Shown: positions 1 through 64,000 of the stretch, one piece after another
Position numbering within the stretch: position 1 is the first letter of the stretch
Layout: the number at the start of each line of letters is the position of its first letter
Origin: Thermoplasmata archaeon
Lineage (GTDB): Archaea > Thermoplasmatota > DTKX01 > JAHFTX01
NCBI GenBank assembly: GCA_023265395.1
Contig: JAHFTX010000007.1
Location: 1-64,000, forward strand
Length of the DNA stretch: 64,000 nt
Reading direction: 5' to 3'
Translations under genes and position numbers: made by a program
The notes under the pieces: generated by a model
What the model was told of the DNA's origin: nothing
Seen by the model: only the letters and a program-made list of their open reading frames with translations
Databases searched by the model: none

Positions 1-2
1 GC

Positions 3-521
3 GCCGATGCCGTGTGGGTCCAGACCCTCGATGCGTGGATGCCCAACCAACCCCAATGGGCAGTCGACCAGCTGGGCTTGCCGTTGCTGGGCGCGATCGC
101 TCCAGCGCGCCGCGCGATCGTCGGCGCCGGTCGCGACGGGGACCTCAAGCTGCTGGTGAGCGGGTCGGTCCGCACTGGCATGGACGCCTTCAAGGCCCTG
201 GGGCTGGGCGCCGATGCCGTGGGCGTCGATGCCGGGGCCCTCGTCGCCCTGGGGAGCTTGAGCGCCACCGCCGCCGCCGCCGGTCCGGCCGCCCCAGCCG
301 AGCTAGGAGCGATCACCGACGTCCCTGCCGCTGCCCGTTCGCTGGCCAACTACCTCCATGGGATGCAAGAGGAGCTGGTCGCCATCAGTGCCGCGGCCGG
401 CTACACCGACCTCAACGCCATCGACGGGGACGCCTTGCGCGCAGTCACCTACGACGCCGCGGCGATCAGCGGCATCCGCCTGCTGGGCTACGACAACCCC
501 CTGCCGATGTGGCTCCACTGA
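3..521 (+). CDS. Glutamate synthase-like FMN domain protein, C-terminal part (5' truncated)
   Basis: The reading frame is open from the window edge, so the N-terminus is missing; about 172 residues remain. The segment LLVSGSVRTGMDAFKALGLGADAV matches in style the phosphate-binding end of the FMN-binding (beta/alpha)8 barrel of the large glutamate synthase subunit. The following helical part (ANYLHGMQEEL and DALRAVTYDAAAISG) also follows the family C-terminus. In typical members a cysteine cluster that binds a 3Fe-4S centre lies just after the GADAVG segment. No cysteine occurs anywhere in the visible part, and Ala/Pro-rich sequence takes its place, so this may be a divergent amidotransferase-like oxidoreductase rather than a true glutamate synthase. 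The next gene lies on the same strand about 60 bases downstream. Family assignment is fairly sure, exact function is not. Confidence 0.7.
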   Translation, partial: ADAVWVQTLDAWMPNQPQWAVDQLGLPLLGAIAPARRAIVGAGRDGDLKLLVSGSVRTGMDAFKALGLGADAVGVDAGALVALGSLSATAAAAGPAAPAELGAITDVPAAARSLANYLHGMQEELVAISAAAGYTDLNAIDGDALRAVTYDAAAISGIRLLGYDNPLPMWLH

Positions 522-584
522 GGCGCCTTCGCGCCACCAGCTTCTTTTAGCGCAGGCGTGTTGCGCGCCCATCGAGGGACTCAC

Positions 585-2063
585 ATGGGTGCAGCGACCT
601 ACGGCTTCTTCATCGACGGTGCGTGGACCACCCCCAAGACCAAGGCACGCTTCGAGACGACCAATCCCGCCACCGGTGAGGTGCTTGCGACCTTCCCTCA
701 GGGCACAACCGCCGATGTCGTCACGGCCATCGCTGCCGCCGAAGCGGCGCTGCCTGCGTGGAAGGCGACCCCTGCCCCGGCGCGCGGGGCGATCGCCCTG
801 CGTGCCGCCGAGCTGATGCGGGCGCGCAAGAAGGAGCTGGGCGCCCTGGTGACCGCCGAGATGGGCAAGGTGCTGACCGAGGGCAACGGCGACGTCCAGG
901 AGGCCATCGACTTCTTCGAGTACATCGCCGGCGAAGGGCGGCGACTGCTGGGCGAGACGACCCCCTCCGAGCTACGCGACAAGTTCTGCATGACGGTGCG
1001 CCAGCCCATCGGGGTCGTCGGGCTGATCACCCCCTGGAACTTCCCCATCGCGATCCCCGTCTGGAAGATCGGCGCAGCGATGGTCGCCGGCAACACCATG
1101 GTGTTCAAGCCCGCCTCGGCGACGCCGCTGTGTGCCGCGCGGGTGGTCGAGATCCTCACGGAGGCCGGCCTGCCCAAGGGGGTGCTCAACATGGTCACCG
1201 GCCCCGGCGATCCCGTCGGGATGGAGCTGGCCAACAACCCGCGGGTGCGTGCGGTCAGCTTCACCGGCTCCGTCGACGTCGGACGGACGGTCTACACGGC
1301 AGCCGCTGCGCACCTCAAGCCCGTCGAGCTCGAGATGGGTGGGAAGAACCCCCAGATCGTCATGGACGATGCCAACCTCGACCTGGCGGTCGAGGGTGCG
1401 CTCTTTGGCGCCTTCGGCACCGCTGGTCAGCGCTGCACCGCCACCAGCCGGCTCATCGTCCACGAGAAGGTCTACGAACAGGTCAAGAAGAAGCTCCTCA
1501 AGGCCCTGGAGACCTTCACCATCGGGGACCCCAGCGACCCAGGGGTCAAGATGGGCCCACTCTGCTCCAAGCAGCAGTGTGAGACGGTCCTGCGCTACAT
1601 CGAGGTGGGCAAGAAGGAGGCGAGCCTGCTGGTCGGTGGCACCCGCTTGAGCGGCAAGGCCTACGACCGTGGCTTCTTCGTCTCCCCGACGATCTTCGAG
1701 ACCGCCCATGGGACCCGCATCAGCAAGGAGGAGATCTTCGGCCCGGTGCTCTCGCTGATCAAGGCCAAGGACTACGCCGATGCCGTGCGCATCGCCAACG
1801 ACGTCGACTACGGCCTGAGCAGCTCGCTCTACACCCGCAACGTCAACCTGGCCTTCCGGGCGATCAAGGACTTCGAGACCGGGATCACCTACATCAACGC
1901 CCCGACCATCGGTGCCGAGGTCCACCTGCCCTTTGGGGGCATCAAGCACACCGGCAACGGCGGCCGCGAGGCAGGGACCACCGCCATCGACGAGTTCACC
2001 GAGTTCAAGACGGTCTTCGTCGACTACAGCGATCGGCTGCAGAAGGCCCAGGGCATCCAGTAG
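585..2063 (+). CDS. NAD(P)-dependent aldehyde dehydrogenase
   Basis: A 492-residue protein of the usual ALDH superfamily length that oxidises an aldehyde to the acid with NAD or NADP. Visible signatures are PWNFP with the oxyanion Asn near residue 152, the cofactor-fold segment FTGSVDVGR near 226, the general-base Glu near 250 in ELEMGGK, and the nucleophile Cys near 284 in GQRCTA. The GTAGQRC context resembles semialdehyde dehydrogenases (succinate or alpha-ketoglutarate semialdehyde type), but the substrate cannot be read from sequence. I chose ATG 585 because GAGGGA precedes it; an in-frame ATG at 558 would add nine residues lacking homologous character. It converges with the leftward gene ending at 2070. 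Confidence 0.93.
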
Positions 2064-2069
2064 GTCGGC

Positions 2070-2684
2070 TCAGGCCGCATGGGGCGCTGACGTCGCCGCG
2101 CGGTCGATCTCGACCGGCTGCAGCACCGGTGCGACCTCCAGCAGCCACGACGGCGCCAGGGTCGAGGGTGCCGCCACGTAGACCTCGAGCCCTTGCCGTC
2201 CCTCGAGGCGGTCGAGCAACGCGCGGATCGTCGCCGTGGGGAAGTAGCAGGCGAGCACCGAGAGATTGTCGATCAGCACGAAGTCCGCGGGCGTGCTGCT
2301 CTGCTGGGCGGCGCTGATCTTCGCTTCGACGTCGCCGAGCAGGCGGTCACCGACGTTGGTGCTCGGTTCCATCGGAAGCGGGGCGACCATCCCCACGGCG
2401 TCGACGAAGGTGACACGACCCTCATCGATCCCGCGGCGGTGCAGCAGGCGAGCCAGGTGGTTCGGTGGGGTGTCGATGCAGACCACCATCCCGCGGCGCT
2501 TGCCGTCGGCCAGCAGGTGCTCGAGCAGGGCGACGCAGAATCGCGGGACGTGGCTGGGGGCGGTGCGGAAGAGCATCCGTGGGGCCGGGCTTCCCGAGAG
2601 GAGGGACCGCAGCTGGTGGCGTAGCCCGTTTCCTTCGAGGTCGGGGGCGATTGCCGGTTGCGACATCCCCGACCCTCGCGACAT
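2070..2684 (-). CDS. RecA/KaiC-like protein without a P-loop
   Basis: A 204-residue soluble protein. Hydrophobic strands and turns follow the pattern of archaeal KaiC/RadA-like ATPases: a strand ending in CIDTPPNHL, then RVTFVDAVG, then a Walker-B-like strand DFVLIDNLSVL, and a last strand LEVYVAAPS. There is no GxxxxGKT/S motif where a Walker A would be expected; the corresponding region reads MLFRTAPSHVPRF. The family resemblance is to archaeal DUF7504-like proteins, by structural pattern only. ATG 2684 lies four bases after the stop of the small ORF on its 5' side, so the two are probably co-transcribed. An ATG six codons further in is an alternative start. Function unknown; possibly a non-catalytic partner or sensor. 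Confidence 0.6.
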   Translation of the reverse strand: MSRGSGMSQPAIAPDLEGNGLRHQLRSLLSGSPAPRMLFRTAPSHVPRFCVALLEHLLADGKRRGMVVCIDTPPNHLARLLHRRGIDEGRVTFVDAVGMVAPLPMEPSTNVGDRLLGDVEAKISAAQQSSTPADFVLIDNLSVLACYFPTATIRALLDRLEGRQGLEVYVAAPSTLAPSWLLEVAPVLQPVEIDRAATSAPHAA

Positions 2685-2688
2685 CCCG

Positions 2689-2847
2689 CTAGGCGGAGAA
2701 CGCCTGTTGCAGGGTCACGAGGAAACCGCGGCAGAAGGTGGTGGCGAGGGAGGGATTGTGGTCGCGCACGACCAAGAACCCTCGACCCATGGCGCAGGCG
2801 CGGATCACGGCTTCCCGTGCCGGGCCCTCGAACCGGACGACCACCAT
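2689..2847 (-). CDS. Small hypothetical protein (52 aa)
   Basis: An ATG-initiated frame of 52 codons ends four bases upstream of the RecA/KaiC-like gene and reads in the same direction. The peptide starts MVVVRFEGPAREAVI and continues with GRGFLVVRDHNPSL, with alternating strand-like and helical stretches rather than low complexity. Tight spacing to the next gene suggests translational coupling. A TATA-like TATAT lies about 55 bases upstream at 2902-2908 on this strand. It could be a small partner of the downstream protein, or the remains of a longer N-terminal domain. I do not recognise a family. Confidence 0.4.
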   Translation of the reverse strand: MVVVRFEGPAREAVIRACAMGRGFLVVRDHNPSLATTFCRGFLVTLQQAFSA

Positions 2848-3177
2848 TGCCTGATGCCCCTGTCCCGACCCTGGGACCCCAGTCGCGTCTGTGCGTGCCC
2901 CCTATATGTACCTCGCAGTATCGTGCGCCTTCCCCCCGCAGAACGGCCCTGTGTCACGTTGTGTGCTATCATGTTGCACGGTAGGGTGTGACAGTGCACA
3001 ATCACACGGCAGCCCCCGGCCCTCTTTCGAAGCTGCCGAAGGGTGTGTCCTCCCCTTGGACAGACCCACAAGGGGCAGCTCCCAGACCGCCCAGCGGTGA
3101 TGGCCGCGGTCGGGAGAGGGCTTGAGGGCCCTCCCCCCCGGCCTAGAGCGGTCAGCCCTGCCTCATCGAACACCGAA
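2848..3177. other. Intergenic region with TATA-like and dyad elements
   Basis: About 330 bases without a convincing gene. It is less GC-rich than its surroundings between 2900 and 3005. A TATA-like CCTATATG sits at 2901-2908 and could serve either direction. Short inverted pairs are visible: TGTCAC (2952-2957) with GTGACA (2988-2993), and TGTGC (2962-2966) with GCACA (2996-3000), interleaved in an A-B-A'-B' order. These may be operator-like or RNA-structural, or chance. The remaining stretch up to the ribosome-binding site at 3178 shows nothing I recognise. Confidence 0.35.
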
Positions 3178-3189
3178 AGGAGGTGGTCC
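3178..3189 (+). promoter_or_regulatory. Extended Shine-Dalgarno sequence
   Basis: AGGAGGTGGTCC directly abuts ATG 3190. It is complementary to the conserved 3' end of 16S rRNA (AGGAGGTGATCC) at 11 of 12 positions, and the twelfth can pair as G-U. Most genes in this window have weak or no Shine-Dalgarno sequences, so this is the strongest one seen. Confidence 0.6.
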
Positions 3190-3297
3190 ATGGTGGACAC
3201 CGCGGCGACGGATGTGGGCCCGCTCGGGGGTCCATCCCCCTCGATCCCGACGCCTCCGCCGCGTGGGGATGCGACCTTGAGGCCACCACAATCTTGA
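3190..3297 (+). CDS. Possible 35-residue peptide with very strong ribosome-binding site
   Basis: ATG 3190 follows a twelve-base Shine-Dalgarno match and opens a frame of 35 codons ending in TGA at 3295-3297. The peptide is short and rich in Pro, Gly and Thr (SPSIPTPPPRG in its middle), with no transmembrane segment and no motif I recognise. The stop lies 28 bases before the carboxypeptidase ATG at 3326, which itself has no clear ribosome-binding site, so this could be a leader peptide or upstream coupling ORF. Support comes only from the initiation signal, so confidence is modest. Confidence 0.35.
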   Translation: MVDTAATDVGPLGGPSPSIPTPPPRGDATLRPPQS

Positions 3298-3325
3298 TGG
3301 CGGGCACCTTGGTTCCTGCGGTCTG

Positions 3326-5473
3326 ATGCAGGGCTATCAGCGCTCCGGTGGTGCCCTCTTCGTCTTCCTCCTCCTCGTGAGCAACATCTCCGTGCTGGCA
3401 TTGGGGGCTATCGGTGAACAAGACTCGCCCCAACCACAACCTCTCCCTTCCGACGCCCCGGCGGTGGGGCTGAGTGCTGCGATGACCGCGGCATCGCAGG
3501 AGGCCAACAACTCCAGTGTGCTCTACCCCTGGGATGACCTGTTCACCACCTATCTCGAATACCCTGAGCTGACCACCTACCTTCACCGGCTCGAGGCCGA
3601 GCACCGCGACATCGCCCGTCTCTATGACATCACCGCGCTGACCGACAAGGGCTCCACGTGGCAGGGGCGCACGGTCTGGGCCATGCGCATCACCCAAGAC
3701 CCTGCCATCGAGCATCCCGATCGGAACAAGGCATTCATCGTTGGTAACCATCATGCGCGCGAATGGATGAGTTACGAGGTCACCACCTACACCATCGCCC
3801 TCCTGCTCAACCTCTACAACCAGCCTCCCACCGATGACGACGGTGACGGTGCAGTGAACGAGGATCCCTTCGATGGCACCGACAACGACGGCGATGGGCT
3901 CTACGATGAGGACGAGTCCGAGGCCCGGATCACCTGGCTGGTGGATCACCGGGATATCTGGATCGTCCCGATGCTCAATCCCGATGGCGTCACCTACGAC
4001 CATACCATCAGCCAACCGGGCGACGCCACCAGCGGCTGGCGCAAGAACGTGCGCGACAACAACCGCGACGGGAACTTCAACCCCAACTGCGACGGGGTCG
4101 ACCCCAACCGCAACTATCCCTGGCAGTGGGCCCGCAACCGCGACGCCCAGTACTTCGAGGGTGGCCAACTGACCCGCACCGTCGATGACAGCAACCCCTG
4201 CAGTGACATCTACCACGGGCCCGATGACAACGCTGACCAGGACGGCGATTCGAAGTTCCCGGCACCCGACTGGTGGAACCAGCGCCGGCTGCCGCAGGAC
4301 TGGAACGGGATTGACGAGGATCCGATGGACGGCATGGACAATGACGGCGACGGCCTCGTCGACGAGGACTGGGATGGCGGCTGGAGCGAGCCCGAGACAC
4401 AGTCGATGCGCATGGTCTGGAAGACCTTCCTCGACAGCGATGGGGACGAGTTCAACCACCAGAGCGACGTCGGGATCATGATCACCTACCACAGCTTCTC
4501 AGGGCTGGTGATCTGGCCCTGGGGGTACACCCGCGAGCGCACGACGGTCGACGCCCTCTTCACCGATGTGGGTACGTCGATGGCCAACTTCACGGGCTAC
4601 ACCCCGCAGCATGGGACCGACCTCTATCCGGTGAGCGGGGACATCACCGACTGGCTCTACGGCGCCCATGGGGTGCTGGCCTACACCGTCGAGCTCAACA
4701 CCGACGCCGAGGGCGGGTTCCACCCCATGCCCGACATGATCCTGCCCACGGTCCGCAAGAACGCGGCGACCAACCTGTGGATGTTCAAAGCCCAAGACGT
4801 CGCGCTCCAGGCGCACCGCGGTACCTGGGACTCGCTCGACATCGGTGTCCCGACGCTCGAGCACAACCAGAGCCGCAGCAGCGTCTCGGCCAGCGAGCAG
4901 CTGAACCTCAAGGTCAGCGTCACCACGCATCTGGAGAACCTCGACCCTGAGGGCGTCACCCTCCACTACTGGCTCAGCCGATCGGGCGATCCGCAGGGCT
5001 ACCAGTACCAGCGCTATGCCGACCACCAGGTGCAGCTGCGGGGCAACGACCAGGGGGTCTACAAGGGCGCGATCCCTTCCCAGGAGGGGGGGATGGTCAT
5101 CCACTACTGGTTCTCCGCCAAGGATGTCCGAGGGATCGGCCTGTACGCCCCCGAATTCGGCGGTCCGGACTCCTATCGGGTCGTCGTCGGTGGCGGCTTG
5201 GTCATCGACGTGTCCGATATCCTGGCGCTGGCGGTCGTCGCCCTGTTCCTCTTTGGGATGTTCTGGGTCGGTGCCTTCCGGATGATCGCATTCAGGGTCA
5301 CCGGTCGTCGGCCTCGCCCCGTCGGTGCGGGGGCCAGCGACGCCGGTTCGCACATCGAGGTCGCGACCCCTGTTGCAGAGGGGAGCGCGACCGCTTCTTC
5401 GGGGCTCCTGGATGATGATGGGCCCAGCGTCCTGGCTGGCAAGGCTCCCTCTTCCGACCAGTCGAACGGGTAG
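3326..5473 (+). CDS. Membrane-anchored zinc carboxypeptidase (M14 family) with calcium-binding-type loops
   Basis: A 715-residue extracellular peptidase that should remove C-terminal residues from peptides. It has an N-terminal signal peptide (hydrophobic residues about 10-30). Zinc ligands are His143 and Glu146 in NHHAREW and His389 in TYHSF, with the catalytic Glu456 in AYTVEL. Asn261 and Arg262 in DPNRNY fit the substrate carboxylate site. Three Asp/Gly-rich loops interrupt the domain (about residues 170-194, 299-309 and 330-348, e.g. DNDGDGLYDEDE); they resemble EF-hand or thrombospondin type 3 calcium loops and make it longer than standard M14 enzymes. After a beta-rich region comes one transmembrane helix (about 632-651) and a 64-residue cytoplasmic tail. 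Expected topology is catalytic domain outside. ATG 3326 is the first possible start after an in-frame stop. Confidence 0.92.
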   Translation: MQGYQRSGGALFVFLLLVSNISVLALGAIGEQDSPQPQPLPSDAPAVGLSAAMTAASQEANNSSVLYPWDDLFTTYLEYPELTTYLHRLEAEHRDIARLYDITALTDKGSTWQGRTVWAMRITQDPAIEHPDRNKAFIVGNHHAREWMSYEVTTYTIALLLNLYNQPPTDDDGDGAVNEDPFDGTDNDGDGLYDEDESEARITWLVDHRDIWIVPMLNPDGVTYDHTISQPGDATSGWRKNVRDNNRDGNFNPNCDGVDPNRNYPWQWARNRDAQYFEGGQLTRTVDDSNPCSDIYHGPDDNADQDGDSKFPAPDWWNQRRLPQDWNGIDEDPMDGMDNDGDGLVDEDWDGGWSEPETQSMRMVWKTFLDSDGDEFNHQSDVGIMITYHSFSGLVIWPWGYTRERTTVDALFTDVGTSMANFTGYTPQHGTDLYPVSGDITDWLYGAHGVLAYTVELNTDAEGGFHPMPDMILPTVRKNAATNLWMFKAQDVALQAHRGTWDSLDIGVPTLEHNQSRSSVSASEQLNLKVSVTTHLENLDPEGVTLHYWLSRSGDPQGYQYQRYADHQVQLRGNDQGVYKGAIPSQEGGMVIHYWFSAKDVRGIGLYAPEFGGPDSYRVVVGGGLVIDVSDILALAVVALFLFGMFWVGAFRMIAFRVTGRRPRPVGAGASDAGSHIEVATPVAEGSATASSGLLDDDGPSVLAGKAPSSDQSNG

Positions 5474-5531
5474 TCCAGCTTAGGGGCGGCGACCGCTAGC
5501 TTCATTCAACGGGGTAGCACTCGCCGTCGAC

Positions 5532-6335
5532 ATGGCCGCTGCCTCCCCCCCAGCTGAGACTTCGTCGATCACCAACGCATTCGCCCTCTCGGTTGGAGCG
5601 CTTTTCCTCGCCGGTGTCCTCGTCGGCTTGTTGTTGCCCTATCCCCAGCTTGCTCAAGACGACCGCGACGACGAACTGCCTGCCCTTGGTCTCGATCCTA
5701 CCGATGACCCGTATGCTCCGCACATCGACCCAGCCTCCTTCGTCGAGAATGTGACAAACCCCTACTTCCCGCTCATCCCGGGCACCACCTTCCGGTTCGG
5801 CGGCACCACCTCCGCAGGCCACGAGGAAGGGGTCATGGTCGTCCTTGCGGAGCACAAGATGATCCTCGGAGTCTCCTGCACCATCGTCCGCGACCGCCTG
5901 TCCGTCGATGGCAGCTTGGTCGAGGAGACCCTCGACTGGTACGCCCAGGATGCCGACGGCACCGTCTGGTACATGGGCGAAGACTCCAAGGAGTACCGCA
6001 ACGGGGTGGTCGTGGGTACCGCCGGCTCGTGGCAGGCCGGTGTCGGCGGCGCACAACCAGGGGTCATCATGTTCGCTGATCCCCTGCCCGGTGTCACCTA
6101 CCGGCAGGAGTACCTGCGCGGAGAAGCCGAGGACATGGCGACGGTGCTCCTGACCGATGGCTCGGTGCACCTAGCGATGGGGGACTACACGCACATCGTG
6201 CAGACCAAGGACTTCTCCCTCCTCGAACCCGACATCATCGAATACAAGTACTATGCCCCTGGCCTGGGGATGATCCTCGAGGACTCGCCCGGCGGAGTCG
6301 AGCGCGTCGAGCTGCTGTCGGTCACACCAGGGTGA
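5532..6335 (+). CDS. Membrane-anchored or secreted protein of unknown function
   Basis: 267 residues, with one N-terminal hydrophobic helix (about residues 17-36) followed by an Asp-rich linker. The outer domain carries phrases I know from a conserved, mainly bacterial extracytoplasmic family: NPYFPLIPGTTFRF, VVLAEHKMILGVSC, ETLDWYAQDADGTVWYMGED and YRQEYLRGEAEDMA. No catalytic role is known to me for this family. It starts 58 bases after the carboxypeptidase stop on the same strand and may be expressed with it. Two Cys are not placed as a lipobox. Family similarity to bacteria suggests possible transfer between domains. Confidence 0.75.
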   Translation: MAAASPPAETSSITNAFALSVGALFLAGVLVGLLLPYPQLAQDDRDDELPALGLDPTDDPYAPHIDPASFVENVTNPYFPLIPGTTFRFGGTTSAGHEEGVMVVLAEHKMILGVSCTIVRDRLSVDGSLVEETLDWYAQDADGTVWYMGEDSKEYRNGVVVGTAGSWQAGVGGAQPGVIMFADPLPGVTYRQEYLRGEAEDMATVLLTDGSVHLAMGDYTHIVQTKDFSLLEPDIIEYKYYAPGLGMILEDSPGGVERVELLSVTPG

Positions 6336-7577
6336 TCAGCGCTTGGGCGGCGCGTCGCGCAGCGCCGCGATCGCCGCCTCAGCCTTGCGGAGCTCCCGAG
6401 TAGCGCCCATCTGCAATAGGGCGCTCCTGGCACGCTCGAGGCGCTCCAGGCCCCGCGCGCTGTGGCCGAGCGCCCCCTCGCACTCCCCGGTGATCCGCAA
6501 GAGCCGCACATTCTCCCAGTCGTGGATCGAGAAGGCAGGGTCGGAGACGGCCTCTGCCAGTCGGGTCAGGCCCTCTTCGCTGTTGCCCAGTGCCAGCTCC
6601 GCTCGCCCGAGTACGCCGATGCACTGGGCCATGTAGCGCTCGGGGGGATGGTGGGAGTGCGCCGTCGCGACGATCGGGGCGACGAGGGCGCGGGCTTGCT
6701 CGGGCTGGTCGGCAAGGAGGTGGACCTCGGCAAGCACCATCGACGCCATCCCAAGGAAACTGGGTGTCTGCTGCGCCAAGGCGACCGCCTCCGTGCCATT
6801 GGCGAGCGCTTGATCGAACCTGCCCAGCTCGGCACGGACCCAGGCAAGGTATTGCAGCGAGTCGATCCGCGGAAGGGTGGCACCCAGCTGCTTAGAGAGC
6901 GTGGCGGCTGCAGAAAGTTGCTCTTCAGCCTCCTCGAGGCGCCCAAGGTAGAAGTAGGCCAGTCCCAGGCGCAGGCGGGCCACCGCACAGAAGTAGTCCT
7001 CCTGAGCGAGCTCGGCGGCGCCCAAGGCGCGCCGGGCAAGGTCCAAGCCGACGCCCAGATGGCCCCGTTCGATCTCCAGGAGGGCGAAGTTGCACAACAG
7101 CCGCAACTCCTGGTCGAGCGCCCCTGCGGCCATCGCCGCCTCCAGGCCGCGCTGATAGTGCATCGCCGCCTCGTCGGGGCGCAATAGGCTGCGCGCCACC
7201 GATGCGATGGTGTTGTGGCAATCGGCCACCTCAGGTTGGACGGTCCCACCAACCTCGAAGGCCGCCAGTGCCTCGAGGGCGTCTTCGGTGGCGCCCTCAT
7301 ACTGCTGCAACCGATACCGCACCCATGCACGGGCCGCGAAGAAGAGGGCGCCGGCACGCTCTCCGCATCCTGGCGCCGGCAGCCCTCCTTCGAGCACGGA
7401 GATCGCGTCCTTGGGGTGGCCGACCGATTCGAGGGCCCGTGCGTAGCGTGCCAGCGCGACGGTCAGCCGGTCAGGCTCGCCGCTGCTGCGTGCCTCCTCC
7501 AGCTCGGTGGTGGCGTCCTGCAACCGCGCATCGGCCACTGGCAGCGGGGCGACGCCCGGTCCTGCCGCGGGTGCCAT
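6336..7577 (-). CDS. Tetratricopeptide-repeat protein
   Basis: A 413-residue soluble all-helical protein built of TPR-like repeats, recognisable by repeated A-x-x-Y/L patterns such as LALARYARALESVG, EAAMHYQRGLEAA, RLRLGLAYFYLGRLEEAEEQL and ALANGTEAVALA. No ATPase, DNA-binding or signalling domain is attached. Its repeats resemble the C-terminal TPR halves of the two ATPase proteins at 46.5-51.5 kb, so it may belong to the same regulatory family without the ATPase part. The frame stays open to 7952, but that extension overlaps the oppositely phased coding of amrS and is arginine-rich; ATG 7577, 62 bases after the amrS stop, is the sensible start. It converges with the gene ending at 6335. Confidence 0.8.
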   Translation of the reverse strand: MAPAAGPGVAPLPVADARLQDATTELEEARSSGEPDRLTVALARYARALESVGHPKDAISVLEGGLPAPGCGERAGALFFAARAWVRYRLQQYEGATEDALEALAAFEVGGTVQPEVADCHNTIASVARSLLRPDEAAMHYQRGLEAAMAAGALDQELRLLCNFALLEIERGHLGVGLDLARRALGAAELAQEDYFCAVARLRLGLAYFYLGRLEEAEEQLSAAATLSKQLGATLPRIDSLQYLAWVRAELGRFDQALANGTEAVALAQQTPSFLGMASMVLAEVHLLADQPEQARALVAPIVATAHSHHPPERYMAQCIGVLGRAELALGNSEEGLTRLAEAVSDPAFSIHDWENVRLLRITGECEGALGHSARGLERLERARSALLQMGATRELRKAEAAIAALRDAPPKR

Positions 7578-7639
7578 CGCGGTGGCAGGCCCCTGTCCCC
7601 TCAAGGTTCTGCCGGGACGAAGCGGGCTCGAGGATTCCC

Positions 7640-8701
7640 CTAGCGCCAGATCCCCGGGATCGTCAGACCGCAGGAGCCGCACTGGCCTTTGCCCAGGTCC
7701 AGCTTGCGCACCGTTGTGTCGAACCAGTGGCGCTCGATCAGCAGCGTGTTGCACCGCGGACAGCGGGTGTTCTCGTACTCTCCATGGTCGACGTTGCCCC
7801 CGTAGACGTAATGCAGGCCCACCTCCTTGGCGGCATCGCACGCCGCGACGACTGTCGTCGGTGGCGTCGGCGGGATGTCCTGCATCTGGTAGTCGGGATG
7901 GAAGGCGGAGAAGTGCAACGGCACGTCCGGGCCGAGCTTGTCGAGGACCCACTGCGCAGTCTGGGTGAACTCCTTGGGGTCGTCGTTGTGGGTGGGGATG
8001 ATCAAGTAGGTCAGCTCGACGTAGATGCCCAGGTCGACCGCGCGCTCGACCGTCTGGAGCACTGGGTCGAGCCGGCCTTTGCTGACCTTCTTGTAGAAAT
8101 CCAGGGTGCCCGCCTTGACGTCGTAGTTGGCGGCGTCGAGGACCGGCGCGAGCTCGGCCAGCGGTGCGGCGTTGATGTAGCCGTTGCTGACCATCGTCGT
8201 GTAGCCGCCTGCCGCCTTGACCTGCTGGTAGCAGGCGAGGATGTACTCGAACCAGATCGAGGGCTCGTTGTAGGTGTAGGCGACGCCCTTGGCTCCGCTC
8301 TTGCGCAGCATCGCGGGGACCTCTTCGGGCGGCACGAAGGCCGTCTCACGATCCCCCGGGCGGTGCTGGCTGATTGAGTGGTTCTGGCAGTGGAGGCACT
8401 TGAAGTTGCATCCGACCGACCCGAAGCTGAGGACCCTGCTCGTGGGGTGGAAGTGGAACAGCGGCTTCTTCTCGATCGGGTCGAGGTTGATCGCCGCGGG
8501 GGTGCCCCAGACGAGGGTGTAGAGCCGCCCCTCGTGGACCGCCCGGATGGTGCAGATGCCCGCCTTGCCCTCGGAGATGACGCAGTTGTGAGGGCAGAGG
8601 GTGCAACGGACGCGCCCCTTGTAGGGCTCCCAGTAGGCGGCCTCGCGCACGGCACGCTGGTCCACCTCGGCAGGGATCCAGTCGAGCGCTCCGGAGGTCA
8701 C
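7640..8701 (-). CDS. amrS: AmmeMemoRadiSam system radical SAM enzyme
   Basis: A 353-residue radical-SAM protein. The cluster motif CNFKCLHCQN (CxxxCxxC) lies near residue 100 after FGSVG. The N-terminus has the family's extra cysteines (CTLCPHNCVISEGKAGIC) and the C-terminus a rubredoxin-like pair of CxxC knuckles (CPRCN and CGSCG). Other family phrases are AYTYNEPSIWFEY and FHPDYQMQDIPPTP. The enzyme is named from its co-occurrence with AMMECR1 and MEMO1 proteins; neither partner is in this window. It starts with GTG and is divergent from the prepilin-peptidase-like gene at 8764 over about 60 bases. The substrate in archaea is not established. Confidence 0.93.
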   Translation of the reverse strand: MTSGALDWIPAEVDQRAVREAAYWEPYKGRVRCTLCPHNCVISEGKAGICTIRAVHEGRLYTLVWGTPAAINLDPIEKKPLFHFHPTSRVLSFGSVGCNFKCLHCQNHSISQHRPGDRETAFVPPEEVPAMLRKSGAKGVAYTYNEPSIWFEYILACYQQVKAAGGYTTMVSNGYINAAPLAELAPVLDAANYDVKAGTLDFYKKVSKGRLDPVLQTVERAVDLGIYVELTYLIIPTHNDDPKEFTQTAQWVLDKLGPDVPLHFSAFHPDYQMQDIPPTPPTTVVAACDAAKEVGLHYVYGGNVDHGEYENTRCPRCNTLLIERHWFDTTVRKLDLGKGQCGSCGLTIPGIWR

Positions 8702-8763
8702 GCTCGTCCTTGGTCACCCCATCGCGATAAGGCTTTGGCAGTCGCCCCGACGGATGTGCGCCC

Positions 8764-9351
8764 GTGGCGGACCTTAAGGCACGCTCGGGCCATGGCGCGT
8801 TGCCGGTGATCCCCATCGATCCGTGGCCGCTGATCCCGCCGTGGCTGGCGTCTCTGCTGATCCCGCGCCTGGGGTTCTGGCTCTACCTGGGGATCGCCTT
8901 CGTCCTGGGCAACTTCGCCACTGCGACGCTGAGCGACCTGCGGCACATGTCGGCGCAGCACGAGTTCGTCACCACGTGGGAGTTGATCCTGTTGGCGCTG
9001 GTCGTCTACGACGTGATCATCAACCTCGACGCGCTGATGGCCGGCGAGCTCGTCCTCTCCCTGGCGCTCAAGTACGGTCTGATCGTGGCCTTCTGCCTCC
9101 TCTCCCACGAACGCATCGGCGTGCTGTTCCGGCTTGCCACCGGAGATGTCGTGGCGCTCGCCTGCGCCAGCGCGTTGCTCTCCCCCATCCTGGTGATCCT
9201 GTTCTTCGTCCTAGTGAAGCTCTTCGACCTGCTGGAGGCGCCGCTCCTGCGCCGTGTCGGCGCCGACGGCGCCTATCCCTTCATGCCCGTGGTGTTCTCG
9301 GCCCTCAGTGGCGTGCTCGCCCTGGGCCTCTGGGTGGGCGGGGCGTTCTAG
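8764..9351 (+). CDS. A24 prepilin peptidase-like membrane protein
   Basis: 195 residues with about five or six hydrophobic helices. Two Asp residues sit where the aspartic catalytic pair of type IV prepilin peptidases is expected: Asp58 in TLSDLRHMSA (compare the family DxRxxxI pattern) and Asp128 in LATGDVVALA (compare GxGD). The intervening loop is short and lacks the bacterial cysteine methylase region, as in archaeal preflagellin/prepilin peptidases. It could process the pilin-like proteins encoded at 15.7-16.7 kb. The GxGD motif is altered to ATGD, so catalytic ability is likely but not certain. The start is a GTG. Confidence 0.65.
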   Translation: MADLKARSGHGALPVIPIDPWPLIPPWLASLLIPRLGFWLYLGIAFVLGNFATATLSDLRHMSAQHEFVTTWELILLALVVYDVIINLDALMAGELVLSLALKYGLIVAFCLLSHERIGVLFRLATGDVVALACASALLSPILVILFFVLVKLFDLLEAPLLRRVGADGAYPFMPVVFSALSGVLALGLWVGGAF

Positions 9352-9377
9352 GCGACCGTGTCGCCGAGCCTGCAAGT

Positions 9378-9383
9378 TTTATA
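9378..9383 (+). promoter_or_regulatory. TATA box for the 40-residue zinc-ribbon gene
   Basis: TTTATA centred 26 bases before ATG 9407, in a GC-rich surrounding, fits an archaeal TBP site giving a nearly leaderless transcript. Confidence 0.55.
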
Positions 9384-9406
9384 GGGCGGAGCCGACTGGA
9401 GGGGCG

Positions 9407-9529
9407 ATGGGCAAGCTCGTCGACAAGTGCACTGGCTGCGGTGCACGCAAGCAGCTGAACTTCCGCGGGTTGTGCAAGCGCTGCAACGTCCTGCCAGAGG
9501 TCCTCGCCAAGCGGGCCGGCGGCAGCTGA
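9407..9529 (+). CDS. Small zinc-ribbon protein (40 aa)
   Basis: A 40-residue protein with two cysteine pairs, CTGCG near residue 9 and CKRCN near residue 24, spaced for one zinc ion, plus several basic residues. It is too short for an enzyme; small archaeal zinc ribbons of this kind often bind nucleic acid or protein partners. ATG 9407 is chosen because a TATA box lies 26 bases upstream and the frame upstream reads through the end of the previous gene in another phase. The next gene starts one base after its stop, so the two are co-transcribed. Confidence 0.7.
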   Translation: MGKLVDKCTGCGARKQLNFRGLCKRCNVLPEVLAKRAGGS

Positions 9530-9530
9530 G

Positions 9531-10325
9531 GTGGGCGACCGCGGGCCGCCCGCAGGGCTGGAGGGGGGTGAGCCGACGTCGTCGCGGCCCGCTGCGCTGC
9601 GCCGTCGCCGCACATACCTGACCCTCGTCGTCGCTGCGCTGCTGCTGATGAGCGGCGCGCTGATTCCCCTACCAGGGACCAGCCATATCAACGGCATCGA
9701 TGGACGCGCCGGTCGCGGGTGCGGCGGCCTCGAGTGCCACCAGCGCGTGGACCCGACGCTGGCGGTGCGCATCGTCGGCGTTCCCCATCGGTACGAATCT
9801 TCGACGACCTATCCCCTGATCATCCGACTGAGCAACGGCACCGCTCCCAATCCCAACGAGGGCGCGGCACGTGGCGGCTTCGACCTCTCGGTCTCTGCAG
9901 GCGTGCTCTCGGCCACCGACTTCGATCCCCAGGTGCGTCTGTACCCAGGGGTCGACGGCAAGGTCCGCGAGGCCGGCCACAGCGCTGCGACCAACGGGCA
10001 GCGCGAGTGGCGGCTCAATTGGACCTCCCCCTCGGGGGGAAAGGTGATCTTCCTGCTCTCGGTCAACGCCGTCAACGGCGATGGCACCCCCGAGGGCGAT
10101 GGATGGACCGGGCAGACCTTCGAGGTGCTCGGGCCCGAGGGTACCAACGACATCGACGTCGTCCCCATCTGGGCGTTGATCGGGGTGGTGCTGACGATCA
10201 CCATCATCGGCTACGTCGTCGGGCCGCGCCGCCGCAAGGCCGCCAAGACGGCGCCCTCCTCGTCCCCCTCCAAGGGGAGGCATTACCGCTCCCTCGCCGA
10301 CGTCACCGACGACTCGCAGGAGTAG
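9531..10325 (+). CDS. Choice-of-anchor V-like secreted protein with a CX4CH site
   Basis: 264 residues: basic N-terminus, signal-type helix (about 28-48), an extracellular domain and a transmembrane helix near residues 213-231, then a basic tail. The outer domain opens with GCGGLECH and continues with GFDLSVSAGVLS, EWRLNWTSPSGG and SVNAVNGDGTPEGD, the order seen in choice-of-anchor V or reeler-like domains, which normally start with a CxxCH-like motif. Here the spacing is CX4CH, a spacing known for covalent heme in some multiheme cytochromes, so heme or another ligand is possible. GTG 9531 follows the previous stop by one base. Role unknown, probably on the cell surface. Confidence 0.7.
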   Translation: MGDRGPPAGLEGGEPTSSRPAALRRRRTYLTLVVAALLLMSGALIPLPGTSHINGIDGRAGRGCGGLECHQRVDPTLAVRIVGVPHRYESSTTYPLIIRLSNGTAPNPNEGAARGGFDLSVSAGVLSATDFDPQVRLYPGVDGKVREAGHSAATNGQREWRLNWTSPSGGKVIFLLSVNAVNGDGTPEGDGWTGQTFEVLGPEGTNDIDVVPIWALIGVVLTITIIGYVVGPRRRKAAKTAPSSSPSKGRHYRSLADVTDDSQE

Positions 10326-10364
10326 GCGCACCCTGCGCCTGCCCCCGTAACCTTCAAGGGTGGC

Positions 10365-11813
10365 GTGCACGTCGCTCGGAGCATGTTCGCCCCCGCTGCG
10401 CCCGATGCGCACGCTCGGATCGCCCTTGGGACCACCCTCATCGCCTTGGTGGTGCTCAGCAGCGCCACGCTCGGTGGCGCGTCCCCTACATCGTGGACCA
10501 CAGGCCAGGAGAAGGACCTGACCGGCCACACCTTCTCCGAGACCTCCTGGACCGCCGAGGTCTCGTATGCCAACGGCACCCACGGCAACTCCACCACCTT
10601 TGGGGTCAGCTACCTCAACAAGTACAGCACCCAGGCGTTCTTGGTCAACCTCAAGGTCCACACGGGTCCGAACGGGCGACAGAGCACCGTCCCCTACCAG
10701 ATGTTCGGGCTGCACTACAACACCCTCCTGGGCCAGGAGGTGTTCATCGGGTCGATCCTCTCCTTCCTGATGGCCTTCAACGACACCAGCAACGGCACCG
10801 GTCCGAGCAGCGGCAGCAACGGCCTGCCCGATCCCGGGCTCGAGCCCGTCTACTACATCATCCCCTTCGGGGTCAGCGACGTCGCAGGGTTCGAGGGCTA
10901 CGCACCCGAGGTCGAGGTCGAACCGGTCAGCGAGGTCAGCACCGACCACTACCGTTTCGAGGTCCACTACCGCAACCTCTTCGCCAAGATCATCGATGGC
11001 AACTCGGTGATCGGCGCACTGCTCTCGGCAGCCTTGCCGCTGTACATCGCCAAGTTCAGCGAGCTGACGGTCCGCTACGACATCACCTACGACCACCTCA
11101 AGGGCACGATCGCCGCCGAGACCTTCTACACCCTCGGGCAGGTCGATACGCTGTGGGTGCTGGGCAAGGAGACCGCTCCGCGGGCTGTTCTGACCCCCAG
11201 CTGGGGAATCGCGGCGGTGCACACCGTCGCCGTCTTCGCCTCCAAGGACTTCAGCTTCTCGCGCGCCTCCGACGGCGTCAAGCTCAAGACCAACATCGCC
11301 GCACCGACGACCGACCTGCAGATGAGCCTGGGTGCCGAGAAGTCGGTCTTCGAGATCGGCTTCCGGGGCACCTTCGACAAGATCGACGAGGCCAACGGCA
11401 ACGCCGTAATCTCCACCGACACCCCGGCGATCAACGGGATCTTCGCCGCGCGGCTCGTCGACCTGTGGCTCGTCGGCGCCCAGGCACCCTTCAGCCTGGA
11501 CCTCTTCTCGGTGTTCGCCTACGCCCTGAGCGACGCCAACCAGAAGCAGTTCTCCAGCCCCAACGACCTGCTGACCCGCGCAGCGAGCCGCTTCACCGCC
11601 GGGGTCTTCTGGTATGGGGTCTCCTTCCCCAGCTGGGAGGGCTACCGCATCGTCCACGACCCGGTCTACACCGCCCATACCAGCTTCGAGGCCAAGGACA
11701 AGGTCAACAAGATCACCGACGAAGGCCGCAAGCGGGTCCCCGACTTCACACTGGCTCTTGCCCTGCTGGGCGTCGCTGTCCCGGCGGTGCTCGTACGTCA
11801 GCGGCGTCGGTGA
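10365..11813 (+). CDS. Large secreted or surface protein, unknown family
   Basis: 482 residues with a signal-like helix (about 19-38) and a short hydrophobic segment right at the C-terminus (LALALLGVAVPAVLV) followed by RQRRR, the layout of an archaeal cell-surface anchor. The outer part is rich in Thr, Ser, Asn and aromatic residues and has several N-glycosylation sequons (e.g. YANGTHGNST, FNDTSNGTG). I recognise no enzymatic motif or known domain. GTG 10365 has a GGGTGG upstream; ATG 10383 is an alternative. It follows the choice-of-anchor V-like gene by 40 bases on the same strand, so the two may act together on the surface. Confidence 0.65.
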   Translation: MHVARSMFAPAAPDAHARIALGTTLIALVVLSSATLGGASPTSWTTGQEKDLTGHTFSETSWTAEVSYANGTHGNSTTFGVSYLNKYSTQAFLVNLKVHTGPNGRQSTVPYQMFGLHYNTLLGQEVFIGSILSFLMAFNDTSNGTGPSSGSNGLPDPGLEPVYYIIPFGVSDVAGFEGYAPEVEVEPVSEVSTDHYRFEVHYRNLFAKIIDGNSVIGALLSAALPLYIAKFSELTVRYDITYDHLKGTIAAETFYTLGQVDTLWVLGKETAPRAVLTPSWGIAAVHTVAVFASKDFSFSRASDGVKLKTNIAAPTTDLQMSLGAEKSVFEIGFRGTFDKIDEANGNAVISTDTPAINGIFAARLVDLWLVGAQAPFSLDLFSVFAYALSDANQKQFSSPNDLLTRAASRFTAGVFWYGVSFPSWEGYRIVHDPVYTAHTSFEAKDKVNKITDEGRKRVPDFTLALALLGVAVPAVLVRQRRR

Positions 11814-11880
11814 AGAGCGCACGTCCTGCCCCCTTGGCCGCGCAGGGGCGTTGAAGTAGGCCGAGGCGCTCCACGACCCG

Positions 11881-14800
11881 ATGGCCGCGCACGCGAGGCA
11901 GCAGCGCCCAGCCCCTGAGGCGTACGCGCCCGTGCTCCCACCCTGGACCGCGCCCACGCAGCAGGTGCTCCTGCCCCCGCAAGCCCCGACCCCTGCCGTG
12001 CACCTGCGCAGCGGTATCTGGGGCAGCGGTGCCGAGCTGCGGCTGCGACTGGCGGCGGTGCAGGTGCTCGCGCATCTGCGGGGGCAAGGCCTTGCATCGC
12101 CGCTGGGTGCCCGGCTGCGCCCGCTTCCCCACCAGCTGGGCGTCGCCCACCGGGTGATCCACGGCTTCGGCCGCGGCGCTCTGCTGGCAGACGAGGTGGG
12201 ACTGGGCAAGACCATCGAGGCGGGCCTGGTGCTCCACGAGCTGCTCACGCGCCAGCAGGTGCATCGGGCACTGGTGCTCGTGCCTGCTGCGCTGTTGCCA
12301 CAATGGGAGGAGGAGCTGCGCGCGCGCTTCCGGCTCCGTCCGTGGGTCTACGGTCGCGACGGAATCGGGGCGGCGGTCCGTTCACCCTCGCTGCAGGGGG
12401 TCGTGCTCGCCTCGTTGCAGACCGCTCGACGGCAACCCCACGCGCGCAACCTCCAGGCGGTCGGCTGGGACCTCGTCATCGTCGACGAGGCCCATCGACT
12501 CAAGTCGAGCAGCTCCCAGGCGCACCAGTTCGTCGCAAGCCTGGGGGCGCCCTGGTTGCTGCTGCTGACCGCCACACCGGTGCAGAACAGCCTGCGGGAG
12601 CTCCATGCGCTGGTGACCCTGATCGACCCGCTGGTGCTTGGCTCCGCCGAGCGCTTCGAGCACACCTTCCTCGCCGATGCCAGCGGGCGCAAGGTCCTAC
12701 GCGCCGAGGAACTGCGTCGCCGCCTGGCGACCGTGATGGTGCGCAACCGTCGCGCGACCCTGCCGGACCTCGTCGACGCCGGGCGCACCGCCTCGACGGT
12801 GCGGGTGGTCCTCTCACCCTCCGAGAAGGCGCTCTACGACGACCTCTCCTCCTATCTGGCCGAGCGCTATCGAATCGCGCGCGCCGAAGGCAGGCCAGCC
12901 CACGGGTTCCTGGTGACGCTCTACCAGCGGATGCTCGCCTCGAGCTTCTCGACGCTCCGCCACGCCCTCGAGGCGCGCCATGGCCACCTCGAACTCGTCC
13001 TAGCGCTGGTGACCCAGGAGCGCCGTTCCCGTCGCAGCGCAGGACAGGCCGATCAGGTGCCCGCGCTGGGGCAGATGGACCTGACCTCCTTGGGGGAGCT
13101 CTGGCTCGACTGGCGTACGACGACTGCCCCGACGCGCCGCGGAGGATCCCGTTCCGCTACGCAGGATGAGCCACGGTTCGACCCTGCGCGACGGTGGGTC
13201 GAGGACCTCTCCGCCGAGGACCTGGCGCGCCAGGAGGAGGACTTGCGGGTCGAGCGCGAACAGCTGGGACGCTTCCAGGCCGCCCTGGCAGCGCTTCCGA
13301 CACCGACAAAGGTGCGCCGCGTCGGTGCACTGGTCGACGAGCTTGCCGCCGGCGGCGGCGCGGCACAGGGTCGACAGGTCGTCCTCTTCACCGAGTTCCT
13401 GCGCACCCAAGCGGAGGTCAGCGCCCACCTGCGCCAGCTGGGTCATGCCGTCGTCGAGTTCCACGGGGGGCTCTCCCCCGAGGCCAAGGAGGAGGCCATC
13501 GCCACCTTCCGGGGCGGGGCGGCGGTGCTGGTGAGCACTGAGGCTGGTGCGGAGGGTCGCAACCTGCAGTGGTGCTCGACGCTGGTCAACCTCGACCTGC
13601 CCTGGAACCCCATGCGCGTCGAACAGCGGATCGGGCGGCTGCATCGGCTGGGGCAGCAGCGGACCGTCCAAGTGGTCAACCTCGTCAGCGCCGGCACGGT
13701 CGAGGAGGAGGTGCTCGAGCTCCTGGCGGAGAAGATCGGCCTGTTCGAGTCGGTGATGGGTGATCTCGATCTCATCCTGGGCGAGGTCACCAGCGACCTG
13801 CCGCTCGAACGCGTCATCATGGACGCCATAGCCCACGTCGACCCGCGGGTGCGCGACAAGGGGGGGGAGGGGGTCTCTAGCGGCGGACTTGCGGAGCTTG
13901 GGGAGCGCTTTGCAGCGGCCCGTGCCGCCTACGGTGCGGCCCATGACCTGATGGGGGCGACCGTCGGAGCACTCGAATTGGGGACCGCCGAGGGTGACGT
14001 GCCCCTCGAGTGGGGGCTGAGCCTGGCCCTGCACCAGTGGCTCCTGGCCTGGGCCGCAGCTCGTGGGTTCCCGCTCTCGCCCCCGAGCGAGGGCATCGTC
14101 ACGTTGCCGACCCACCCATCGGTCGGGGCGCTCAGCGGGCGGTGGCGGCTGCCAGCCGCCTGCCCCGCCCCGGGGGTGCCAGCCGACGTCGATGATGGCC
14201 CTCCGCTGCTGTGGATGGCCGATAACGACCTGCAGCGTGAGCTCGGGCGCAGCCTCCAAGGCGGTGCGACTGCGCTGCTGGCGCCGCCTAACGATGCGGC
14301 GCGGCTGCGTGGCTTCGAGGGCATCGAGGGTTTGGTGGTGTGCGCCCTGCGCCCCTCCGATGACGGGAGCCCGCCTGTGATGGTCGAGGTGGCCGTCGGG
14401 ACAGACGGGTCGCCGTTGCCTGCCGACCTGCCCTCCCTCCCCGAGGTCGCTGCCCTCTGCGGCACCACCGATCCCTCCCCTGCGGTCTCACCGCCTCCGC
14501 CCGAGCGCCTCGAGCAGCTGTTGGCGCTGGCCCTGGGGCGTCTCGAGAGGACCGCCCCCCCGTCGACGACGGCTCCTGTGCCGCAGGGCGCCGACCGATG
14601 GCACCGCCTCGAGGGGACCTTGCGCGACCATTACGCCGACCAGCGGGCGCAGCTGCAACAAGAGGAGCGGACGATGCGCCAGCGGCACACGACCTCGCTG
14701 GTGCGGCAGCGCTCGGCTGCCGGGGAACGCCGCCGCGCATTGCTCCGCGAGCGCATGCTGAGCACATCGAGCCTCGATTCCCTCTCGCTGCGACGTGCCG

Positions 14801-14940
14801 CCCTCGATGCCCAGGAGGTCGAGGTCCTCGCCGAGGTGCGACGCCGACACGCCGCGGCGCCGCACCGTGCAGGGCCGCTCCAACCGCTGGCGGTGGCCTG
14901 GCTCTCCATCGGCTCGACCCCTCGACGTCGCCGGGGCTGA
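11881..14940 (+). CDS. SNF2/RapA-type helicase-like ATPase
   Basis: A 1019-residue superfamily 2 ATPase that should translocate on double-stranded nucleic acid or remodel protein-nucleic acid complexes. Motif I is DEVGLGKT (residues about 104-111), motif II DEAH (about 202-205), motif III LLTATP, motif V STEAGAEGRNLQ and motif VI QRIGRLHRLGQ. The arrangement and QNSLRELHALVTLID fit the RapA/HepA-like branch, known in bacteria for recycling RNA polymerase and present in archaea with less defined roles. About 350 residues after the helicase core have no recognised domain and end in a helical Arg/Glu-rich stretch. Start is the ATG at 11881. Confidence 0.9.
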   Translation: MAAHARQQRPAPEAYAPVLPPWTAPTQQVLLPPQAPTPAVHLRSGIWGSGAELRLRLAAVQVLAHLRGQGLASPLGARLRPLPHQLGVAHRVIHGFGRGALLADEVGLGKTIEAGLVLHELLTRQQVHRALVLVPAALLPQWEEELRARFRLRPWVYGRDGIGAAVRSPSLQGVVLASLQTARRQPHARNLQAVGWDLVIVDEAHRLKSSSSQAHQFVASLGAPWLLLLTATPVQNSLRELHALVTLIDPLVLGSAERFEHTFLADASGRKVLRAEELRRRLATVMVRNRRATLPDLVDAGRTASTVRVVLSPSEKALYDDLSSYLAERYRIARAEGRPAHGFLVTLYQRMLASSFSTLRHALEARHGHLELVLALVTQERRSRRSAGQADQVPALGQMDLTSLGELWLDWRTTTAPTRRGGSRSATQDEPRFDPARRWVEDLSAEDLARQEEDLRVEREQLGRFQAALAALPTPTKVRRVGALVDELAAGGGAAQGRQVVLFTEFLRTQAEVSAHLRQLGHAVVEFHGGLSPEAKEEAIATFRGGAAVLVSTEAGAEGRNLQWCSTLVNLDLPWNPMRVEQRIGRLHRLGQQRTVQVVNLVSAGTVEEEVLELLAEKIGLFESVMGDLDLILGEVTSDLPLERVIMDAIAHVDPRVRDKGGEGVSSGGLAELGERFAAARAAYGAAHDLMGATVGALELGTAEGDVPLEWGLSLALHQWLLAWAAARGFPLSPPSEGIVTLPTHPSVGALSGRWRLPAACPAPGVPADVDDGPPLLWMADNDLQRELGRSLQGGATALLAPPNDAARLRGFEGIEGLVVCALRPSDDGSPPVMVEVAVGTDGSPLPADLPSLPEVAALCGTTDPSPAVSPPPPERLEQLLALALGRLERTAPPSTTAPVPQGADRWHRLEGTLRDHYADQRAQLQQEERTMRQRHTTSLVRQRSAAGERRRALLRERMLSTSSLDSLSLRRAALDAQEVEVLAEVRRRHAAAPHRAGPLQPLAVAWLSIGSTPRRRRG

Positions 14941-14943
14941 AGG

Positions 14944-14950
14944 TATAAGA
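14944..14950 (+). promoter_or_regulatory. TATA box for the 57-residue zinc-ribbon gene
   Basis: TATAAGA centred 27 bases before ATG 14974 just after the helicase stop; it predicts a leaderless transcript. Confidence 0.55.
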
Positions 14951-14973
14951 CCCCCCGGCCGACATTTGGGTCG

Positions 14974-15147
14974 ATGGCGGCGCACCCGCTGGCCACCGCC
15001 CCGTTCAAGGCGGATTATGGCTCCTGCCCCGCCTGCGGCGGAAAGCTGGTCCTCGACGGCTTCAACCCCACGCGCCTCTTCGTGAAGTGCTGCGGCAAGT
15101 TCGGACTGCAGGACGGCTGTGGCTACTCCGACGTTCGGCTCCATTGA
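14974..15147 (+). CDS. Small zinc-ribbon protein (57 aa)
   Basis: 57 residues with a topoisomerase-like zinc-ribbon layout: CPACGGKLVL at the N-terminal knuckle and FVKCCGKFG followed by GCGYSD at the C-terminal one. Related zinc ribbons occur at the ends of archaeal and bacterial topoisomerase I and in other nucleic-acid proteins, but here it stands alone. A TATA box at 14944 gives an independent leaderless start. It precedes sepF by about 70 bases on the same strand. Function unknown, nucleic-acid binding likely. Confidence 0.7.
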   Translation: MAAHPLATAPFKADYGSCPACGGKLVLDGFNPTRLFVKCCGKFGLQDGCGYSDVRLH

Positions 15148-15173
15148 ACGCAAGCTCCGCGAGGGTGCGACAC

Positions 15174-15181
15174 CTTTATGG
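15174..15181 (+). promoter_or_regulatory. TATA-like box for sepF
   Basis: CTTTATGG about 38 bases before the sepF ATG would place transcription start near 15203 with a short leader. Confidence 0.4.
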
Positions 15182-15215
15182 GCGTACCTTCGTCTTGCGC
15201 CGTGAGGCGCGCGAC

Positions 15216-15602
15216 ATGGCCAAGGGCTTCCTCAAGCGGCTCAAGCCCAACGAGGCTCGGGTCCAGGCTTCCGAATCCTTCATCGACCTTGGGGCTCTCG
15301 AAGAGGCAGGTCTGATCTCCCCTGCCGACGGCGGTCCCGCTGGCACCCTGCGTGTCGCCGAGGTGCAACAGTACGAGGACCTGCGCGAGTTGATCGACTT
15401 GATCTACCAGGGCACCTTCATGATAATCGACTTCAACCCCATCGCCGAGGACGAGCTGAGCATGCGGCGCGTCACCAGCGAGCTGCAGACGGCGGTGAAG
15501 GATACCGGCGGCGACCTCGTCGCGCTCAAGCGCAACTTCCTGGTCGTCGCACCGGCCGGTGTCAAGATCGACCGCAAGGTCATCAAGTCCTCCGTGCTCT
15601 AG
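15216..15602 (+). CDS. sepF: Cell division protein SepF
   Basis: A 128-residue archaeal SepF. An N-terminal amphipathic stretch (MAKGFLKRLK) fits membrane attachment, and the C-terminal SepF domain follows, with YEDLRELIDLIYQGTFMIIDF, the paired-helix segment and the terminal strand GDLVALKRNFLVVAPAGVKI. In archaea SepF anchors the FtsZ ring to the membrane; no ftsZ lies in this window. ATG 15216 gives the expected N-terminus; the open frame further upstream overlaps the zinc-ribbon gene and is arginine-rich. The preceding small zinc-ribbon gene is on the same strand but has its own promoter. Confidence 0.93.
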   Translation: MAKGFLKRLKPNEARVQASESFIDLGALEEAGLISPADGGPAGTLRVAEVQQYEDLRELIDLIYQGTFMIIDFNPIAEDELSMRRVTSELQTAVKDTGGDLVALKRNFLVVAPAGVKIDRKVIKSSVL

Positions 15603-15658
15603 CCCGGCTGCGCCCCTGTGCGGGCGATCGCGGTCCGCTCCACCGGTCCGGCATCTGC

Positions 15659-16225
15659 CTACGCCGCCACACGAAGCAACACGGTCAGCCTCGGACCACC
15701 CTCTTCCGTGGCGACCTGCCGTTCCAACGTCAGGCGCAGGTGCGCCGGACTCAGGTGCACCATGCCGGTGGCAGGTCCGCTGCGTTCGACGTCCATCGCG
15801 TCGCCCCAGTGCAAGAGCACCGGTTCCCCATCGGCGTCATGGAACGGGGCGTAGTGGGCGCTCCCGGAGTCGAGGGCGACGTAGGCCCCGCTGCAGTTGG
15901 GATGCCCTGCCTCGACCTTTGGGGAACATCCCACCCACAGGTCGGTGGCCCGGTGCACGCCATTGCCGCCGCCCTCGAAGGTCGTCACCGTCGCGCCCAG
16001 CGGCCCTGCCGCATCCAATCGTAGGAGCGCGGACTGCAGTCGCTCGATCGCAGACGTCGCATCCGTTCGGGCAGCCTGCAGCGACACCTCGTCCAGCAGC
16101 GCCGCGCCCAGCGAGGCGATCAACGTCGCCCCCAGCACCGTCAGCACCAGATCGAAGGGGAGTTCGACCACTGCCTGCTCCGATCGGCAGAGCCGACGCA
16201 CCGCAGGACTCCGTGGTGTCCTCAC
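15659..16225 (-). CDS. Type IV pilin-like protein
   Basis: 188 residues. A basic N-terminus (RTPRSPAVRRLCR) is followed by SEQAVVELPFDLVLTVLGATL, a hydrophobic helix carrying polar and Glu residues as in archaeal pilins, pseudopilins or TadE-like proteins; the rest is a globular exterior domain with two Cys. Processing by the A24-like peptidase at 8.8 kb is conceivable. The GTG start overlaps the stop of the preceding gene by three bases (GTGA), so the two are translationally coupled. No pilus ATPase or platform gene is nearby, so the assembly system is not in the window. Confidence 0.55.
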   Translation of the reverse strand: MRTPRSPAVRRLCRSEQAVVELPFDLVLTVLGATLIASLGAALLDEVSLQAARTDATSAIERLQSALLRLDAAGPLGATVTTFEGGGNGVHRATDLWVGCSPKVEAGHPNCSGAYVALDSGSAHYAPFHDADGEPVLLHWGDAMDVERSGPATGMVHLSPAHLRLTLERQVATEEGGPRLTVLLRVAA

Positions 16226-16740
16226 TCCTTGACCACCGGCAGGTTGAGCATCCGCTCGCCCAGTCCCGCCTTCTCGACCTTGATGACCACCGGCTGTGGG
16301 CTGCCAATGACCTCCAGGTGCAGGTCGGAGAAGCCGACCATCCCCTTCGAGTCGGTCGTGCCGTGCACCTGCGACCCAGAACTGTCGGTGATGCTGTTGC
16401 CGCTGAGCGAGACCGTCGCGCCCTTGACACGGTCATTGGCACTGTCGGTGACGATGATCGTCAGCGTCGCCTCTTCGGTGGTGTAGCGATCGTCACCATC
16501 GGGGTCCTTGACCACCAGGCTCGTGGGCGTGATGACGACATCGCCCACACTCCGCGGCGTCTGCACCTGACTGAACAGCTGCAGCATCAAGGCGGCCCCG
16601 ACCACCCCAAAGATCGCCAGGATCATCAGGTAGAGGGGGAAGCCCTCGATGGCAGCCTCCTCTTGCCGCTGGCCTTTGGGTCGTCGTCGGGTCCTTCCGG
16701 TCGGTTGGCGCTCATGGACTCTGCTCTGAAGAATGCGCAC
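16222..16740 (-). CDS. Pilin-like or membrane-anchored Ig-domain protein
   Basis: About 172 residues from GTG 16740. A basic lead (TGRTRRRPKGQRQEEAA) precedes one hydrophobic helix, IEGFPLYLMILAIFGVVGAALML, and then an outer domain with the segments TPTSLVVKDPDGDD, TLTIIVTDSANDRVKGATVSLSG and GMVGFSDLHLEV, typical of an Ig-like or carboxypeptidase-regulatory-like beta sandwich. The ATG at 16715 is in another frame; the open frame further upstream enters intergenic sequence, so GTG is the best start, with TATA-like ATATT about 40 bases before it. Coupled to the next pilin-like gene. Confidence 0.6.
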   Translation of the reverse strand: MRILQSRVHERQPTGRTRRRPKGQRQEEAAIEGFPLYLMILAIFGVVGAALMLQLFSQVQTPRSVGDVVITPTSLVVKDPDGDDRYTTEEATLTIIVTDSANDRVKGATVSLSGNSITDSSGSQVHGTTDSKGMVGFSDLHLEVIGSPQPVVIKVEKAGLGERMLNLPVVKE

Positions 16741-16779
16741 GCATGCTCCCCCTATGGGCTTGGGCAAGCGGGGGCCAAA

Positions 16780-16788
16780 TATGAACCT
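16780..16788 (-). promoter_or_regulatory. TATA-like box for the pilin-like pair
   Basis: On the minus strand TTCATATTTGG lies 40-48 bases before GTG 16740. It sits just beyond the stop of the 1283-residue gene, so the pair can be transcribed independently. Confidence 0.35.
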
Positions 16789-16820
16789 TGGGGCGCCCCG
16801 ACGACGTCGGTGACGACACC

Positions 16821-19800
16821 CTAACGGACCCGGTAGGTCCCCTTGGCACCGCACGAGGGGCAGACCACCGGGACGGCGGTGGCACCGGCCTCGATCCCCA
16901 GGAGGATCCGTGTGGCGCACTTGGGGCAGTTGACCGCCTTCTTGGGTAGCCGTTGCCACTGGTCCTCGGAGACGTCATCGAGCTCGCCTGCTGCGGAGCG
17001 ACCGGTGCGCTGGGGCAGGTCGGGAAGGGGCTCCTCGACCTCTTGGACCGCTGCTGCCCCAGCAGGAGCGCCCTTGGACGATGCGGTTTTGGGGCCGACG
17101 GTCTTGCGCGAGCCCTTGCGCACCCCGATCTCGGTCTCGTCGGCGGACTCCTCGGCGCCCGTGCCGGTGGACCGAGAAAGCGTCGCGGTCTTGAAGCGGC
17201 CCTGCAGGCCACAGGCAGTGCAGTGGAGGATGCTCACTCCCCCCTTGGGGGTGACGCTCGTCCGCGCCCCGCAGCGCGGACAGGTGACCTCGACATGGTC
17301 GAGCATCTCCCCACGAGCGATGGCGGCGTGGGTGGCCTCGGTCTCCGCACTGAGCTCGACGCTCTGGTCCCCGCCGCGCAACCGGTCATGGGCCCGTGCG
17401 ATCCCGGCGTAGTACCCCGTGCGGTCCTTCTGCTCTCGCATCGGCCCGCCACGGCCGCGGCTGGGGGGCGGCGCCTGCGTCCCCAGGTACGCGAGTTGCG
17501 GGGCGATCTGTGGCAGCTCCTCCCAGAGGATCCCCTCATCGTCGACATCGACCGCTGCCCCATCGGGATCCGTGGTACCCCACTGTGCCTTGCTGGCCGC
17601 GACCGCACCGGCATCCCAACGCAATGCCCCGCCGGCTGCCTCTGGGGCTACGTCGCTGCCATCATCGGTCCGAGGCGTGCGCTGCAGTTGGGCCTTTGCC
17701 GCCTTGCGCGCCGCAGCCCGCTGCGGGTGTTCCGTGGCGAAGGCCAGCTCCTCGCCATCGGGTCGCTCCTTCCTGCGGCGCCACAGCATCCATCCTGCCA
17801 CGGCGACCACGGCGAGGATGCCCAGCAGCGCCAAGGGCAGCAGGACGGCACCCAGTTGCACCGGGCCACCGGGGGTGCCGCCGTCGGTGCGTGCGGTGAT
17901 GGTCAAGGGGACCTCGATGCTGGCATTGACCCCTGCAGGGTCCTGGAGCGTGACGAGGAGCACGTGCGTGCCCACCGGGATGTCCGATCCGGCGACGAAG
18001 GTGCGATTCCAGGGTCGATCATCCCCGCGGGGGAGCAGCGGGCCCGTCGTGCCATCCTGCCGGCGCAGCGTCCACGTCAGCCCGAAGCGGTCGATGCGGT
18101 CGTCGTTGACCTGGAGGTTGATTCCCTCATCGGGGTCGATCACCTGGCCGCGGGCTTCGAGGTGCCACCGTTGGCCCTCCGTGACCGAGATCCCGCTGGC
18201 GTTGTTCACGACGCGGCTGATCTGGAGCTCGGTCGAACTGGCCCGCAGCCCGAGCAGTTGGGGCGGGACGTCGACATCGTGGATCGTGACGTTCCAATGG
18301 GTCGTCGCCGTGCCGCCATGGCCATCGGTGATGCGGGCGACGATCCGCAGGTGGGAGATGTTGCTCCCCTGGGCATTGGCCGAGTATGCCCCCACCGGGG
18401 CCAGCGCCAGGGAGAATCGGGTGCTCGATCCGGTGCGGTCGCGCAGGATGCGGTCCTGCGCATCATGCACCTCCCAGAGCACTTGGAGGGGATCCTCGTC
18501 TGCATCGACGATCTGCAGGTCGAACTGCAAGACCGTGCCCTGTGCACCGGGGATCCCACCGACGTTCTCCGCTGCATCGACGTCGATCGCCGTAGGGGTC
18601 TGGCTGGTGATCCGTGGCGCATCGTTGTCGGAGAGGACGTTGACTCCGACCGGCACGTCGACCTTCCGTCCGCTCTGGTCGGTCGCCTGCACGACCACCG
18701 ACGTCGAGCCCCACCAGTCAGCCACCGGGGCGAGGCTGAGGGTGCTGGCGCGCAGCGTGGCCTGCATCACGCTGGCGTTGAAACCGCGCAGTCGGAAGAT
18801 CAGGGAATCATTGGCAAGATAGCCTTCGGTGTCGAGGTCGGCGTCGAGGACAGCGGATCGCACATCGAGGTCGAGTGTGCCATCCTCGGGGATGTTGACC
18901 ACCACGGTGCCGTTCACGGCGGGGTCGTGGTTGCGGTGCGCCAATCTCACGATCAAGGAGAGGGTGGCGTTGGCGCCACTGTGGTCCGTCGCCCGCAGCT
19001 GGACGATCGCATCGTGTGCTGCAGGCACGCTCAGGTCAGGCACGCTCAGCGTCAACGAACCATTGGGGGCCAGCGTCGCCTCTAGCGGAGCCGTCGCGGT
19101 GACGTTGAAGAGCAGCACCTCTTCGGGGTCGGCAGGTTGGCCGGCATCGGTCAGCTCGAGGTCGGCGTCGCCAAAGAGGTCGGTCAGTCCCAAGGCGACG
19201 GTCGTGTCGTTGCCCTCCAGCTGTGCTCCGAGGCCCAGAGTGAAGCCTGGGTCGAGCAGCTGCGGTGCGTCGTTGCGGTTTCGTACATGCAGGATGAACG
19301 TCCAGACCGCCTCTGCGGGGTCTTCGGCGTCGTCACGCACGTGATAGAGGATGGTGTAGTCCCGCACGCTCTGCTGGGTGGGGGTCCAACGGATCGCGCC
19401 CTGGGCGTCGAGCCCCTGCTCGAAGTCGGGGTAGTCTGGGATCGCTGCGGCAGTGAAGTTGAGCACCTGTCCGACGGTCGCGACATCGGGGTCGATCGCG
19501 GTGAGGTTGAAGCCGTTCCCCAGCGTCGAAGAGACCCCCTCGAACACCTCGACCTCGCTGGGGAGCGCTCCTGGGCCAAGGGGCACCAGTGCAGGCCCGG
19601 TGTTCGCGAAGGGCAGGCAGGGCCCCTGCTTGAGGCGTCCGCCGTCGAGGCGATAGATCGTGCTGTTGGCGCACGGGGCGAACTGCAGTGGCCGAAGGTT
19701 GACATCGACCACGGAGACGTTGGAGGACTGGTTGGCACCGACCCAGATGGTGCGGCTCAGTTGGATGTCGCCGTCGACCTCCATGATGAAGGTCGGGTCA

Positions 19801-20672
19801 TACTCGACGCCAAAGGAGGTGACCGGTGCGATGTCGACGACGGTGGTCGTCAGGTCGTAGGTGCGGGTCTCACTGACGAACTCGTCGCTGGAGTTGAAGA
19901 AGGCGCCGCCGACGAACACGCTGCGGTTGAAGGTGGTCAAGGTCGTCTCGGTGGTGGGCCAGAAGGAGCTGTTCCCGAAGGGTTGCGTATCCCAGCTCGT
20001 CGGCCAGCGGCTCAGGGCGCCTTGGCTTGGGAGGATCTCCAGGCCATCGTCGGCCCAGTCGCTGAGGTTGAAGGTGGCGGTCCCCAGGAAGTCGATGTCG
20101 CGCAAATACCCGAAAGTGGCCGAGAACAGGTTGAGGTTGCTCTGCTGGAGGGTCTCCTGTCGCCGCGCCCCTACGGTGACCGCCCGGTAGCTCCCAGCCC
20201 CCTGGAAGGAGCCCAGCGGACAGGTGCCCGGGTTGCTGGTGGCACTGATCTCCATCCGCCAGCTGCCGTTGTCCCAGACGTCGGATGTCTCGTTGACCAC
20301 GTAGGTCCCCGCCGAATCGTCGACCACCTCGACCCAGGTCAGCGCATAGTAGGCCCCTGGGGTGTTGGTGATCTCGCCGGTGCACACGCCCCCGGCGATC
20401 GGGACGTGGGCGACGATGTAGGGGTCCGGAGGATCGGTGCCCAGGTAGAGCCACTGCGAGGAGTTGTCGTCGGCAATCCAGGTCGGGAGGGCGGCCTCCA
20501 GGGCACGCGGGCCACGTGCGAGGCTTCGCTGGGCTTGGACGTCAAGGACCCCTGTGACGGGCGCTGGGGAGCGCGAGGACTCCTGGAAGTCTCGGCCGAG
20601 GACCCCAAGGGCAGGAGCCAGCGGGGAGAGCAGCAGGATCACGAGTGCAACTGCCGCACTGCGGACTGCCAT
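16821..20672 (-). CDS. Giant cadherin-like surface protein with cytoplasmic zinc ribbons
   Basis: 1283 residues. A signal peptide (about 1-23) is followed by about 900 extracellular residues. From about residue 390 these contain consecutive dystroglycan-type cadherin-like repeats (for example FNLTAIDPDVATVGQVLNF, TFILHVRNRNDAPQLL, VNVLSDNDAPRI) and many N-glycosylation sequons. A transmembrane helix (VLLPLALLGILAVVAVAGWML, about 938-958) leads into a tail of about 320 residues. The tail ends in two zinc ribbons: CPRCGARTS...CTACG, and at the very end CPKCATRI...CPSCGAKG. An adhesion or sensing role is suggested by architecture alone. A TATA box lies 29 bases before the ATG. It reads toward the pilin-like genes, ending about 80 bases before their start. 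Confidence 0.8.
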   Translation of the reverse strand: MAVRSAAVALVILLLSPLAPALGVLGRDFQESSRSPAPVTGVLDVQAQRSLARGPRALEAALPTWIADDNSSQWLYLGTDPPDPYIVAHVPIAGGVCTGEITNTPGAYYALTWVEVVDDSAGTYVVNETSDVWDNGSWRMEISATSNPGTCPLGSFQGAGSYRAVTVGARRQETLQQSNLNLFSATFGYLRDIDFLGTATFNLSDWADDGLEILPSQGALSRWPTSWDTQPFGNSSFWPTTETTLTTFNRSVFVGGAFFNSSDEFVSETRTYDLTTTVVDIAPVTSFGVEYDPTFIMEVDGDIQLSRTIWVGANQSSNVSVVDVNLRPLQFAPCANSTIYRLDGGRLKQGPCLPFANTGPALVPLGPGALPSEVEVFEGVSSTLGNGFNLTAIDPDVATVGQVLNFTAAAIPDYPDFEQGLDAQGAIRWTPTQQSVRDYTILYHVRDDAEDPAEAVWTFILHVRNRNDAPQLLDPGFTLGLGAQLEGNDTTVALGLTDLFGDADLELTDAGQPADPEEVLLFNVTATAPLEATLAPNGSLTLSVPDLSVPAAHDAIVQLRATDHSGANATLSLIVRLAHRNHDPAVNGTVVVNIPEDGTLDLDVRSAVLDADLDTEGYLANDSLIFRLRGFNASVMQATLRASTLSLAPVADWWGSTSVVVQATDQSGRKVDVPVGVNVLSDNDAPRITSQTPTAIDVDAAENVGGIPGAQGTVLQFDLQIVDADEDPLQVLWEVHDAQDRILRDRTGSSTRFSLALAPVGAYSANAQGSNISHLRIVARITDGHGGTATTHWNVTIHDVDVPPQLLGLRASSTELQISRVVNNASGISVTEGQRWHLEARGQVIDPDEGINLQVNDDRIDRFGLTWTLRRQDGTTGPLLPRGDDRPWNRTFVAGSDIPVGTHVLLVTLQDPAGVNASIEVPLTITARTDGGTPGGPVQLGAVLLPLALLGILAVVAVAGWMLWRRRKERPDGEELAFATEHPQRAAARKAAKAQLQRTPRTDDGSDVAPEAAGGALRWDAGAVAASKAQWGTTDPDGAAVDVDDEGILWEELPQIAPQLAYLGTQAPPPSRGRGGPMREQKDRTGYYAGIARAHDRLRGGDQSVELSAETEATHAAIARGEMLDHVEVTCPRCGARTSVTPKGGVSILHCTACGLQGRFKTATLSRSTGTGAEESADETEIGVRKGSRKTVGPKTASSKGAPAGAAAVQEVEEPLPDLPQRTGRSAAGELDDVSEDQWQRLPKKAVNCPKCATRILLGIEAGATAVPVVCPSCGAKGTYRVR

Positions 20673-20696
20673 GGGTAGATGCTGCTCGCCTCGAAG

Positions 20697-20706
20697 CGCA
20701 TAAGCC
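20697..20706 (-). promoter_or_regulatory. TATA box for the cadherin-like surface protein
   Basis: GGCTTATGCG on the minus strand, centred about 29 bases before ATG 20672, fits an archaeal promoter with almost no leader. Confidence 0.45.
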
Positions 20707-20825
20707 TTCTGCGGCAGGAATCGAGGGATGGGCGATGGGGTGGGCAGAGCAGGGAGTGTCCCCGTGATCGGAGTACCGTCATCAATCCACCTGAGGTGGA
20801 GCGGAGTCTCGCTCCAGGTCGGATC

Positions 20826-22010
20826 CTACCGTTCGAGCACCATCGCCAGGGAGTCGCCGCCCCCGATGCACAGCGTCGCCAAGCCTCGGTGGGCGTGCTT
20901 GTCGACCATCGAGTGCAACAAGGTCACGACGATGCGCGCCCCCGAGCAGCCGATCGGGTGGCCCAGGGCGACCGCCCCGCCATGGATGTTGAACACCTCC
21001 CACGGGATTCCCAGCTCCTGCCGTACGCCGACCGAGGCGGTGGAGAAGGCCTCGTTGTGTTCGATGAGGTCGAAGTCATCGATGCGCAGGGAGGTGCGGG
21101 CGCAGAGCTTGCGCACGCACGGGATGGGCGCGAACATCACCTCCTCGGGTGGGACCGCCTGCTGGTCGTAGTCGACGATGGTCGCCAACGGGTCGATCCC
21201 GCGGCGGTGCGCACTAGCGCGGCTCATGAGCACCGTCGCCGCGGCGCCGTCGCTGATCTGCGAGGAGTTGCCGGCGGTCAGCACCCCATCGTCGGCGAAC
21301 GCCGGGCGCAGACGCGCCAAGGACTCGACGCTGGTGTCGGCGCGGATTCCCTCGTCATCGCTGACGGTGGTCAGCTTGCCTTTGCTGCCGGTGAGGTCGA
21401 CGGGGACGATCTCCTTGGAGAAGCGCCCCGAGGCGGTGGCCTTGGCGGCGAGGGTGTGGCTGCGCGCCGCAAAGTCGTCGACCTGCTCACGGCTGAGGTG
21501 CAGCCGCTTGGCCATCAACTCCCCCGCCGTCCCCATGATCACGTCGTTGTGGACGTCCCACAGGCCGTCGGTCACCAATGAATCGAGGATCTGGGCATGG
21601 CCCAAGCTCGCGCCCATGCGGGCCTGTGGCATCAGGTAGGGGGCCATGGTCATGTTCTCCATGCCCCCGGCGATGATGATGCGGCTGGGGTCCTCGCGGA
21701 TCGCCCGCACGCCTTGGATCATCGCCTCCATGCCCGAGCCGCAGACGCGGTTGATGGTGGTCGCACCGACGCTGGGCGGTATCCCCGCGAAGAGCGTCGC
21801 CTGCCGCGCCGGGGCCTGGTAGGTCCCTGCCTGCACCACATGGCCGATGTACGCCTCGGAGACTTCGCTCGGTCGGACCGCCGCGCGCTCGATCGCCGCG
21901 GCGATCGCAACTGCCGCAAGTCGAGGGGCAGGGGTCTGCTGGAACGCCCCCTTGAAGCGCCCGATGGGAGTGCGCACCGCGCTGGCGATGACGACCTCGG
22001 TGCCCGCCAT
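20826..22010 (-). CDS. Acetyl-CoA acetyltransferase (thiolase)
   Basis: 394 residues, the standard length of type II thiolases. The acyl-accepting Cys90 is in NRVCGSGMEA, the catalytic His351 in GGAVALGHPIGCSG, and the proton-shuttling Cys381 in CIGGGDS. It condenses or cleaves acetoacetyl-CoA-type substrates. Presence of all three catalytic residues separates it from the SCP2-like archaeal thiolases that need a DUF35 partner. It is the last gene of the leftward lysine cluster, seven bases after the membrane protein, but a link to lysine metabolism is not obvious. It could serve fatty-acid oxidation, polyester or mevalonate supply. Confidence 0.93.
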   Translation of the reverse strand: MAGTEVVIASAVRTPIGRFKGAFQQTPAPRLAAVAIAAAIERAAVRPSEVSEAYIGHVVQAGTYQAPARQATLFAGIPPSVGATTINRVCGSGMEAMIQGVRAIREDPSRIIIAGGMENMTMAPYLMPQARMGASLGHAQILDSLVTDGLWDVHNDVIMGTAGELMAKRLHLSREQVDDFAARSHTLAAKATASGRFSKEIVPVDLTGSKGKLTTVSDDEGIRADTSVESLARLRPAFADDGVLTAGNSSQISDGAAATVLMSRASAHRRGIDPLATIVDYDQQAVPPEEVMFAPIPCVRKLCARTSLRIDDFDLIEHNEAFSTASVGVRQELGIPWEVFNIHGGAVALGHPIGCSGARIVVTLLHSMVDKHAHRGLATLCIGGGDSLAMVLER

Positions 22011-22017
22011 CGCGTCG

Positions 22018-22557
22018 CTACGCCGGCGGGAGGTATTTCGGGCTTGCGGTCACGTCGTGGTCGTACGTGGAAACCTCGATGTGCCGTCCGAGGAACTCCT
22101 CGAGTGCTGGCAGCGCGTGCCGAAGGACGTGCATGCGGAACACCCGGCCATCGTCGATGGTCAGGCGCACGGGGACCGTCGGTTCGCTCGGAAGGTCGAC
22201 CCCACGCTGCGCCGAGACGATATGCTCCGCAGCGATCGGGGCGAAGCGCTCGGGTGGGAAGAGGCGACGATCCGTCGGCGGCAGGAGTCCAGCGGCGGTG
22301 ATCCCTGCTTGGTCGCCCGTCATCGACAGGAAGATCCCCGCCCCGATGGGCGAGGCCATGCCGATGCCGAGGATCAGGATGATCATCAGGCCGTGGGGGG
22401 GGACGATCGGGATCTGTGCGTAGAGGGCGCCGATGAGGATCGCAAGCCCAGCCGAGATCCCCAGCAGCGTCAGCACCAGCGGCAGGATGATCGACCGCTG
22501 GACCGCGACCCAGTCATCCTCCAGAGACGTCAAGACCCGATGTTCCACGTCATCCAC
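22018..22557 (-). CDS. Two-helix membrane protein, unknown
   Basis: 179 residues with two adjacent transmembrane helices (about 22-46 and 56-78) and a cytoplasmic C-terminal domain of about 100 residues containing PPERFAPIAAEHIV and VPVRLTIDDGRVFRMHVLRHALPALEEFL. I do not recognise a family. It lies seven bases upstream of the thiolase gene and 69 bases after lysK, on the same strand, so it is probably on the same transcript as one or both. Confidence 0.65.
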   Translation of the reverse strand: MDDVEHRVLTSLEDDWVAVQRSIILPLVLTLLGISAGLAILIGALYAQIPIVPPHGLMIILILGIGMASPIGAGIFLSMTGDQAGITAAGLLPPTDRRLFPPERFAPIAAEHIVSAQRGVDLPSEPTVPVRLTIDDGRVFRMHVLRHALPALEEFLGRHIEVSTYDHDVTASPKYLPPA

Positions 22558-22626
22558 CGGATGGTGTTGAGGGTCGCAGCCCTTGAGCGCTACGCCCGAC
22601 GACGGTGGATGTGCGCAGGGTGTGGC

Positions 22627-23742
22627 TCAGGGGCGTGCACGACCTTGGCCGCTCTCCCGCTGCGCCAGTTGCAGCAGCACGCGGGTGAGCACGCGTGCAC
22701 CCATGGTCAGCTCCGGGATGGTGGTGTGCTCCGTGGGCGTGTGGTCGAGGTGGCTGTCCCCCGGCCCATAGGCGACCATCGGTACGGCCCACCGCGGAGA
22801 GAGGATGTTGAGGTCGGCCGTCCCGGTCTTCTTCTTGAACGTGGGGGTCCCCCCCTCGGCGCGGATCGCAGCGAGGAACGCCCGCACCAGGGGGGTGTTC
22901 TTCTCGACGACCACTGGCTCCTCCCATCCCTCCCAGCGTACCTCACCGCCCAGGCCGTAGCGTGCGACGAAGGTCTGGAGCTTCAGCACGTCGAAGCCCG
23001 GGGGGATGCGGAAGTCGACCCGCAGCGTCGCCTCCATGCCCATGCCATCATCGACGCTCTGCAGTGACAGCGGGCGCATCTGCAGGCTCGTAAAGGCACT
23101 GTCGGGCACCGTGTGCTCGCTATGGAACGCCAGCAGGCGGTTCCAGAATGTCAAGGTGTCATCGAGGGCGTTACTTGCCTCCCCGTTGCTGCTGTGGGCC
23201 GAATCGGTGCGACGGGTGTAGGTGAGCTTGATCGTCCCCTTGTAGCCCAGCGTGACCGCGGCCGACCCCGAGGGTTCGCCGACGATGGCGTAGTGCGGGT
23301 GATAGTGGGGCGCAGCGAAGCGCGCACCGTGGGAGGGCCCCTCCTCGTCCTTGCAGCCGATCAGGTGGACCTGCAGCCGCGGCTCGACGCTGACCGCTGC
23401 GACCGCTGCAGCGCAGAACGCCGCGAAGGGTCCCTTGGCGTCGACGGCGCCCCGGCCGAAGAGCCGATCGCCGTCGCGGCGCACAGGGACCTGACCGCGG
23501 ACCGTGTCGATGTGACCCACCAGGGCGACCTGCACCGGTCCTTGGCCCACCGTCGCGACGAGGTTCCCGATGTCATCGGTGCTCGGGTGGATGCTCCAGG
23601 AGGGCAGCGCTGCACGCAGCTGCTCGACCACCGGGCCGATCTCGCCGGTAGGGCTGTACGCCGTGAGCATCCCCTCGAGCAACACATCGAGCGAGGGTTG
23701 GAGTGTCGACAACGCCTGCAGCGCCTGCTCGGTGGGGGCCAT
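22627..23742 (-). CDS. lysK: [LysW]-lysine (or ornithine) hydrolase
   Basis: 371 residues, M20/ArgE-type metallopeptidase. It releases lysine from the LysW carrier at the last step of the pathway (ornithine in the arginine branch). Metal-site segments are VALVGHIDTVRG, RGAVDAKGPFAA and GCKDEEGPSHGAR, and the C-terminal ligand region is HTPTEHTTI. Length and the KKKTGTADLNIL segment fit LysK rather than general deacetylases. It starts three bases after the lysJ stop, in a tightly packed operon. Confidence 0.92.
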   Translation of the reverse strand: MAPTEQALQALSTLQPSLDVLLEGMLTAYSPTGEIGPVVEQLRAALPSWSIHPSTDDIGNLVATVGQGPVQVALVGHIDTVRGQVPVRRDGDRLFGRGAVDAKGPFAAFCAAAVAAVSVEPRLQVHLIGCKDEEGPSHGARFAAPHYHPHYAIVGEPSGSAAVTLGYKGTIKLTYTRRTDSAHSSNGEASNALDDTLTFWNRLLAFHSEHTVPDSAFTSLQMRPLSLQSVDDGMGMEATLRVDFRIPPGFDVLKLQTFVARYGLGGEVRWEGWEEPVVVEKNTPLVRAFLAAIRAEGGTPTFKKKTGTADLNILSPRWAVPMVAYGPGDSHLDHTPTEHTTIPELTMGARVLTRVLLQLAQRESGQGRARP

Positions 23743-23745
23743 GGC

Positions 23746-24984
23746 CTACCCCTCGGCGTCGCCACCGCTCTCGGAGACCTCGCTGCGCAGCACGCGCTCG
23801 AGGGCGCCGATCGCCTCGTCGAGCTGCTCACGGCTGATCACCAGTGGCGGGAGGAACCGGATGACGGTGGCCCCTGCGGGCAGCGCGATGATCCCCGCCC
23901 CGACCAACGCATTGAGGTAGGGACTGCACTTCTTGCGCAGCTCCAGGGCACACATCAGGCCCATGCCCCGCCCCTCCCGGCCGATGGGGAGCTCGTCGGC
24001 GAGGCGCCGCAGCGAGAAGAGCAGATGGGCACCCTCATGGGCGGCATGCTCGATCAGATGGTCGTGCTCGAGGACGTCGAGCACCGCAAGGGCTGCCGCC
24101 GCCGTCAGCGGGTTGCCGCTGAAGGTCGAGCCGTGGCCCGTCTTGGGCATCGCGGCAGCGACCTGTTCGGTCATCATCAGGGCCCCCATGGGCAGCCCCC
24201 CGGCGATCGACTTCGAGAGGCTGAGCAGGTCTGGGGAGACCTTGGCGTGCTCGCAGGCCCACATCCGTCCGGTGCGCCCCAGCCCGCACTGCACCTCGTC
24301 GAAGGCGAGCAAGGCCCCGTGGTCGATACACAGGTCCCGGGCGGTGCGCAAGTACTCCGCGGAAGCGACGTGGATCCCGCCCTCGCCCTGCAACGGCTCG
24401 AGGATCACCAGCGCCGTCTCCTTCGAGACCGCCCCCTTGAGCGCCTCGGGGTCGTCATAGGTGACGTGGGTGACCTTGGGGATGAGGTCCCTGACCACCG
24501 AGCGGTACTTGGGGTTGAAGGTCAGCCCTAGCGCGGCCAGGGTTCGGCCATGGTAGCTGCGCTTGGCGGCGACCAATCCGGTGCGGCCCGTCGCTGCGAC
24601 GGCGAACTTTACGGCGGCCTCGTTGGCCTCGGCGCCGCTGTTGCAGGGGAAGGCCCGCACCAACCCCGAGCCGGCGGGCATGGTGGAGGCCAGGCGCTGC
24701 AGCATCAGCGCCCGCTGGTCGTTGAGGAAGGTCGGGGAGACGTAGATCAGCCGCTGCGCCTGCTGGGTGATCGCCGCGACGACCTTGGGGTGGCAGTGGC
24801 CGACATTGGCGACACCGTAGTTGGCCCCCATGTCCAGGTAGGCACGGCCCTTCTCGTCCCACAGGACCGCTCCAAGGCCGCGGACGATCAGCAGGTCGCG
24901 CTGCGGGTAGACCCCGCTGCCGAAGCGCTGCTCGAGGTGCCGCACCTGGTCCAAGCTCAACGGCTGCCCCTCCGGTGCGTTCAA
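23746..24984 (-). CDS. lysJ: [LysW]-aminoadipate semialdehyde aminotransferase
   Basis: 412 residues, class III PLP aminotransferase of the ArgD/LysJ group. It transfers an amino group from glutamate to LysW-bound aminoadipate semialdehyde, or to the glutamate semialdehyde form in ornithine synthesis. Visible motifs are the cofactor Asp in LLAFDEVQCGLGRTG and the PLP lysine near residue 255 in SLSKSIAGGLPMGA; the phosphate-binding region is NSGAEANEAAVK. It overlaps the end of lysZ by four bases, indicating translational coupling. Confidence 0.93.
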   Translation of the reverse strand: MNAPEGQPLSLDQVRHLEQRFGSGVYPQRDLLIVRGLGAVLWDEKGRAYLDMGANYGVANVGHCHPKVVAAITQQAQRLIYVSPTFLNDQRALMLQRLASTMPAGSGLVRAFPCNSGAEANEAAVKFAVAATGRTGLVAAKRSYHGRTLAALGLTFNPKYRSVVRDLIPKVTHVTYDDPEALKGAVSKETALVILEPLQGEGGIHVASAEYLRTARDLCIDHGALLAFDEVQCGLGRTGRMWACEHAKVSPDLLSLSKSIAGGLPMGALMMTEQVAAAMPKTGHGSTFSGNPLTAAAALAVLDVLEHDHLIEHAAHEGAHLLFSLRRLADELPIGREGRGMGLMCALELRKKCSPYLNALVGAGIIALPAGATVIRFLPPLVISREQLDEAIGALERVLRSEVSESGGDAEG

Positions 24985-25775
24985 CTGATCACCGTCCCAG
25001 CGCCACTGCGAGCGGCGCGCACCGGGGTGGGGATGTTGGCGCTGCTGAACACCACCCGCTCGACCCCGTGGTCGAGGGCCTCGACCGCCCCCATGATCTT
25101 CTTCTGGAACCGGTCCTTGGCGAAGCCGACGTACTGGTCGATCTTGGCCTTGGGGATGGAGGAGACCACGCTGCTGGGGTCCTTGAGGTCCCGCAGCAGC
25201 CCCGGGACGTTGCTCAGGAACAACAGCTCCTCCGCTTCCAAGGCCACCGCGACGGCAGCGGCGCAGCGATCGACGTCGGCGTTGACCGCCTCGCCGTCGT
25301 TCGAGAGGATGGGTGCGGTGATCACCGGCACGTAGCCGTTCTCGAGCAGCAGTCGCAGCAGGGCCACGTTGACCTTCTCGACCTTGCCGGTGTAGTCGTC
25401 GCGGATGAGCTTGCGCTTGCCCTCCTCGATGACCTTGAGGGTCTCCTTGCGGGTCCCTTCGAGCAGGCGGCCGTCGACCCCTGCGAGGCCGAGCGCGTTG
25501 ACGCCCAGCTGCTGCAGGCGGCTGACGATCTCGACGTTGCGCTTGCCCGCGTAGATCATGCTGAAGATCCCCAATGTCTCCTTGTCGGTGCGCCGCGAGG
25601 TGTAGCCGGAGACCGAGGTGACGAACCGGGGTGGGTGCCCCAGCTTGGTCGCCACCTCGTTGGTCTCGTCGCTGCCACCGTGGAGCAGCACGAAGGGTTC
25701 ACGCTGGCTCGCGAGGTCGACCAAGACGTTGTCGACGTCGATGCCTGCCCCGCCCCCGACCTTGACCACGAACAT
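24981..25775 (-). CDS. lysZ: [LysW]-aminoadipate kinase
   Basis: 264 residues, amino acid kinase fold of the ArgB family. It phosphorylates the side-chain carboxylate of LysW-bound aminoadipate or glutamate. It starts with FVVKVGGGAG and has LLHGGSDETNEVA as substrate loop; SNVPGLLRDL lies in the ATP half. The DETNEV insertion and TSRRTDKETL are typical of the LysW-linked kinases rather than bacterial N-acetylglutamate kinase. ATG 25775 is chosen because earlier in-frame sequence is the shadow of lysY. The gene begins 17 bases after the lysY stop. Confidence 0.93.
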   Translation of the reverse strand: MFVVKVGGGAGIDVDNVLVDLASQREPFVLLHGGSDETNEVATKLGHPPRFVTSVSGYTSRRTDKETLGIFSMIYAGKRNVEIVSRLQQLGVNALGLAGVDGRLLEGTRKETLKVIEEGKRKLIRDDYTGKVEKVNVALLRLLLENGYVPVITAPILSNDGEAVNADVDRCAAAVAVALEAEELLFLSNVPGLLRDLKDPSSVVSSIPKAKIDQYVGFAKDRFQKKIMGAVEALDHGVERVVFSSANIPTPVRAARSGAGTVIS

Positions 25776-25792
25776 GGGGTGCCCTCCCCCTC

Positions 25793-26842
25793 CTAGACCG
25801 GGTGGAGTCCGGGGAACTCCAGGCCCGTGCGCTCGGGCAGGCCGCACATGAGGTTCATCGAGGCGACCGCCGAGCCGGCAGCGCCCTTGACGAGGTTGTC
25901 GATGGCCCCAAAGGCGACGATGCGCTCGCCGCGGGGGTCGAGCTGGAAGCCGACGTCCCCGAAGTTGGATCCCAGCAGGACCTTGGGGTTGGGCAGCTGG
26001 TGGAGGCCAGCCTTCTGGTTGACCACGCGCACGAAGGGCTCGGCGCCATAGGCGTCGCGGTAGGCCTTCCACAGGTCCTTGTCCGTGACCTCGCCGCGCG
26101 GGCGCAGATGGCAGGTCGCCAGGATCCCGCGGACCATGTCCACCGCGTGGGCGGAGAGGTCGATGCGGGGCTTGCGGCCGCCATTGTAGGGGGCGAGCTC
26201 CTGTTCGACCTCGGCTGTGTGGCGGTGCCCCGTGGGCGCATAGGCGCGCACGACGTTGGCCCGCTCGGGGTGGTGCGTGGAGATGTTGACCTCGACGCCA
26301 GCGGCACTGGAGCCGATTTTGACGTCGACGATGATGTGGCGCTCCTCCACCAGGCCGGCCTTGAAGAGCGGGAGCATCGCCAGGTTGGCGGCCGTGGCCA
26401 TGCAGCCCGGACCAGAGGCGGCCGTGGCAGAGCGCAGCTGCTCGCGGTGCAGTTCGGGGACGCCATAGACGAAGCGCTGCAGGTTCTCCGGGTGCGGGTG
26501 GGTGATCCCATACCAGGTCGGGTAGTCGGCAGGGTCACGCAGCCGGTGGTCAGCGCTCAGGTCGATCACCTTGTCGGCGTTCTGCAGCAGCTGCGGCATC
26601 ATCTCCATCGCCCTGCCGTGGGGCACGCACACCATCAGCACCTCGGCGTGGTCGAGTCTCTCGCGCGGTGAGAACGTGAGGTCGAGGACGCCTCGCAGGT
26701 TCGGATGCAGCTGGTGCAGGGGCTTGCCAGCGTTGGAGGAGGAGGTGACGATGCCGACCTCGACCATCGGATGGGTCGCGAGGATGCGCAGGACCTCCCC
26801 ACCCGTGTAGCCACTGCCCCCAAGGACGTTGACACGAAGCAT
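25793..26842 (-). CDS. lysY: [LysW]-aminoadipate 6-phosphate reductase
   Basis: About 349 residues, ArgC-like dehydrogenase. It reduces the LysW-bound acyl phosphate to the semialdehyde with NADPH. The nucleotide-binding loop is GGSGYTGGEVLRIL at the N-terminus, and the catalytic Cys is in SGPGCMATAANLAML near residue 147. The HHPERANVVRAYAPTGHRHTAE segment is typical of the family. The ATG at 26842 is preceded by GGTGG at suitable spacing; the in-frame ATG three codons earlier is the alternative. Confidence 0.93.
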   Translation of the reverse strand: MLRVNVLGGSGYTGGEVLRILATHPMVEVGIVTSSSNAGKPLHQLHPNLRGVLDLTFSPRERLDHAEVLMVCVPHGRAMEMMPQLLQNADKVIDLSADHRLRDPADYPTWYGITHPHPENLQRFVYGVPELHREQLRSATAASGPGCMATAANLAMLPLFKAGLVEERHIIVDVKIGSSAAGVEVNISTHHPERANVVRAYAPTGHRHTAEVEQELAPYNGGRKPRIDLSAHAVDMVRGILATCHLRPRGEVTDKDLWKAYRDAYGAEPFVRVVNQKAGLHQLPNPKVLLGSNFGDVGFQLDPRGERIVAFGAIDNLVKGAAGSAVASMNLMCGLPERTGLEFPGLHPV

Positions 26843-26939
26843 GGCATCCACCGCACAGGTATGGCGAACAGCCTCTTCCCCCTCTTAAGGCGTGCCGCCG
26901 CGCCCACCAGGCGCGGCGGCTGCAGCCGCCAGGGGCGGC

Positions 26940-27839
26940 CTAGCGGGAGTGGGGACTGGGGACCACCGTCGGGACGCCGGAGACGCCCGGCCAGCGGTTG
27001 GCCGAGGCGATGACGTAGTCGACGATCAGTCCGGGCACGTCGATGCCGTAGACCTCCAGCGACTTGGCGAACTCGAGGTTGTGGTTGACCTCGTGGCAGG
27101 TGAGGCTGCCATCGGGGCGCTCCATCAGGTCGATGCCCAGCACGCCGCCGCCGACGGCCGCTGCCGCGGCCTGGGCGATCTGCTTGATCTGGGGCGTCAG
27201 CTCGATCTGGGTAGGCGTTCCGCCACGCTGCGTGTTGGTGATCCAGTGGTCCGAGGTGCGGGCGATGACGCCGACGCACTGGTCGCCGATGACGAGGGCG
27301 CGCAGGTCCCGGCCAGGCTTCTCGATGTACTCCTGGATGTAGAAGATCGAGTGCTGGTAGGAGCCCAGGGTCGCCTTGTGCTCGATGATCGACTCCGCCT
27401 GCTGGCGGTCGCTGACCTTGGCCAGCAGGCGCGCCCACGAGCCGGTGACGGGCTTGAGCACGGCAGGGTAGCCGATCTCCTCGATGGCCTCGAGGGCTTG
27501 CTCGGGGGTGAAGGCCACCAGTGTGGTGGGCGTCGGGACCCCGGCCTCTTGCAGCGCGATGGAGGTCAGGGCCTTGTCGCCGCAGCGGGCGACGACCTCG
27601 GGGGTGTTGACCGTGGTGATGCCGTAGCTGGCGAAGAACCGCAGGGCATAGAGTGCCTGGCTGTGGCTGAGCGTGCGGTCGAGCACGACATCGACCGGCG
27701 GCAGGCGCGTCGCGCCCCGCAGGCCATAGGTCAGCGCCCCGACGTCGATCTTGACGACGTCGACCCCGCGGTCGGCGGCAGCCTTGAGGAGGAGCTTCTC
27801 CTCTTTGCGGATCAGCGAGTAGAGCAGACCAAAGCGCAT
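26940..27839 (-). CDS. lysX: LysX paralogue 1, [LysW] amino-acid ligase (divergent)
   Basis: 299 residues, ATP-grasp ligase of the RimK/LysX family that attaches the alpha-amino group of aminoadipate or glutamate to the C-terminal Glu of LysW. ATP-grasp features are PAVLKPVTGSWARLLAKV and the metal site MERPDGSLTCHEVN. It shares most of its sequence with the adjacent paralogue. The substrate-side segment after CHEVN reads HNLEFAKSLEVYGIDVPG, unlike the YTMEFRNS of paralogue 2, so it may prefer a different amino acid; glutamate (ArgX role) is my inference. A hairpin-bearing gap of about 170 bases precedes it. Confidence 0.88.
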   Translation of the reverse strand: MRFGLLYSLIRKEEKLLLKAAADRGVDVVKIDVGALTYGLRGATRLPPVDVVLDRTLSHSQALYALRFFASYGITTVNTPEVVARCGDKALTSIALQEAGVPTPTTLVAFTPEQALEAIEEIGYPAVLKPVTGSWARLLAKVSDRQQAESIIEHKATLGSYQHSIFYIQEYIEKPGRDLRALVIGDQCVGVIARTSDHWITNTQRGGTPTQIELTPQIKQIAQAAAAAVGGGVLGIDLMERPDGSLTCHEVNHNLEFAKSLEVYGIDVPGLIVDYVIASANRWPGVSGVPTVVPSPHSR

Positions 27840-27854
27840 CCCTGGTGACCTCAG

Positions 27855-27891
27855 GCCATTGTGGCCGGACCCCAGGAGGACCTACAATGGC
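27855..27891. repeat. Inverted repeat upstream of the first LysX start
   Basis: GCCATTGT (27855-27862) and ACAATGGC (27884-27891) are perfect 8-base inverted arms around a 21-base centre that itself contains partly complementary GGTCC-type sequence. The dyad sits 15 bases before the lysX start on the minus strand. It could be an operator for the adjacent Lrp-type regulator or an mRNA hairpin. Confidence 0.4.
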
Positions 27892-27979
27892 TTGGGTGCG
27901 CTGGCGCCAGGGGGACAGGCTGCCGCCCTGACGTTCCGAGGGGGACCGACAGAATCCGTGGCGACAGGTGCCCGAGGAG

Positions 27980-27999
27980 GTTGTCGGACCAGCGACAAC
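27980..27999. repeat. Short hairpin after the second lysX
   Basis: GTTGTCG and CGACAAC flank a six-base centre, 12 bases beyond the stop of the gene at 28012. No T-tract follows on the minus strand, so it is not a classical terminator; it may protect the 3' end or mark an mRNA processing point. Confidence 0.35.
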
Positions 28000-28011
28000 C
28001 GAGGGTAGCCC

Positions 28012-28860
28012 TCATCGGCGGGCCTGGGCGATGGCGTACTCGATGATGCGCCCGGGGATGTCGACCCCCGTCGGGCCGACCGAGTTGCGGAACTCCATGG
28101 TGTAGTTGACCTCGTGGCAGGTCAGGCTCCCATCGGGCCGTTCCATCAGGTCGGCGGCGATCACCCCGCCCCCGACGGCGTTGGCGGCACGCACCGATAG
28201 GTCGGCGATCTCGTCGGTGACCTTGAGCGCCTCGGCTCGCCCACCGCGGGCGGTGTTGGTGATCCAGTGCTCCGAGGCGCGGGTGATGCCGGCGATGCAC
28301 TCGTCGCCGACGACGAAGGTCCGCAGGTCGCGGCCGGGCTTGTCGACGTACTCCTGGATGTAGAAGATCGAGTGCAGATAGTGGCCCAGCACCGACTTGT
28401 GCTCGATGATCGATTCCGCTTGCTGGACGTTCTCGACCTTGGCCAGCAGCCGCGCCCACGAGCCCGTGACGGGCTTCATCACTGCAGGGTAGCCGATGGT
28501 GTCGAGCGCCGCCAACGCCTGCTCCGGCGAGAACGCGACGATGGTCCGTGGCGTGGGCACCTTGTGGTCGGCGAACGCCAGGGAGGTCAGCGCCTTGTCC
28601 CCGGCGATCTCGGCGACCTCGAAGGTGTTGACGCAGGGGATTCCGTAGCTCTTGAAGAACCGCAGCGCATACAGGGCGCGGCTGTGGCTGACGCACCGCT
28701 CGAGGACCACGTCGACGGGGGGCAGCTGCTCGCAGCGGTCGAGCTCGTAGCTCATCTGGGCTGCGTTGAGCTTCTCGACGGTGACCGACCGGTCCTCGGC
28801 AGCCTTGAGGAGCATCTTCTCCTCGGTGCGCAGCAGCGCATAGAGCAAGCCCAAGCGCAT
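28012..28860 (-). CDS. lysX: LysX paralogue 2, [LysW]-aminoadipate ligase
   Basis: 282 residues, ATP-grasp ligase. It carries PAVMKPVTGSWARLLAKV and MERPDGSLTCHEVN, followed by YTMEFRNSVGPTGVDIPG, which closely follows the corresponding part of characterised aminoadipate-specific LysX enzymes as I remember them. This makes it the better candidate for the first lysine step, joining alpha-aminoadipate to LysW. It starts 48 bases after lysW and precedes the divergent paralogue in the same direction. Having two LysX proteins but single copies of lysZ, lysY, lysJ and lysK fits sharing of those enzymes between lysine and ornithine synthesis. Confidence 0.9.
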   Translation of the reverse strand: MRLGLLYALLRTEEKMLLKAAEDRSVTVEKLNAAQMSYELDRCEQLPPVDVVLERCVSHSRALYALRFFKSYGIPCVNTFEVAEIAGDKALTSLAFADHKVPTPRTIVAFSPEQALAALDTIGYPAVMKPVTGSWARLLAKVENVQQAESIIEHKSVLGHYLHSIFYIQEYVDKPGRDLRTFVVGDECIAGITRASEHWITNTARGGRAEALKVTDEIADLSVRAANAVGGGVIAADLMERPDGSLTCHEVNYTMEFRNSVGPTGVDIPGRIIEYAIAQARR

Positions 28861-28908
28861 GGCGGCGAACCCCGGGGCCTTTGGATGTACGTGGGGCGAC
28901 CTGCCGCC

Positions 28909-29073
28909 CTACTCGCCCCAGTCCTCTTCTTCTTGGGGCGCCAGCTGGACCATCGGGGGCGTCATCCCGGTCACCTCGAGGTCGGCGCCACAGTCGCCGC
29001 AGGTGATCAGCTCACCGACCTCGGTGTCCTCGTTCATCGCAAGCGTCGCTCCACACTCGGTACATTCGACCAT
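28909..29073 (-). CDS. lysW: Amino-group carrier protein LysW
   Basis: A 54-residue acidic zinc-ribbon protein that protects the amino group of aminoadipate (or glutamate) during lysine and ornithine synthesis. It has CTECG at residues 4-8 and CGDCG at 25-29 to bind zinc, and the diagnostic C-terminal EDWGE, whose last Glu gamma-carboxylate receives the substrate. A good ribosome-binding site (AAGGAGTGA) lies just before the ATG. It stands between the regulator gene and lysX, as in other archaeal lysine clusters. Confidence 0.96.
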   Translation of the reverse strand: MVECTECGATLAMNEDTEVGELITCGDCGADLEVTGMTPPMVQLAPQEEEDWGE

Positions 29074-29150
29074 GGTCGTCTCACTCCTTCGATCCGTCGG
29101 CAGGCGCGTGCAGCGCCGCGTTGTTGCAAGGGGGATGGAGGGGCATGGGC

Positions 29151-29627
29151 TCAGAGCTCCTTGAGCACCAGGCGGGTGCGCGTCGAGATGGTGCTGTCCA
29201 TCCGCCGGACCCGCTCGATGATGTCGTTGAGCTGCAGCGTCGAGAGGACGTCGACCAATGCGACGATGTCGGTCTCCCCAGCGACCTCGTAGACCGCTTG
29301 GACGCCCGGGATGGCAGCGATCGCCGTGGCGATCTTGGAGGTGTTGGTGTTGCTGCGAACCGAGACCTCCACGAACGCCTTGACGGTCGTGCCTGCCGTC
29401 CGAACCGTAAAGCGCAGGATGACCCCGCGGTCCTTGAGGCGCTTGAGACGACTGCGGACCGTCCCCTCAGAGGTGCCCAGTCGCTTGGCGAGGTCGACGA
29501 ACGACAGACGGCTGTCGACCTTGAGGGCCTCGAGCAACCGCTGGTCGCTCTCGTCGAGCGGGAACGTCGTGGCGGATTCCTGCTCTGCTGATGCGGCTCC
29601 TCCCGCATCGCTCTCCTCCTTTCCCAC
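29151..29627 (-). CDS. lysM: LysM-like Lrp/AsnC family regulator
   Basis: About 158 residues: an N-terminal winged helix-turn-helix (LDESDQRLLEALKVDSRLSFVDLAKRLGTSEGTVRSRLKRLKDRG) and a C-terminal RAM ligand domain (VEVSVRSNTNTSKIATAIAAIPGVQAVYEVAGETDIVALVDV). In Sulfolobus LysM activates the lysW cluster in response to lysine; gene position here is the same, 77 bases ahead of lysW. The TATA box at 29650-29659 would place transcription start at about GTG 29627, so I use that start; an earlier in-frame GTG at 29645 lies too close to the TATA box. Confidence 0.85.
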   Translation of the reverse strand: MGKEESDAGGAASAEQESATTFPLDESDQRLLEALKVDSRLSFVDLAKRLGTSEGTVRSRLKRLKDRGVILRFTVRTAGTTVKAFVEVSVRSNTNTSKIATAIAAIPGVQAVYEVAGETDIVALVDVLSTLQLNDIIERVRRMDSTISTRTRLVLKEL

Positions 29628-29649
29628 AAGGCCTCCGGAATGCACAATC

Positions 29650-29659
29650 CATACTTAAT
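29650..29659 (-). promoter_or_regulatory. TATA box for lysM and possibly the lys cluster
   Basis: ATTAAGTATG on the minus strand, centred about 27 bases before GTG 29627, predicts a leaderless lysM transcript. Confidence 0.5.
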
Positions 29660-29722
29660 CCTCCCCGCTCAAGCCGGGGACCGCCTGAGGATTCCGCAAA
29701 GGAGCTGCCGGAGGGCGAGCCT

Positions 29723-31288
29723 TCAGGTCGGCACCTTGCAGACGGGGCAGAAGGCGAACTCCGGCTCGAGCTCCTCGCCGCACGCTCGGCAGGTCGCTGG
29801 TCCCTGCTCAGGGGCCGTCGTGATCCGTGCCGTCCCTGCCTCGATCGCAGAGGCCGGCGGTGAGGGAGGAGGGAGCGAGGGTTCGTCGTCGAGTTCCTGG
29901 TGGGCTGAGCCCAGCTGGGTCATCGCGCGCTCGAGGGCCAGGGTGCTGCCATCGTCCTCGTCCGCTTCCTCGACGAAGGCGAAGCCTCCCAGGGAGCCGG
30001 CCGAGGGGGCAGGCTCCGACTCGTCGGGGTCACTCCCCCCCTCAGCGAGCAGTCGGGCCAGGAGGTCGTCGCTGGAGGCCTCAGCGGTGGGCGTCGCATC
30101 CTCGGATGCTGGTGCAGCCTCCAGGGCCGCCTCGCCCCATCCGCCGACACCCCCGGTCTCCTGGGTCGTGCCGGGCAACGCTGCCACTAGAGGGTCCCAT
30201 GGCGGCTCGACCACTCGCGCCGCGGCGATGGGCAACTGCCCCTGCGGACCAGGATCGAGTGCTTCGAGCGGTCGACGCTCGTCGTGCAGGCGGAAGGCCG
30301 GGTCATCCGCCCCCTGGCTCGTCCCGCTTCGGGGGTCCTCCTGGTCTGCTGGTTGCGGTCCGGTCTGCCAGACTGGGTCGGCCGAGGGGATCGCCATCGA
30401 AGAGGGCTGAAGCACCTCCCACGACGGCGTCTCCTCGGAAAGGGAGATGGGCTGCTGTGCAGGCTCGAGCGATGGGGGCTCCCATGGGGGCGCCTGGGTC
30501 GGCGGTACCTCCTCCTGCTCCGGCGCGTCGCCGGGTGCTTCCACGGGCGGGGGGCGCAGGTTCGCCCCGCAGTCAGGGCAGGCGTTCCACCCCTCCTCGA
30601 CCTGCTCGCCGCAGCCGGGGCAGGGGAAGGTGGCGGCCAGCTGGAGCAACCCAAGGGTCGGGCGCTCCTCTTCGGAGTCGGCGATGGATCCCGCTGCCAT
30701 CATCGAACTGCCACGGGCGAACACCGCCACCGGGGGTCCATGGGCCGCCAGCGGCGTGCCGCAGTACTGGCAGGCAGACCAATCCGCCTGCGTGAGGTTG
30801 CCGCAGGCCGGGCATGTGGTGAACACCGACCCTGGCCGCGCACCGGCCATCGTCGGCGACTCGAAGGATTCGGCGGCGTAGGAGGAGCGCACCAGCGAAT
30901 CGGCTTGGGCGAGGCTCTCACGGACGTCGTCCAAGCTCCCCGAGGCCAAGGCGTCCTTGGCGGCCACGAGCAAGGTGGTGACCTCCTTGAGCAGGTCCTT
31001 GCGCGTGGCTCCCAGCTGCTTGGTCTGGGCGGCGAGACTGGCCAGCTGGTCTCGGTAGCGCTGCACCTCGGCGATGGACTCGTTGGCAGCCGAGACGGCG
31101 TATTGCGCGTAGATCGAGGCGCTGCTGAAAATCTGGCTGTTGGCCATGTCGGTGGCCTTGGTGAGCCAGGTCTGCGCCTCCTCGAGGCGGCAGTGGGACT
31201 CGTGCGCGACCGCAATCACGCGGTTGGCCTCGGCCAGCCAGGTGCTGGCCTCCGCCCGCGCTGCCGCGACGGGGTCGAAGGGCTCCAC
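29723..31288 (-). CDS. Helical protein with three zinc-ribbon units
   Basis: 521 residues. The N-terminal 140 residues are helical and coiled-coil-like, with A/Q-rich heptads (WLAEANRVIAVAHESHCRLEEAQTWL and later AQTKQLGATRKDLLKEV). Three zinc ribbons follow: CPACGNLTQADWSACQYCG, CPGCGEQVEEGWNACPDCG, and the last at the C-terminus, CRACGEELEPEFAFCPVCK. The stretches between them are Pro/Glu-rich and probably disordered. No membrane helix is present. The GTG start follows a strong AAGGAGGT. Domain pattern resembles scaffold or sensor-type double-zinc-ribbon proteins; function unknown. Zinc ribbons also end the 1283-residue surface protein. Confidence 0.7.
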   Translation of the reverse strand: MEPFDPVAAARAEASTWLAEANRVIAVAHESHCRLEEAQTWLTKATDMANSQIFSSASIYAQYAVSAANESIAEVQRYRDQLASLAAQTKQLGATRKDLLKEVTTLLVAAKDALASGSLDDVRESLAQADSLVRSSYAAESFESPTMAGARPGSVFTTCPACGNLTQADWSACQYCGTPLAAHGPPVAVFARGSSMMAAGSIADSEEERPTLGLLQLAATFPCPGCGEQVEEGWNACPDCGANLRPPPVEAPGDAPEQEEVPPTQAPPWEPPSLEPAQQPISLSEETPSWEVLQPSSMAIPSADPVWQTGPQPADQEDPRSGTSQGADDPAFRLHDERRPLEALDPGPQGQLPIAAARVVEPPWDPLVAALPGTTQETGGVGGWGEAALEAAPASEDATPTAEASSDDLLARLLAEGGSDPDESEPAPSAGSLGGFAFVEEADEDDGSTLALERAMTQLGSAHQELDDEPSLPPPSPPASAIEAGTARITTAPEQGPATCRACGEELEPEFAFCPVCKVPT

Positions 31289-31414
31289 CGGGTACCTCCT
31301 TGCGCACTCGCATCGCGCGAAGCGGTCAGGGGGCGACCCAATCCCCTGTCTCTAGTTAAGCATTCGTCCGAAGGGCCGCCCAGGAGCCTGCGCCCCACCT
31401 TGGCCGGGAAGCCC

Positions 31415-33676
<2,262 letters not shown>

Positions 33677-33706
33677 AGGCTGTCCGGCCGCCACTCCGGA
33701 GGGAGG

Positions 33707-33716
33707 GTCTTAAGAC
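33707..33716 (-). promoter_or_regulatory. TATA-like box for maeB
   Basis: Palindromic GTCTTAAGAC lies about 35 bases before ATG 33676; being symmetric it could also act for the divergent ABC gene at 33794. Confidence 0.35.
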
Positions 33717-33793
33717 TTGGGAACGAACGACGGCGCGCCCGCGCTCGCAGGCGGCCACAAGGGTCTTAGCCCCCTCTCCTGCCTCGTGCGCGG

Positions 33794-34762
33794 ATGGAGC
33801 CGTCTGCCCCGGTGGCCATCGCGCTCGAGGGGCTGCGCAAGTGCTACGGCGACCTCGTGGCGGTCGACGACCTACGTTTGGAGGTCAACGAGGGCGAGAT
33901 CCTCGCCCTGCTCGGTCCCAACGGCGCCGGCAAGTCGACCACCCTGCGGATGCTGACGGGCCTGACACGCCCCAGCGCCGGCAGCGCCACCGTCGCGGGG
34001 ATCGATGTCTGCGTCGACGCGGTGGGCGTCCGGCGTCACCTGGGGATCGTGCCCCAGGAGAACACCCTCGACCGCGAGCTGACGGTGCGGCAGAACCTCG
34101 AGTTCCACGGGCAGCTCCACCGCCTTCCGACGGCGTACCGCCGCCGCCGCATCGAGGAGGTGCTCGACTTCATCGACCTGCGCCACCGCCAGCACGCATT
34201 CCCCAGCGAGCTCAGTGGTGGCATGAAGCGGCGAGTCACGCTCGCCAAGGCGTTGCTGCATGAACCGCCCATCCTCTTCCTCGATGAGCCCACCACCGGA
34301 CTGGACCCGCAGTCGCGGCGCAAGGTCTGGGACCGCATCATGCAGCTGCGCCGCAAGGGGCTGACCGTGCTGCTGACGACCCACCATCTCGACGAGGCGG
34401 AGCTGCTCTGCGACCGCATCGGCATCATCGACGCCGGCCGCTTGGTGGCGCTGGGCACCCCCGCGCAGTTGCGCGCGCGCCTGCCCGCCAGCGGCGTGCT
34501 CGAGCTCACGTGGGATGCGGTGGCGATCGGGCCCGCTGCGGCGGCGCGACTGGAGGCAGACCTGCGCCGTCTGGTGGGAGAAGGCCTGGCGACCGAGCTG
34601 GACCTGCGCGGTGGCCGCGCGCGGTTGCAGACCGAGCGGAAGGGAGAGCTGCTGCGCGCGGTCGTCACCCAGCTGCCGGACCACTTCAGCGGCATCGACC
34701 TGCGGCAGCCGCGGCTGGAGGACGTCTACCTCCACCTGACGGGGAGTGAGACCCGTGATTGA
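33794..34762 (+). CDS. ABC-2 type exporter, ATP-binding subunit
   Basis: 322 residues. Walker A is GPNGAGKST, signature LSGGMKRRV, Walker B ILFLDEPTTGLDP, and the H-loop TTHHLDEAEL. The CcmA/DrrA-like layout with a C-terminal extension of about 90 residues is typical of ABC-2 exporters for drugs, lipids or polysaccharides. Its last bases overlap the permease gene, so the two form one transporter. Substrate unknown. Confidence 0.93.
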   Translation: MEPSAPVAIALEGLRKCYGDLVAVDDLRLEVNEGEILALLGPNGAGKSTTLRMLTGLTRPSAGSATVAGIDVCVDAVGVRRHLGIVPQENTLDRELTVRQNLEFHGQLHRLPTAYRRRRIEEVLDFIDLRHRQHAFPSELSGGMKRRVTLAKALLHEPPILFLDEPTTGLDPQSRRKVWDRIMQLRRKGLTVLLTTHHLDEAELLCDRIGIIDAGRLVALGTPAQLRARLPASGVLELTWDAVAIGPAAAARLEADLRRLVGEGLATELDLRGGRARLQTERKGELLRAVVTQLPDHFSGIDLRQPRLEDVYLHLTGSETRD

Positions 34763-35543
34763 GCGCGCTGCCCTGCCGCGCAGCAAGGTGCCCCCGTGGG
34801 TGCACATCGTCCGCAAGGAGCTGCACGTCTACGCGCGCACCTACTACACTGAGGTCACCTACGTGATACTATTCCCCACGCTGCTGGTGCTCTCGCTGCG
34901 CTGGGGCATCGGCGAGGGCAAGGTCACCGTCGCGGGCATGGAGTACCTGCGGTTCATCGCCCCGGGGGTACTGTTGCTGGCGGCGGTGACCACGGCCTTC
35001 TTCAACGTCGGCTTCATCATGATCTTCGAGAAGGAGTATTCTGGCGCCTTCCAAGGCATCCTCACCTGTCCGGTCACGGTCACCGATGTGGTGCTCGGCA
35101 AGGTCGTCTCCGGTGCGACCAAGGCGACGATCAACGGGCTGGCGGTGACCCTACTGCTGGCGGTGGTGGTCGGATTCCCACTCCAGGCGACCACGCTGCT
35201 GGTGATTCCGCTGCTGTTCGTCACCTCGTTGCTCTTCTCCGCAGGGGGACTGGCCATGGGGGTGGTGTTGCGCAAGGGGTACCAACTGGGATCCATCGGG
35301 AACCTGGTGATCCTCCCGGCGACCTTCGCCGGTGGGATGTTCTTCGACTATCACACTCAGCTGCCATCGTCGCTGATCCCGATCGTCGCCCTCTCACCGG
35401 TGACGATGGCCATCGACGGGCTGCGGTCGACGATGATCGGCGGCAGCGGCGACATCGTGCTGCAGATGGTAGGGATCACGATAGCCTTCCTGTTGATGTT
35501 CCTCCTGGCCCGATGGACCTACGATGCCACCCTGCTCCGCTGA
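34755..35543 (+). CDS. ABC-2 type exporter, permease subunit
   Basis: About 262 residues with six hydrophobic helices in the ABC-2 membrane pattern, beginning after the amphipathic VHIVRKELHVYARTYYTEV; VLLLAAVTTAFFNVGFIMIFEKEYSGAFQGILTCPV is the characteristic middle part. GTG 34755 has GGGGAG eight bases upstream; GTG 34746 in the same frame is an alternative. Overlaps the ATPase stop, indicating coupled translation. Confidence 0.9.
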   Translation: MIERAALPRSKVPPWVHIVRKELHVYARTYYTEVTYVILFPTLLVLSLRWGIGEGKVTVAGMEYLRFIAPGVLLLAAVTTAFFNVGFIMIFEKEYSGAFQGILTCPVTVTDVVLGKVVSGATKATINGLAVTLLLAVVVGFPLQATTLLVIPLLFVTSLLFSAGGLAMGVVLRKGYQLGSIGNLVILPATFAGGMFFDYHTQLPSSLIPIVALSPVTMAIDGLRSTMIGGSGDIVLQMVGITIAFLLMFLLARWTYDATLLR

Positions 35544-35610
35544 CCGACCAACGAGAACGACCCCCGGTGAAGACCGCGGTTCGGGGGAGCGCCACCCTGG
35601 GCAGAGCGCG

Positions 35611-35618
35611 CTTATATC
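35611..35618 (+). promoter_or_regulatory. TATA box for the RPA operon
   Basis: CTTATATC about 38 bases before ATG 35652 fits a TBP site with a short leader that contains GGTGGG. Confidence 0.5.
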
Positions 35619-35651
35619 GGCGGCTCCTATCGGGAAGCCGGTGGGAACACC

Positions 35652-37016
35652 ATGGTCAACCAGGACGAACTCGCGCCCCATGTAGCAGACATCACCCGGG
35701 CGCTCAAGGGAACAGTCGACGAGGGGGAGGTCCGGCGGTTGCTGAGCAACTACGTCGGGACCTACAAGATTCCCCTCGCAGATGCCAAGCGGACGATCGT
35801 CAAGCACTTCGGCGGTGACCCCACCGGGTTGGCCGCAGGGGTGCGCAAGAGGATCGCCGACCTCCAAGGCGGCGAGCAGAGCGTCGACTTGGTGGTCAAG
35901 GTGCTCAGCGTCGCACCGAAGATCGTCACCGTCCGCGGCAGTGAACGGACCATCATGGAGGGCTACTTCGGCGACCCCAGCGGCGTGGTGCGCTTCACCT
36001 CCTGGACCGCGACGGTGCCCTTCGAGGTCCATGATTCGATCATCGTCGCCAACGCCTACACCAAGGAGTTCCGCGGAGAGGTCCAACTCAACCTCGGCGA
36101 GCGGGTGCGGATTGCCCCAAGCGGGGAGATCATCGAGGTCCCCGCCGAGGTGGCGTCCCGCGTCGGTCGGAGCTCTGCTCCGACTGGTTCCTCGGCCCAT
36201 GGCGGCAAGCCCTTGACCGTCAGTCAGTTGCGCGAGGGGGCACGCGACTTCAGCATCACCGTCCGGATCGGGTCGGTCACCGAGCGGTTGGTCGAGGTCG
36301 AGGGAGTGACCAAGACCGTCTATGGCGGGGTGTGCGGGGACGCCACCGGCCGTCTCGAGTTCACCAGCTGGCACGACCACCACCTGCAGCCGGGTGACGT
36401 CGTGACCATCGGCGGAGGGTATGTCCGTGGCTGGCGGGGCATCCCCCAGCTCAACTTCGACGAGCGGGCCTCCGTGACCAAGGCCGCGGAGGGCGCCCCC
36501 TCGAACCTGCCATCGGTCTCGGAGCTGGGGGCACCCCAGCGACTGACCGTCGCTCAGGTCGAGGAGCGCGGCGGTGCCCAAGGGGTCGCCGTCGAGGGGA
36601 TCGTCGTCGACGTCCGCCCTGGCTCGGGCCTGATCGCCCGCTGCCCCGACTGCAACCGCGTGCTGCAGAACCAGGAATGCCGCACGCACGGGCGCAAGAA
36701 GGGCACCATCGACCTGCGCGTCAAGGCCGTCCTCGATGACGGGACGGGAGCGCTCTCGGTGGTCTTCAACCGTGCACTGACGGAACGCATCCTCGAACGT
36801 GACCTGCAGGCGTGCGCCGAGATGGCCGAGGCTCGAGGTGACGAGCGGGTCATCGACGAGGAGCTGCGCTCTCGGCTGGTGGCCCGCCCACTGGTGGTCA
36901 TCGGCAACGTCATGAGCGACGACTACGGCGCGATGCTGATCGCCTCGGAGTTGCAAGAGAGCGCGATCGACGTGCCTGCCCAGGCCCGGGCGATGCTCGA
37001 GGACCTGGAGGCCTAG
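35652..37016 (+). CDS. rpa: Replication protein A, single-stranded DNA-binding
   Basis: 454 residues. An N-terminal helical segment (YKIPLADAKRTIVKHFGGD) is followed by three OB folds, recognisable from the repeated GYFGDPSGVVRFTSW, GGVCGDATGRLEFTSWHDH and VLDDGTGALSVVFNR cores. Near residues 330-345 a zinc-finger-type CPDCNRVLQNQECRTHG lies inside the last OB region. This layout matches euryarchaeal/Thermoplasmata RPA that coats single-stranded DNA in replication and repair. It is followed 12 bases later by its usual partner gene. Confidence 0.93.
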   Translation: MVNQDELAPHVADITRALKGTVDEGEVRRLLSNYVGTYKIPLADAKRTIVKHFGGDPTGLAAGVRKRIADLQGGEQSVDLVVKVLSVAPKIVTVRGSERTIMEGYFGDPSGVVRFTSWTATVPFEVHDSIIVANAYTKEFRGEVQLNLGERVRIAPSGEIIEVPAEVASRVGRSSAPTGSSAHGGKPLTVSQLREGARDFSITVRIGSVTERLVEVEGVTKTVYGGVCGDATGRLEFTSWHDHHLQPGDVVTIGGGYVRGWRGIPQLNFDERASVTKAAEGAPSNLPSVSELGAPQRLTVAQVEERGGAQGVAVEGIVVDVRPGSGLIARCPDCNRVLQNQECRTHGRKKGTIDLRVKAVLDDGTGALSVVFNRALTERILERDLQACAEMAEARGDERVIDEELRSRLVARPLVVIGNVMSDDYGAMLIASELQESAIDVPAQARAMLEDLEA

Positions 37017-37028
37017 GAGGTGGCGACC

Positions 37029-37973
37029 ATGGTCCAGCGACGCGAGACCGCCTGGCGGACGTTCGCCGCCGAATTCAACGGCAGCAACCTCCAGTACGCC
37101 GAATCTGGGGAGCGTGCCCCTTCCTACCTGGTCACCCCACTGGGGGCGCGGATCAACCGGATCTTCGTCTGCGGCGTGCTCACCGAGGTCGAACGCATGG
37201 GCGCCGAGGAGGAACCCTTCTACCGTGGTCGGGTCGCCGACCCGACAGGCTCCTACTTCATCAGCGCCGGACAGTATCAGCCTGAGGCGGCAGCGGCCCT
37301 CAGCCGGCTGCAGGCGCCTGCCTTCGTCGCCGTCGTCGGCAAGGTGCGGGTCTACTCCCCGGAACCGGGGGTCACCTACGTCAGCATCCGCGCCGAGCTG
37401 GTCACCCCCATCAACGGGCCGCTGCGCGACCTGTGGGTGCTGCAGACCTGCCAGCTGATGCGACAGCGCATCGAGGCGGTCTCCGAGGCGACCCGGATGG
37501 CCTCCCCCTCGATCGACAAGCTCGTCGAGCTGGGCTACCCACCCGCCTTGGCCGACGGCGTGATGCGCGCCCTCGACCATTATGGACCACCGGACCTGGC
37601 GCGCTACCGCAACCTGCTGGCTGACGGGCTGCGCTACGTGCTGCCCGAGTTCGCCGGGGAGCGCTCCGATCCAGCGCTCAGCGACCCTCTCGACGGCGGG
37701 GCGGGCAACCTCGGGATCCAGCGTGAGCATGCCGACGTCTATGAGCGGGTCCCCGTCGCCGACGAGCCCGTGACTGAGGCTGATGAGGAGCGACTCCTGG
37801 GGATCATCGAGCAGCTCCAGGGAGCCAAGGGCTCCGGTGCCGAGTGGAAGGACATCATCGACAAGGCCTCGGTTGCGGGCATGGACCGGGACCTGGCCGA
37901 GGAAGCCCTCAACCTGCTGCAGGACAAGGGCCTGGTCTGCGAACCGGAGATTGGCCGTCTGCGGCTCGTCTAG
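37029..37973 (+). CDS. RPA-associated OB-fold protein
   Basis: 314 residues. The N-terminal OB fold contains LGARINRIFVCGVLTEVERMG, YRGRVADPTGSYFISAGQYQPEAAAAL and FVAVVGKVRVYSP, as in COG3390 proteins that pair with archaeal RPA; the C-terminal about 130 residues are helical and end in a winged-helix-like segment (GSGAEWKDIIDKASVAGMDRDLAEEALNLLQDKGLV). ATG 37029 is chosen because AGGAGGTG lies seven bases before it; the GTG at 37020 is inside that site. Confidence 0.9.
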   Translation: MVQRRETAWRTFAAEFNGSNLQYAESGERAPSYLVTPLGARINRIFVCGVLTEVERMGAEEEPFYRGRVADPTGSYFISAGQYQPEAAAALSRLQAPAFVAVVGKVRVYSPEPGVTYVSIRAELVTPINGPLRDLWVLQTCQLMRQRIEAVSEATRMASPSIDKLVELGYPPALADGVMRALDHYGPPDLARYRNLLADGLRYVLPEFAGERSDPALSDPLDGGAGNLGIQREHADVYERVPVADEPVTEADEERLLGIIEQLQGAKGSGAEWKDIIDKASVAGMDRDLAEEALNLLQDKGLVCEPEIGRLRLV

Positions 37974-38047
37974 GTGGCGCAATCGCGCCCTGCGGGGGGG
38001 CCATCCTCCCCCCTGCGGCCAATCTTGCGCCCCTCGGCTCACCAATC

Positions 38048-38054
38048 CTTATTT
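38048..38054 (+). promoter_or_regulatory. TATA box for the formate dehydrogenase operon
   Basis: CTTATTT in an otherwise GC-rich gap, about 45 bases before GTG 38096; it predicts transcription start near 38077. Confidence 0.45.
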
Positions 38055-38095
38055 CGCCAGCCCCCGATTGCACCGGCGCATCGCCAGTGCGGTGG

Positions 38096-38557
38096 GTGGG
38101 GTCCTTGAGCGTGGGGTGGGAAGCGGTCGTCGCCGAAGAGGCATCCTCGCCCCACCCGTCGGCCCTGGCGGCGCTCCTTGCCGTCCAGGGGCGGGTCGGC
38201 TACGTCCCCGCCGAGGCGCTGGTGGCGATCGAGGCGCAGCTTGGCGTCCCCAAGGCGGAGCTCTTCGGGGTCCTGGGGTTCTACTCCGACTTGCGGACGC
38301 AGCCCCCGGGGCGTCATGTCCTGCGCGTCTGCCTGGGGGATTCGTGCTACGCGCGCCAGTCCCCCAAGGTCCTCGCGGCAGCCCAGAAGGCGCTGGGTTG
38401 CCAGAGCGGACAGACCGACAAGCGCGGGGCCGTCACCTTGGGTACCGTCTACTGCCTGGGCAACTGCGCACGCTCACCCTCGGTGGAGCTCGACGGGGAG
38501 GTCATCGGCGACGTCAGCCCGGCGAAGCTGACCAAGGTCCTCGGAGGGCTCAAATGA
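38096..38557 (+). CDS. fdsG: NAD-dependent formate dehydrogenase gamma subunit (NuoE-like)
   Basis: About 153 residues, [2Fe-2S] thioredoxin-like subunit of the NuoE/HoxE family that carries electrons to or from the flavin subunit. Four Cys lie in LRVCLGDSCYARQ and TVYCLGNCARSP. The start is uncertain: GTG 38096, TTG 38105 and GTG 38114 are all possible; the family N-terminus WEAVVAEEASS begins just after. ATGA overlap with the next gene shows coupling. Order and sizes match bacterial fdsG. Confidence 0.88.
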   Translation: MGSLSVGWEAVVAEEASSPHPSALAALLAVQGRVGYVPAEALVAIEAQLGVPKAELFGVLGFYSDLRTQPPGRHVLRVCLGDSCYARQSPKVLAAAQKALGCQSGQTDKRGAVTLGTVYCLGNCARSPSVELDGEVIGDVSPAKLTKVLGGLK

Positions 38558-40236
38558 GCGTCTCCTCCGCCGAAGCGGTCGAGACCGCCAGCCAGGACCA
38601 GACCACACCCCCGCAGCCGCTGTCGGCCGCCCCCCGATCCTGGGCCGAGAGCTGGCCCATCGACACCTCCCTGCCGCGGCTCTACCTGCCCAACGACACC
38701 ACGTCCCGGGCGGTCGGTGCGATGGAGGTCTACACCGAGCTGATGCACCGCATCGAACGAGCCCTCGGAGCGACGCCTCCGACCACCTTCGTCGGATCCC
38801 GTGGCCTGTTCTTCCTCGAGCCGCTGGTGGAGGTGGAGCTGCCCACGGGGGAGCGCGTCGCCTACGGCCCGATGCGGACCTCGATGCTGACCAAGCGCAA
38901 CCTCGAGTTGATCCTCCAGGGGCGCCGGATCGCCGGTGCGACGCTGGGGCCACTTGCCGAGCATCCCCATCTGATCGGACAGCAACGATTGGTCTTCGGT
39001 AGCTGTGGGATCCTGCCGCCGAACGACCTGCAGGCGCTGCGGTCTCAAGGCGCCTACGGGGCCCTCGAACGCGCCCTCCTCCGCTCGCCCCCCGAGGTCA
39101 TCGACGAGGTCGTCGCCTCAGGTCTGCAGGGACGCGGCGGCGCCGGCTTCCCCTGCGGCCTCAAGTGGCGCACCACCGCCGCAGCGGCGGGCTCGCCCAA
39201 GTACATCGTGGCCAATGGTGATGAGGGTGACCCGGGGACCTACGCCGACCGCATGCTCCTTGAGGGTGACCCCCACCGCTTGATCGAGGGGATGGCGATC
39301 GCCGCCTACGCGGTGGGTGCGACCGAGGGCTACGTCTACATCCGCGGCGAGTACCCCGCGGCGATCGCCTCGATGCGCACCGCCATCACCCAGGCGCGCG
39401 AGGCGGGGATACTCGGGCCACGCATGCTCGGCAGCGGTGGGCCCTTCGACCTGCGCGTCGCCATCAACGGCGGCGCCTACATCTGCGGGGAGGAGACCGC
39501 GCTGCTCGAGAGCATCGAGGGTCGGCGCGGGATGGTCCGCGCCAAGCCGCCCTATCCTGCAGAATCAGGGCTGTTCCGCAAGCCGACCGTGGTCAACAAC
39601 GTCCTGACGCTGGCATCGATCCCCTGGATCCTGCGCAACGGCGCTCGGGCGTGGAAGAAGCATGGCACCGAGGGTTCCCCCGGGACGGTGGTGCTGCAGC
39701 TGGGCGGGAGCTTGCGGACCCCCTGTCTCATCGAGGTCCCCTTCGGACTGTCGCTCAGGGAGGTCGTCAGCGGTTACGGCGGCGGGACGCCCAAGGGACT
39801 CAAGCTCAAGGCCGTCCAGTGTGGCGGCCCGCTGGGCGGGTTGTTGCCCCCACGGCTGCTCGATACTCCGGTCAGTTTCGAGGGGCTCAAGGCCGCCGGA
39901 GGCCTGCTCGGGCACGGCGGGATCGTCGTCTACGACCACCGCACCGACATGGTCGACCTCTCCCATCACTTCATGGAGTTCTGCGCACACGAATCCTGCG
40001 GCAAGTGCACCCCATGCAGGATCGGGTCGCACCGAGCCGAGGAGCTGCTCCAGAAGGTTCTTGATGGCGAGGGCTCCCCCGAGGACCTGGACCGCCTCCG
40101 GGAGCTTGCGCACACGATGACTTGGGCATCCCTGTGCGCCTTGGGGGGGTTGGCCCCTTCGCCGGTGCTCTCGGCGCTCGAGCACTTTCCGCGCGAGTTC
40201 GAGGCGCGACTCAAGCGCACTGGGGGAGGGGCCTGA
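38554..40236 (+). CDS. fdsB: NAD-dependent formate dehydrogenase beta subunit (FMN, NAD site)
   Basis: 560 residues. The N-terminal domain (LPRLYLPNDTTSRAVGA, GSRGLFFLEPLVEVELPTG) is the thioredoxin-like FdsB part without cysteines. It is followed by the NuoF-type core: GLQGRGGAGFPCGLKW for FMN, NGDEGDPGTYADR and YICGEETALLESIEG for NADH. The [4Fe-4S] site is ESCGKCTPCRIGSHR with a fourth Cys in SLCALGG near the end. This subunit exchanges electrons with NAD. It overlaps fdsA by one base. The FdsB-type N-terminus distinguishes it from complex I NuoF. Confidence 0.9.
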   Translation: MSVSSAEAVETASQDQTTPPQPLSAAPRSWAESWPIDTSLPRLYLPNDTTSRAVGAMEVYTELMHRIERALGATPPTTFVGSRGLFFLEPLVEVELPTGERVAYGPMRTSMLTKRNLELILQGRRIAGATLGPLAEHPHLIGQQRLVFGSCGILPPNDLQALRSQGAYGALERALLRSPPEVIDEVVASGLQGRGGAGFPCGLKWRTTAAAAGSPKYIVANGDEGDPGTYADRMLLEGDPHRLIEGMAIAAYAVGATEGYVYIRGEYPAAIASMRTAITQAREAGILGPRMLGSGGPFDLRVAINGGAYICGEETALLESIEGRRGMVRAKPPYPAESGLFRKPTVVNNVLTLASIPWILRNGARAWKKHGTEGSPGTVVLQLGGSLRTPCLIEVPFGLSLREVVSGYGGGTPKGLKLKAVQCGGPLGGLLPPRLLDTPVSFEGLKAAGGLLGHGGIVVYDHRTDMVDLSHHFMEFCAHESCGKCTPCRIGSHRAEELLQKVLDGEGSPEDLDRLRELAHTMTWASLCALGGLAPSPVLSALEHFPREFEARLKRTGGGA

Positions 40237-42992
40237 TGGCCGCGCCTGCCGGGCGGGTGCCACTCCCTCGGGTCGCCTCCGACCCGTTGCCGGTGCTCGA
40301 GCGCGGCACGCCGACGGTGGCCCTGACCATCGACGGAGTGCGCGTGCGCGTGCCCGAGGGGCTACCGCTGATCGAAGCGGCCAAGCTCGTCGGCGTCGAG
40401 ATCCCGCACCTGTGCCACGACCAGAAGCTCGAGCCCTACGGCTCCTGCCGCATGTGCCTCGTGCAGATCGAGGGGCGCGGCGGCTTCCCGGCAAGCTGCA
40501 CGACGAAGGCCACCGACGGGTTGGTGGTGACCACCCGCTCCACGGCGCTGACCCGTCTGCGCACCAACGTCATGGACCTCTACCTCTCCGACCATCCCCC
40601 CGACTGCCTGACCTGTGCCGCCAACAACATCTGCCCCCTCCAAGACGAGGCGGCCGACAGCGGCATCCGCAAGATCTCCTTCGTCGGGGAGCGTCACGAG
40701 TCGGCCATCGACCGCTCCAATCCCTACTTCGACTTCGATCCGACCAAATGCATCGTCTGCGTCAAGTGCGTGCGGGCCTGCGGCGAGATCCAGGGGACGT
40801 TCGCGCTCTCGCTCAGTGGCCGCGGCTTCGACACCAAGGTCATCGCCGGCGACGGGGGCCCCTTTGGGGGGAGCCCCTGCGTCAGCTGTGGGGCGTGTGT
40901 CAGCGTCTGTCCGACCGGGGCGCTGCAAGAGAAGACCATCATCGCTGCCGGCACGCCCACGGGGTCGGTGCGGACCACCTGTTCCTACTGCGGCGTCGGC
41001 TGCCAGTTCGATGCGCAGACCAAGGCCGGCCACATCATCAACCTCCAACCGGTGGGGCAATCCCCCGTCAACTTCGGACACGCCTGCGTCAAGGGTCGGT
41101 TCGGCTGGGAGTTCGTCAACTCCCCCGAGCGGTTGACGACCCCGCTGATCCGCGGTGCCGACGGCCAGCTCCACCACGCCAGTTGGGAGGAGGCCCTCGA
41201 CCGCATCGAGGAGCGGCTCAACGCCCTACGGGCAGCCCATGGCCCCGATGCGCTGGGCGGCATCAGCAGTGCTCGGGGCACCAACGAGGAGAACTACCTG
41301 ATGCAGAAGCTGATGCGGGCGGCGGTGGGCACCAACAACATCGACAACTGCGCCCGAGTCTGCCACAGTGCGACCGTCGCAGGGATGATGGAGACCTTCG
41401 GCACCGGTGCCGCCACCAACAGCCTGAGTGATATCAACCTCGCCGACGTCTTGATGGTGGTCGGAGCCAACGTCACCGAGGCCCACCCCGTCACCGGCAG
41501 CCGGATCAGGCAGGCGGTCGCCCGGGGCGCACGGCTCATCGTCATCGACCCGCGTCGCATCGCGCTGGTCGACGACGCCGACGTGTTCTTGCAGCTTCGC
41601 CCGGGCACCAACGTCGCGGTCCTCAATGGGCTGGGCCATCTGATCGTCCGCGAGGGCTGGATCGACAAGGACTTCATCGAACGGCGCACCGAGGAGTACA
41701 ACGCCTACAAGCTGACCATCGCCAAGTACACCCCTGAGTATGTCCAGGACATCAGCGGGGTCCCGCCCGACGCGCTATGGAAGGCTGCGTACCTGTACAG
41801 CCACAGTCGCGCATCGATGTGTCTGCATGGGTTGGGCGTCAGCGAGCACAAGACCGGCTCCTATGGGGTGATGGCACTGGCCAACCTGGCGATGCTCACC
41901 GGAAACGTCGGCAAACCCGGGACGGGGATTAACCCGCTGCGCGGGCAGAACAACGTCCAGGGCGCATGCGACATGGGGGCGCTGCCGCTGACCTACACGA
42001 CCTATCAGAAGGTCAGTGATGGCAAGGTGCGCAAGCGCTTCGAGGAGGCCTACGGCGTCGAGCTGCCCACCGCACCCGGCCGCAAGATCCCCGAGATGTA
42101 CGAAGCGATGCTCGCGGGGCAGATGCGCGCACTCTACATCGTGGGCGATGACATCGCCCAGACCGACCCCAACTCGGCGATGGTGGAGCAGGCGTTGCGG
42201 ACCCTCGACTTCCTCGTCGTCCAGGATATCTTCCTGACCAAGACCGCAGCGATGGCCCACGTCGTGTTGCCGGCAGCCTCCTACCTTGAGAAGGACGGGA
42301 CCTTCACCAATGGCGAGCGTCGGATCCAGCGGATCCGCAAGGTGGTCGACCCCCCGGGGGACGCCCGCGCCGACTGGGAGATCATCTGCGACGTCTCCAA
42401 CCGCTTGGGCTACCACATGCACTACGCCGACCCGGGCGAGGTCTTCGCCGAAGCTGCTGCCTTGACCCCCCTGTATTCAGGTGCAACCTACGCCCGCCTC
42501 GAGGGTGAGGGCCTCCAATGGCCGGTGCCCAACGACCGGCACCCTGGGACGACCGTGATGCACGAGAAGCAGTTCCCCCGGGGCAAGGGCAAGTTCGCCC
42601 CCCATGACTACGAACCCCCCGGGGAAGAGCCGACCGAAGCCTATCCCTTCACGATGATCACGGGCCGGGGCCTCTTCCAGTACAACTGCGGGTCGATGAC
42701 CCAGCGAACCAAGTTGCGCGCGCTCGAGCCGGAGGACCTGCTCGAGGTCAACCCTGCGGACGCCAGACGGTTGGGGATCGCCATGGATGAACGCGTCGCG
42801 CTCGAGAGTGCTCGTGGCAAGATCACCATCCGCGTGCTCCTCTCTGACCGGGTAGCGCCCGGGCAGGTATTCACCACCTTCCACTACGCTGAGACTGACG
42901 TCAATCGGCTGCTCAGCAGCAGCGCCGATGTTCTCTCCAAGTGCCCCGAGTACAAGGTGTCGACCGTCAACATCCGCCGATTGCAGCCCTGA
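40236..42992 (+). CDS. fdsA: NAD-dependent formate dehydrogenase alpha subunit (molybdopterin)
   Basis: 918 residues; oxidises formate to CO2 (or the reverse) at a bis-MGD molybdenum or tungsten site. The N-terminus has a [2Fe-2S] domain (Cys60, 71, 74, 88), a His-Cys3 [4Fe-4S] site (DCLTCAANNICPL) and two ferredoxin-type clusters (CIVCVKCVRAC and CVSCGACVSVC). The catalytic part starts near residue 245 with CSYCGVGC. The metal ligand is Cys in ARVCHS, near residue 376, not selenocysteine. The ATG overlaps the fdsB stop by one base. Long N-terminal iron-sulphur region and subunit order match bacterial FdsA rather than the F420-linked FdhA of methanogens. Confidence 0.94.
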   Translation: MAAPAGRVPLPRVASDPLPVLERGTPTVALTIDGVRVRVPEGLPLIEAAKLVGVEIPHLCHDQKLEPYGSCRMCLVQIEGRGGFPASCTTKATDGLVVTTRSTALTRLRTNVMDLYLSDHPPDCLTCAANNICPLQDEAADSGIRKISFVGERHESAIDRSNPYFDFDPTKCIVCVKCVRACGEIQGTFALSLSGRGFDTKVIAGDGGPFGGSPCVSCGACVSVCPTGALQEKTIIAAGTPTGSVRTTCSYCGVGCQFDAQTKAGHIINLQPVGQSPVNFGHACVKGRFGWEFVNSPERLTTPLIRGADGQLHHASWEEALDRIEERLNALRAAHGPDALGGISSARGTNEENYLMQKLMRAAVGTNNIDNCARVCHSATVAGMMETFGTGAATNSLSDINLADVLMVVGANVTEAHPVTGSRIRQAVARGARLIVIDPRRIALVDDADVFLQLRPGTNVAVLNGLGHLIVREGWIDKDFIERRTEEYNAYKLTIAKYTPEYVQDISGVPPDALWKAAYLYSHSRASMCLHGLGVSEHKTGSYGVMALANLAMLTGNVGKPGTGINPLRGQNNVQGACDMGALPLTYTTYQKVSDGKVRKRFEEAYGVELPTAPGRKIPEMYEAMLAGQMRALYIVGDDIAQTDPNSAMVEQALRTLDFLVVQDIFLTKTAAMAHVVLPAASYLEKDGTFTNGERRIQRIRKVVDPPGDARADWEIICDVSNRLGYHMHYADPGEVFAEAAALTPLYSGATYARLEGEGLQWPVPNDRHPGTTVMHEKQFPRGKGKFAPHDYEPPGEEPTEAYPFTMITGRGLFQYNCGSMTQRTKLRALEPEDLLEVNPADARRLGIAMDERVALESARGKITIRVLLSDRVAPGQVFTTFHYAETDVNRLLSSSADVLSKCPEYKVSTVNIRRLQP

Positions 42993-43006
42993 GGCGGAGG
43001 CTTCCG

Positions 43007-43822
43007 GTGGAGCAGAGTCGCGACGTCAGCGTCCGCAGCTGGCGGGAAGGGGCCCTCCTCGAGCGGATAGACAGTGTCGTAATCGAAGAGCCCTTGGAGC
43101 TGCGTGTCGACGGTGAGCCGCTGAGTCTGACGATGCGGACCCCTGGCAACGACCAGGAGTTGGCGCTCGGCTTCCTTTGGGGCGAGGGAATCCTGCACAC
43201 GCCGCACGCATTGCCCTCCGTGGAATCACCGGGGAGTGGACCGACGCCGAGCCACAACGTCCTGACCCTCCGGTCTGCCCCCGACGGGCTGCTGCAGACC
43301 GCCGGTCGGGCACGGGGCTTCCTCCTCAGTAGCAGCTGTGGGGTCTGCGGCAGCGACAGCATCGCCGCCATCGCCGACCGCTGTGGCCCGATTGTGAGCG
43401 ACCTGGCGGTCTCCTTTTCGACCCTCCAACGTCTCCAGCCGCAGCTCCGCTCCCACCAAGCGGTCTTCGAGCGCACTGGTGGCCTGCATGCAGCGGCGCT
43501 TTTCGATGGCGAGGGTCGCCTCGACCTGCTCCGAGAGGACGTGGGGCGGCACAACGCCCTCGACAAGGTGGTCGGCGCGCTCCTGTTGCAGCGGCGGATA
43601 CCCTGCGGGGACCGCCTGCTCCTCGTGAGCGGTCGGTTGAGCTTCGACCTCACCCAGAAGGCCGCCATGGCGGGGGTACCGATCCTGTGCGCCGTCTCGG
43701 CCCCCAGCAGCTTGGCCGTGGAGCTGGCCCAGCGCATGGGAATCACACTAGTCGGCTTCCTGCGGCAGGGCACCGCAAACGTCTACACGCACCCCCAGCG
43801 GATCCTCTTGGACTCGCCCTGA
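43007..43822 (+). CDS. fdhD: Formate dehydrogenase accessory sulfurtransferase FdhD
   Basis: 271 residues from GTG 43007. FdhD passes sulphur from a cysteine desulfurase to the molybdenum cofactor before its insertion into formate dehydrogenase; the equivalent in fds operons is fdsC. The conserved cysteine loop is SSCGVCGSD near residue 110, with GLHAAALFDGEG, REDVGRHNALDKV and SGRLSFDLTQKAAMAGVPIL in the C-terminal part. It follows fdsA by 14 bases. The small FdsD subunit usual in bacterial operons is not visible in the 136 bases that follow. Confidence 0.95.
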   Translation: MEQSRDVSVRSWREGALLERIDSVVIEEPLELRVDGEPLSLTMRTPGNDQELALGFLWGEGILHTPHALPSVESPGSGPTPSHNVLTLRSAPDGLLQTAGRARGFLLSSSCGVCGSDSIAAIADRCGPIVSDLAVSFSTLQRLQPQLRSHQAVFERTGGLHAAALFDGEGRLDLLREDVGRHNALDKVVGALLLQRRIPCGDRLLLVSGRLSFDLTQKAAMAGVPILCAVSAPSSLAVELAQRMGITLVGFLRQGTANVYTHPQRILLDSP

Positions 43823-43925
43823 GGCGTTCCTCTCCCCCGACGAGGTGTGCGGACGCGTGCTACACCCTGCGCGCCCCGTGGAGCCGGCCCGGACCCGGGG
43901 CGGCGCTGCCACGGTGCGCGAGAGT

Positions 43926-43933
43926 GTTTATCG
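43926..43933 (+). promoter_or_regulatory. TATA box for the thioredoxin-like gene
   Basis: GTTTATCG centred about 29 bases before ATG 43959 predicts an essentially leaderless transcript separate from the fds operon. Confidence 0.5.
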
Positions 43934-43958
43934 TCCTCCTGAGGTGCTCCCCGGTAGC

Positions 43959-44573
43959 ATGGCACGAGCACGCTCTGGCTCGCGGGGTCGGAGGGTCCGC
44001 GCTCGCGCCAGCGCAGCGGCCACAGCCCCCCCCTCAGTCGCAGACCGCACAGCCTGGCCACTTCGATGGGTGGTCGGTGTGCCCGTCGTCCTCTTCTCCC
44101 TCAGCGTCGTCGCGATGCTGGTCCTGACCCAAATGTGGCTGACCAATCCCCCCGACAAGGGCGCCTATGCGCCCGAGTTCCGCCTCGAGGGCATCGACGG
44201 CCAGGAGACGGTGCTCTCCGATTTGCGCGGCGCGCCCGTGGTAGTCTCTTTCGTCTCCATCGACTGCCAGGCCTGTCGCGGGGCCTACCTGGAGAACATC
44301 TCCCGCCTCAACATCGATCTTGCCTCCCGGTACACCCCCGTCACGGTCGTCGAGGGGGCCGACAACGCGCATGGGACCCTCCAAGCCTATCGCACCGCCA
44401 CCAACGGGACCTGGCTCTACCTCCGTGGGACCAGCGCGGTCAACCAATCCTACAAGCTCTCGATTCTGCCTACCACCGTCGTGATCTCAGCTGACGGGAT
44501 CATCGTCGCCCGTCACGAGGGTGCAGTCTCCTTCGAGGTCCTCAAGGCGGATGTGCTCGAAGCCCTCGCCTGA
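43959..44573 (+). CDS. Membrane-anchored thioredoxin-like (TlpA/SCO type) protein
   Basis: 204 residues: a basic N-terminus, one transmembrane helix (about 34-56), then an extracytoplasmic thioredoxin fold beginning with APEFRLEGIDGQETVLSDL. The redox motif CQAC lies in SIDCQACRGAY and the cis-Pro in LSILPTTVVI. Such proteins reduce disulphides or help metallate secreted proteins, for example copper sites of oxidases. No partner is next to it. ATG 43959 is chosen from the TATA box and the start of the basic N-terminus. Confidence 0.85.
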   Translation: MARARSGSRGRRVRARASAAATAPPSVADRTAWPLRWVVGVPVVLFSLSVVAMLVLTQMWLTNPPDKGAYAPEFRLEGIDGQETVLSDLRGAPVVVSFVSIDCQACRGAYLENISRLNIDLASRYTPVTVVEGADNAHGTLQAYRTATNGTWLYLRGTSAVNQSYKLSILPTTVVISADGIIVARHEGAVSFEVLKADVLEALA

Positions 44574-44631
44574 GGGGTCGTCAGCGTGCCTCGTCCGCTC
44601 CCGCGCCATTGGCCAAGGTCGCAGCACAAGG

Positions 44632-44641
44632 CCTTTTAGAC
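44632..44641 (+). promoter_or_regulatory. TATA-like box for the beta-helix surface protein
   Basis: CCTTTTAGAC centred 27 bases before ATG 44664 fits a leaderless promoter. Confidence 0.4.
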
Positions 44642-44663
44642 CCCCTAGGCGTGGCGCGCCCCG

Positions 44664-46271
44664 ATGGAAGGAATCCTCGGCCCCTCCCCGCACGTGTCCA
44701 GAGTCTTTCGGACGCGGGTAGGCTCCCCCGCCCTTTTGGGAATCGCTCTGGTCCTGCTGGGGATGTTCCTGCTATCGGGGCTGCCCCAGAGCGCATCGGC
44801 AGAGCAGATCGATACCGTCGAGATCTGGAAGGGGCACCACACCCTCAACGAATCCCTGACCATCCTCCAGGGCGGGACCCTGATCATCCGCGATGCGACC
44901 ATCACCGTCAACGGACCGCCCGGCGAGCTGGTCCGGCTCACGATCTCCGAAGGCGGGACCCTGCGCATCGAGCGCTCCACCATCTCCTCGGTCAACGATT
45001 CGCGGCTGATCGTCGTCAGCGATGGCAGCCTGCGCATCTCCGATTCGCTCATCGACGGCCTTGGCGGGGTGGTCGAGGGCGAGGGGGGGATCAATATTCG
45101 CGCCGACCCTGCACGCATCGAACGCTCTACCGTGCGCAATGCCACCTGGGCGGCCATCGTCTTCGATGGAGGCTCCCCACGGGTGACCGATTCGAACATC
45201 AGCGACGCCTCCATCGGTATCTTGCAGCGGGCCGACCTGACCTCGCGCATCGAACGGGTCAACGTCAGGCAGATCGAACGCCAGGGGCTCAACCTCCGGG
45301 GAGGCCACGGTTTCGTCCGCGAGGTCACCATCGACCGTGCCGACATCGGGATCGGGTTGTTCCAAGCCTCTCCCCGCGTGCAGCAGATCACGATGCACCA
45401 CGTGCGGGTGGGGATCGATGTCGCCCAGAGCGACCTCTTTGGGGTCTCGGACCTCGACATCGAGGCCAGTGTCGTCGCCCTGCGACAGCAGGAGGGGTCC
45501 GTCAGCCTCTCCGATTCGACGCTGCGTTCCGACCTCAATGGGATCAATGTCACCGGCGGTATCCTGACGATTCGCGACTCGACGGTACGTGGAGCCATCC
45601 ACGGGATCTCGATGGACGAGGGCACGTTGATCCACACCGGTGGCTCGATTCGCGGTGAGGTCGGGTATGGCCTCCGGGTGCACGGTGGCGTTCCCACCTA
45701 CGAGGTCGCCTCCATCGAGGGAGGCATCCATGACGTCGGTGCCCTCTATGCCTTGCTGGTACGTGTCGAGGACTTCGACGGCGGGGCTGCTCCCAATGTC
45801 ACGGTGGAACTCCACGAGGTCGACTCGGCGCTCCTCTGGACGGTACAGAGTGACGAGCAGGGGCGCGCCGGCGGTGGCGAGGTGCTCCAGTGGTACGATG
45901 ATGGGGCCGGGGCAGTCTCGCGCACGCCCCACACGGTCAAGGTGGTCGCTGGCCATCGCAAGGCTTCGCAGCAGGTGACGCTCAACAGCGACGTGGAGGT
46001 CACCGTGACCCTTCCCCGGGCGATCGACGGCAGCCCTGGGCTGGACCTGCCGCAGCCCGCGACCACCATCATCCTGGTGATCGCCGCCGGGGCGATCGCC
46101 GTGTTGGCAATCCGCGCGTGGTGGTCAGCCAAGGTCCTGGCCCTCGAGGATTCACGCCGACGCAAGGTGAGCAAACATCACGGCCGTAAGGCGCGCGTCC
46201 GTGGCCAGCATGGGGGCCGCACCAGCGCACACCGACGCCCCCAGAGCCGACCGGGACGACGTTCGCCATAG
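44664..46271 (+). CDS. Anchored right-handed beta-helix surface protein
   Basis: 535 residues. After a signal peptide (about 20-46) come roughly 320 residues of parallel beta-helix repeats, seen as short strands with regular Gly, Asn and Ser/Thr turns (GGTLIIRDATITVNG, GGTLRIERSTISSV, DGSLRISDSLIDGLG, SVSLSDSTLRSDLNGINVTG). A beta-sandwich (VEDFDGGAAPNVTVELHEV) and one transmembrane helix (about 473-492) follow. The cytoplasmic tail of about 40 residues is unusually basic (RRRKVSKHHGRKARVRG and further Arg/His). The repeats resemble those of the giant protein at 53.7-62.3 kb. No catalytic pectate-lyase residues can be assigned; function unknown. Confidence 0.8.
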   Translation: MEGILGPSPHVSRVFRTRVGSPALLGIALVLLGMFLLSGLPQSASAEQIDTVEIWKGHHTLNESLTILQGGTLIIRDATITVNGPPGELVRLTISEGGTLRIERSTISSVNDSRLIVVSDGSLRISDSLIDGLGGVVEGEGGINIRADPARIERSTVRNATWAAIVFDGGSPRVTDSNISDASIGILQRADLTSRIERVNVRQIERQGLNLRGGHGFVREVTIDRADIGIGLFQASPRVQQITMHHVRVGIDVAQSDLFGVSDLDIEASVVALRQQEGSVSLSDSTLRSDLNGINVTGGILTIRDSTVRGAIHGISMDEGTLIHTGGSIRGEVGYGLRVHGGVPTYEVASIEGGIHDVGALYALLVRVEDFDGGAAPNVTVELHEVDSALLWTVQSDEQGRAGGGEVLQWYDDGAGAVSRTPHTVKVVAGHRKASQQVTLNSDVEVTVTLPRAIDGSPGLDLPQPATTIILVIAAGAIAVLAIRAWWSAKVLALEDSRRRKVSKHHGRKARVRGQHGGRTSAHRRPQSRPGRRSP

Positions 46272-46322
46272 GGCGGGACCGCAAGGCCTTTTTCTCCGAT
46301 GGGACTGGTGCCTTCCCTCGAC

Positions 46323-46434
46323 GGGCCGGTGGTCTAGTGGTTATGACGCCGCGCTTACAACCTACAGGGTCGACTTCGTCAGATCCTGCCGGGAAGCGAC
46401 GCGGCGGTCGGCGGTTCGAATCCGCCCCGGCCCA
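46323..46434 (+). tRNA. tRNA-Val (UAC), with intron
   Basis: The acceptor arm is GGGCCGG (46323-46329) with CCGGCCC (46427-46433) and discriminator A; T-arm GGCGG-TTCGAAT-CCGCC. Anticodon stem halves CCGCG (46349-46353) and CGCGG (46400-46404) are separated by the loop CTTACA, an insert, and A. The anticodon is TAC at 46356-46358. Removing a 39-base intron after position 37 leaves a regular 73-nucleotide tRNA. CCA is not encoded. Confidence 0.92.
46360..46398 (+). other. tRNA-Val intron
   Basis: 39 bases inserted between tRNA positions 37 and 38, the canonical archaeal intron position. It is presumably removed by the archaeal splicing endonuclease; a bulge-helix-bulge was not verified by folding. 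Confidence 0.75.
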
Positions 46435-46470
46435 TCCCGCTCAAGGCAAGCCGTATCCACAGACCCGCCT

Positions 46471-46478
46471 CTTTATCG
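46471..46478 (+). promoter_or_regulatory. TATA box for the first ATPase/TPR gene
   Basis: CTTTATCG centred about 31 bases before GTG 46506, between the tRNA and the gene. Confidence 0.45.
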
Positions 46479-46505
46479 GTCTGTCCCACCTACGAACGCC
46501 ATACC

Positions 46506-49043
46506 GTGGTACTCCCCCCGCCCCCCCTCATCGGACGCGAACGTGAGTTGCAGCGATTCGAGCTGCTGCTCGAGGACGCGATCAAGGGCGAGGGTGTGGT
46601 GTGGCTCCTCTCGGGCGAGGCGGGGACGGGCAAGACCCGCCTGCTCGAGCAGATGCTCCTGCTGGCACAGGAACGCTACGGGTTCCAGGTCATGCGCGGC
46701 GCCTGTACTTACCGTGGCCAAGAGCCCTACCAAGCGATCCTCGGGCCGATCGAAGCCCTGCTGCGCACGAGCAAGGACGCCACCGCACGGGATGCGCCGA
46801 GCGCCACACCCGCGGCCGACGCCACCGTGCTGCCGCTTTTCCTCTCGGGATCGCGCCAGGTGCGGGACGAACAAGCACACGCCAGCGTCGGTTCTGCCGG
46901 CTGGATCGGGCTCCTGGGAAGCCGACCCAGCGAGGGCGCCGAACCGGTCTCGGCACTCGCATCACGGCGCACGCTGCCCGACCTCCCTTCGCCCTCGCAG
47001 TATGCCCAAGAGCGGGAGAAGATGTTCTGGGTGGTCCGCGAGGTCCTCACCCAACTGGGCACCGATGCCCCGCTGGTGCTGGCCATCGACGACCTCCACT
47101 GGGCAGACCGCGCGACGCTCCAGCTGTTCCTGGCCATCGCGCGGATCGCCCCGGCGCTGCGGCTGGTCGTGATCGGTACCCTCCGGCCCGAGGAGATGGA
47201 CTCCGGGCCCAAGGGACGCCATCCGCTCAAGGAGACCCTGGCGACCTTGCGCCGCGAGGGACTGGTCCAGGAGCAGGAGGTGCGCCTGCTGACGATGCGG
47301 GAGGTCGACCGCCTGGCCTCAGGATGCGTCGGTTTCGAGGTCAGCGGGGAGTTCGTCCAAGCCATCCATACCCTGACACTGGGCAACCCCTTCTTCGTCG
47401 TCGAGGTCCTCGACACCCTTCACACCCAAGGACGCCTCGACCGCCAGCACCTCGAGACCTTCGACCCGCAATCACTTCGCCTGCCCGGTACCGCCGAAGA
47501 CCTGCTGGTGGCCCAACTCGACCAGCTCGATGAGGAGCAGCGTGCCCTGCTGCAGGATGCTGCGGTGCTGGGGCAGGAGTTCTCGCAGGAGCTGCTCCAG
47601 GCCATGGCCGGAGTCGGTGAGGAGGAGCTCGTCGACCCCCTGGAGGTCTTGCTCGAGCGCCGGCTGCTCGAGGAGGTCGTCGGCCCCCAGGCGCGGTTGC
47701 GGTTCGTCCGACCGCAGGTGCGGGAGGTCCTCTACGGCAGGCTCAGTCGCGCCCGTGTCCGCCTGCTGCACAAGAAAGCCGCAGTCGCCCTCGAGCCGCT
47801 GTGGCAGCGTTCCCGCGATCCGGCGCGACGCGAGGCGCGCCTGCTGCGGTTGGCCGATCACGCCTACCGCGGGATGGTCCCTGAGTGCGCCTTCGAGACC
47901 AACCGCGATGTCGGGGACCTCCTCCAGGCCCGCTTCGCCCCCGCCCAAGCGCTGGTGGCCTACCATCGTGCACTCGAGATGGTCCAACGGTTGCCCGTCG
48001 AACGGGCGGAGCGCCAGGAGGAGGAAGCGGAGCTGCTCCTTCGCGTGGGCACCACGGCAGCGCTGCTCAACCACTGGCAAGAGGCCAAGGATGCGCTCGT
48101 GACCCTGCTGCAACTGGCGCAGACGGTCGAGCGGACGGACCTGTTGCTCGCGGCACATCTACAGATTGGCGAGATCGAGAAGGCGCGCGGCTCCTGGGCC
48201 GAGGCCACGAGCGCCTTCCGATTGGCGTTACCGTTGGCCGAGGAGCTGGGGGACGGCCGTTCCGTCGCCGCCGCCCAGCGAGGCCTGGGCTACGTCCTGT
48301 GGCGCATGGGGGACAATGACGCCGCACAGGACCATTTCCAAGCGGCCCTCGAGGTCGCCGCCGCCAGCGGAGACACCCGGGCGATGGCCCAGACGGACGT
48401 CGAGCTGGGGAACCTGTTGGCAGAGATCGGCCTGCATGACGAGGCGATCCACCACTACCAGTCCGCCCTGGTCGCCCACGAGCAGGCCGGGGACATCGAA
48501 CAGGTCTGTCGCATCCGGCACAACCTTGGCGTGATCTGCAATCGCCGGGGGGATAGCGCCGGAGCAATCGAGCACCTCCACGCAGCCCTCGATCTAGCGG
48601 CTCCACTGGGAGCGGGGCGCGCCAAGGGATGGGTCCTCTTCACCCTGGCGCGCGCCTACATCCTCCAAGGTCGCCTCGACGAGGCTGCGGCCTGCCTCTC
48701 CGATGCGCGATCGATGCTCACGGAGGTCGAGGACCACATCGGCCTGGCGCAGACCACCAGCGTCGAGGCCGCGCTGGAAGCAGCGAGAGGCAACAGCGAG
48801 GGCGCGCTGGACCTCTATTCGCAAGCCCTGCGCGTGATCGAGCCCTTCAGCATCCCTTCGTTGATCGCCTTGATGCTCGAAGACCGCGGCAAGCTCCTGG
48901 GTCGTCTCCGTCGCCTCGACGAGGCTCGCGTGGACTTGCAGATGGCGCATGACATCTACGTCAACATCGGTGCCCGGCCCATCGCCGACGCCCTCCTGCG
49001 CACGATGGCCTCGTTCGATGGCGAGGTCGCCGAAGGTCCGTAG
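46506..49043 (+). CDS. STAND-like ATPase with C-terminal TPR repeats (paralogue 1)
   Basis: 845 residues. N-terminal AAA_16-type NTPase: LIGRERELQRFE, Walker A GEAGTGKT (37-44) and Walker B LVLAIDDLHWAD (near 190). A winged-helix-like middle (LRLPGTAEDLLVAQLDQLDEEQRALLQDAAVLGQEF) leads to about 400 residues of TPR repeats (AEATSAFRLALPLAEELG, DEAIHHYQSALVAHEQAG, GAIEHLHAALDLA). The layout is that of MalT/GutR or adenylate-cyclase-linked STAND proteins, but no DNA-binding, cyclase or other output domain is attached. It probably works as a ligand-gated protein-interaction switch. The paralogue starts about 80 bases downstream. Confidence 0.85.
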   Translation: MVLPPPPLIGRERELQRFELLLEDAIKGEGVVWLLSGEAGTGKTRLLEQMLLLAQERYGFQVMRGACTYRGQEPYQAILGPIEALLRTSKDATARDAPSATPAADATVLPLFLSGSRQVRDEQAHASVGSAGWIGLLGSRPSEGAEPVSALASRRTLPDLPSPSQYAQEREKMFWVVREVLTQLGTDAPLVLAIDDLHWADRATLQLFLAIARIAPALRLVVIGTLRPEEMDSGPKGRHPLKETLATLRREGLVQEQEVRLLTMREVDRLASGCVGFEVSGEFVQAIHTLTLGNPFFVVEVLDTLHTQGRLDRQHLETFDPQSLRLPGTAEDLLVAQLDQLDEEQRALLQDAAVLGQEFSQELLQAMAGVGEEELVDPLEVLLERRLLEEVVGPQARLRFVRPQVREVLYGRLSRARVRLLHKKAAVALEPLWQRSRDPARREARLLRLADHAYRGMVPECAFETNRDVGDLLQARFAPAQALVAYHRALEMVQRLPVERAERQEEEAELLLRVGTTAALLNHWQEAKDALVTLLQLAQTVERTDLLLAAHLQIGEIEKARGSWAEATSAFRLALPLAEELGDGRSVAAAQRGLGYVLWRMGDNDAAQDHFQAALEVAAASGDTRAMAQTDVELGNLLAEIGLHDEAIHHYQSALVAHEQAGDIEQVCRIRHNLGVICNRRGDSAGAIEHLHAALDLAAPLGAGRAKGWVLFTLARAYILQGRLDEAAACLSDARSMLTEVEDHIGLAQTTSVEAALEAARGNSEGALDLYSQALRVIEPFSIPSLIALMLEDRGKLLGRLRRLDEARVDLQMAHDIYVNIGARPIADALLRTMASFDGEVAEGP

Positions 49044-49082
49044 CGTGGGCACGGAGGAGCCCCCGGGGCTGCGCCGCAAGGG

Positions 49083-49090
49083 CTTATCTA
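49083..49090 (+). promoter_or_regulatory. TATA-like box for the second ATPase/TPR gene
   Basis: CTTATCTA about 37 bases before ATG 49123, followed by TGGAGGGA as a ribosome-binding site, so the second paralogue can be expressed independently of the first. Confidence 0.4.
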
Positions 49091-49122
49091 TCGCACGGGG
49101 TTGGCCAGACTCTGGAGGGAGC

Positions 49123-51546
49123 ATGACGGGAGCCACCTTCGTCGGCCGCACTGTGGCCTTGCAGGAGCTGTCCCGTACCCTCGAAGCGGTCGCAGGCGGT
49201 ACCGGGGCGCTCCTGTTGGTCAGCGGTGAGGCAGGGGTGGGCAAGACCCGGCTGCTCGAGCACTTCGTGTCGGGCCACCCCGAGGTGGTCTTCCTGCGGG
49301 GCAAGTGCCTACCGGGTGAAGGTGTGGAACTCTACCATCCCTTCGTGGAGGCCATCGGGGCGACCGAAGGGGAGTCTCCTTCGGGCCCAGCTCCCGACCT
49401 CCCGCTGGGGCTGGGCGGCGGTGAGCGGGTCAGCTACAGCCTGCCGATGGGCCTGGCAGGACTGGGCGCGATCCGCCCCAGCCCTGCTGTCGCGCCACTT
49501 GCCACGGGATCATCGGCGGCGCGTGTGGACTTCACCCAGGAGAAGTCCCGCATGTTCGAGAGCGTCGCAGGTTTCGTCAGTGGACGTGCCAAGGACGGTC
49601 CGGTCGTGTTCCTGGTCGACGATCTGCAATGGGCCGATGACGCGACGCTCCAACTGCTCCATTATCTGGTGCGTAACACCCGCTCGGGACGTGTGCTGTG
49701 GGTCGGCGCCTACCGACCCGAGGACTTGGAGGTCCCCGAGGAGAGCCCGCCGTTGGTCGACTTCATCAAGCGCGCGCGCCGCGAGGGGCTGCTCCGCACC
49801 CTTGAAGTCTCACGGTTGGAGGAACAGGAGTGCGCTCGGCTGCTCTCGTCACTGCTGGGGCGCGACGACGTGCCCTGGGAGCTGGTCCACAAGATCTTCA
49901 CCCAGACCGAGGGCAATCCCTACTTCCTCGAGGAGGTGGTCAAGAGCCTGGCCGAGCAAGGCATCCTCGACCCCAGCGCCCAGCGGCTGACCGTCGATCT
50001 GAGCTCCGCCGAAGTCCCAACGACCGTCAAGGATGTCATCGGACGACGGGTCGAGCAGCTACCGGAGGATGCCCTCAAGGTCCTGCAGCAGGCTGCGGTC
50101 GTCGGGCCCGAGTTCACCTATGACGTTCTCCTCGCCAGCTCCGGGGTCGAGGAGGAGACCCTCGTCGAGGCCCTCGATAGCCTCGCCGATGCCAAGCTCA
50201 TCGTCGAGGACCGCGCCGGACGGGAGACCTATCGTTTCACCCACAACATGATCCAAGAGGTCGCCTACGCCGGACTGTCGCGCGCGAAGAAGCGGCTGAT
50301 GCACAAGAGGGTCGCCAAGGCCCTCGAGGAGGTCTATGCGGGGCGCACCGAGACGGTGGTATTCGCCCTGGCACACCATTACACCGAAGCTGCAGACCTC
50401 CCGCGGGGCCTGCCCTTCGCCATCGCTGCAGGCGACCGGGCCCTCTCGTCCTTTGGGTTCACCGAGGCGGTGCGCTACTACACGTTGGCGCTCGAGTCGA
50501 TCGAGACCTTGGGCGGCATGGAGGTCGAGGGGTTCGGCCATGAGGCCGAGGTCGACCTGTTGATCAAGCTCGGCTACGCCTGCGACGTCACCGGGGACTG
50601 GAAGAAGTCCAAGGAGTACTACCTCGAGGCGATCAAGCTGTGTGACGGCGATACCATCCAACGGGCGCGGGCACACCGGCAGCTGGGCCACCTTGAGCGA
50701 CGCCGCAACGAGTGGGAGAGCGCCCGGGAGCACTTCGAGGCGGGCCTGCGAGCCTCGGAGGCCCTGGGGGACCTCCACGGGATGGCAGATACCTACAGTG
50801 GCATGGCCTGGATCGCCTGGCGCACCGGTGACTTCGACCAGACGGTCGCCTACAGCGACAAATGCATCGCCGTCGCCGAGCAGATCAACGACCGCCGCAC
50901 CACTGCCCAGGCGAAGATCGACCTGGGAAACGCCTACAACGAACTGGCCGCGGACCTCGACCGGGCGCTGGAGTACTACGAGGAGGCCCTCGCCCTGCTC
51001 GAGGCGATCAAGGACCAATCGCAGATGCCCCGGGCGCTCAACAACATCGGGGACATCTATCTCAAGAAGGGCGAGTACCGCCGCGCGCTGGAGTACTTCG
51101 AGCGGACCCGCCAGGTCGCTGACAAGAATGGGGACTTGGCGATCAAGGGATACGCCATCTGCAACCTCGGAGAGACCCAGTTCCGCATGGGTGACGCCGA
51201 GCAGGGCATCGAGTACATCCGGCAGGCGCTGGAGATCTTCCGACGCACCGATGACAAGTACATGGTCGGTTCCTGCTACATGTTCATCGGGATCTATCAC
51301 CACCGGCGCAAGGAGTGGGAACAGGCGGAACGCTACTTCGAGGACAGCCTACGGCTGATGCAGGGCCAGCAGCTCCAGTGGGGGTTAGCCACCACCTTGC
51401 ACGCCTACGGGCTGATGTTGCGGGACCAAGGCCTGGCGGAGCGCGCGCACAAAGCCCTCGAGAACGCCGCGGAGGTGTTCGAGCGCCTAGGCGCCCGACC
51501 CAAGGCAGAAGAGGTCCGAGAGTCGATGGCGGAGCTGCCCACCTGA
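49123..51546 (+). CDS. STAND-like ATPase with C-terminal TPR repeats (paralogue 2)
   Basis: 807 residues with the same plan as the upstream gene: FVGRTVALQELSRTL, Walker A GEAGVGKT (35-42), Walker B VVFLVDDLQWADD (near 165), winged-helix-like region (LPEDALKVLQQAAVVGPEF), then TPR repeats (YEEALALLEAIKDQSQMPRALNNIGDIYLKKGEY, RRALEYFERTRQVADKNGDLA, AERYFEDSLRLM). The repeats are closer to consensus TPR than in paralogue 1. No output domain. ATG 49123 is selected for its Shine-Dalgarno; the open frame upstream is the shadow of paralogue 1's end. The gene converges with the MFS gene, five bases from its stop. Confidence 0.87.
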   Translation: MTGATFVGRTVALQELSRTLEAVAGGTGALLLVSGEAGVGKTRLLEHFVSGHPEVVFLRGKCLPGEGVELYHPFVEAIGATEGESPSGPAPDLPLGLGGGERVSYSLPMGLAGLGAIRPSPAVAPLATGSSAARVDFTQEKSRMFESVAGFVSGRAKDGPVVFLVDDLQWADDATLQLLHYLVRNTRSGRVLWVGAYRPEDLEVPEESPPLVDFIKRARREGLLRTLEVSRLEEQECARLLSSLLGRDDVPWELVHKIFTQTEGNPYFLEEVVKSLAEQGILDPSAQRLTVDLSSAEVPTTVKDVIGRRVEQLPEDALKVLQQAAVVGPEFTYDVLLASSGVEEETLVEALDSLADAKLIVEDRAGRETYRFTHNMIQEVAYAGLSRAKKRLMHKRVAKALEEVYAGRTETVVFALAHHYTEAADLPRGLPFAIAAGDRALSSFGFTEAVRYYTLALESIETLGGMEVEGFGHEAEVDLLIKLGYACDVTGDWKKSKEYYLEAIKLCDGDTIQRARAHRQLGHLERRRNEWESAREHFEAGLRASEALGDLHGMADTYSGMAWIAWRTGDFDQTVAYSDKCIAVAEQINDRRTTAQAKIDLGNAYNELAADLDRALEYYEEALALLEAIKDQSQMPRALNNIGDIYLKKGEYRRALEYFERTRQVADKNGDLAIKGYAICNLGETQFRMGDAEQGIEYIRQALEIFRRTDDKYMVGSCYMFIGIYHHRRKEWEQAERYFEDSLRLMQGQQLQWGLATTLHAYGLMLRDQGLAERAHKALENAAEVFERLGARPKAEEVRESMAELPT

Positions 51547-51550
51547 GCGG

Positions 51551-52678
51551 CTAGCCGTGCATCGCCGAGCTGGGCGCACCTTCGAGTTCGCGTGGCTGCG
51601 GGTGGCCCTGCAGCTTCTGCCAGCGCCCAGTCAAGAGGTAGGTCACCTCTGCGGCGATGCAGCAGCCAAAGGCGACCCACATGGATAGCTGGTAGCCACC
51701 CAAGGTCGCGAGGATCCCTCCCAGGGGCGGACCGATGATCCCTGCCAGGCGGAAGCTGCTCTGGAGCAGTCCATTTGCGGTGCCGTGCTCGGGGTTGCCC
51801 TCCATCACGGCGCGCATCGCCCCGACGTAGAGGAAGGACCAGGCGATCCCCAGCAGCGCCTGGAACGGTGGCAGCCACCAGAGCGAGGTCGCGGTGGCCA
51901 GCCCGACGAAGACGACCGCGCTGAGGATGTAGCCCCAGTGGACCAAGGTGCTGGATCGATATCGGTCCAGTCCCCAACTGGCGAGGAACTGGAAGAGGAA
52001 GTTGATCCCTAGGATCAGCCCGATCAGCCAGGGGCTGGCGCCCAACGACGCCAAGAAGAGCGGATAGATCACCCAGACTGCAGTCGCACCGCTGTGGCGG
52101 ATGAAGACCGAGAGGTACAGCCCTGCGTTCTCCTTGATCACCGAGAGTGGCACCCACGGCATCAGGTGGGGCGTGCGCGCGATCTTCGGGAGACGGAAGC
52201 TGACGATGGCGGTCAGTCCAAAGAGGGCGCCACCCATCAGGAAGATCAGGAAGGCGCTGTCGAGCAGGCCCGCGACGACCGTCCCCAGACCGACGCCGAC
52301 GGCTCCCAATGAGACGGCTGGGCCAAGCCGACCCTCGGTCTCATAGGAGTAGGTGAAGAGCGCCGGGGGGTACATCCCCGCGGCGAAGCCTGCAGCAAAG
52401 CGTACGACCATCATCGATGCGGCGTCATAGGCCAGCGCTTGGAAGAAGAAGGCCCCCGTACAGCAGACGAGCCCGATCTGCAAGACGGTGCCCGCACCCC
52501 AGCCATCGACGTAGCGTCCGAAGATCCATGCGCCCAACAGGTTGGCAGCGTTGTAGGACAGCAGGATCAACCCGATTTCGAAGGGTGATGCACCCATGCG
52601 GAACGCAAACAACGGGAGCAGCGCCGAAGAGGAGGCGACCGAGATCTGACTGACCAACGAGATGCGATCGGGGAGCAT
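51551..52678 (-). CDS. Major facilitator superfamily transporter
   Basis: 375 residues with ten to twelve hydrophobic helices. After helix 2 comes WIFGRYVDGWG, the MFS loop 2-3 pattern, and VRFAAGFAAGMYPPALFTYSYE lies in the next helices; the second half repeats the pattern (LFLASLGASPWLIGLILGINFLFQFLASWGLDRY). Substrate cannot be deduced. It lies upstream-adjacent to nothing in the same operon except the asparaginase-like gene, which ends 30 bases before its start on the same strand; co-transcription is likely. Confidence 0.88.
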   Translation of the reverse strand: MLPDRISLVSQISVASSSALLPLFAFRMGASPFEIGLILLSYNAANLLGAWIFGRYVDGWGAGTVLQIGLVCCTGAFFFQALAYDAASMMVVRFAAGFAAGMYPPALFTYSYETEGRLGPAVSLGAVGVGLGTVVAGLLDSAFLIFLMGGALFGLTAIVSFRLPKIARTPHLMPWVPLSVIKENAGLYLSVFIRHSGATAVWVIYPLFLASLGASPWLIGLILGINFLFQFLASWGLDRYRSSTLVHWGYILSAVVFVGLATATSLWWLPPFQALLGIAWSFLYVGAMRAVMEGNPEHGTANGLLQSSFRLAGIIGPPLGGILATLGGYQLSMWVAFGCCIAAEVTYLLTGRWQKLQGHPQPRELEGAPSSAMHG

Positions 52679-52708
52679 AGGGGTAGGACGGGGTGCACGG
52701 CTCGCCGA

Positions 52709-53662
52709 CTAGGGGTTGTCACTGGGTCCTCGTGGCGGTGCTCGCGATGATCGGGACAGCAGCGTCGCACCGTCAGTCCGGCCGTTCTCATCGATGGCGC
52801 TGCAGGCCATCGGGTCGGTGGCAGCGACGGCGCTCGAGGTGTGGGTCAGGGCGATCAAACCTACCGGGACCGCCGGTGCGCACCAGCTGAGCGCATGGTC
52901 GATCGCTTGTTGCGGTCCGAACGCTCCTGCCGGCTTGTCGAGGCGATCGACGTCGCCGGTGATCAGGGCATAGGCGCGATAGCACAGGACCCGTGTGATG
53001 ATTTCCTCTCCGACGCCGGTGGCTGCCAGTGCCGCTGCCGGTCCGGCGAACATGCCAAGCCCAGGGAGTGCGCAGTCGCCCACACGCCCACGGAGCATGA
53101 AGTCGGTCCCGCCGGTGCTGTTGCCCGCTGCCAGCAGGCCGTTGCGATCGAGGGCAACAGCGCCGATGGTGTCGAGGCCTGCAGGATAACCCTTCCATTT
53201 GGCCCAGGGTGGGTACGTGCCTGCCTTCCATCGCTTGCGTGTCTCGGCGAGGCGTTCGCGGGAGAGGGGGGTGACCGCTGCCGGCTTGTCGATCCCGCGG
53301 GTGTGCGCGAAGCGGGTGGCGCCGTCGCCGCAGAGGATCACATGGGGCAGCGCCATCACCTCCTTGGCGACCCGGATGGGGTTGGCCACCCCCTCGATCC
53401 CGACGACAGAGCCGATGGTCCCGTTGCTGTCCATCACCCCTGCATCCATCTGGAGCGAGCCGTCGATGCGCAGGCGGCTTCCGGTCCCTGCGTTGAAGCG
53501 CGGGTCATCCTCCAGCACGACACACGCCGCGACCACGGCGTCGACGGCTGAGCCCCCCTGCTGCAGCACTGCCCAGGCTGCCTCTGCGGCGGCATCGGTG
53601 CCATCGCACAACGACAGGGGCGAGCCGACGCCACCGTGGACCACAATTCGCGGTGCTACCAT
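52709..53662 (-). CDS. Isoaspartyl peptidase / L-asparaginase (Ntn hydrolase)
   Basis: 317 residues. A type III asparaginase-like precursor that should cleave itself before Thr165 in GLDTIGAVALD, exposing the nucleophile. Substrate-binding segments are FNAGTGSRL and GNSTGGTDFMLRGRVGDCALPGLGMFA. It begins with PRIVVHGGVGS. Likely reaction is removal of isoaspartyl residues from dipeptides or hydrolysis of asparagine, in keeping with peptide catabolism elsewhere in the window. It ends just before the MFS gene, whose product might move its substrate or product. Confidence 0.9.
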   Translation of the reverse strand: MVAPRIVVHGGVGSPLSLCDGTDAAAEAAWAVLQQGGSAVDAVVAACVVLEDDPRFNAGTGSRLRIDGSLQMDAGVMDSNGTIGSVVGIEGVANPIRVAKEVMALPHVILCGDGATRFAHTRGIDKPAAVTPLSRERLAETRKRWKAGTYPPWAKWKGYPAGLDTIGAVALDRNGLLAAGNSTGGTDFMLRGRVGDCALPGLGMFAGPAAALAATGVGEEIITRVLCYRAYALITGDVDRLDKPAGAFGPQQAIDHALSWCAPAVPVGLIALTHTSSAVAATDPMACSAIDENGRTDGATLLSRSSRAPPRGPSDNP

Positions 53663-53684
53663 GATTCGTGCTCGGTGGGGGGGT

Positions 53685-53707
53685 GGGGGGGCCGAGTGGG
53701 CCCCCCC
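53685..53707. terminator. GC-rich hairpin after the giant surface gene
   Basis: GGGGGGGCC (53685-53693) and GGCCCCCCC (53699-53707) form a perfect nine-pair stem with loop GAGTG. On the minus strand it sits about 20 bases after the giant gene's stop and before the asparaginase start. No T-tract follows, so termination is unproven; it may be a 3' barrier or a block to read-through. Confidence 0.4.
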
Positions 53708-53728
53708 GGTGGGTGCGCCGGTGTAGCC

Positions 53729-56700
53729 CTACACCTTCTTGAGGATCGCGTCGATCTCGGAGTCGAGGTCCTCGTCCTTCTGCTCGGTCGCAGAGGACTT
53801 GCCAGTCTCTTTGGTGGCCTTGGGTGCTCCTGCAGGCTGCTGGGCCGGTGCAATGGGCGCGGCCGGGGGTGGGGTCGGGATCTTCTCGGGAGCCTTCTCT
53901 TCGGCGAAGTCCTCGAATTCCTCAGGCTCGGCGTGGTCTCCCTCGCCCTGCTCCCCGCTATCTTTGTCGCCAGTTCCTTCGGTCTTGGGGACTGGAGGCT
54001 TCTCCTTGGTGACCGGCACGATGCGTTCAGGGGCTGGAGTGGTCGATGGTGCCGCCGCAGGTGCCGGAGCAGGCGCAGGTCCCTTCGGCCTGTTGCCCAT
54101 CGAACGGACGACGAATCCGATCGCCGCACCGATGACGATGAACAGCAGGAAGAAGAGCCATGCTCCCAGAGCGGAGGAGGCGAACCCGAGGTTCTCCCCC
54201 GCCGTCCGCTTGATGGTGGTCTGCTTGGTGCCGACGTTGCCGACGGGGTCGGACGCGCTGAAGGAGAGGTTGTTGTCGCCCTCCCGCAGCTCGACGACGA
54301 CCTCTGCACTTCCTCCGGTCAGGTTGACTTCCTGGCCGCGGAACCACAGCGTCGCGCTTGCATCATCGACCGTCACGGTGACCTTGACCTTGTCTTTGGA
54401 GGTCTTCGCCGGGGCGTCGATCGTGATGGCGGGTCCTGTGCGGTCCGAGAGGATCGAGACCCGCCAGCTCGCGCTGTTACCTGCCGCGTCGGTGGCCACC
54501 ACCACGATGTCGGAAACCCCCTCGGGGACCGAGGCGCTGTCGACGAATGTCCCATTGAGGGCATCGACGGTCACGTTGTGGCCGTTGACGGTCAGGAGGA
54601 CCCCTGGTTCCGTGACCCCGGCGACCCGCACGGCAGCCTGCCGGGTCGCAAGTCCGTCACTCGGCGACATCACCGTCAAGCGCGGCGCGGTCAGGTCGAA
54701 GACCACGTCACGCTCGAACGCCGCGCTGTTGCCGACCATGTCGATGGCGACGATTCGCACATGGTGGAGCCCATCGGCCTCGAGAAGGCCGAAGGTGCCC
54801 GTGTCGTTGTTGTCCAGCGGGATGCTGATCGCCAGGCCTGCATCGATGAAGATGCTGACGGGGTCCCCGAGCTCGGAGGTCACGTGCACCGGCACCGAAG
54901 CGTTCGAGAGCAACGGCAGGGAGAGGTTCCCTAGCGCGAGCGGGCCGCTGACGTTGAGCCGCGGCAGCACAGTGTCGATGACGAGGTTGAGGAACTCTGT
55001 GCCGACGTTACCAGCCATGTCGGTGGCAGTCAGGTTGAGCTCGTGGCTTCCGTCGGTCAAGTGGACCTCGAGGCTGAAGGAGCCGTTCTCTATGGTCGCG
55101 TTCAGCCCGTCGACCGTCAGGGTGACCCCGTCGGTCGTCCCACTGATCACCAGGTCCGAGATCGCCATCGCGCCATCATCGAGGTCTGGCATGATGACCG
55201 GCGCAGTCCGGTCGATCACCAGGGTCCGTGTGAGGAGGTTGTGGTTCCCCACGCCGTCGACGGCCTCGAAGGAGAGCAGGTGCTCGCCCTCGGAGAGGCG
55301 GAGCGGGATGCTGAAGCCCAACATCCCGCCGAGCGTCCCGTTGGGGTCAGCGGTCCAGCATGGTGCTGGCGGGCAGAACGCGGTGTCGCTTTCGCCCAAC
55401 GAAACCCCATCGAGGGTGAACTCCGTGGCGTCTGCCTCGATCATCCCGTCGACTCGGAGCACTGCGGCGTTGCTGTAGAGGGTGTCCTCCGGCAAGTCGA
55501 CGAAGATCGCCGGCCCACTATGGTCGATGAGGATGGACCGCGATTCCGTGACCTCGTTGCCGCCGGTGTCCGTGGCCATCGCGGTGACGTTGAAGAGCCC
55601 CTCACCGGGGAAGGTGAGATTGGTGAACCACGACCCGACCGATCCCTCGGTCGGCTGCCAGCTCTGCTCCTCGTCGATCGAGATCTGCACCAGGACGACG
55701 TTCCCAAAGGAGTCGTTGCTCGTTCCGCTGACCAGGCCGGTCAGGTTGAGCGCTGCACCCGTCTCGAGCAAGCTGACGATTTCGACCTGGGGCGGGGTGT
55801 CATCGGGCAGCACGATGGTCACCGAAGGGGTTGCCGCAGGGTCGCGGGAGACGGTCGCCGAGACCTCTCCAAGGGTCGCTGTGAAGTCGATCGGAGAGAC
55901 GGTCTGCGTCCGGATACCCCCGAAGAGCCAATCGTCGAGGTAGATCTTGCTGGGTGCTGCAAGGTCGAGGACCTTCCCAGTGCCATCGGTGACGCCCCCG
56001 GAGACGAGGATGCCGCGAGTGTCCACTGCGGCGACGGCCGCTCCCGGGACCGGCGTCCCATCAGGGAATTCGACGGTGATATCGACCTCGTGCCCAAGGA
56101 TGACGCCACTGGTGGCACCTGCGCAGCACGACATGCTCTGGTTGAGGTCGGAATCCGTCCAAGTCGTCCCGATGAGCTGGACCCAGGCGTCATCATCTTC
56201 CAACAAGACGTCGAAGCCATTGGGCGCGACGATCGATCCGCCGTGGAGTTCGGCGTAGCTGTCCGTTCGCAGCGTCAACCCGACCAAGTTGTTCGAGATG
56301 AAGTCCGTGTCATGCGCGATGACCCGGGATTGCCACACAGCAGCACTTTCGCCTACGTCCGACTCGATCGAGCTGTCGTCGATGGTCGTCATCGATGGTA
56401 GACCGTCGAACCACAGGCCGCGATCCCGGGCAGTGACCTGGAGGTTCGTGAGGGTCGGGCCCTGAAGGTTTTGAAGGAACACCCCCTCGTTCATGGGGCT
56501 GTCGATCGTCAGGTCCGTGACGGTGGCCCTCCCGTTGATGAAGCTGGCGCCCCTGCCGCGACCCGCGTCGATGGTCATTCCGTCGACGGTGAGCTCATCC
56601 ATGTTCACGGACCGGAATCCCTCATCCCAGTATCCCTCGATGCTCACGTCCGAGGCCGAGGCGACGACTCCATCCTGGAGGTAAACGCCCACATCCGCAG

Positions 56701-59700
56701 CGGTGATGTCGATATTGTTGATTCGCGCCTGGGTGACATCCTCCATGACCACCTCAGCGCAGAAGCAGCCATTCAACCATCGAGCATAGGAACCTCCGGC
56801 GCGTTGAGAATTGTTCGTCAACGTCGCGTCCTGCAGCGTGACATTGGTCACGTCAACGGCGAAGACTGCATGGTGCGCATCAGCGTCGATACTGACGTTC
56901 TGGATCAACAGGTCCCCGCCATCTTCACCGTTGATGCTGGCGAGGTCCTGGTCATCCGTCCGTCCGCTGTTGAGGTCGAGGAAGTTGGAATTGACGATCC
57001 GGCCGGTCTGGAAACCCCCCAAGAAGATGCCCCCCGCCAGGTGGGACATGTCCAACCCGTCGATCTCGACCGAACTGGTCCCTTGACCCGAGATCAAGAT
57101 CACTGGGGGTGAGCTGGGATCATTGAACGGCCCGGTGATGGTCGAATCGCGGATAGTGATGCGATCGCCGTCACCGTTTGCCACCAGGATGCTCGTGATC
57201 GCACCTGAGGCTTGCAGGCCATCGATGGTCACAGTGTTCTGGCTTCCGTCGCCAAAATCGTAGACATTGAACAGTTGGTCCGAGCTGAGACCAACGACTT
57301 GGTCGAAGGTGACATCAGAACCTCCGGTGATACCAAACTGGTAGTTATTGGCGGATCCGATGACGTCGCCCCCCGTGACCGTCGCGGTGGTGTGGCTGAA
57401 GTCGAACGAGTTGACATTGTTCTGGATCAGCATGTCATCCAGCCGCACGTCCTCGTAGTTCTGCAACGACACGAAGTAGTCCGGCCACGTTGGGTCCCCG
57501 TACCCATTGTTGACGTCGGTGCGATCCATGACGAAACTGCGTCCAGGGGCGCCCTCGAATTCCCAATCTCCGAGGTTGTTGGACCACTCCCCATTGATCA
57601 CCAGGATGTCAGAGTTCGTCGCATCGATGTCATACAGCTGGGTCAGCTGGGTGTCGGTGAAGGTGACGTCGGAGTCGAAGATCATGTTCTCAAGATTGTT
57701 CCACCCCGACGCGCAATTGAAGGTCGAATTGGTCAACGTCACGGTCGAGTCTTCGATGTGGAAGGCATTCCCAGACGGATCGTAGACCTCCACGTCCTCG
57801 GCAGTGATCGTCGCGCCGTCGATCTGAAGGCCCCCTCCGTTGGGGTTATTGAGGAAGAGTCCGTCGATGGTTACGTCATCCGTGCGGATGCAGAAGCCGT
57901 ACTCACACCAGTCTGCGGTATCGATGCCGATATGGTCGAACCGGCTCGAGGTCACGGTCAATGTCGAGCCCGGGTCCGCTCGGAACGTCCAGCCAAATCC
58001 CCAGAACCCGACATCACTCACAGAACTGGTGAACTCCGCGGTACCGCCATCCTCGACGACCAATCGCTGGCCGAAGTCCTGCCAGAAGAGTGCAGCACTG
58101 ACCGTCGTGAGGGTCCCGCCATCTTCGATGGTGAGGTCTCCATAAAGATCGATTGATGCACCGGCCTGGAGGGTCAGATGGCCGCCATCTGAAATGATGA
58201 GGTCTCCATCAACCTGGAAGAATGCGCCCGGGTCGGAGGTGAAGGTGTTCTCGACGATCCAATCACCGGTCACCACACCTCCACTCACCGGGGGGTCATT
58301 GAGCGCCAAGGCTGGGAAGCTTGCCAGGGGGGAGACCAGCAGCAGCGCAACCAGTGCCAACGATCCCACCCAGCCCATCCGTGGCCGCGCGAGGCGAGAC
58401 ATGCGAGTGCTCGGGCCGTTCCGCGCTGCCCCTCCTCGAACTTCTGCGCCCCCTGCAGGGGCAGCACTTGCCGTCGGGGGGCGTCCCCGCTTGAGCAACA
58501 GGGCGATCAACAACCCGACGAGCAGGCCCAAGACGATGAACATCATCAGGCTGGGCGTGGTCACGCTGCCTTCCGCCCCGGCGGCGAGCTCGCGCTTGAG
58601 GTCGACCTCTGTCGAGCCGGTGTTGCCTGCGGCATCAGTCGCCGCGACAAGGACACCGTTGTGCCCGAGGCGAAGTTCGATGGTGGCCTCGAATGTCAGA
58701 TTGTTGCTGACGTTGACGGCCTCGCCGTCGACCGTGAGCGTGGCGACCGGCTCGCTGACGCGTCCACGGAAGGTGGCCCGTTGGCCATCGGTCGTCGAAG
58801 GGAGGGGATCGAGGTCGAACGTGGGTGCAATGGTGTCGCGTGTCACCAACAGGTCGGCGCGGGCCATGTTGCCTGCACCGTCGGCAGCGAGGGCGATGAT
58901 CTGGTTCTCACCCTCGCGAAGGGTAATCGAGACGCTGAACGTGCCGTCGATCTGGGGAGTGACCGGCAGCCCGACGACCGTTACGATGTTCTGGCCGTGG
59001 ACGATCCCTGCGACATCGATCCGATCTGCCCGGGTCAGGACATCATCCGCCGGGGAGAGGATCTGGAGGACGGGTGCGGTACGGTCGACGAGGATCTGTC
59101 GAGTCAGTGTGACCGTGTTGCCGGCAGCGTCTGTCACGACGATGGTGATCGTGACGAGCCCCTCGGGGAGATCCATTGTCTGGATGAACGAACCATTGGT
59201 CGCGTTGACCTGCACCCCGTTGATGGTCACCCGGGATTGGTCTGTCGATCCACTGATCGTCAGGTTGTTCGCATTGGTGACGCCGGGGATCTCCTGGTCG
59301 AGGCTGAGGCTCGGGTCGATCGAGTCGCGGGTGATGGTCTGCGTAGCCGTCGCGGCATTGCCCGCCCCATCGGTCGCCGTGACGGTGATGAGGTTCTCCC
59401 CTTCATGCACGGTGACCGTGGCGTTGAACAGGCCGTCGGTCCCGACGATTAGTGGGTCGATGGCTCCAGCAGGGCCGCTGACCGTCACGATGCTCCCAGT
59501 GTCCGTCATCCCCGAGATGAGGACGGCCTCGACGCTAGGGACGAGGCGGTTGGCACCGCCATCGAGGGCAAGGGCCGGGGCAGTAAGGTCCACGGTGACA
59601 TTGAGGGCCGAGAGGCCTAGATTGCCTGCGGCGTCGGTGCTCTCTGCGGTCACAAGATGCTGCCCTTCGGTGAGGTTGAGGGTGATACTGAAGCGACCGC

Positions 59701-62266
59701 CCTCGACGACCGCGGCAAGACCATCGACGGTGACTTCGTTCCCATCGGTCGTCCCAGCGATCAATACCGGGACGTCATTGGTCAGGCCGTCGACCGGTGT
59801 GTCGATATCGATCATCGGCAGAATATGGTCGAACGTGATGATGCGGGTCTGCTCGACGCTATTCCCTGCGACGTCCGATGCACGCACCTGCACCTCCAGT
59901 GTCGTCTCGGTCCCTGGATCGGGGATGGTGAAGCTGAACTCTGGCGACGCATTGGTCGGGTTCCAACTCATCCCGCCATCACTGCTCCAGCTCACGTGGT
60001 CGATGCCTGAGAGCAGGTCGGAGGATTCCCCGAGGAACTCGACCGGGCCGTTGCTGACGAGGTCCTGCGTCGGGGTGAACAGCACCAGGTCGGGGACGAC
60101 ATCGTCGGTGAATACGACGGTCCCGTCGAAGTCGCGGGTGTCAGGGAGCGCTGAGCGCTCGACGGTCGTGCCCGAGAAGGTCGCTCCGAAGGTATAGGAG
60201 GATTCATCGTAGACCGGGTCGTCGACGCCGTTGGCGCTGAAGATGTGCTGGCTGTGGCTGACGATTCCCGTCGGCCCGGAATTCGCGGAAAACAGCAGCG
60301 CGCCTGAGTCATCGCCTCGGAGGGTGACGCTCAGGTCCGGGATGGGGACGCCGTTCTGCCACGTCCCGCCGAGCAGCACGTTTTGACGGACATCGAAGCT
60401 ATTGCTCGGTTCCCCCCAGGGGTTGGAGGCATCCCGCACCCCACCGAAGTCGACGTTGTCGAAAGAGATCAGGTTGGTACCGTCCTGGAAACCGGCGGGG
60501 AAGAGCCCTGCATTGAGGGAGACGGTCGAATCCCTGACGAGGACAACCGCCCCGTTGTTGGCCAGCAGACCCCCACCACTTGCGGTCGAGACACTACTAT
60601 CGATGATCGTCAGGGGAGACTCGGAGGACTGGGCAATCCCCGAGCCGCAGGTGAGGACGCTGCTGCGGAGGGTCAGCCCGCCGCCACCCCAGAGGTCCAA
60701 GCAGATGCTCGCCAAGGTATTGCCGTTGAGGTTGTCGATGGTCACCGGCGCAGGGCCCTCATTCACGATCAAGGGACTCGTCCCAAAGGAATCGATGGTC
60801 AGACCATCGATCGTCGTCGAACCAGCTCCGAGGGATTGGAACAACAGTCCGCCGTCGGTGCCATCGAGGGTCAGCCCGGTCAACGTCCCCCGGCCGCCGT
60901 CGAACAAGACTCCGAATTCCGATGTCTGCGTGATAGTGACATCGGTCGCCACGACGGTCCCAGGCCCCACGATCAGCCCGGAATCCGTACCGATGGATTG
61001 TGAGGCCGAGATCCTGAGGAAGGAGTTCCCTTGGATATCGGCGAGAGCACCACCGGCCTGGACGAGGATTCCGCTGGCGGTCGCAGAGCAACCACTCTGG
61101 AGCCCTAGTCCCGGACCGTTCCCGAAGTCTCCGGAGGGTACGATGGTCGTGTCTTGCACCGCCAGGGTGCTGAATTCTGCACAGGAGATTGCGGTAGAGC
61201 CCTGGAAGAGGCCCCCCTTCAAAGTCGCTGAACTGAGCCCCCGGACGTCGATTGCCGTGTCGCTGGTGCGGAAGAAGCTACCGTCCGTCGTGACGGAGGA
61301 ACGACCCATGTCGACGATGCCTCCCTGAGCGTTGGAGATCTCGTCGTTGGTGCTCGCCAGTCTGCCGCCGTTGTCGGTGAGGAGCGCCAGGTTGATTCCG
61401 CTGAAACTGTTGTCCTGGCTCGTTACCTCTCCGCCATTGAGGTAGACCCCACCCCCGAGGTTGCTCAAGGAGTTGCCCTGGATGGTCGTCGTCGTCCCTT
61501 GATCGAGCAAGATCCCCTGATTGCCGCCGGAGAAGATGTTGTTGCTGAGCGTCGCCATCCCCTGGCTGGATCGGATTGCTTCGTTGAAGCCGTTGAACGT
61601 GTTCCCACTTATGAGCGTCGGGCCGAAGCCGAGGAGATCGATCGATCTGGAGTTGTCGTTAAATGTCGAATCCCGGATCGTCAGCGGGCCCAGAGCCGTG
61701 ACGGCAGTGTTGATGTCGATGAAAAAGCTGTTCTGGATCGTTCCTGGGACCGGACCGAACCCTACCCCGCGCGTGGAACTGGTGACGGTCAGCCCGTTGA
61801 TGGACGAGTCGGGCGTGTTGACCCAGATGCCCTGCCCCTCGTTCATCAGGACCCCCGGCATCATGAAGAACCACATGTCGTTGATGGTCGCACCATCGAT
61901 GGTGAGGCTCGAACCCTCGCGTGCCGCTAGATCATAGGTCGACCCGCCCGGTCCGACCTCGATTACCGAATCCCCCTTGATCGTCAGTTCACCGCCGCTG
62001 CTGACGATGATTCGTTGGGGCCCGCTGGAGTTCATGACCAGATGGACCCCGTCGAGGGTCAGCGAGCCCGTCGGGGTGACGTTGAGATTGCCCCCGAGGA
62101 TGATCTCGACATCCGTGTAGGACTTTGCGCCAGTGACCTCCCAGTCGCCGATGACCTCCCCCCCCGTGGGGCCAGGGTCGTTGGTGGCAAAGACGATGTT
62201 CGCGGTCCCGAGTATCGAAAGGACCAACAACGCGGTCAGGAAGGTCGTGGAGGGTTTCTGGGTCAT
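53729..62266 (-). CDS. Giant double-unit surface protein (beta-helix and Ig-like repeats, twice)
   Basis: 2845 residues in one frame. Unit 1 (residues 1-1288): signal peptide, about 600 residues of right-handed beta-helix, Ig-like/glucodextranase-B-like repeats (FDHILPMIDIDTPVDGLT, VDRTAPVLQILSPADDVL and others), a transmembrane helix near 58510-58560 and a short Ala/Gly/Arg linker. Unit 2 begins at Met 58402 with its own signal-like helix (WVGSLALVALLLVSPLASF) and repeats the plan: beta-helix, Ig-like repeats, a transmembrane helix at about 54107-54180 and a Pro/Glu/Lys-rich cytoplasmic tail. Each unit opens its mature part with the same NDP-x-GG-GDW pattern, marking ancient duplication. Topology would be out-in-out-in. 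The ATG 62266 precedes a good signal peptide. Adhesion or surface-layer role is inferred. Confidence 0.82.
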   Translation of the reverse strand: MTQKPSTTFLTALLVLSILGTANIVFATNDPGPTGGEVIGDWEVTGAKSYTDVEIILGGNLNVTPTGSLTLDGVHLVMNSSGPQRIIVSSGGELTIKGDSVIEVGPGGSTYDLAAREGSSLTIDGATINDMWFFMMPGVLMNEGQGIWVNTPDSSINGLTVTSSTRGVGFGPVPGTIQNSFFIDINTAVTALGPLTIRDSTFNDNSRSIDLLGFGPTLISGNTFNGFNEAIRSSQGMATLSNNIFSGGNQGILLDQGTTTTIQGNSLSNLGGGVYLNGGEVTSQDNSFSGINLALLTDNGGRLASTNDEISNAQGGIVDMGRSSVTTDGSFFRTSDTAIDVRGLSSATLKGGLFQGSTAISCAEFSTLAVQDTTIVPSGDFGNGPGLGLQSGCSATASGILVQAGGALADIQGNSFLRISASQSIGTDSGLIVGPGTVVATDVTITQTSEFGVLFDGGRGTLTGLTLDGTDGGLLFQSLGAGSTTIDGLTIDSFGTSPLIVNEGPAPVTIDNLNGNTLASICLDLWGGGGLTLRSSVLTCGSGIAQSSESPLTIIDSSVSTASGGGLLANNGAVVLVRDSTVSLNAGLFPAGFQDGTNLISFDNVDFGGVRDASNPWGEPSNSFDVRQNVLLGGTWQNGVPIPDLSVTLRGDDSGALLFSANSGPTGIVSHSQHIFSANGVDDPVYDESSYTFGATFSGTTVERSALPDTRDFDGTVVFTDDVVPDLVLFTPTQDLVSNGPVEFLGESSDLLSGIDHVSWSSDGGMSWNPTNASPEFSFTIPDPGTETTLEVQVRASDVAGNSVEQTRIITFDHILPMIDIDTPVDGLTNDVPVLIAGTTDGNEVTVDGLAAVVEGGRFSITLNLTEGQHLVTAESTDAAGNLGLSALNVTVDLTAPALALDGGANRLVPSVEAVLISGMTDTGSIVTVSGPAGAIDPLIVGTDGLFNATVTVHEGENLITVTATDGAGNAATATQTITRDSIDPSLSLDQEIPGVTNANNLTISGSTDQSRVTINGVQVNATNGSFIQTMDLPEGLVTITIVVTDAAGNTVTLTRQILVDRTAPVLQILSPADDVLTRADRIDVAGIVHGQNIVTVVGLPVTPQIDGTFSVSITLREGENQIIALAADGAGNMARADLLVTRDTIAPTFDLDPLPSTTDGQRATFRGRVSEPVATLTVDGEAVNVSNNLTFEATIELRLGHNGVLVAATDAAGNTGSTEVDLKRELAAGAEGSVTTPSLMMFIVLGLLVGLLIALLLKRGRPPTASAAPAGGAEVRGGAARNGPSTRMSRLARPRMGWVGSLALVALLLVSPLASFPALALNDPPVSGGVVTGDWIVENTFTSDPGAFFQVDGDLIISDGGHLTLQAGASIDLYGDLTIEDGGTLTTVSAALFWQDFGQRLVVEDGGTAEFTSSVSDVGFWGFGWTFRADPGSTLTVTSSRFDHIGIDTADWCEYGFCIRTDDVTIDGLFLNNPNGGGLQIDGATITAEDVEVYDPSGNAFHIEDSTVTLTNSTFNCASGWNNLENMIFDSDVTFTDTQLTQLYDIDATNSDILVINGEWSNNLGDWEFEGAPGRSFVMDRTDVNNGYGDPTWPDYFVSLQNYEDVRLDDMLIQNNVNSFDFSHTTATVTGGDVIGSANNYQFGITGGSDVTFDQVVGLSSDQLFNVYDFGDGSQNTVTIDGLQASGAITSILVANGDGDRITIRDSTITGPFNDPSSPPVILISGQGTSSVEIDGLDMSHLAGGIFLGGFQTGRIVNSNFLDLNSGRTDDQDLASINGEDGGDLLIQNVSIDADAHHAVFAVDVTNVTLQDATLTNNSQRAGGSYARWLNGCFCAEVVMEDVTQARINNIDITAADVGVYLQDGVVASASDVSIEGYWDEGFRSVNMDELTVDGMTIDAGRGRGASFINGRATVTDLTIDSPMNEGVFLQNLQGPTLTNLQVTARDRGLWFDGLPSMTTIDDSSIESDVGESAAVWQSRVIAHDTDFISNNLVGLTLRTDSYAELHGGSIVAPNGFDVLLEDDDAWVQLIGTTWTDSDLNQSMSCCAGATSGVILGHEVDITVEFPDGTPVPGAAVAAVDTRGILVSGGVTDGTGKVLDLAAPSKIYLDDWLFGGIRTQTVSPIDFTATLGEVSATVSRDPAATPSVTIVLPDDTPPQVEIVSLLETGAALNLTGLVSGTSNDSFGNVVLVQISIDEEQSWQPTEGSVGSWFTNLTFPGEGLFNVTAMATDTGGNEVTESRSILIDHSGPAIFVDLPEDTLYSNAAVLRVDGMIEADATEFTLDGVSLGESDTAFCPPAPCWTADPNGTLGGMLGFSIPLRLSEGEHLLSFEAVDGVGNHNLLTRTLVIDRTAPVIMPDLDDGAMAISDLVISGTTDGVTLTVDGLNATIENGSFSLEVHLTDGSHELNLTATDMAGNVGTEFLNLVIDTVLPRLNVSGPLALGNLSLPLLSNASVPVHVTSELGDPVSIFIDAGLAISIPLDNNDTGTFGLLEADGLHHVRIVAIDMVGNSAAFERDVVFDLTAPRLTVMSPSDGLATRQAAVRVAGVTEPGVLLTVNGHNVTVDALNGTFVDSASVPEGVSDIVVVATDAAGNSASWRVSILSDRTGPAITIDAPAKTSKDKVKVTVTVDDASATLWFRGQEVNLTGGSAEVVVELREGDNNLSFSASDPVGNVGTKQTTIKRTAGENLGFASSALGAWLFFLLFIVIGAAIGFVVRSMGNRPKGPAPAPAPAAAPSTTPAPERIVPVTKEKPPVPKTEGTGDKDSGEQGEGDHAEPEEFEDFAEEKAPEKIPTPPPAAPIAPAQQPAGAPKATKETGKSSATEQKDEDLDSEIDAILKKV

Positions 62267-62302
62267 GGGCAGCACCGATTGTGGGGCAGAATCGGCGGGT
62301 TT

Positions 62303-62332
62303 GATTAAATGGCTTCCCTGGGGATTATATAC
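62303..62332 (-). promoter_or_regulatory. TATA elements for the giant surface gene
   Basis: Two AT-rich elements stand out on the minus strand: CCATTTAATC (62303-62312), about 41 bases before ATG 62266, and GTATATAAT (62324-62332) further upstream. The first suits a start near 62281; the second may be an additional promoter. Confidence 0.5.
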
Positions 62333-62414
62333 AGGCGCAGCAGCCCAATCAAAAACCCTGGGGGTTGTGCTACCCTCGGGAGGCAAGGTCAGGCCATCGA
62401 ACCCATCGTATGCG

Positions 62415-62927
62415 CTACTCCCCTTTCTGGGGGGGGGCCGAGGTTTCCGGACTCGGCGGTGCGACGGCATCTTTTCCGCTCCCCTCAGGGGCGCGCAGAT
62501 TCGCCGGCTTCCTCAGTCGGCCGAAAATGTATCCTGCGGCGGTCCCGGCCGCCAGTGCGAGGAAAACCAGCAGCAAGACGAGGTCGAGATTCAATCCTGG
62601 TCCTTGGCTGGCCGCTGTTCGCGTGATCGTGAGGTTGACGGAGGTCGCATTGCCGGTTGGGTCTACCACTCGCACCTCGATGACGTTCTGTCCAAGGCTA
62701 AGAGGGACCTCGCGATCGAAGCTGCCCGTACTATTGACGGGCGTCACCTTGCCATCGATGGTGACCGTCCCATTGGGTTGGGTCGAGCCCGCAACGAGGA
62801 CCGACGATGCGCTCGTCACACCCTCGATCGGGGCGACGATGACCAGCGGTGGCCCATCTGCGCTGGCATAGCCGAGGGTCGGCAAGGTCAGCAGCACTGC
62901 CATGCAGACCCACGGCAGAAGGCGCAC
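62415..62927 (-). CDS. Single Ig-domain membrane protein
   Basis: About 170 residues from GTG 62927 (ATG 62903 is possible). A signal peptide (LLPWVCMAVLLTLPTLGYASA) is followed by one Ig-like domain of the same type as in the giant protein (VIVAPIEGVTSASSVLVAGSTQPNGTVTIDG, GSFDREVPLSLGQNVIEVRVVDPTGNATSVNLTI), a transmembrane helix (LDLVLLLVFLALAAGTAAGYIF) and a short charged tail. The open frame upstream of 62927 runs antisense through tRNA-Cys and is not coding. It is transcribed toward the giant gene, about 150 bases ahead of it, and looks like a one-domain relative or partner. Confidence 0.7.
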   Translation of the reverse strand: MRLLPWVCMAVLLTLPTLGYASADGPPLVIVAPIEGVTSASSVLVAGSTQPNGTVTIDGKVTPVNSTGSFDREVPLSLGQNVIEVRVVDPTGNATSVNLTITRTAASQGPGLNLDLVLLLVFLALAAGTAAGYIFGRLRKPANLRAPEGSGKDAVAPPSPETSAPPQKGE

Positions 62928-63029
62928 AGGGGCCCCAGGGAGGGACCTGGCAAGAGGCTTTCGTCGATGCGCTGGTCGCTGATGACTAGCGTTAAGTAGC
63001 GAGAACGGGTAGCAGCGAACCCACCCCGT

Positions 63030-63101
63030 GCGGGGGTGACAGAGCGGCCATGTGCACGACTGCAGATCGTGTTTACGGGAGTTCAAATCTCTCCCCCCGC
63101 A
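63030..63101 (+). tRNA. tRNA-Cys (GCA)
   Basis: 72 bases. Acceptor GCGGGGG (63030-63036) pairs with CCCCCGC (63094-63100). Anticodon stem CACGA/TCGTG encloses loop CTGCAGA with anticodon GCA at 63062-63064; T-arm is GGGAG-TTCAAAT-CTCTC with one G-U pair. No intron. The discriminator base is A, whereas tRNA-Cys normally has U at position 73. CCA is not encoded. It lies about 75 bases before cysS. Confidence 0.93.
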
Positions 63102-63174
63102 CTTCCATTCGACGGATGGCTCCCAGAATCGAGCTTGGTCTGACGAGGATGCTTCGGTCACGAGGTGCCCACCC

Positions 63175-64000
63175 TTGGCCCTAAGACTCTACAACAGCCT
63201 CACCCGGAGCAAGGAACCACTCCATCCCCTGACCCCGGGGATCGTCCGGATGTACGTTTGCGGACCGACGGTCTACAACTATTGCCATGTCGGCCACGCG
63301 CGCGCCTATGTCTGCTTCGACATGGTGGTGCGGTACCTCCGTCAATGCGGCCTGCAGGTCCACTACGTCTCGAACATCACCGACATCGATGACCGCATCC
63401 TGACAGCCGCCGCGCAGAGCGGGGAGTCGGCACGGGCGATCGCCGAGCGGTTCACGCAAGCCTACTTCGAGGACATGCAGCGGTTGAGTGTCTTGCGGGC
63501 GGACCATCACCCGCGGGTGACGGATACCATCCCCCAGATACTTGACCTCATCTCGACCTTGGTAGACCACGGCCACGCCTACTTCGTCGATGGTGACGTG
63601 TTCTTCGACGTTACCACGGCCCCGCAGCTGGGTGAGCTCTCGCACCAGGACCCTGAGCAACAACTTGCCGGTGCGCGCGTCGAAGTCGATGTGCGCAAGC
63701 GCGACCCGCGAGACTTCGCCCTGTGGAAGTCTGCCAAGCCTGGGGAGGAATCATGGCCCAGCCCCTGGGGTGCGGGGAGGCCCGGCTGGCACATCGAGTG
63801 CTCGGCGATGTCGATCGCCGCACACGGACCGCAGCTGGATATCCACGGGGGTGGGATCGACCTAATCTTCCCCCACCATGAGTGCGAAGTGCTGCAGAGC
63901 GAGTCTGCGACGGGCAAGCGACCCTTCAGCCGCATCTGGATGCACAACGGCCATGTGATGATCGACCAGGTCAAGATGAGCAAGTCCCTGGGAAACTTCT
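63175..64000 (+). CDS. cysS: Cysteinyl-tRNA synthetase, N-terminal part (runs off window)
   Basis: About 275 residues are visible. It charges tRNA-Cys with cysteine. Class I signatures are HVGHAR (HIGH motif) and KMSKS near the window end. Zinc ligands are expected from Cys in YVCGPTVYN, Cys in WHIECSAM, and His/Glu in FPHHECE. The start is TTG 63175: GAGGTG lies seven bases upstream and translation gives MALRLYNSLTRSKEPL, the usual CysRS beginning, while nearby GTG codons are in other frames. The tRNA-Cys gene directly upstream is the enzyme's own substrate. Confidence 0.95.
   Translation, partial: MALRLYNSLTRSKEPLHPLTPGIVRMYVCGPTVYNYCHVGHARAYVCFDMVVRYLRQCGLQVHYVSNITDIDDRILTAAAQSGESARAIAERFTQAYFEDMQRLSVLRADHHPRVTDTIPQILDLISTLVDHGHAYFVDGDVFFDVTTAPQLGELSHQDPEQQLAGARVEVDVRKRDPRDFALWKSAKPGEESWPSPWGAGRPGWHIECSAMSIAAHGPQLDIHGGGIDLIFPHHECEVLQSESATGKRPFSRIWMHNGHVMIDQVKMSKSLGNF

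Follow-up and report, generated by a model that had tools for sequence, protein, structure and literature searches.

The zinc-finger protein ZitP of Caulobacter (zinc_ribbon_5, PF13719) crosses the membrane once and has its CxxC/CxxC ribbon in the cytoplasm, a combination shared by P0001, the protein examined here, which is encoded in a Thermoplasmata archaeon (the window, i.e., the whole stretch of DNA that was analysed, is 64,000 nt long). The cytoplasmic ribbon of ZitP is described as binding directly to the polar scaffold PopZ (PMC5182065). ZitP is unlike P0001 in its N-terminal ribbon, opposite membrane orientation, DUF3426 body and lack of a large ectodomain; the ZitP layout (N-terminal ribbon, membrane helix, DUF3426) was not seen in P0001, and PF13719 was not listed for it at E ≤ 1. 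At the level of the fold, ribbon 2 of P0001 and the zinc finger of ZitP (2nb9) can be superposed with a Z of 2.6 and an rmsd of 1.9 over 38 residues, at 32% identity. Within the same archaeal group as P0001, the Znf-heliorhodopsins of Thermoplasmatales also carry a zinc_ribbon_4 type ribbon (CxxC-17x-CxxC) on a membrane protein, and their authors propose the recruitment of unknown partners (PMC8612252). These are known from six sequences only and differ from P0001 in having an N-terminal ribbon on a seven-helix rhodopsin. The MJ0042, zinc_ribbon_4 and zinc_ribbon_5 models were not listed for P0001 at E ≤ 1.

LysW is a protein carrier of amino acids, with a glutamate acceptor motif at its C-terminus. 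It was the best PDB match of a ribbon profile (5k2m, 4.6e-8), followed by ribosomal eS27 (3.2e-7); ZitP was not among the 60 PDB matches listed. LysW/ArgW carriers (PF21344, 3wwn) resemble ribbon 2 of P0001, with an rmsd of 1.6 over 36 residues. In contrast to P0001, LysW is a small separate protein, and its acceptor motif is absent from P0001, which ends in TYRVR; the LysW model PF21344 was not listed for P0001, which stays below its cut-off. The window genome has a LysW of its own, encoded at 28933–29070. The zinc finger of AgmX, a gliding-motility protein of Myxococcus (PDB 7zok), gave a weak, non-significant profile match (E 0.083).

Structural matches of the ribbons were weak (best Foldseek E 1.6; VIA Z below 4), and ribbons of ribosomal and RNA polymerase proteins ranked equal to ZitP among them. 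If nucleic acid or the ribosome were the target of such ribbons, the tail might tether the nucleoid, mRNA or translation machinery to the membrane, and both the profile match to eS27 and the presence of archaeal ribosomal and RNA polymerase ribbons among the structural matches would fit this. We nevertheless consider it quite unlikely, as LysW scores better with the same profile, many of the proteins carrying these ribbons (carriers) have acidic or neutral C-termini (ending, for example, in GEIE or GYLAE) with no constant basic surface, and surface proteins and chaperones are found among the carriers.

P0001 is a type I single-pass surface protein, with an ectodomain of ~920 residues, one membrane helix and a tail of about 319 residues (Table 1). 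Its hydropathy profile shows a signal-peptide-like N-terminal stretch (windows at residues 1–11) and one further helix (windows 934–948). The layout given in the initial annotation, a large ectodomain, one membrane helix and a ~320-residue tail with two CxxC ribbons, was borne out by hydropathy, the positions of the cysteines and a hidden Markov model of the ribbon.

Table 1. Positions in the window of P0001, its parts and the two genes following it.
Feature	Coordinates	Strand	Basis
P0001 gene, 1283-aa surface protein, ATG start	16821..20672	(-)	ORF analysis
Signal peptide, about residues 1-22	20607..20672	(-)	Hydropathy; boundary estimated
Ectodomain, residues 23-940, Ig-like repeats, 4 single Cys, no CxxC	17853..20606	(-)	Pfam, sequence, own-genome relatives
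N-terminal ectodomain region, residues 54-302, common to own-genome paralogue on contig C66	19767..20513	(-)	E 2.2e-18, 26% identity
Big_9 Ig-like domain, residues 581-672	18657..18932	(-)	Pfam PF17963, E 2.7e-7, over cut-off
Membrane helix, about residues 941-963, then RRRKER	17784..17852	(-)	Hydropathy
Tail linker 1, residues 964-1127	17292..17783	(-)	Sequence; only 1100-1127 modelled
Zinc ribbon 1 (putative), residues 1128-1161, CPRC-x16-CTAC	17190..17291	(-)	Sequence, profile, model, HMM
Tail linker 2, residues 1162-1245	16938..17189	(-)	Model, mostly pLDDT below 50
Zinc ribbon 2 (putative), residues 1246-1281, CPKC-x18-CPSC, ends 2 residues before C-terminus	16830..16937	(-)	Sequence, profile, model, superposition, HMM
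Next gene, N-terminal hydrophobic helix and weak Big_1-like domain	16222..16740	(-)	GTG start estimated
Following gene, N-terminal hydrophobic helix, no family match	15659..16225	(-)	Family search

All eight cysteines of the tail lie within CxxC pairs (at residues 1131, 1151, 1249 and 1271), and the remaining four are single and in the ectodomain. Four such pairs did not arise in any of 200,000 random placements of eight cysteines in the tail. An independent HMM, built from 82 ribbons of other genomes with the window genome left out, gave the two ribbons scores of 25.4 and 27.6 bits, and none of 2000 shuffled tails scored above 5.9. A structure prediction of the tail had been suggested in the initial annotation, and in the AlphaFold2 single-sequence model both ribbons form strand-CxxC-strand hairpins (pLDDT about 70–90), with a disordered linker between them. 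The last cysteine is residue 1274 of 1283, placing the second ribbon at the extreme C-terminus. Fold and topology are well supported, while zinc binding is putative, as suggested by the four cysteines of each ribbon and the predicted hairpins. Neither ribbon has the RP pair that precedes the second CxxC in most copies elsewhere, and so the ribbons of P0001 may have diverged in function.

The ectodomain gives one match to the Ig-like Big_9 domain, at 31.8 bits (Pfam cut-off 23.6). Cadherin calcium motifs have the forms DxNDN and LDRE. Both are absent from P0001, in which two D.D.D and two NDAP stretches were all that was seen, and none of the 16 Pfam families listed for it at E ≤ 1 is a cadherin family; the earlier label 'cadherin-like' is a loose one, with the Big_9 match as its sole basis. 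The tandem-95 repeat protein model (NF012211) gave 33.8 bits against an NCBIfam cut-off of 90, the archaeosortase substrate model PGF-CTERM (TIGR04126) was not listed at E ≤ 1, and the structure prediction of the ectodomain (mean pLDDT 33) was not used. Besides the paralogue on contig C66, the genome encodes a second relative of the ectodomain on contig C30 (E 6.5e-5). Both paralogues finish with PGFEG, a helix and a basic end, but the ribbon tail of P0001 is missing from each; only the C30 relative reaches the PGF_CTERM model, with 17.1 bits against a cut-off of 24.5, and the C66 paralogue does not.

No full-length orthologue of P0001 was found in a search of 60 genomes of relatives (window genome included), in which a match at E ≤ 1e-10 was obtained in two: the genome of the window and another with a partial relative of the ectodomain (G002). 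A scan of GTDB contigs found no orthologue either, and the tail alone gave nothing but weak or unrelated matches in the four other genomes of the class. What recurs in the phylum is the plan of a surface protein ending in a ribbon.

P0001 is no one-off, as many unrelated proteins of the group end in a similar small zinc ribbon. The C-terminal module has the consensus CxxC-x16-CxxC, usually with an RP pair, and its last cysteine lies 6–13 residues from the C-terminus. The ribbon profile (E ≤ 1e-6) detected 15 ribbons in 14 proteins of the own genome, all 14 ending 0–8 residues after the ribbon; read by eye, seven are large single-pass proteins, four are small with multiple helices and three have no helix. 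At the same threshold, a match was obtained in 164 of the 292 phylum genomes. The profile (A2) contains both P0001 ribbons and the own-genome ribbons, and for these the own-genome and 164/292 counts are not independent. The sole control was eight other genomes, reached through chance matches of a DNA pattern (seven are bacterial, and the eighth, whose title is Thermoplasmata archaeon, may belong to the phylum itself), with no match at E ≤ 1e-6 and three weaker ones at E ≤ 1e-3. The remark that zinc ribbons are not usual in the tails of archaeal surface proteins does not apply to this phylum. In a literature search of partial coverage, none of the titles listed dealt with surface proteins of the group that end in a ribbon, and for Hsp70 with a C-terminal ribbon the one paper listed was on another subject.

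Carriers comprise giant surface proteins, small membrane proteins, TPR proteins and Hsp70, and the bodies attached to the ribbon include PKD, fn3, Big and FG-GAP domains as well as HSP70 and TPR (Pfam). Because these unrelated bodies share one kind of ribbon, it appears to be a portable module. In a survey of 66 carriers, which over-represents large proteins (listed matches with an ORF of at least 600 aa, plus shorter ones chosen as best scoring or from the own genome), the last cysteine was no more than 13 residues from the end in 58. One of the eight exceptions (G002:C8) in fact stops directly after the ribbon, and another (G079:C5) ends in a ribbon missing one cysteine. Strongly conserved positions other than cysteine are the RP pair, CGxxG and a hydrophobic pattern; among x16 ribbons (n = 68), the P of the pair is present in 66 and the R in 55. 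A DNA pattern far stricter than the profile, RP-x2-[IVM]-x-CPxCGxxG, was found at 42 sites in 22 of the 292 genomes among the matches listed, the reversed-pattern control giving none. It shows that certain families, with all five genomes of the class among them, hold most of the RP form. PF13717 (E ≤ 1e-5) matched 2/27 and 5/26 carriers in two carrier sets. Homologues with the ribbon as a separate gene would have spoken against the fused layout; none of five very short ribbon frames checked is such a gene, four running off a contig end and one being a broken hsp70 piece.

CxxC pairs were confined to the tail side of the membrane helix across 36 membrane carriers (32 with an ectodomain over 400 aa and four small ones, one of them with four helices), called single-pass by a plain hydropathy rule: the ectodomains, 37,623 residues in all, held none, and the tails, with 6,625 residues, held 98. 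Lysine and arginine were more numerous after the helix than before it in 33 of the 36 script-labelled carriers, following the positive-inside rule. The cytoplasmic placement of the ribbons, on which the initial annotation depended, is well supported by these sequence statistics.

By analogy with ZitP, the small terminal ribbon probably docks its carriers to a partner inside the cell. It is reasonably likely that the ribbon is a lineage-wide, ZitP-like C-terminal docking module with a cytoplasmic protein as its partner, and that the ribbons of P0001 are divergent members. The module would then be a protein–protein docking element by which carriers bind a common cytoplasmic partner, such as a scaffold, polarity or cytoskeletal factor. 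Outside the cell, the long Ig-like rod of P0001 would serve in contact or adhesion, judging by its domain type; inside, the flexible tail would present two small zinc ribbons, the linker allowing them to reach the partner. By docking, the receptor would be anchored, clustered or positioned, or would have its state reported. The coupling of surface contact to an intracellular partner, which the layout was said to permit, is possible because a surface protein carries cytoplasmic ribbons, and the coupling itself we infer. To our knowledge, little is known of how the surface proteins of these archaea pass information to the cytoplasm, and a recurrent cytoplasmic module offers a handle, in that a single bait could serve to look for a shared partner.

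Every cysteine of the P0001 tail is in a CxxC pair, as might be expected if the ribbons were zinc or redox sensors in which metal loss or cysteine oxidation alters the state of the carrier. Redox control is known for bacterial Hsp33, and the Hsp70 carriers would fit it. This is unlikely, since the conserved positions other than cysteine and the fixed C-terminal place suggest a binding surface over a bare sensor. The extreme C-terminal place on unrelated carriers, together with the long disordered linker of the P0001 model, would also fit a ribbon that lacks a dedicated partner and acts as a stability cap or in self-association, so that flexible C-termini are dimerised or protected. We regard this as distinctly improbable, as a passive cap would need neither lineage-wide conservation of the motif nor two ribbons per tail, and some ribbons are mid-protein or N-terminal. 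Exported, membrane and cytosolic proteins share the C-terminal element, and a chaperone or protease system might read it as a signal for sorting, quality control or degradation; with up to three ribbons on Hsp70 itself, and the probable cost of marking so many surface and housekeeping proteins for degradation, this is very hard to credit.

The docking module has a stronger form, in which it is a shared address tag that takes surface receptors, small membrane proteins, TPR proteins and Hsp70 to one and the same hub in the cytoplasm. This is a tentative idea that we would hold with some doubt, and a module found on Hsp70 and surface proteins alike need not have one function. If true, the outer coat, chaperones and scaffold would be coupled through a single recognition module. 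With the recurrence of the module, what seemed a single oddity becomes a testable lineage-wide rule, to which Hsp70 with C-terminal ribbons is added.

The two small genes that follow P0001 on the same strand had been termed pilin-like. Each does encode an N-terminal hydrophobic helix, but neither matches a pilin model. No homologues of the two were found in 167 loci (nine set aside) other than loci covering P0001 itself, and nothing seen there ties the tail to these neighbours. The stop of P0001 is separated by 80 nt from the estimated GTG start of the first gene, and the start of the second overlaps the stop of the first by 4 nt.

The protein P0001 opens with a stretch resembling a signal peptide and has a single membrane helix at residues ~941–963, followed by RRRKER, as judged by hydropathy. 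Its 319-residue tail holds eight cysteines, every one in a CxxC pair (1131, 1151, 1249 and 1271); the four ectodomain cysteines are all single. The initial annotation of a single-helix surface protein with a two-ribbon tail is thus borne out, but not its label "cadherin-like": Pfam has no cadherin match in P0001, and the sole Ig-like match above cut-off is Big_9 (2.7e-7). The NCBIfam tandem-95 repeat matches under cut-off.

Features of the window around P0001
Feature	Position	Strand	Remarks
SNF2-family helicase	11881–14940	+	1019 aa
SepF cell-division protein	15087–15602	+	Pfam 9.9e-11; convergent with the small genes after P0001
P0001	16821–20672	-	1283 residues, ATG start
Thiolase, upstream of P0001	20826–22010	-	
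LysW carrier protein, genuine	28933–29070	-	PF21344, 56.7 bits

The tail ribbons exceed chance. Random placement of the eight tail cysteines gave four CxxC pairs in 0 of 200,000 trials, and an independent HMM of 82 ribbons, all from other genomes, scored them at 25.4 and 27.6 bits, with shuffled tails (n = 2000) reaching at most 5.9. A single-sequence AlphaFold2 model of residues 1100–1283 contains two units of four strands each, their CxxC pairs lying at turns (pLDDT there mostly 70–90), joined by a linker mostly below 50. In VIA-align, ribbon 2 superposed over 38 residues with the ZitP zinc finger (Z 2.6, rmsd 1.9, 32% identity) and over 36 residues with LysW (Z 2.5, rmsd 1.6), low Z values being expected at a length of 36 residues; ribbon 1 superposed with RNA polymerase ribbons. 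Foldseek E-values for the ribbon model were not significant.

The inner location originally given for the cysteine pairs is supported by 36 carriers scored as single-pass by a hydropathy rule. K+R content was higher after the helix than before it in 33, equal in two and lower in one, and CxxC pairs numbered 0 in 37,623 ectodomain residues versus 98 in 6,625 tail residues. The 26 scanned carriers that have no large ectodomain include six HSP70 and four TPR-repeat proteins, which also fits a cytoplasmic ribbon domain.

Zinc ribbons were held to be unusual in such tails, a view the survey did not uphold. A first profile, of three tail ribbons from the window genome, matched 106 of 116 phylum genomes (E ≤ 0.1). 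In 58 of 66 carriers extracted from the matches, the last ribbon cysteine lies within 13 residues of the C-terminus. The layout CxxC-x16-CxxC occurs in 68 of 89 ribbons; in these 68 an RP pair leads into the second CxxC (P present in 66 and R in 55), and G comes after it in 60. A 43-row profile matched 164 of 292 genomes at E ≤ 1e-6; eight further genomes gave none at this threshold, and three of them one weaker match each (E ≤ 1e-3). The same profile (E ≤ 1e-6) found 15 ribbons in 14 proteins of the window genome, all ending 0–8 residues past the ribbon. By hydropathy, the 14 comprise P0001 and six further large single-pass proteins (on contigs C35, C56, C25, C39, C54 and C66), four small multi-helix proteins and three soluble ones. 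P0001 is not alone in having two ribbons in its tail: the surface proteins G004:C19, G004:C71 and G002:C12, from the same class, have such tails too. A surface-protein-like frame of 1317 aa (L009, G000:C43) ends in a different ribbon type, CPKC-x14-CNKC, missed by the profile.

We favour a docking role, in which the ribbon would be a portable protein–protein module linking its carrier to a cytoplasmic partner, because a single module is found with many unrelated bodies, always facing the cytoplasm, carried on flexible linkers and placed at the free end, and because there is clear precedent. The Caulobacter membrane protein ZitP, like P0001, carries a cytoplasmic zinc ribbon, which is reported to suffice for polar localisation and to interact physically with the scaffold PopZ (PMC5182065). 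Thermoplasmatales heliorhodopsins are also membrane proteins with a reported ribbon domain, zinc_ribbon_4, proposed to recruit unknown partners (PMC8612252). The ribbons may instead bind RNA or the ribosome, a candidate since LysW and ribosomal eS27 are the nearest PDB sequences, and the RP pair is absent from both P0001 ribbons, which counts against docking for this protein. The ribbons presumably bind zinc; the cytoplasmic partner is putative, as is any signal across the membrane.

Zinc ribbons as docking parts of membrane proteins are already known; their recurrent use as C-terminal elements, both on Hsp70 and on giant surface proteins of archaea, seems to be a new variation. No Pfam or NCBIfam zinc-ribbon model reaches its cut-off in P0001 (several Pfam models match below it), in the C35 carrier or in four ribbon stretches scanned singly. 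A minority of carriers match zinc_ribbon_4 (2 of 27 and 5 of 26, in tallies at E ≤ 1e-5 that do not show cut-offs). A literature search of partial coverage returned no account of C-terminal ribbons on surface proteins of this group. Two to three ribbons of the same type, C-terminal or nearly so, occur on Hsp70/DnaK at L059, L060, L066, L067, L069 and L080 (genomes G041, G079, G022, G054, G012 and G036, respectively); we know of no description of such Hsp70/DnaK proteins. At L159 (G083:C19) a ribbon-bearing hsp70-like gene is split into several frames, its short ribbon frame being a fragment and not a separate gene. Named by eye, L111 (G107) has an N-terminal ribbon on an ABC-ATPase-like protein and L113 (G043) a C-terminal one on a TrkH-transporter-like protein of about ten or more helices. 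Ribbon-ended frames (G002:C1:136891-137861 and G004:C4:63845-64642) lie beside an undecaprenyl-diphosphate-synthase-like gene, recognised by eye from L145.

The bodies of the 27 large carriers, P0001 included, match PKD (10), fn3 (8), Big_13 (6), FG-GAP_3 (5) and others at E ≤ 1e-5. Two proteins, one on C66 in the window genome (E 2.2e-18 and 8.5e-15) and one in G002, have ectodomains related to that of P0001, yet both lack the ribbon tail and end in PGFE, a helix and a basic end; the anchor therefore varies within one ectodomain family, being a helix with ribbon tail or, tentatively, a PGF-type end. The latter is tentative since no PGF_CTERM match is listed for the C66 or G002 protein and that of the C30 protein of the window genome is under cut-off. 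In both genomes (L008, G000:C66; L017, G002:C30) the P0001 ectodomain paralogue adjoins a membrane-anchored protein as a conserved gene pair, and the partner's cytoplasmic end appears winged-helix-like by eye.

Two small genes follow P0001 on the same strand, the first 80 nt beyond it and the second overlapping the first by 4 nt. They had been described as pilin-like; both products do have an N-terminal hydrophobic helix, but no Pfam or NCBIfam pilin model matches either. Nothing in the window neighbourhood indicates that these genes, SepF or the thiolase act with P0001. The window LysW gene lies not far from arginine/lysine biosynthesis-like genes.

Follow-up and report, generated by a model that had tools for sequence, protein, structure and literature searches.

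The question raised by this locus is why one uninterrupted archaeal reading frame should encode two complete surface proteins, one after the other. The window, which is the whole stretch of 64,000 nucleotides that was analysed, has a GC content of 67% and forms the start of contig C2 in a draft genome of 2.78 Mb (75 contigs, 88.7% complete) that is rich in large beta-helix/Ig surface proteins. An ORF on its minus strand extends over 53729..62470 and has 2913 aa when counted from the first ATG. Since the first 68 codons overlap the upstream gene, whose end is at 62415, the ATG at 62266 was preferred as the start, and from there the frame runs without interruption to 53729 (minus strand; 2845 codons). 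The encoded protein consists of a signal peptide, a beta-helix, Ig-like repeats and a membrane helix, followed by a 31-residue linker, a second signal peptide and a repetition of the whole architecture, with hydrophobic segments at aa 7-30, 1233-1263, 1296-1324 and 2692-2726. Met 58402 is residue 1289 and is separated from the first membrane helix by ~31 residues (1258-1288). The initial annotation had described such a frame, with a linker of about 30 residues and a second signal-like helix at Met 58402; its coordinates and description were right, and the absence of a stop between the halves was confirmed.

We consider it probable that the frame represents a co-transcribed pair of neighbouring genes, here called A and B, which each encode a type-I anchored beta-helix/Ig surface protein and are merged in one frame with the stop of A missing. 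Gene A (58403..62266, minus strand), delimited by the ORF, Pfam, hydrophobicity and a syntenic relative, covers a signal peptide (~aa 1-27), the beta-helix, the Ig-like repeats, the membrane helix (~aa 1233-1257) and the linker. Gene B (53729..58402, minus strand), recognised from the ORF, Pfam, relatives and an N-terminal alignment, has its own ATG at 58402, a signal peptide with an A-x-A cleavage region, a beta-helix, Ig-like repeats, a membrane helix, an acidic tail that terminates in DSEIDAILKKV, and a stop. Each half thus ends in one membrane helix, which in B is followed by a stop and in A is not. Pfam models matched by the entire 2845-aa protein are Beta_helix (PF13229), Glucodextran_B (PF09136, eight stretches) and Big_13 (PF19077); the second half searched alone again gave beta-helix and Ig matches, so that the order of a beta-helix followed by Ig-like repeats is present in both halves. 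The domain content of either half is that of large Ig-like repeat surface proteins (Glucodextran_B, Big_13, Ca_tandemer and OmpL47-type models) with a right-handed beta-helix, whereas the window differs from these in having two complete precursors in one frame. No solved structure matching the ORF by sequence was found. Short cytoplasmic tail ends similar to that of half B (53729-53770) occur in five other loci (L060, L071, L075, L076 and L097), the motifs being DSEIDAILKKV, ESIDDIIGKLK, DEDIDELLKRF, DSDIDALLKKI and RSLEDIMRRLKS; the motif, which half A does not have, is possibly a docking or sorting helix common to them.

The merger is most likely recent or accidental, and not a new kind of protein, since relatives have two separate genes at the matching place. 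No close relatives were found in GTDB genome contigs or IMG/VR, and the comparison set comprised four other genomes of the class, all from other families, in which the best homologues are ~30% identical and the relatives of A and B are 25-30% identical. In one of them (genome G001, contig C331, locus L078), an asparaginase gene is accompanied by a surface protein A (1150-aa frame) and a surface protein B (1294-aa frame). The former, L078:5577-9026, is the closest syntenic relative of gene A (27% over 672 aa, E 3e-49, membrane helix included) and ends in ERRKGVPQ*, ~8 residues past its membrane helix. The latter aligns with half 2 (E 5e-29); the two have similar mature starts, DPPSSGDWIVEDNTF in the relative and NDPPVSGGVVTGDWIVENTF in half 2. 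There, B starts on the stop of A (CCCCA-ATGA-GG) and is read in another frame; the identical ATGA junction type is present in contig C134 of genome G003 (L054), which belongs to the same genus as G001, a genus of the same class that differs from that of the source genome. In the window, the stop/start overlap or abutment of these loci is absent. An Asparaginase_2-family gene (52709..53662, minus strand; PF01112, E 2.8e-61) lies directly downstream of the ORF and serves as synteny anchor; the asparaginase gene of G001 is on the opposite side of the surface pair, which indicates a rearranged neighbourhood. Given the low identity, the case for orthology of A and B with these relatives comes from synteny, gene order and mature N-termini.

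The initial annotation had offered stop-codon loss between recent tandem duplicates as one origin. Loss of a stop is the better reading, but the halves share only ~30% protein identity, which argues against a recent tandem duplication. It had also looked to related genomes for separate genes with promoters of their own; the syntenic relatives do have two separate genes with an ATGA overlap, but no separate promoter for the second. The ancestral state would then be two coupled genes, with B originally starting itself by stop/start coupling as in the relatives. Loss of the stop was probably a recent event in this lineage, the main alternative being that the consensus is wrong at the junction. 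Either a lost stop or a small rearrangement would account for the open frame. A single indel in an ancestor with an ATGA overlap is not supported as the biological cause, as no residual stop remains at ATG 58402.

How unusual such a frame is can be judged from a survey of 86 surface-type ORFs in fetched loci of the source genome and the class genomes. Two ORFs were flagged as having an internal helix and signal, the window ORF and L095, the latter being one protein in which the hydrophobic segments are weak; a convincing junction of membrane helix and signal peptide is therefore confined to the window ORF (1/86). The very long ORFs in L058, L067 and L069 contain no internal helix and signal pair. 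Tandem surface pairs, on the other hand, are common, and in all four class relatives they are separate genes; they often abut or overlap, with spacings of -4, -1, 0 or +1 nt and in one case -26 nt. Their junctions include TGATG (L040/L041), TAA|ATG (L039), TGAGATG (L069), GTGA (L072) and a 26-nt overlap (L068). The pairs with stop/start overlap (L078, L054, L040, L041, L068, L069 and L072) share with the window the order of signal peptide, beta-helix or repeat region, Ig repeats and C-terminal membrane helix; L078 and L054 also adjoin an asparaginase gene like the window, and the mature N-terminal motif is common to many class pairs. They differ from the window pair, which occupies one frame without a stop, in having a stop between the genes and usually different frames. 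In L039 both genes share one frame and nothing but TAA stands between A and B's ATG, showing that a single stop codon can be the sole separator of such genes.

Judged by their sequences, the tandem pairs of the relatives look co-transcribed. ATGA/TGATG-type stop/start overlaps are known to be translationally coupled in archaea (PMC6728339, PMC10666635), gaps of ~20 nt nearly abolishing the coupling (PMC10666635). The pairs of the relatives resemble these coupled pairs of archaea and bacteria (PMC6728339, PMC10666635) in being co-directed, adjacent genes with the start at the upstream stop. The window, by contrast, lacks that stop, and the upstream frame runs straight on through ATG 58402. The products of overlapping genes are often partners in the same complex (PMC10666635).

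The region in which the stop is missing is the linker between the first membrane helix and Met 58402 (58403..58495, minus strand), KRGRPPTASAAPAGGAEVRGGAARNGPSTR, which by direct reading is stop-free in all three minus-strand frames and by codon scores is not coding-like. Over aa 1265-1288 its GC3 is 12/24, or 0.50, compared with a mean of 0.845 for coding windows of the same genome (1.2% of 5312 windows are as low) and 0.80 for 56 other post-membrane tails (2/56 as low). The plain coding score is near the minimum of the gene. Because some other arginine/proline-rich tails score equally low, the argument is carried by the synonymous-codon score, which is independent of amino-acid choice; its value of -0.41 is reached by none of 39 tails and by 0.8% of windows. 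All of these linker statistics rest on 24 codons, over which the low GC3 and the low synonymous score speak against coding constraint. The synonymous score is low within signal peptide 2 as well, so the boundary of the linker is not sharp. A tail of gene A hidden in another frame was suggested by eye, and no frame proved clearly coding-like, the forward frames across the linker included. An intercistronic hairpin was likewise rejected, since the linker folds no better than shuffled sequences (z -0.29). At 67% GC a linker stays open easily: in homologous genes with signal peptides, between 0 and 454 stop-free codons precede the start in frame. The only unusual feature is the missing stop of gene A.

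It is possible, though not likely, that the missing stop is an artefact of assembly or consensus, such that the organism has two normal coupled genes and a stop or short stretch was lost from the metagenome consensus, for example by a wrong base from mixed strains or a small collapse. The incomplete, 75-contig state of the draft would be consistent with this, as would the finding that comparable abutting pairs in the relatives all carry a stop. The assembly also contains scaffold gaps, as seen in another scaffold of the same genome, where the tail of a surface gene (L062, 2313-6407) contains an N gap. However, the junction has no second copy in the assembly, and substitution errors in a consensus are generally rare. 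The initial annotation had further raised a sequencing error that hides a stop or a frameshift near the junction. All three minus-strand frames are without a stop from ~58510 to ~58300; a single indel error therefore gives no tidy genes and cannot simply restore two of them, so that this version of the artefact loses its basis. The same openness makes a fused precursor possible.

If the fusion is real, the fate of the second signal peptide becomes important. One proposal, that of the initial annotation, is a functional double-pass fusion in which one intact chain runs outside, through an inside loop, outside again and into an inside tail, signal peptide 2 staying uncut and serving as a re-entry helix. 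The frame is open, the topology is consistent with the basic linker lying inside, and the frequent partnership of proteins from overlapping pairs noted above (PMC10666635) could make a fusion tolerated or even useful. An alignment of 12 N-termini (both halves and 10 homologues) points elsewhere. In all of them the common mature start has D-P and G-D-W-x-V as invariant positions, and the Ala of the cleavage region is nearly invariant. Both halves have an N-terminal signal peptide with the mature start xNDPPxxGGxVxGDW, and half 2 retains every element, the A-x-A cleavage region and the mature start NDPPxxGGxVxGDW included. Because the cleavage region and mature start of the family are retained, signal peptide 2 looks cleavable and has the hallmarks of one that is cut, and a permanent re-entry helix finds no support in the sequence. 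With a linker that does not look coding-like, an arrangement that is unique among the surveyed ORFs and separate genes in the relatives, we regard the intact double-pass chain as highly improbable.

Returning to two merged genes as the preferred reading, A would be transcribed from its own promoter and start at 62266; a TATA-like element, GTATATAAT (62323..62333, minus strand), read directly from the sequence ~65 nt before the ATG, is the putative promoter. By reading, no AT-rich or TATA-like box was seen before gene B, as expected for an operon. An SD-like element, GAGGAGGGG (58429..58437, minus strand, direct reading), lies 26 nt before ATG 58402; it is too distant for a normal Shine-Dalgarno element at that ATG, and independent initiation of B is thus not well supported. 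Two routes to B are conceivable today, initiation at 58402 and read-through followed by cleavage after A-L-A. In the latter case the precursor would be cut into two separately anchored proteins, with A keeping the linker/signal-peptide hairpin. By either route, A and B would probably end up as two mature proteins anchored at the surface.

A stronger form of the read-through route is that A and B are a polyprotein: a single chain is translated, signal peptidase cuts it at signal peptide 2, and a fixed 1:1 output replaces stop/start coupling. Within the preferred explanation this belongs to the branch in which the fusion is real, as the variant with read-through as the normal route to B, and we consider it unlikely. 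As no close SD precedes ATG 58402, read-through may be the sole efficient route to B, and the cleavage region is retained; however, the linker lacks a codon signature, and there is no comparative sign of a conserved fusion among relatives in the class, none of which is from the genus or family of the source genome. Some RNA-virus structural polyproteins have internal signal peptides that are cut by signal peptidase. As in those polyproteins, translocation of a second domain can begin at an internal signal that follows a membrane helix, whereas nothing in the window indicates that read-through is selected or conserved. That the locus exemplifies an archaeal surface polyprotein, in which the coupling of partners has been replaced by in-frame read-through and cutting of the internal signal peptide yields an obligate 1:1 pair, seems distinctly improbable.

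The case is mainly a gene-calling trap, in which, at 67% GC, tandem surface genes of this archaeal class can be taken for one giant protein once a stop is missing. A wider literature search returned general papers only. The interest of the locus is low unless read-through is real, conserved and processed; should the fused frame prove genuine and be expressed, it would provide a clear example of an archaeal precursor whose internal signal peptide can be cleaved. Independently of this, the recurrent abutting or overlapping surface-gene pairs of the class suggest co-translated partner proteins at the cell surface.

Several observations concern the genomic setting. The archaeal SSU rRNA model is matched over its full length in the genome (1496 bits), although this model also scores in bacterial controls, and one gene in the window matches replication factor A/single-stranded DNA-binding protein models; both results indicate an archaeal source. 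The upstream neighbour of the ORF (62415..63161, minus strand; ORF and Pfam) encodes a small secreted Ig-domain protein with a membrane helix (Glucodextran_B). Beside it, the window encodes one of the genome's two cysteinyl-tRNA synthetases (63157-64000 and G000:C41:12991-14262), which are ~44% identical; in a scan of GTDB contigs, the synthetase beside the ORF had mostly bacterial matches and no close relative. Elsewhere in the source genome (L059, contig C66), two adjacent surface genes (5123-8593 and 8676-12068) with near-identical tails lie ~136 nt apart and are apparently a recent tandem duplicate that is still two genes. Positions 37783-40236 of the window encode a NuoF-like subunit whose N-terminus carries a long extension and which overlaps a formate dehydrogenase alpha/NuoG-like protein (40122-42992), an arrangement that suggests an NAD-linked formate dehydrogenase. 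Finally, an SNF2-like helicase at 11881-14940 resembles DISARM DrmD, DpdE and RapA, with scores well under the curated cut-offs.
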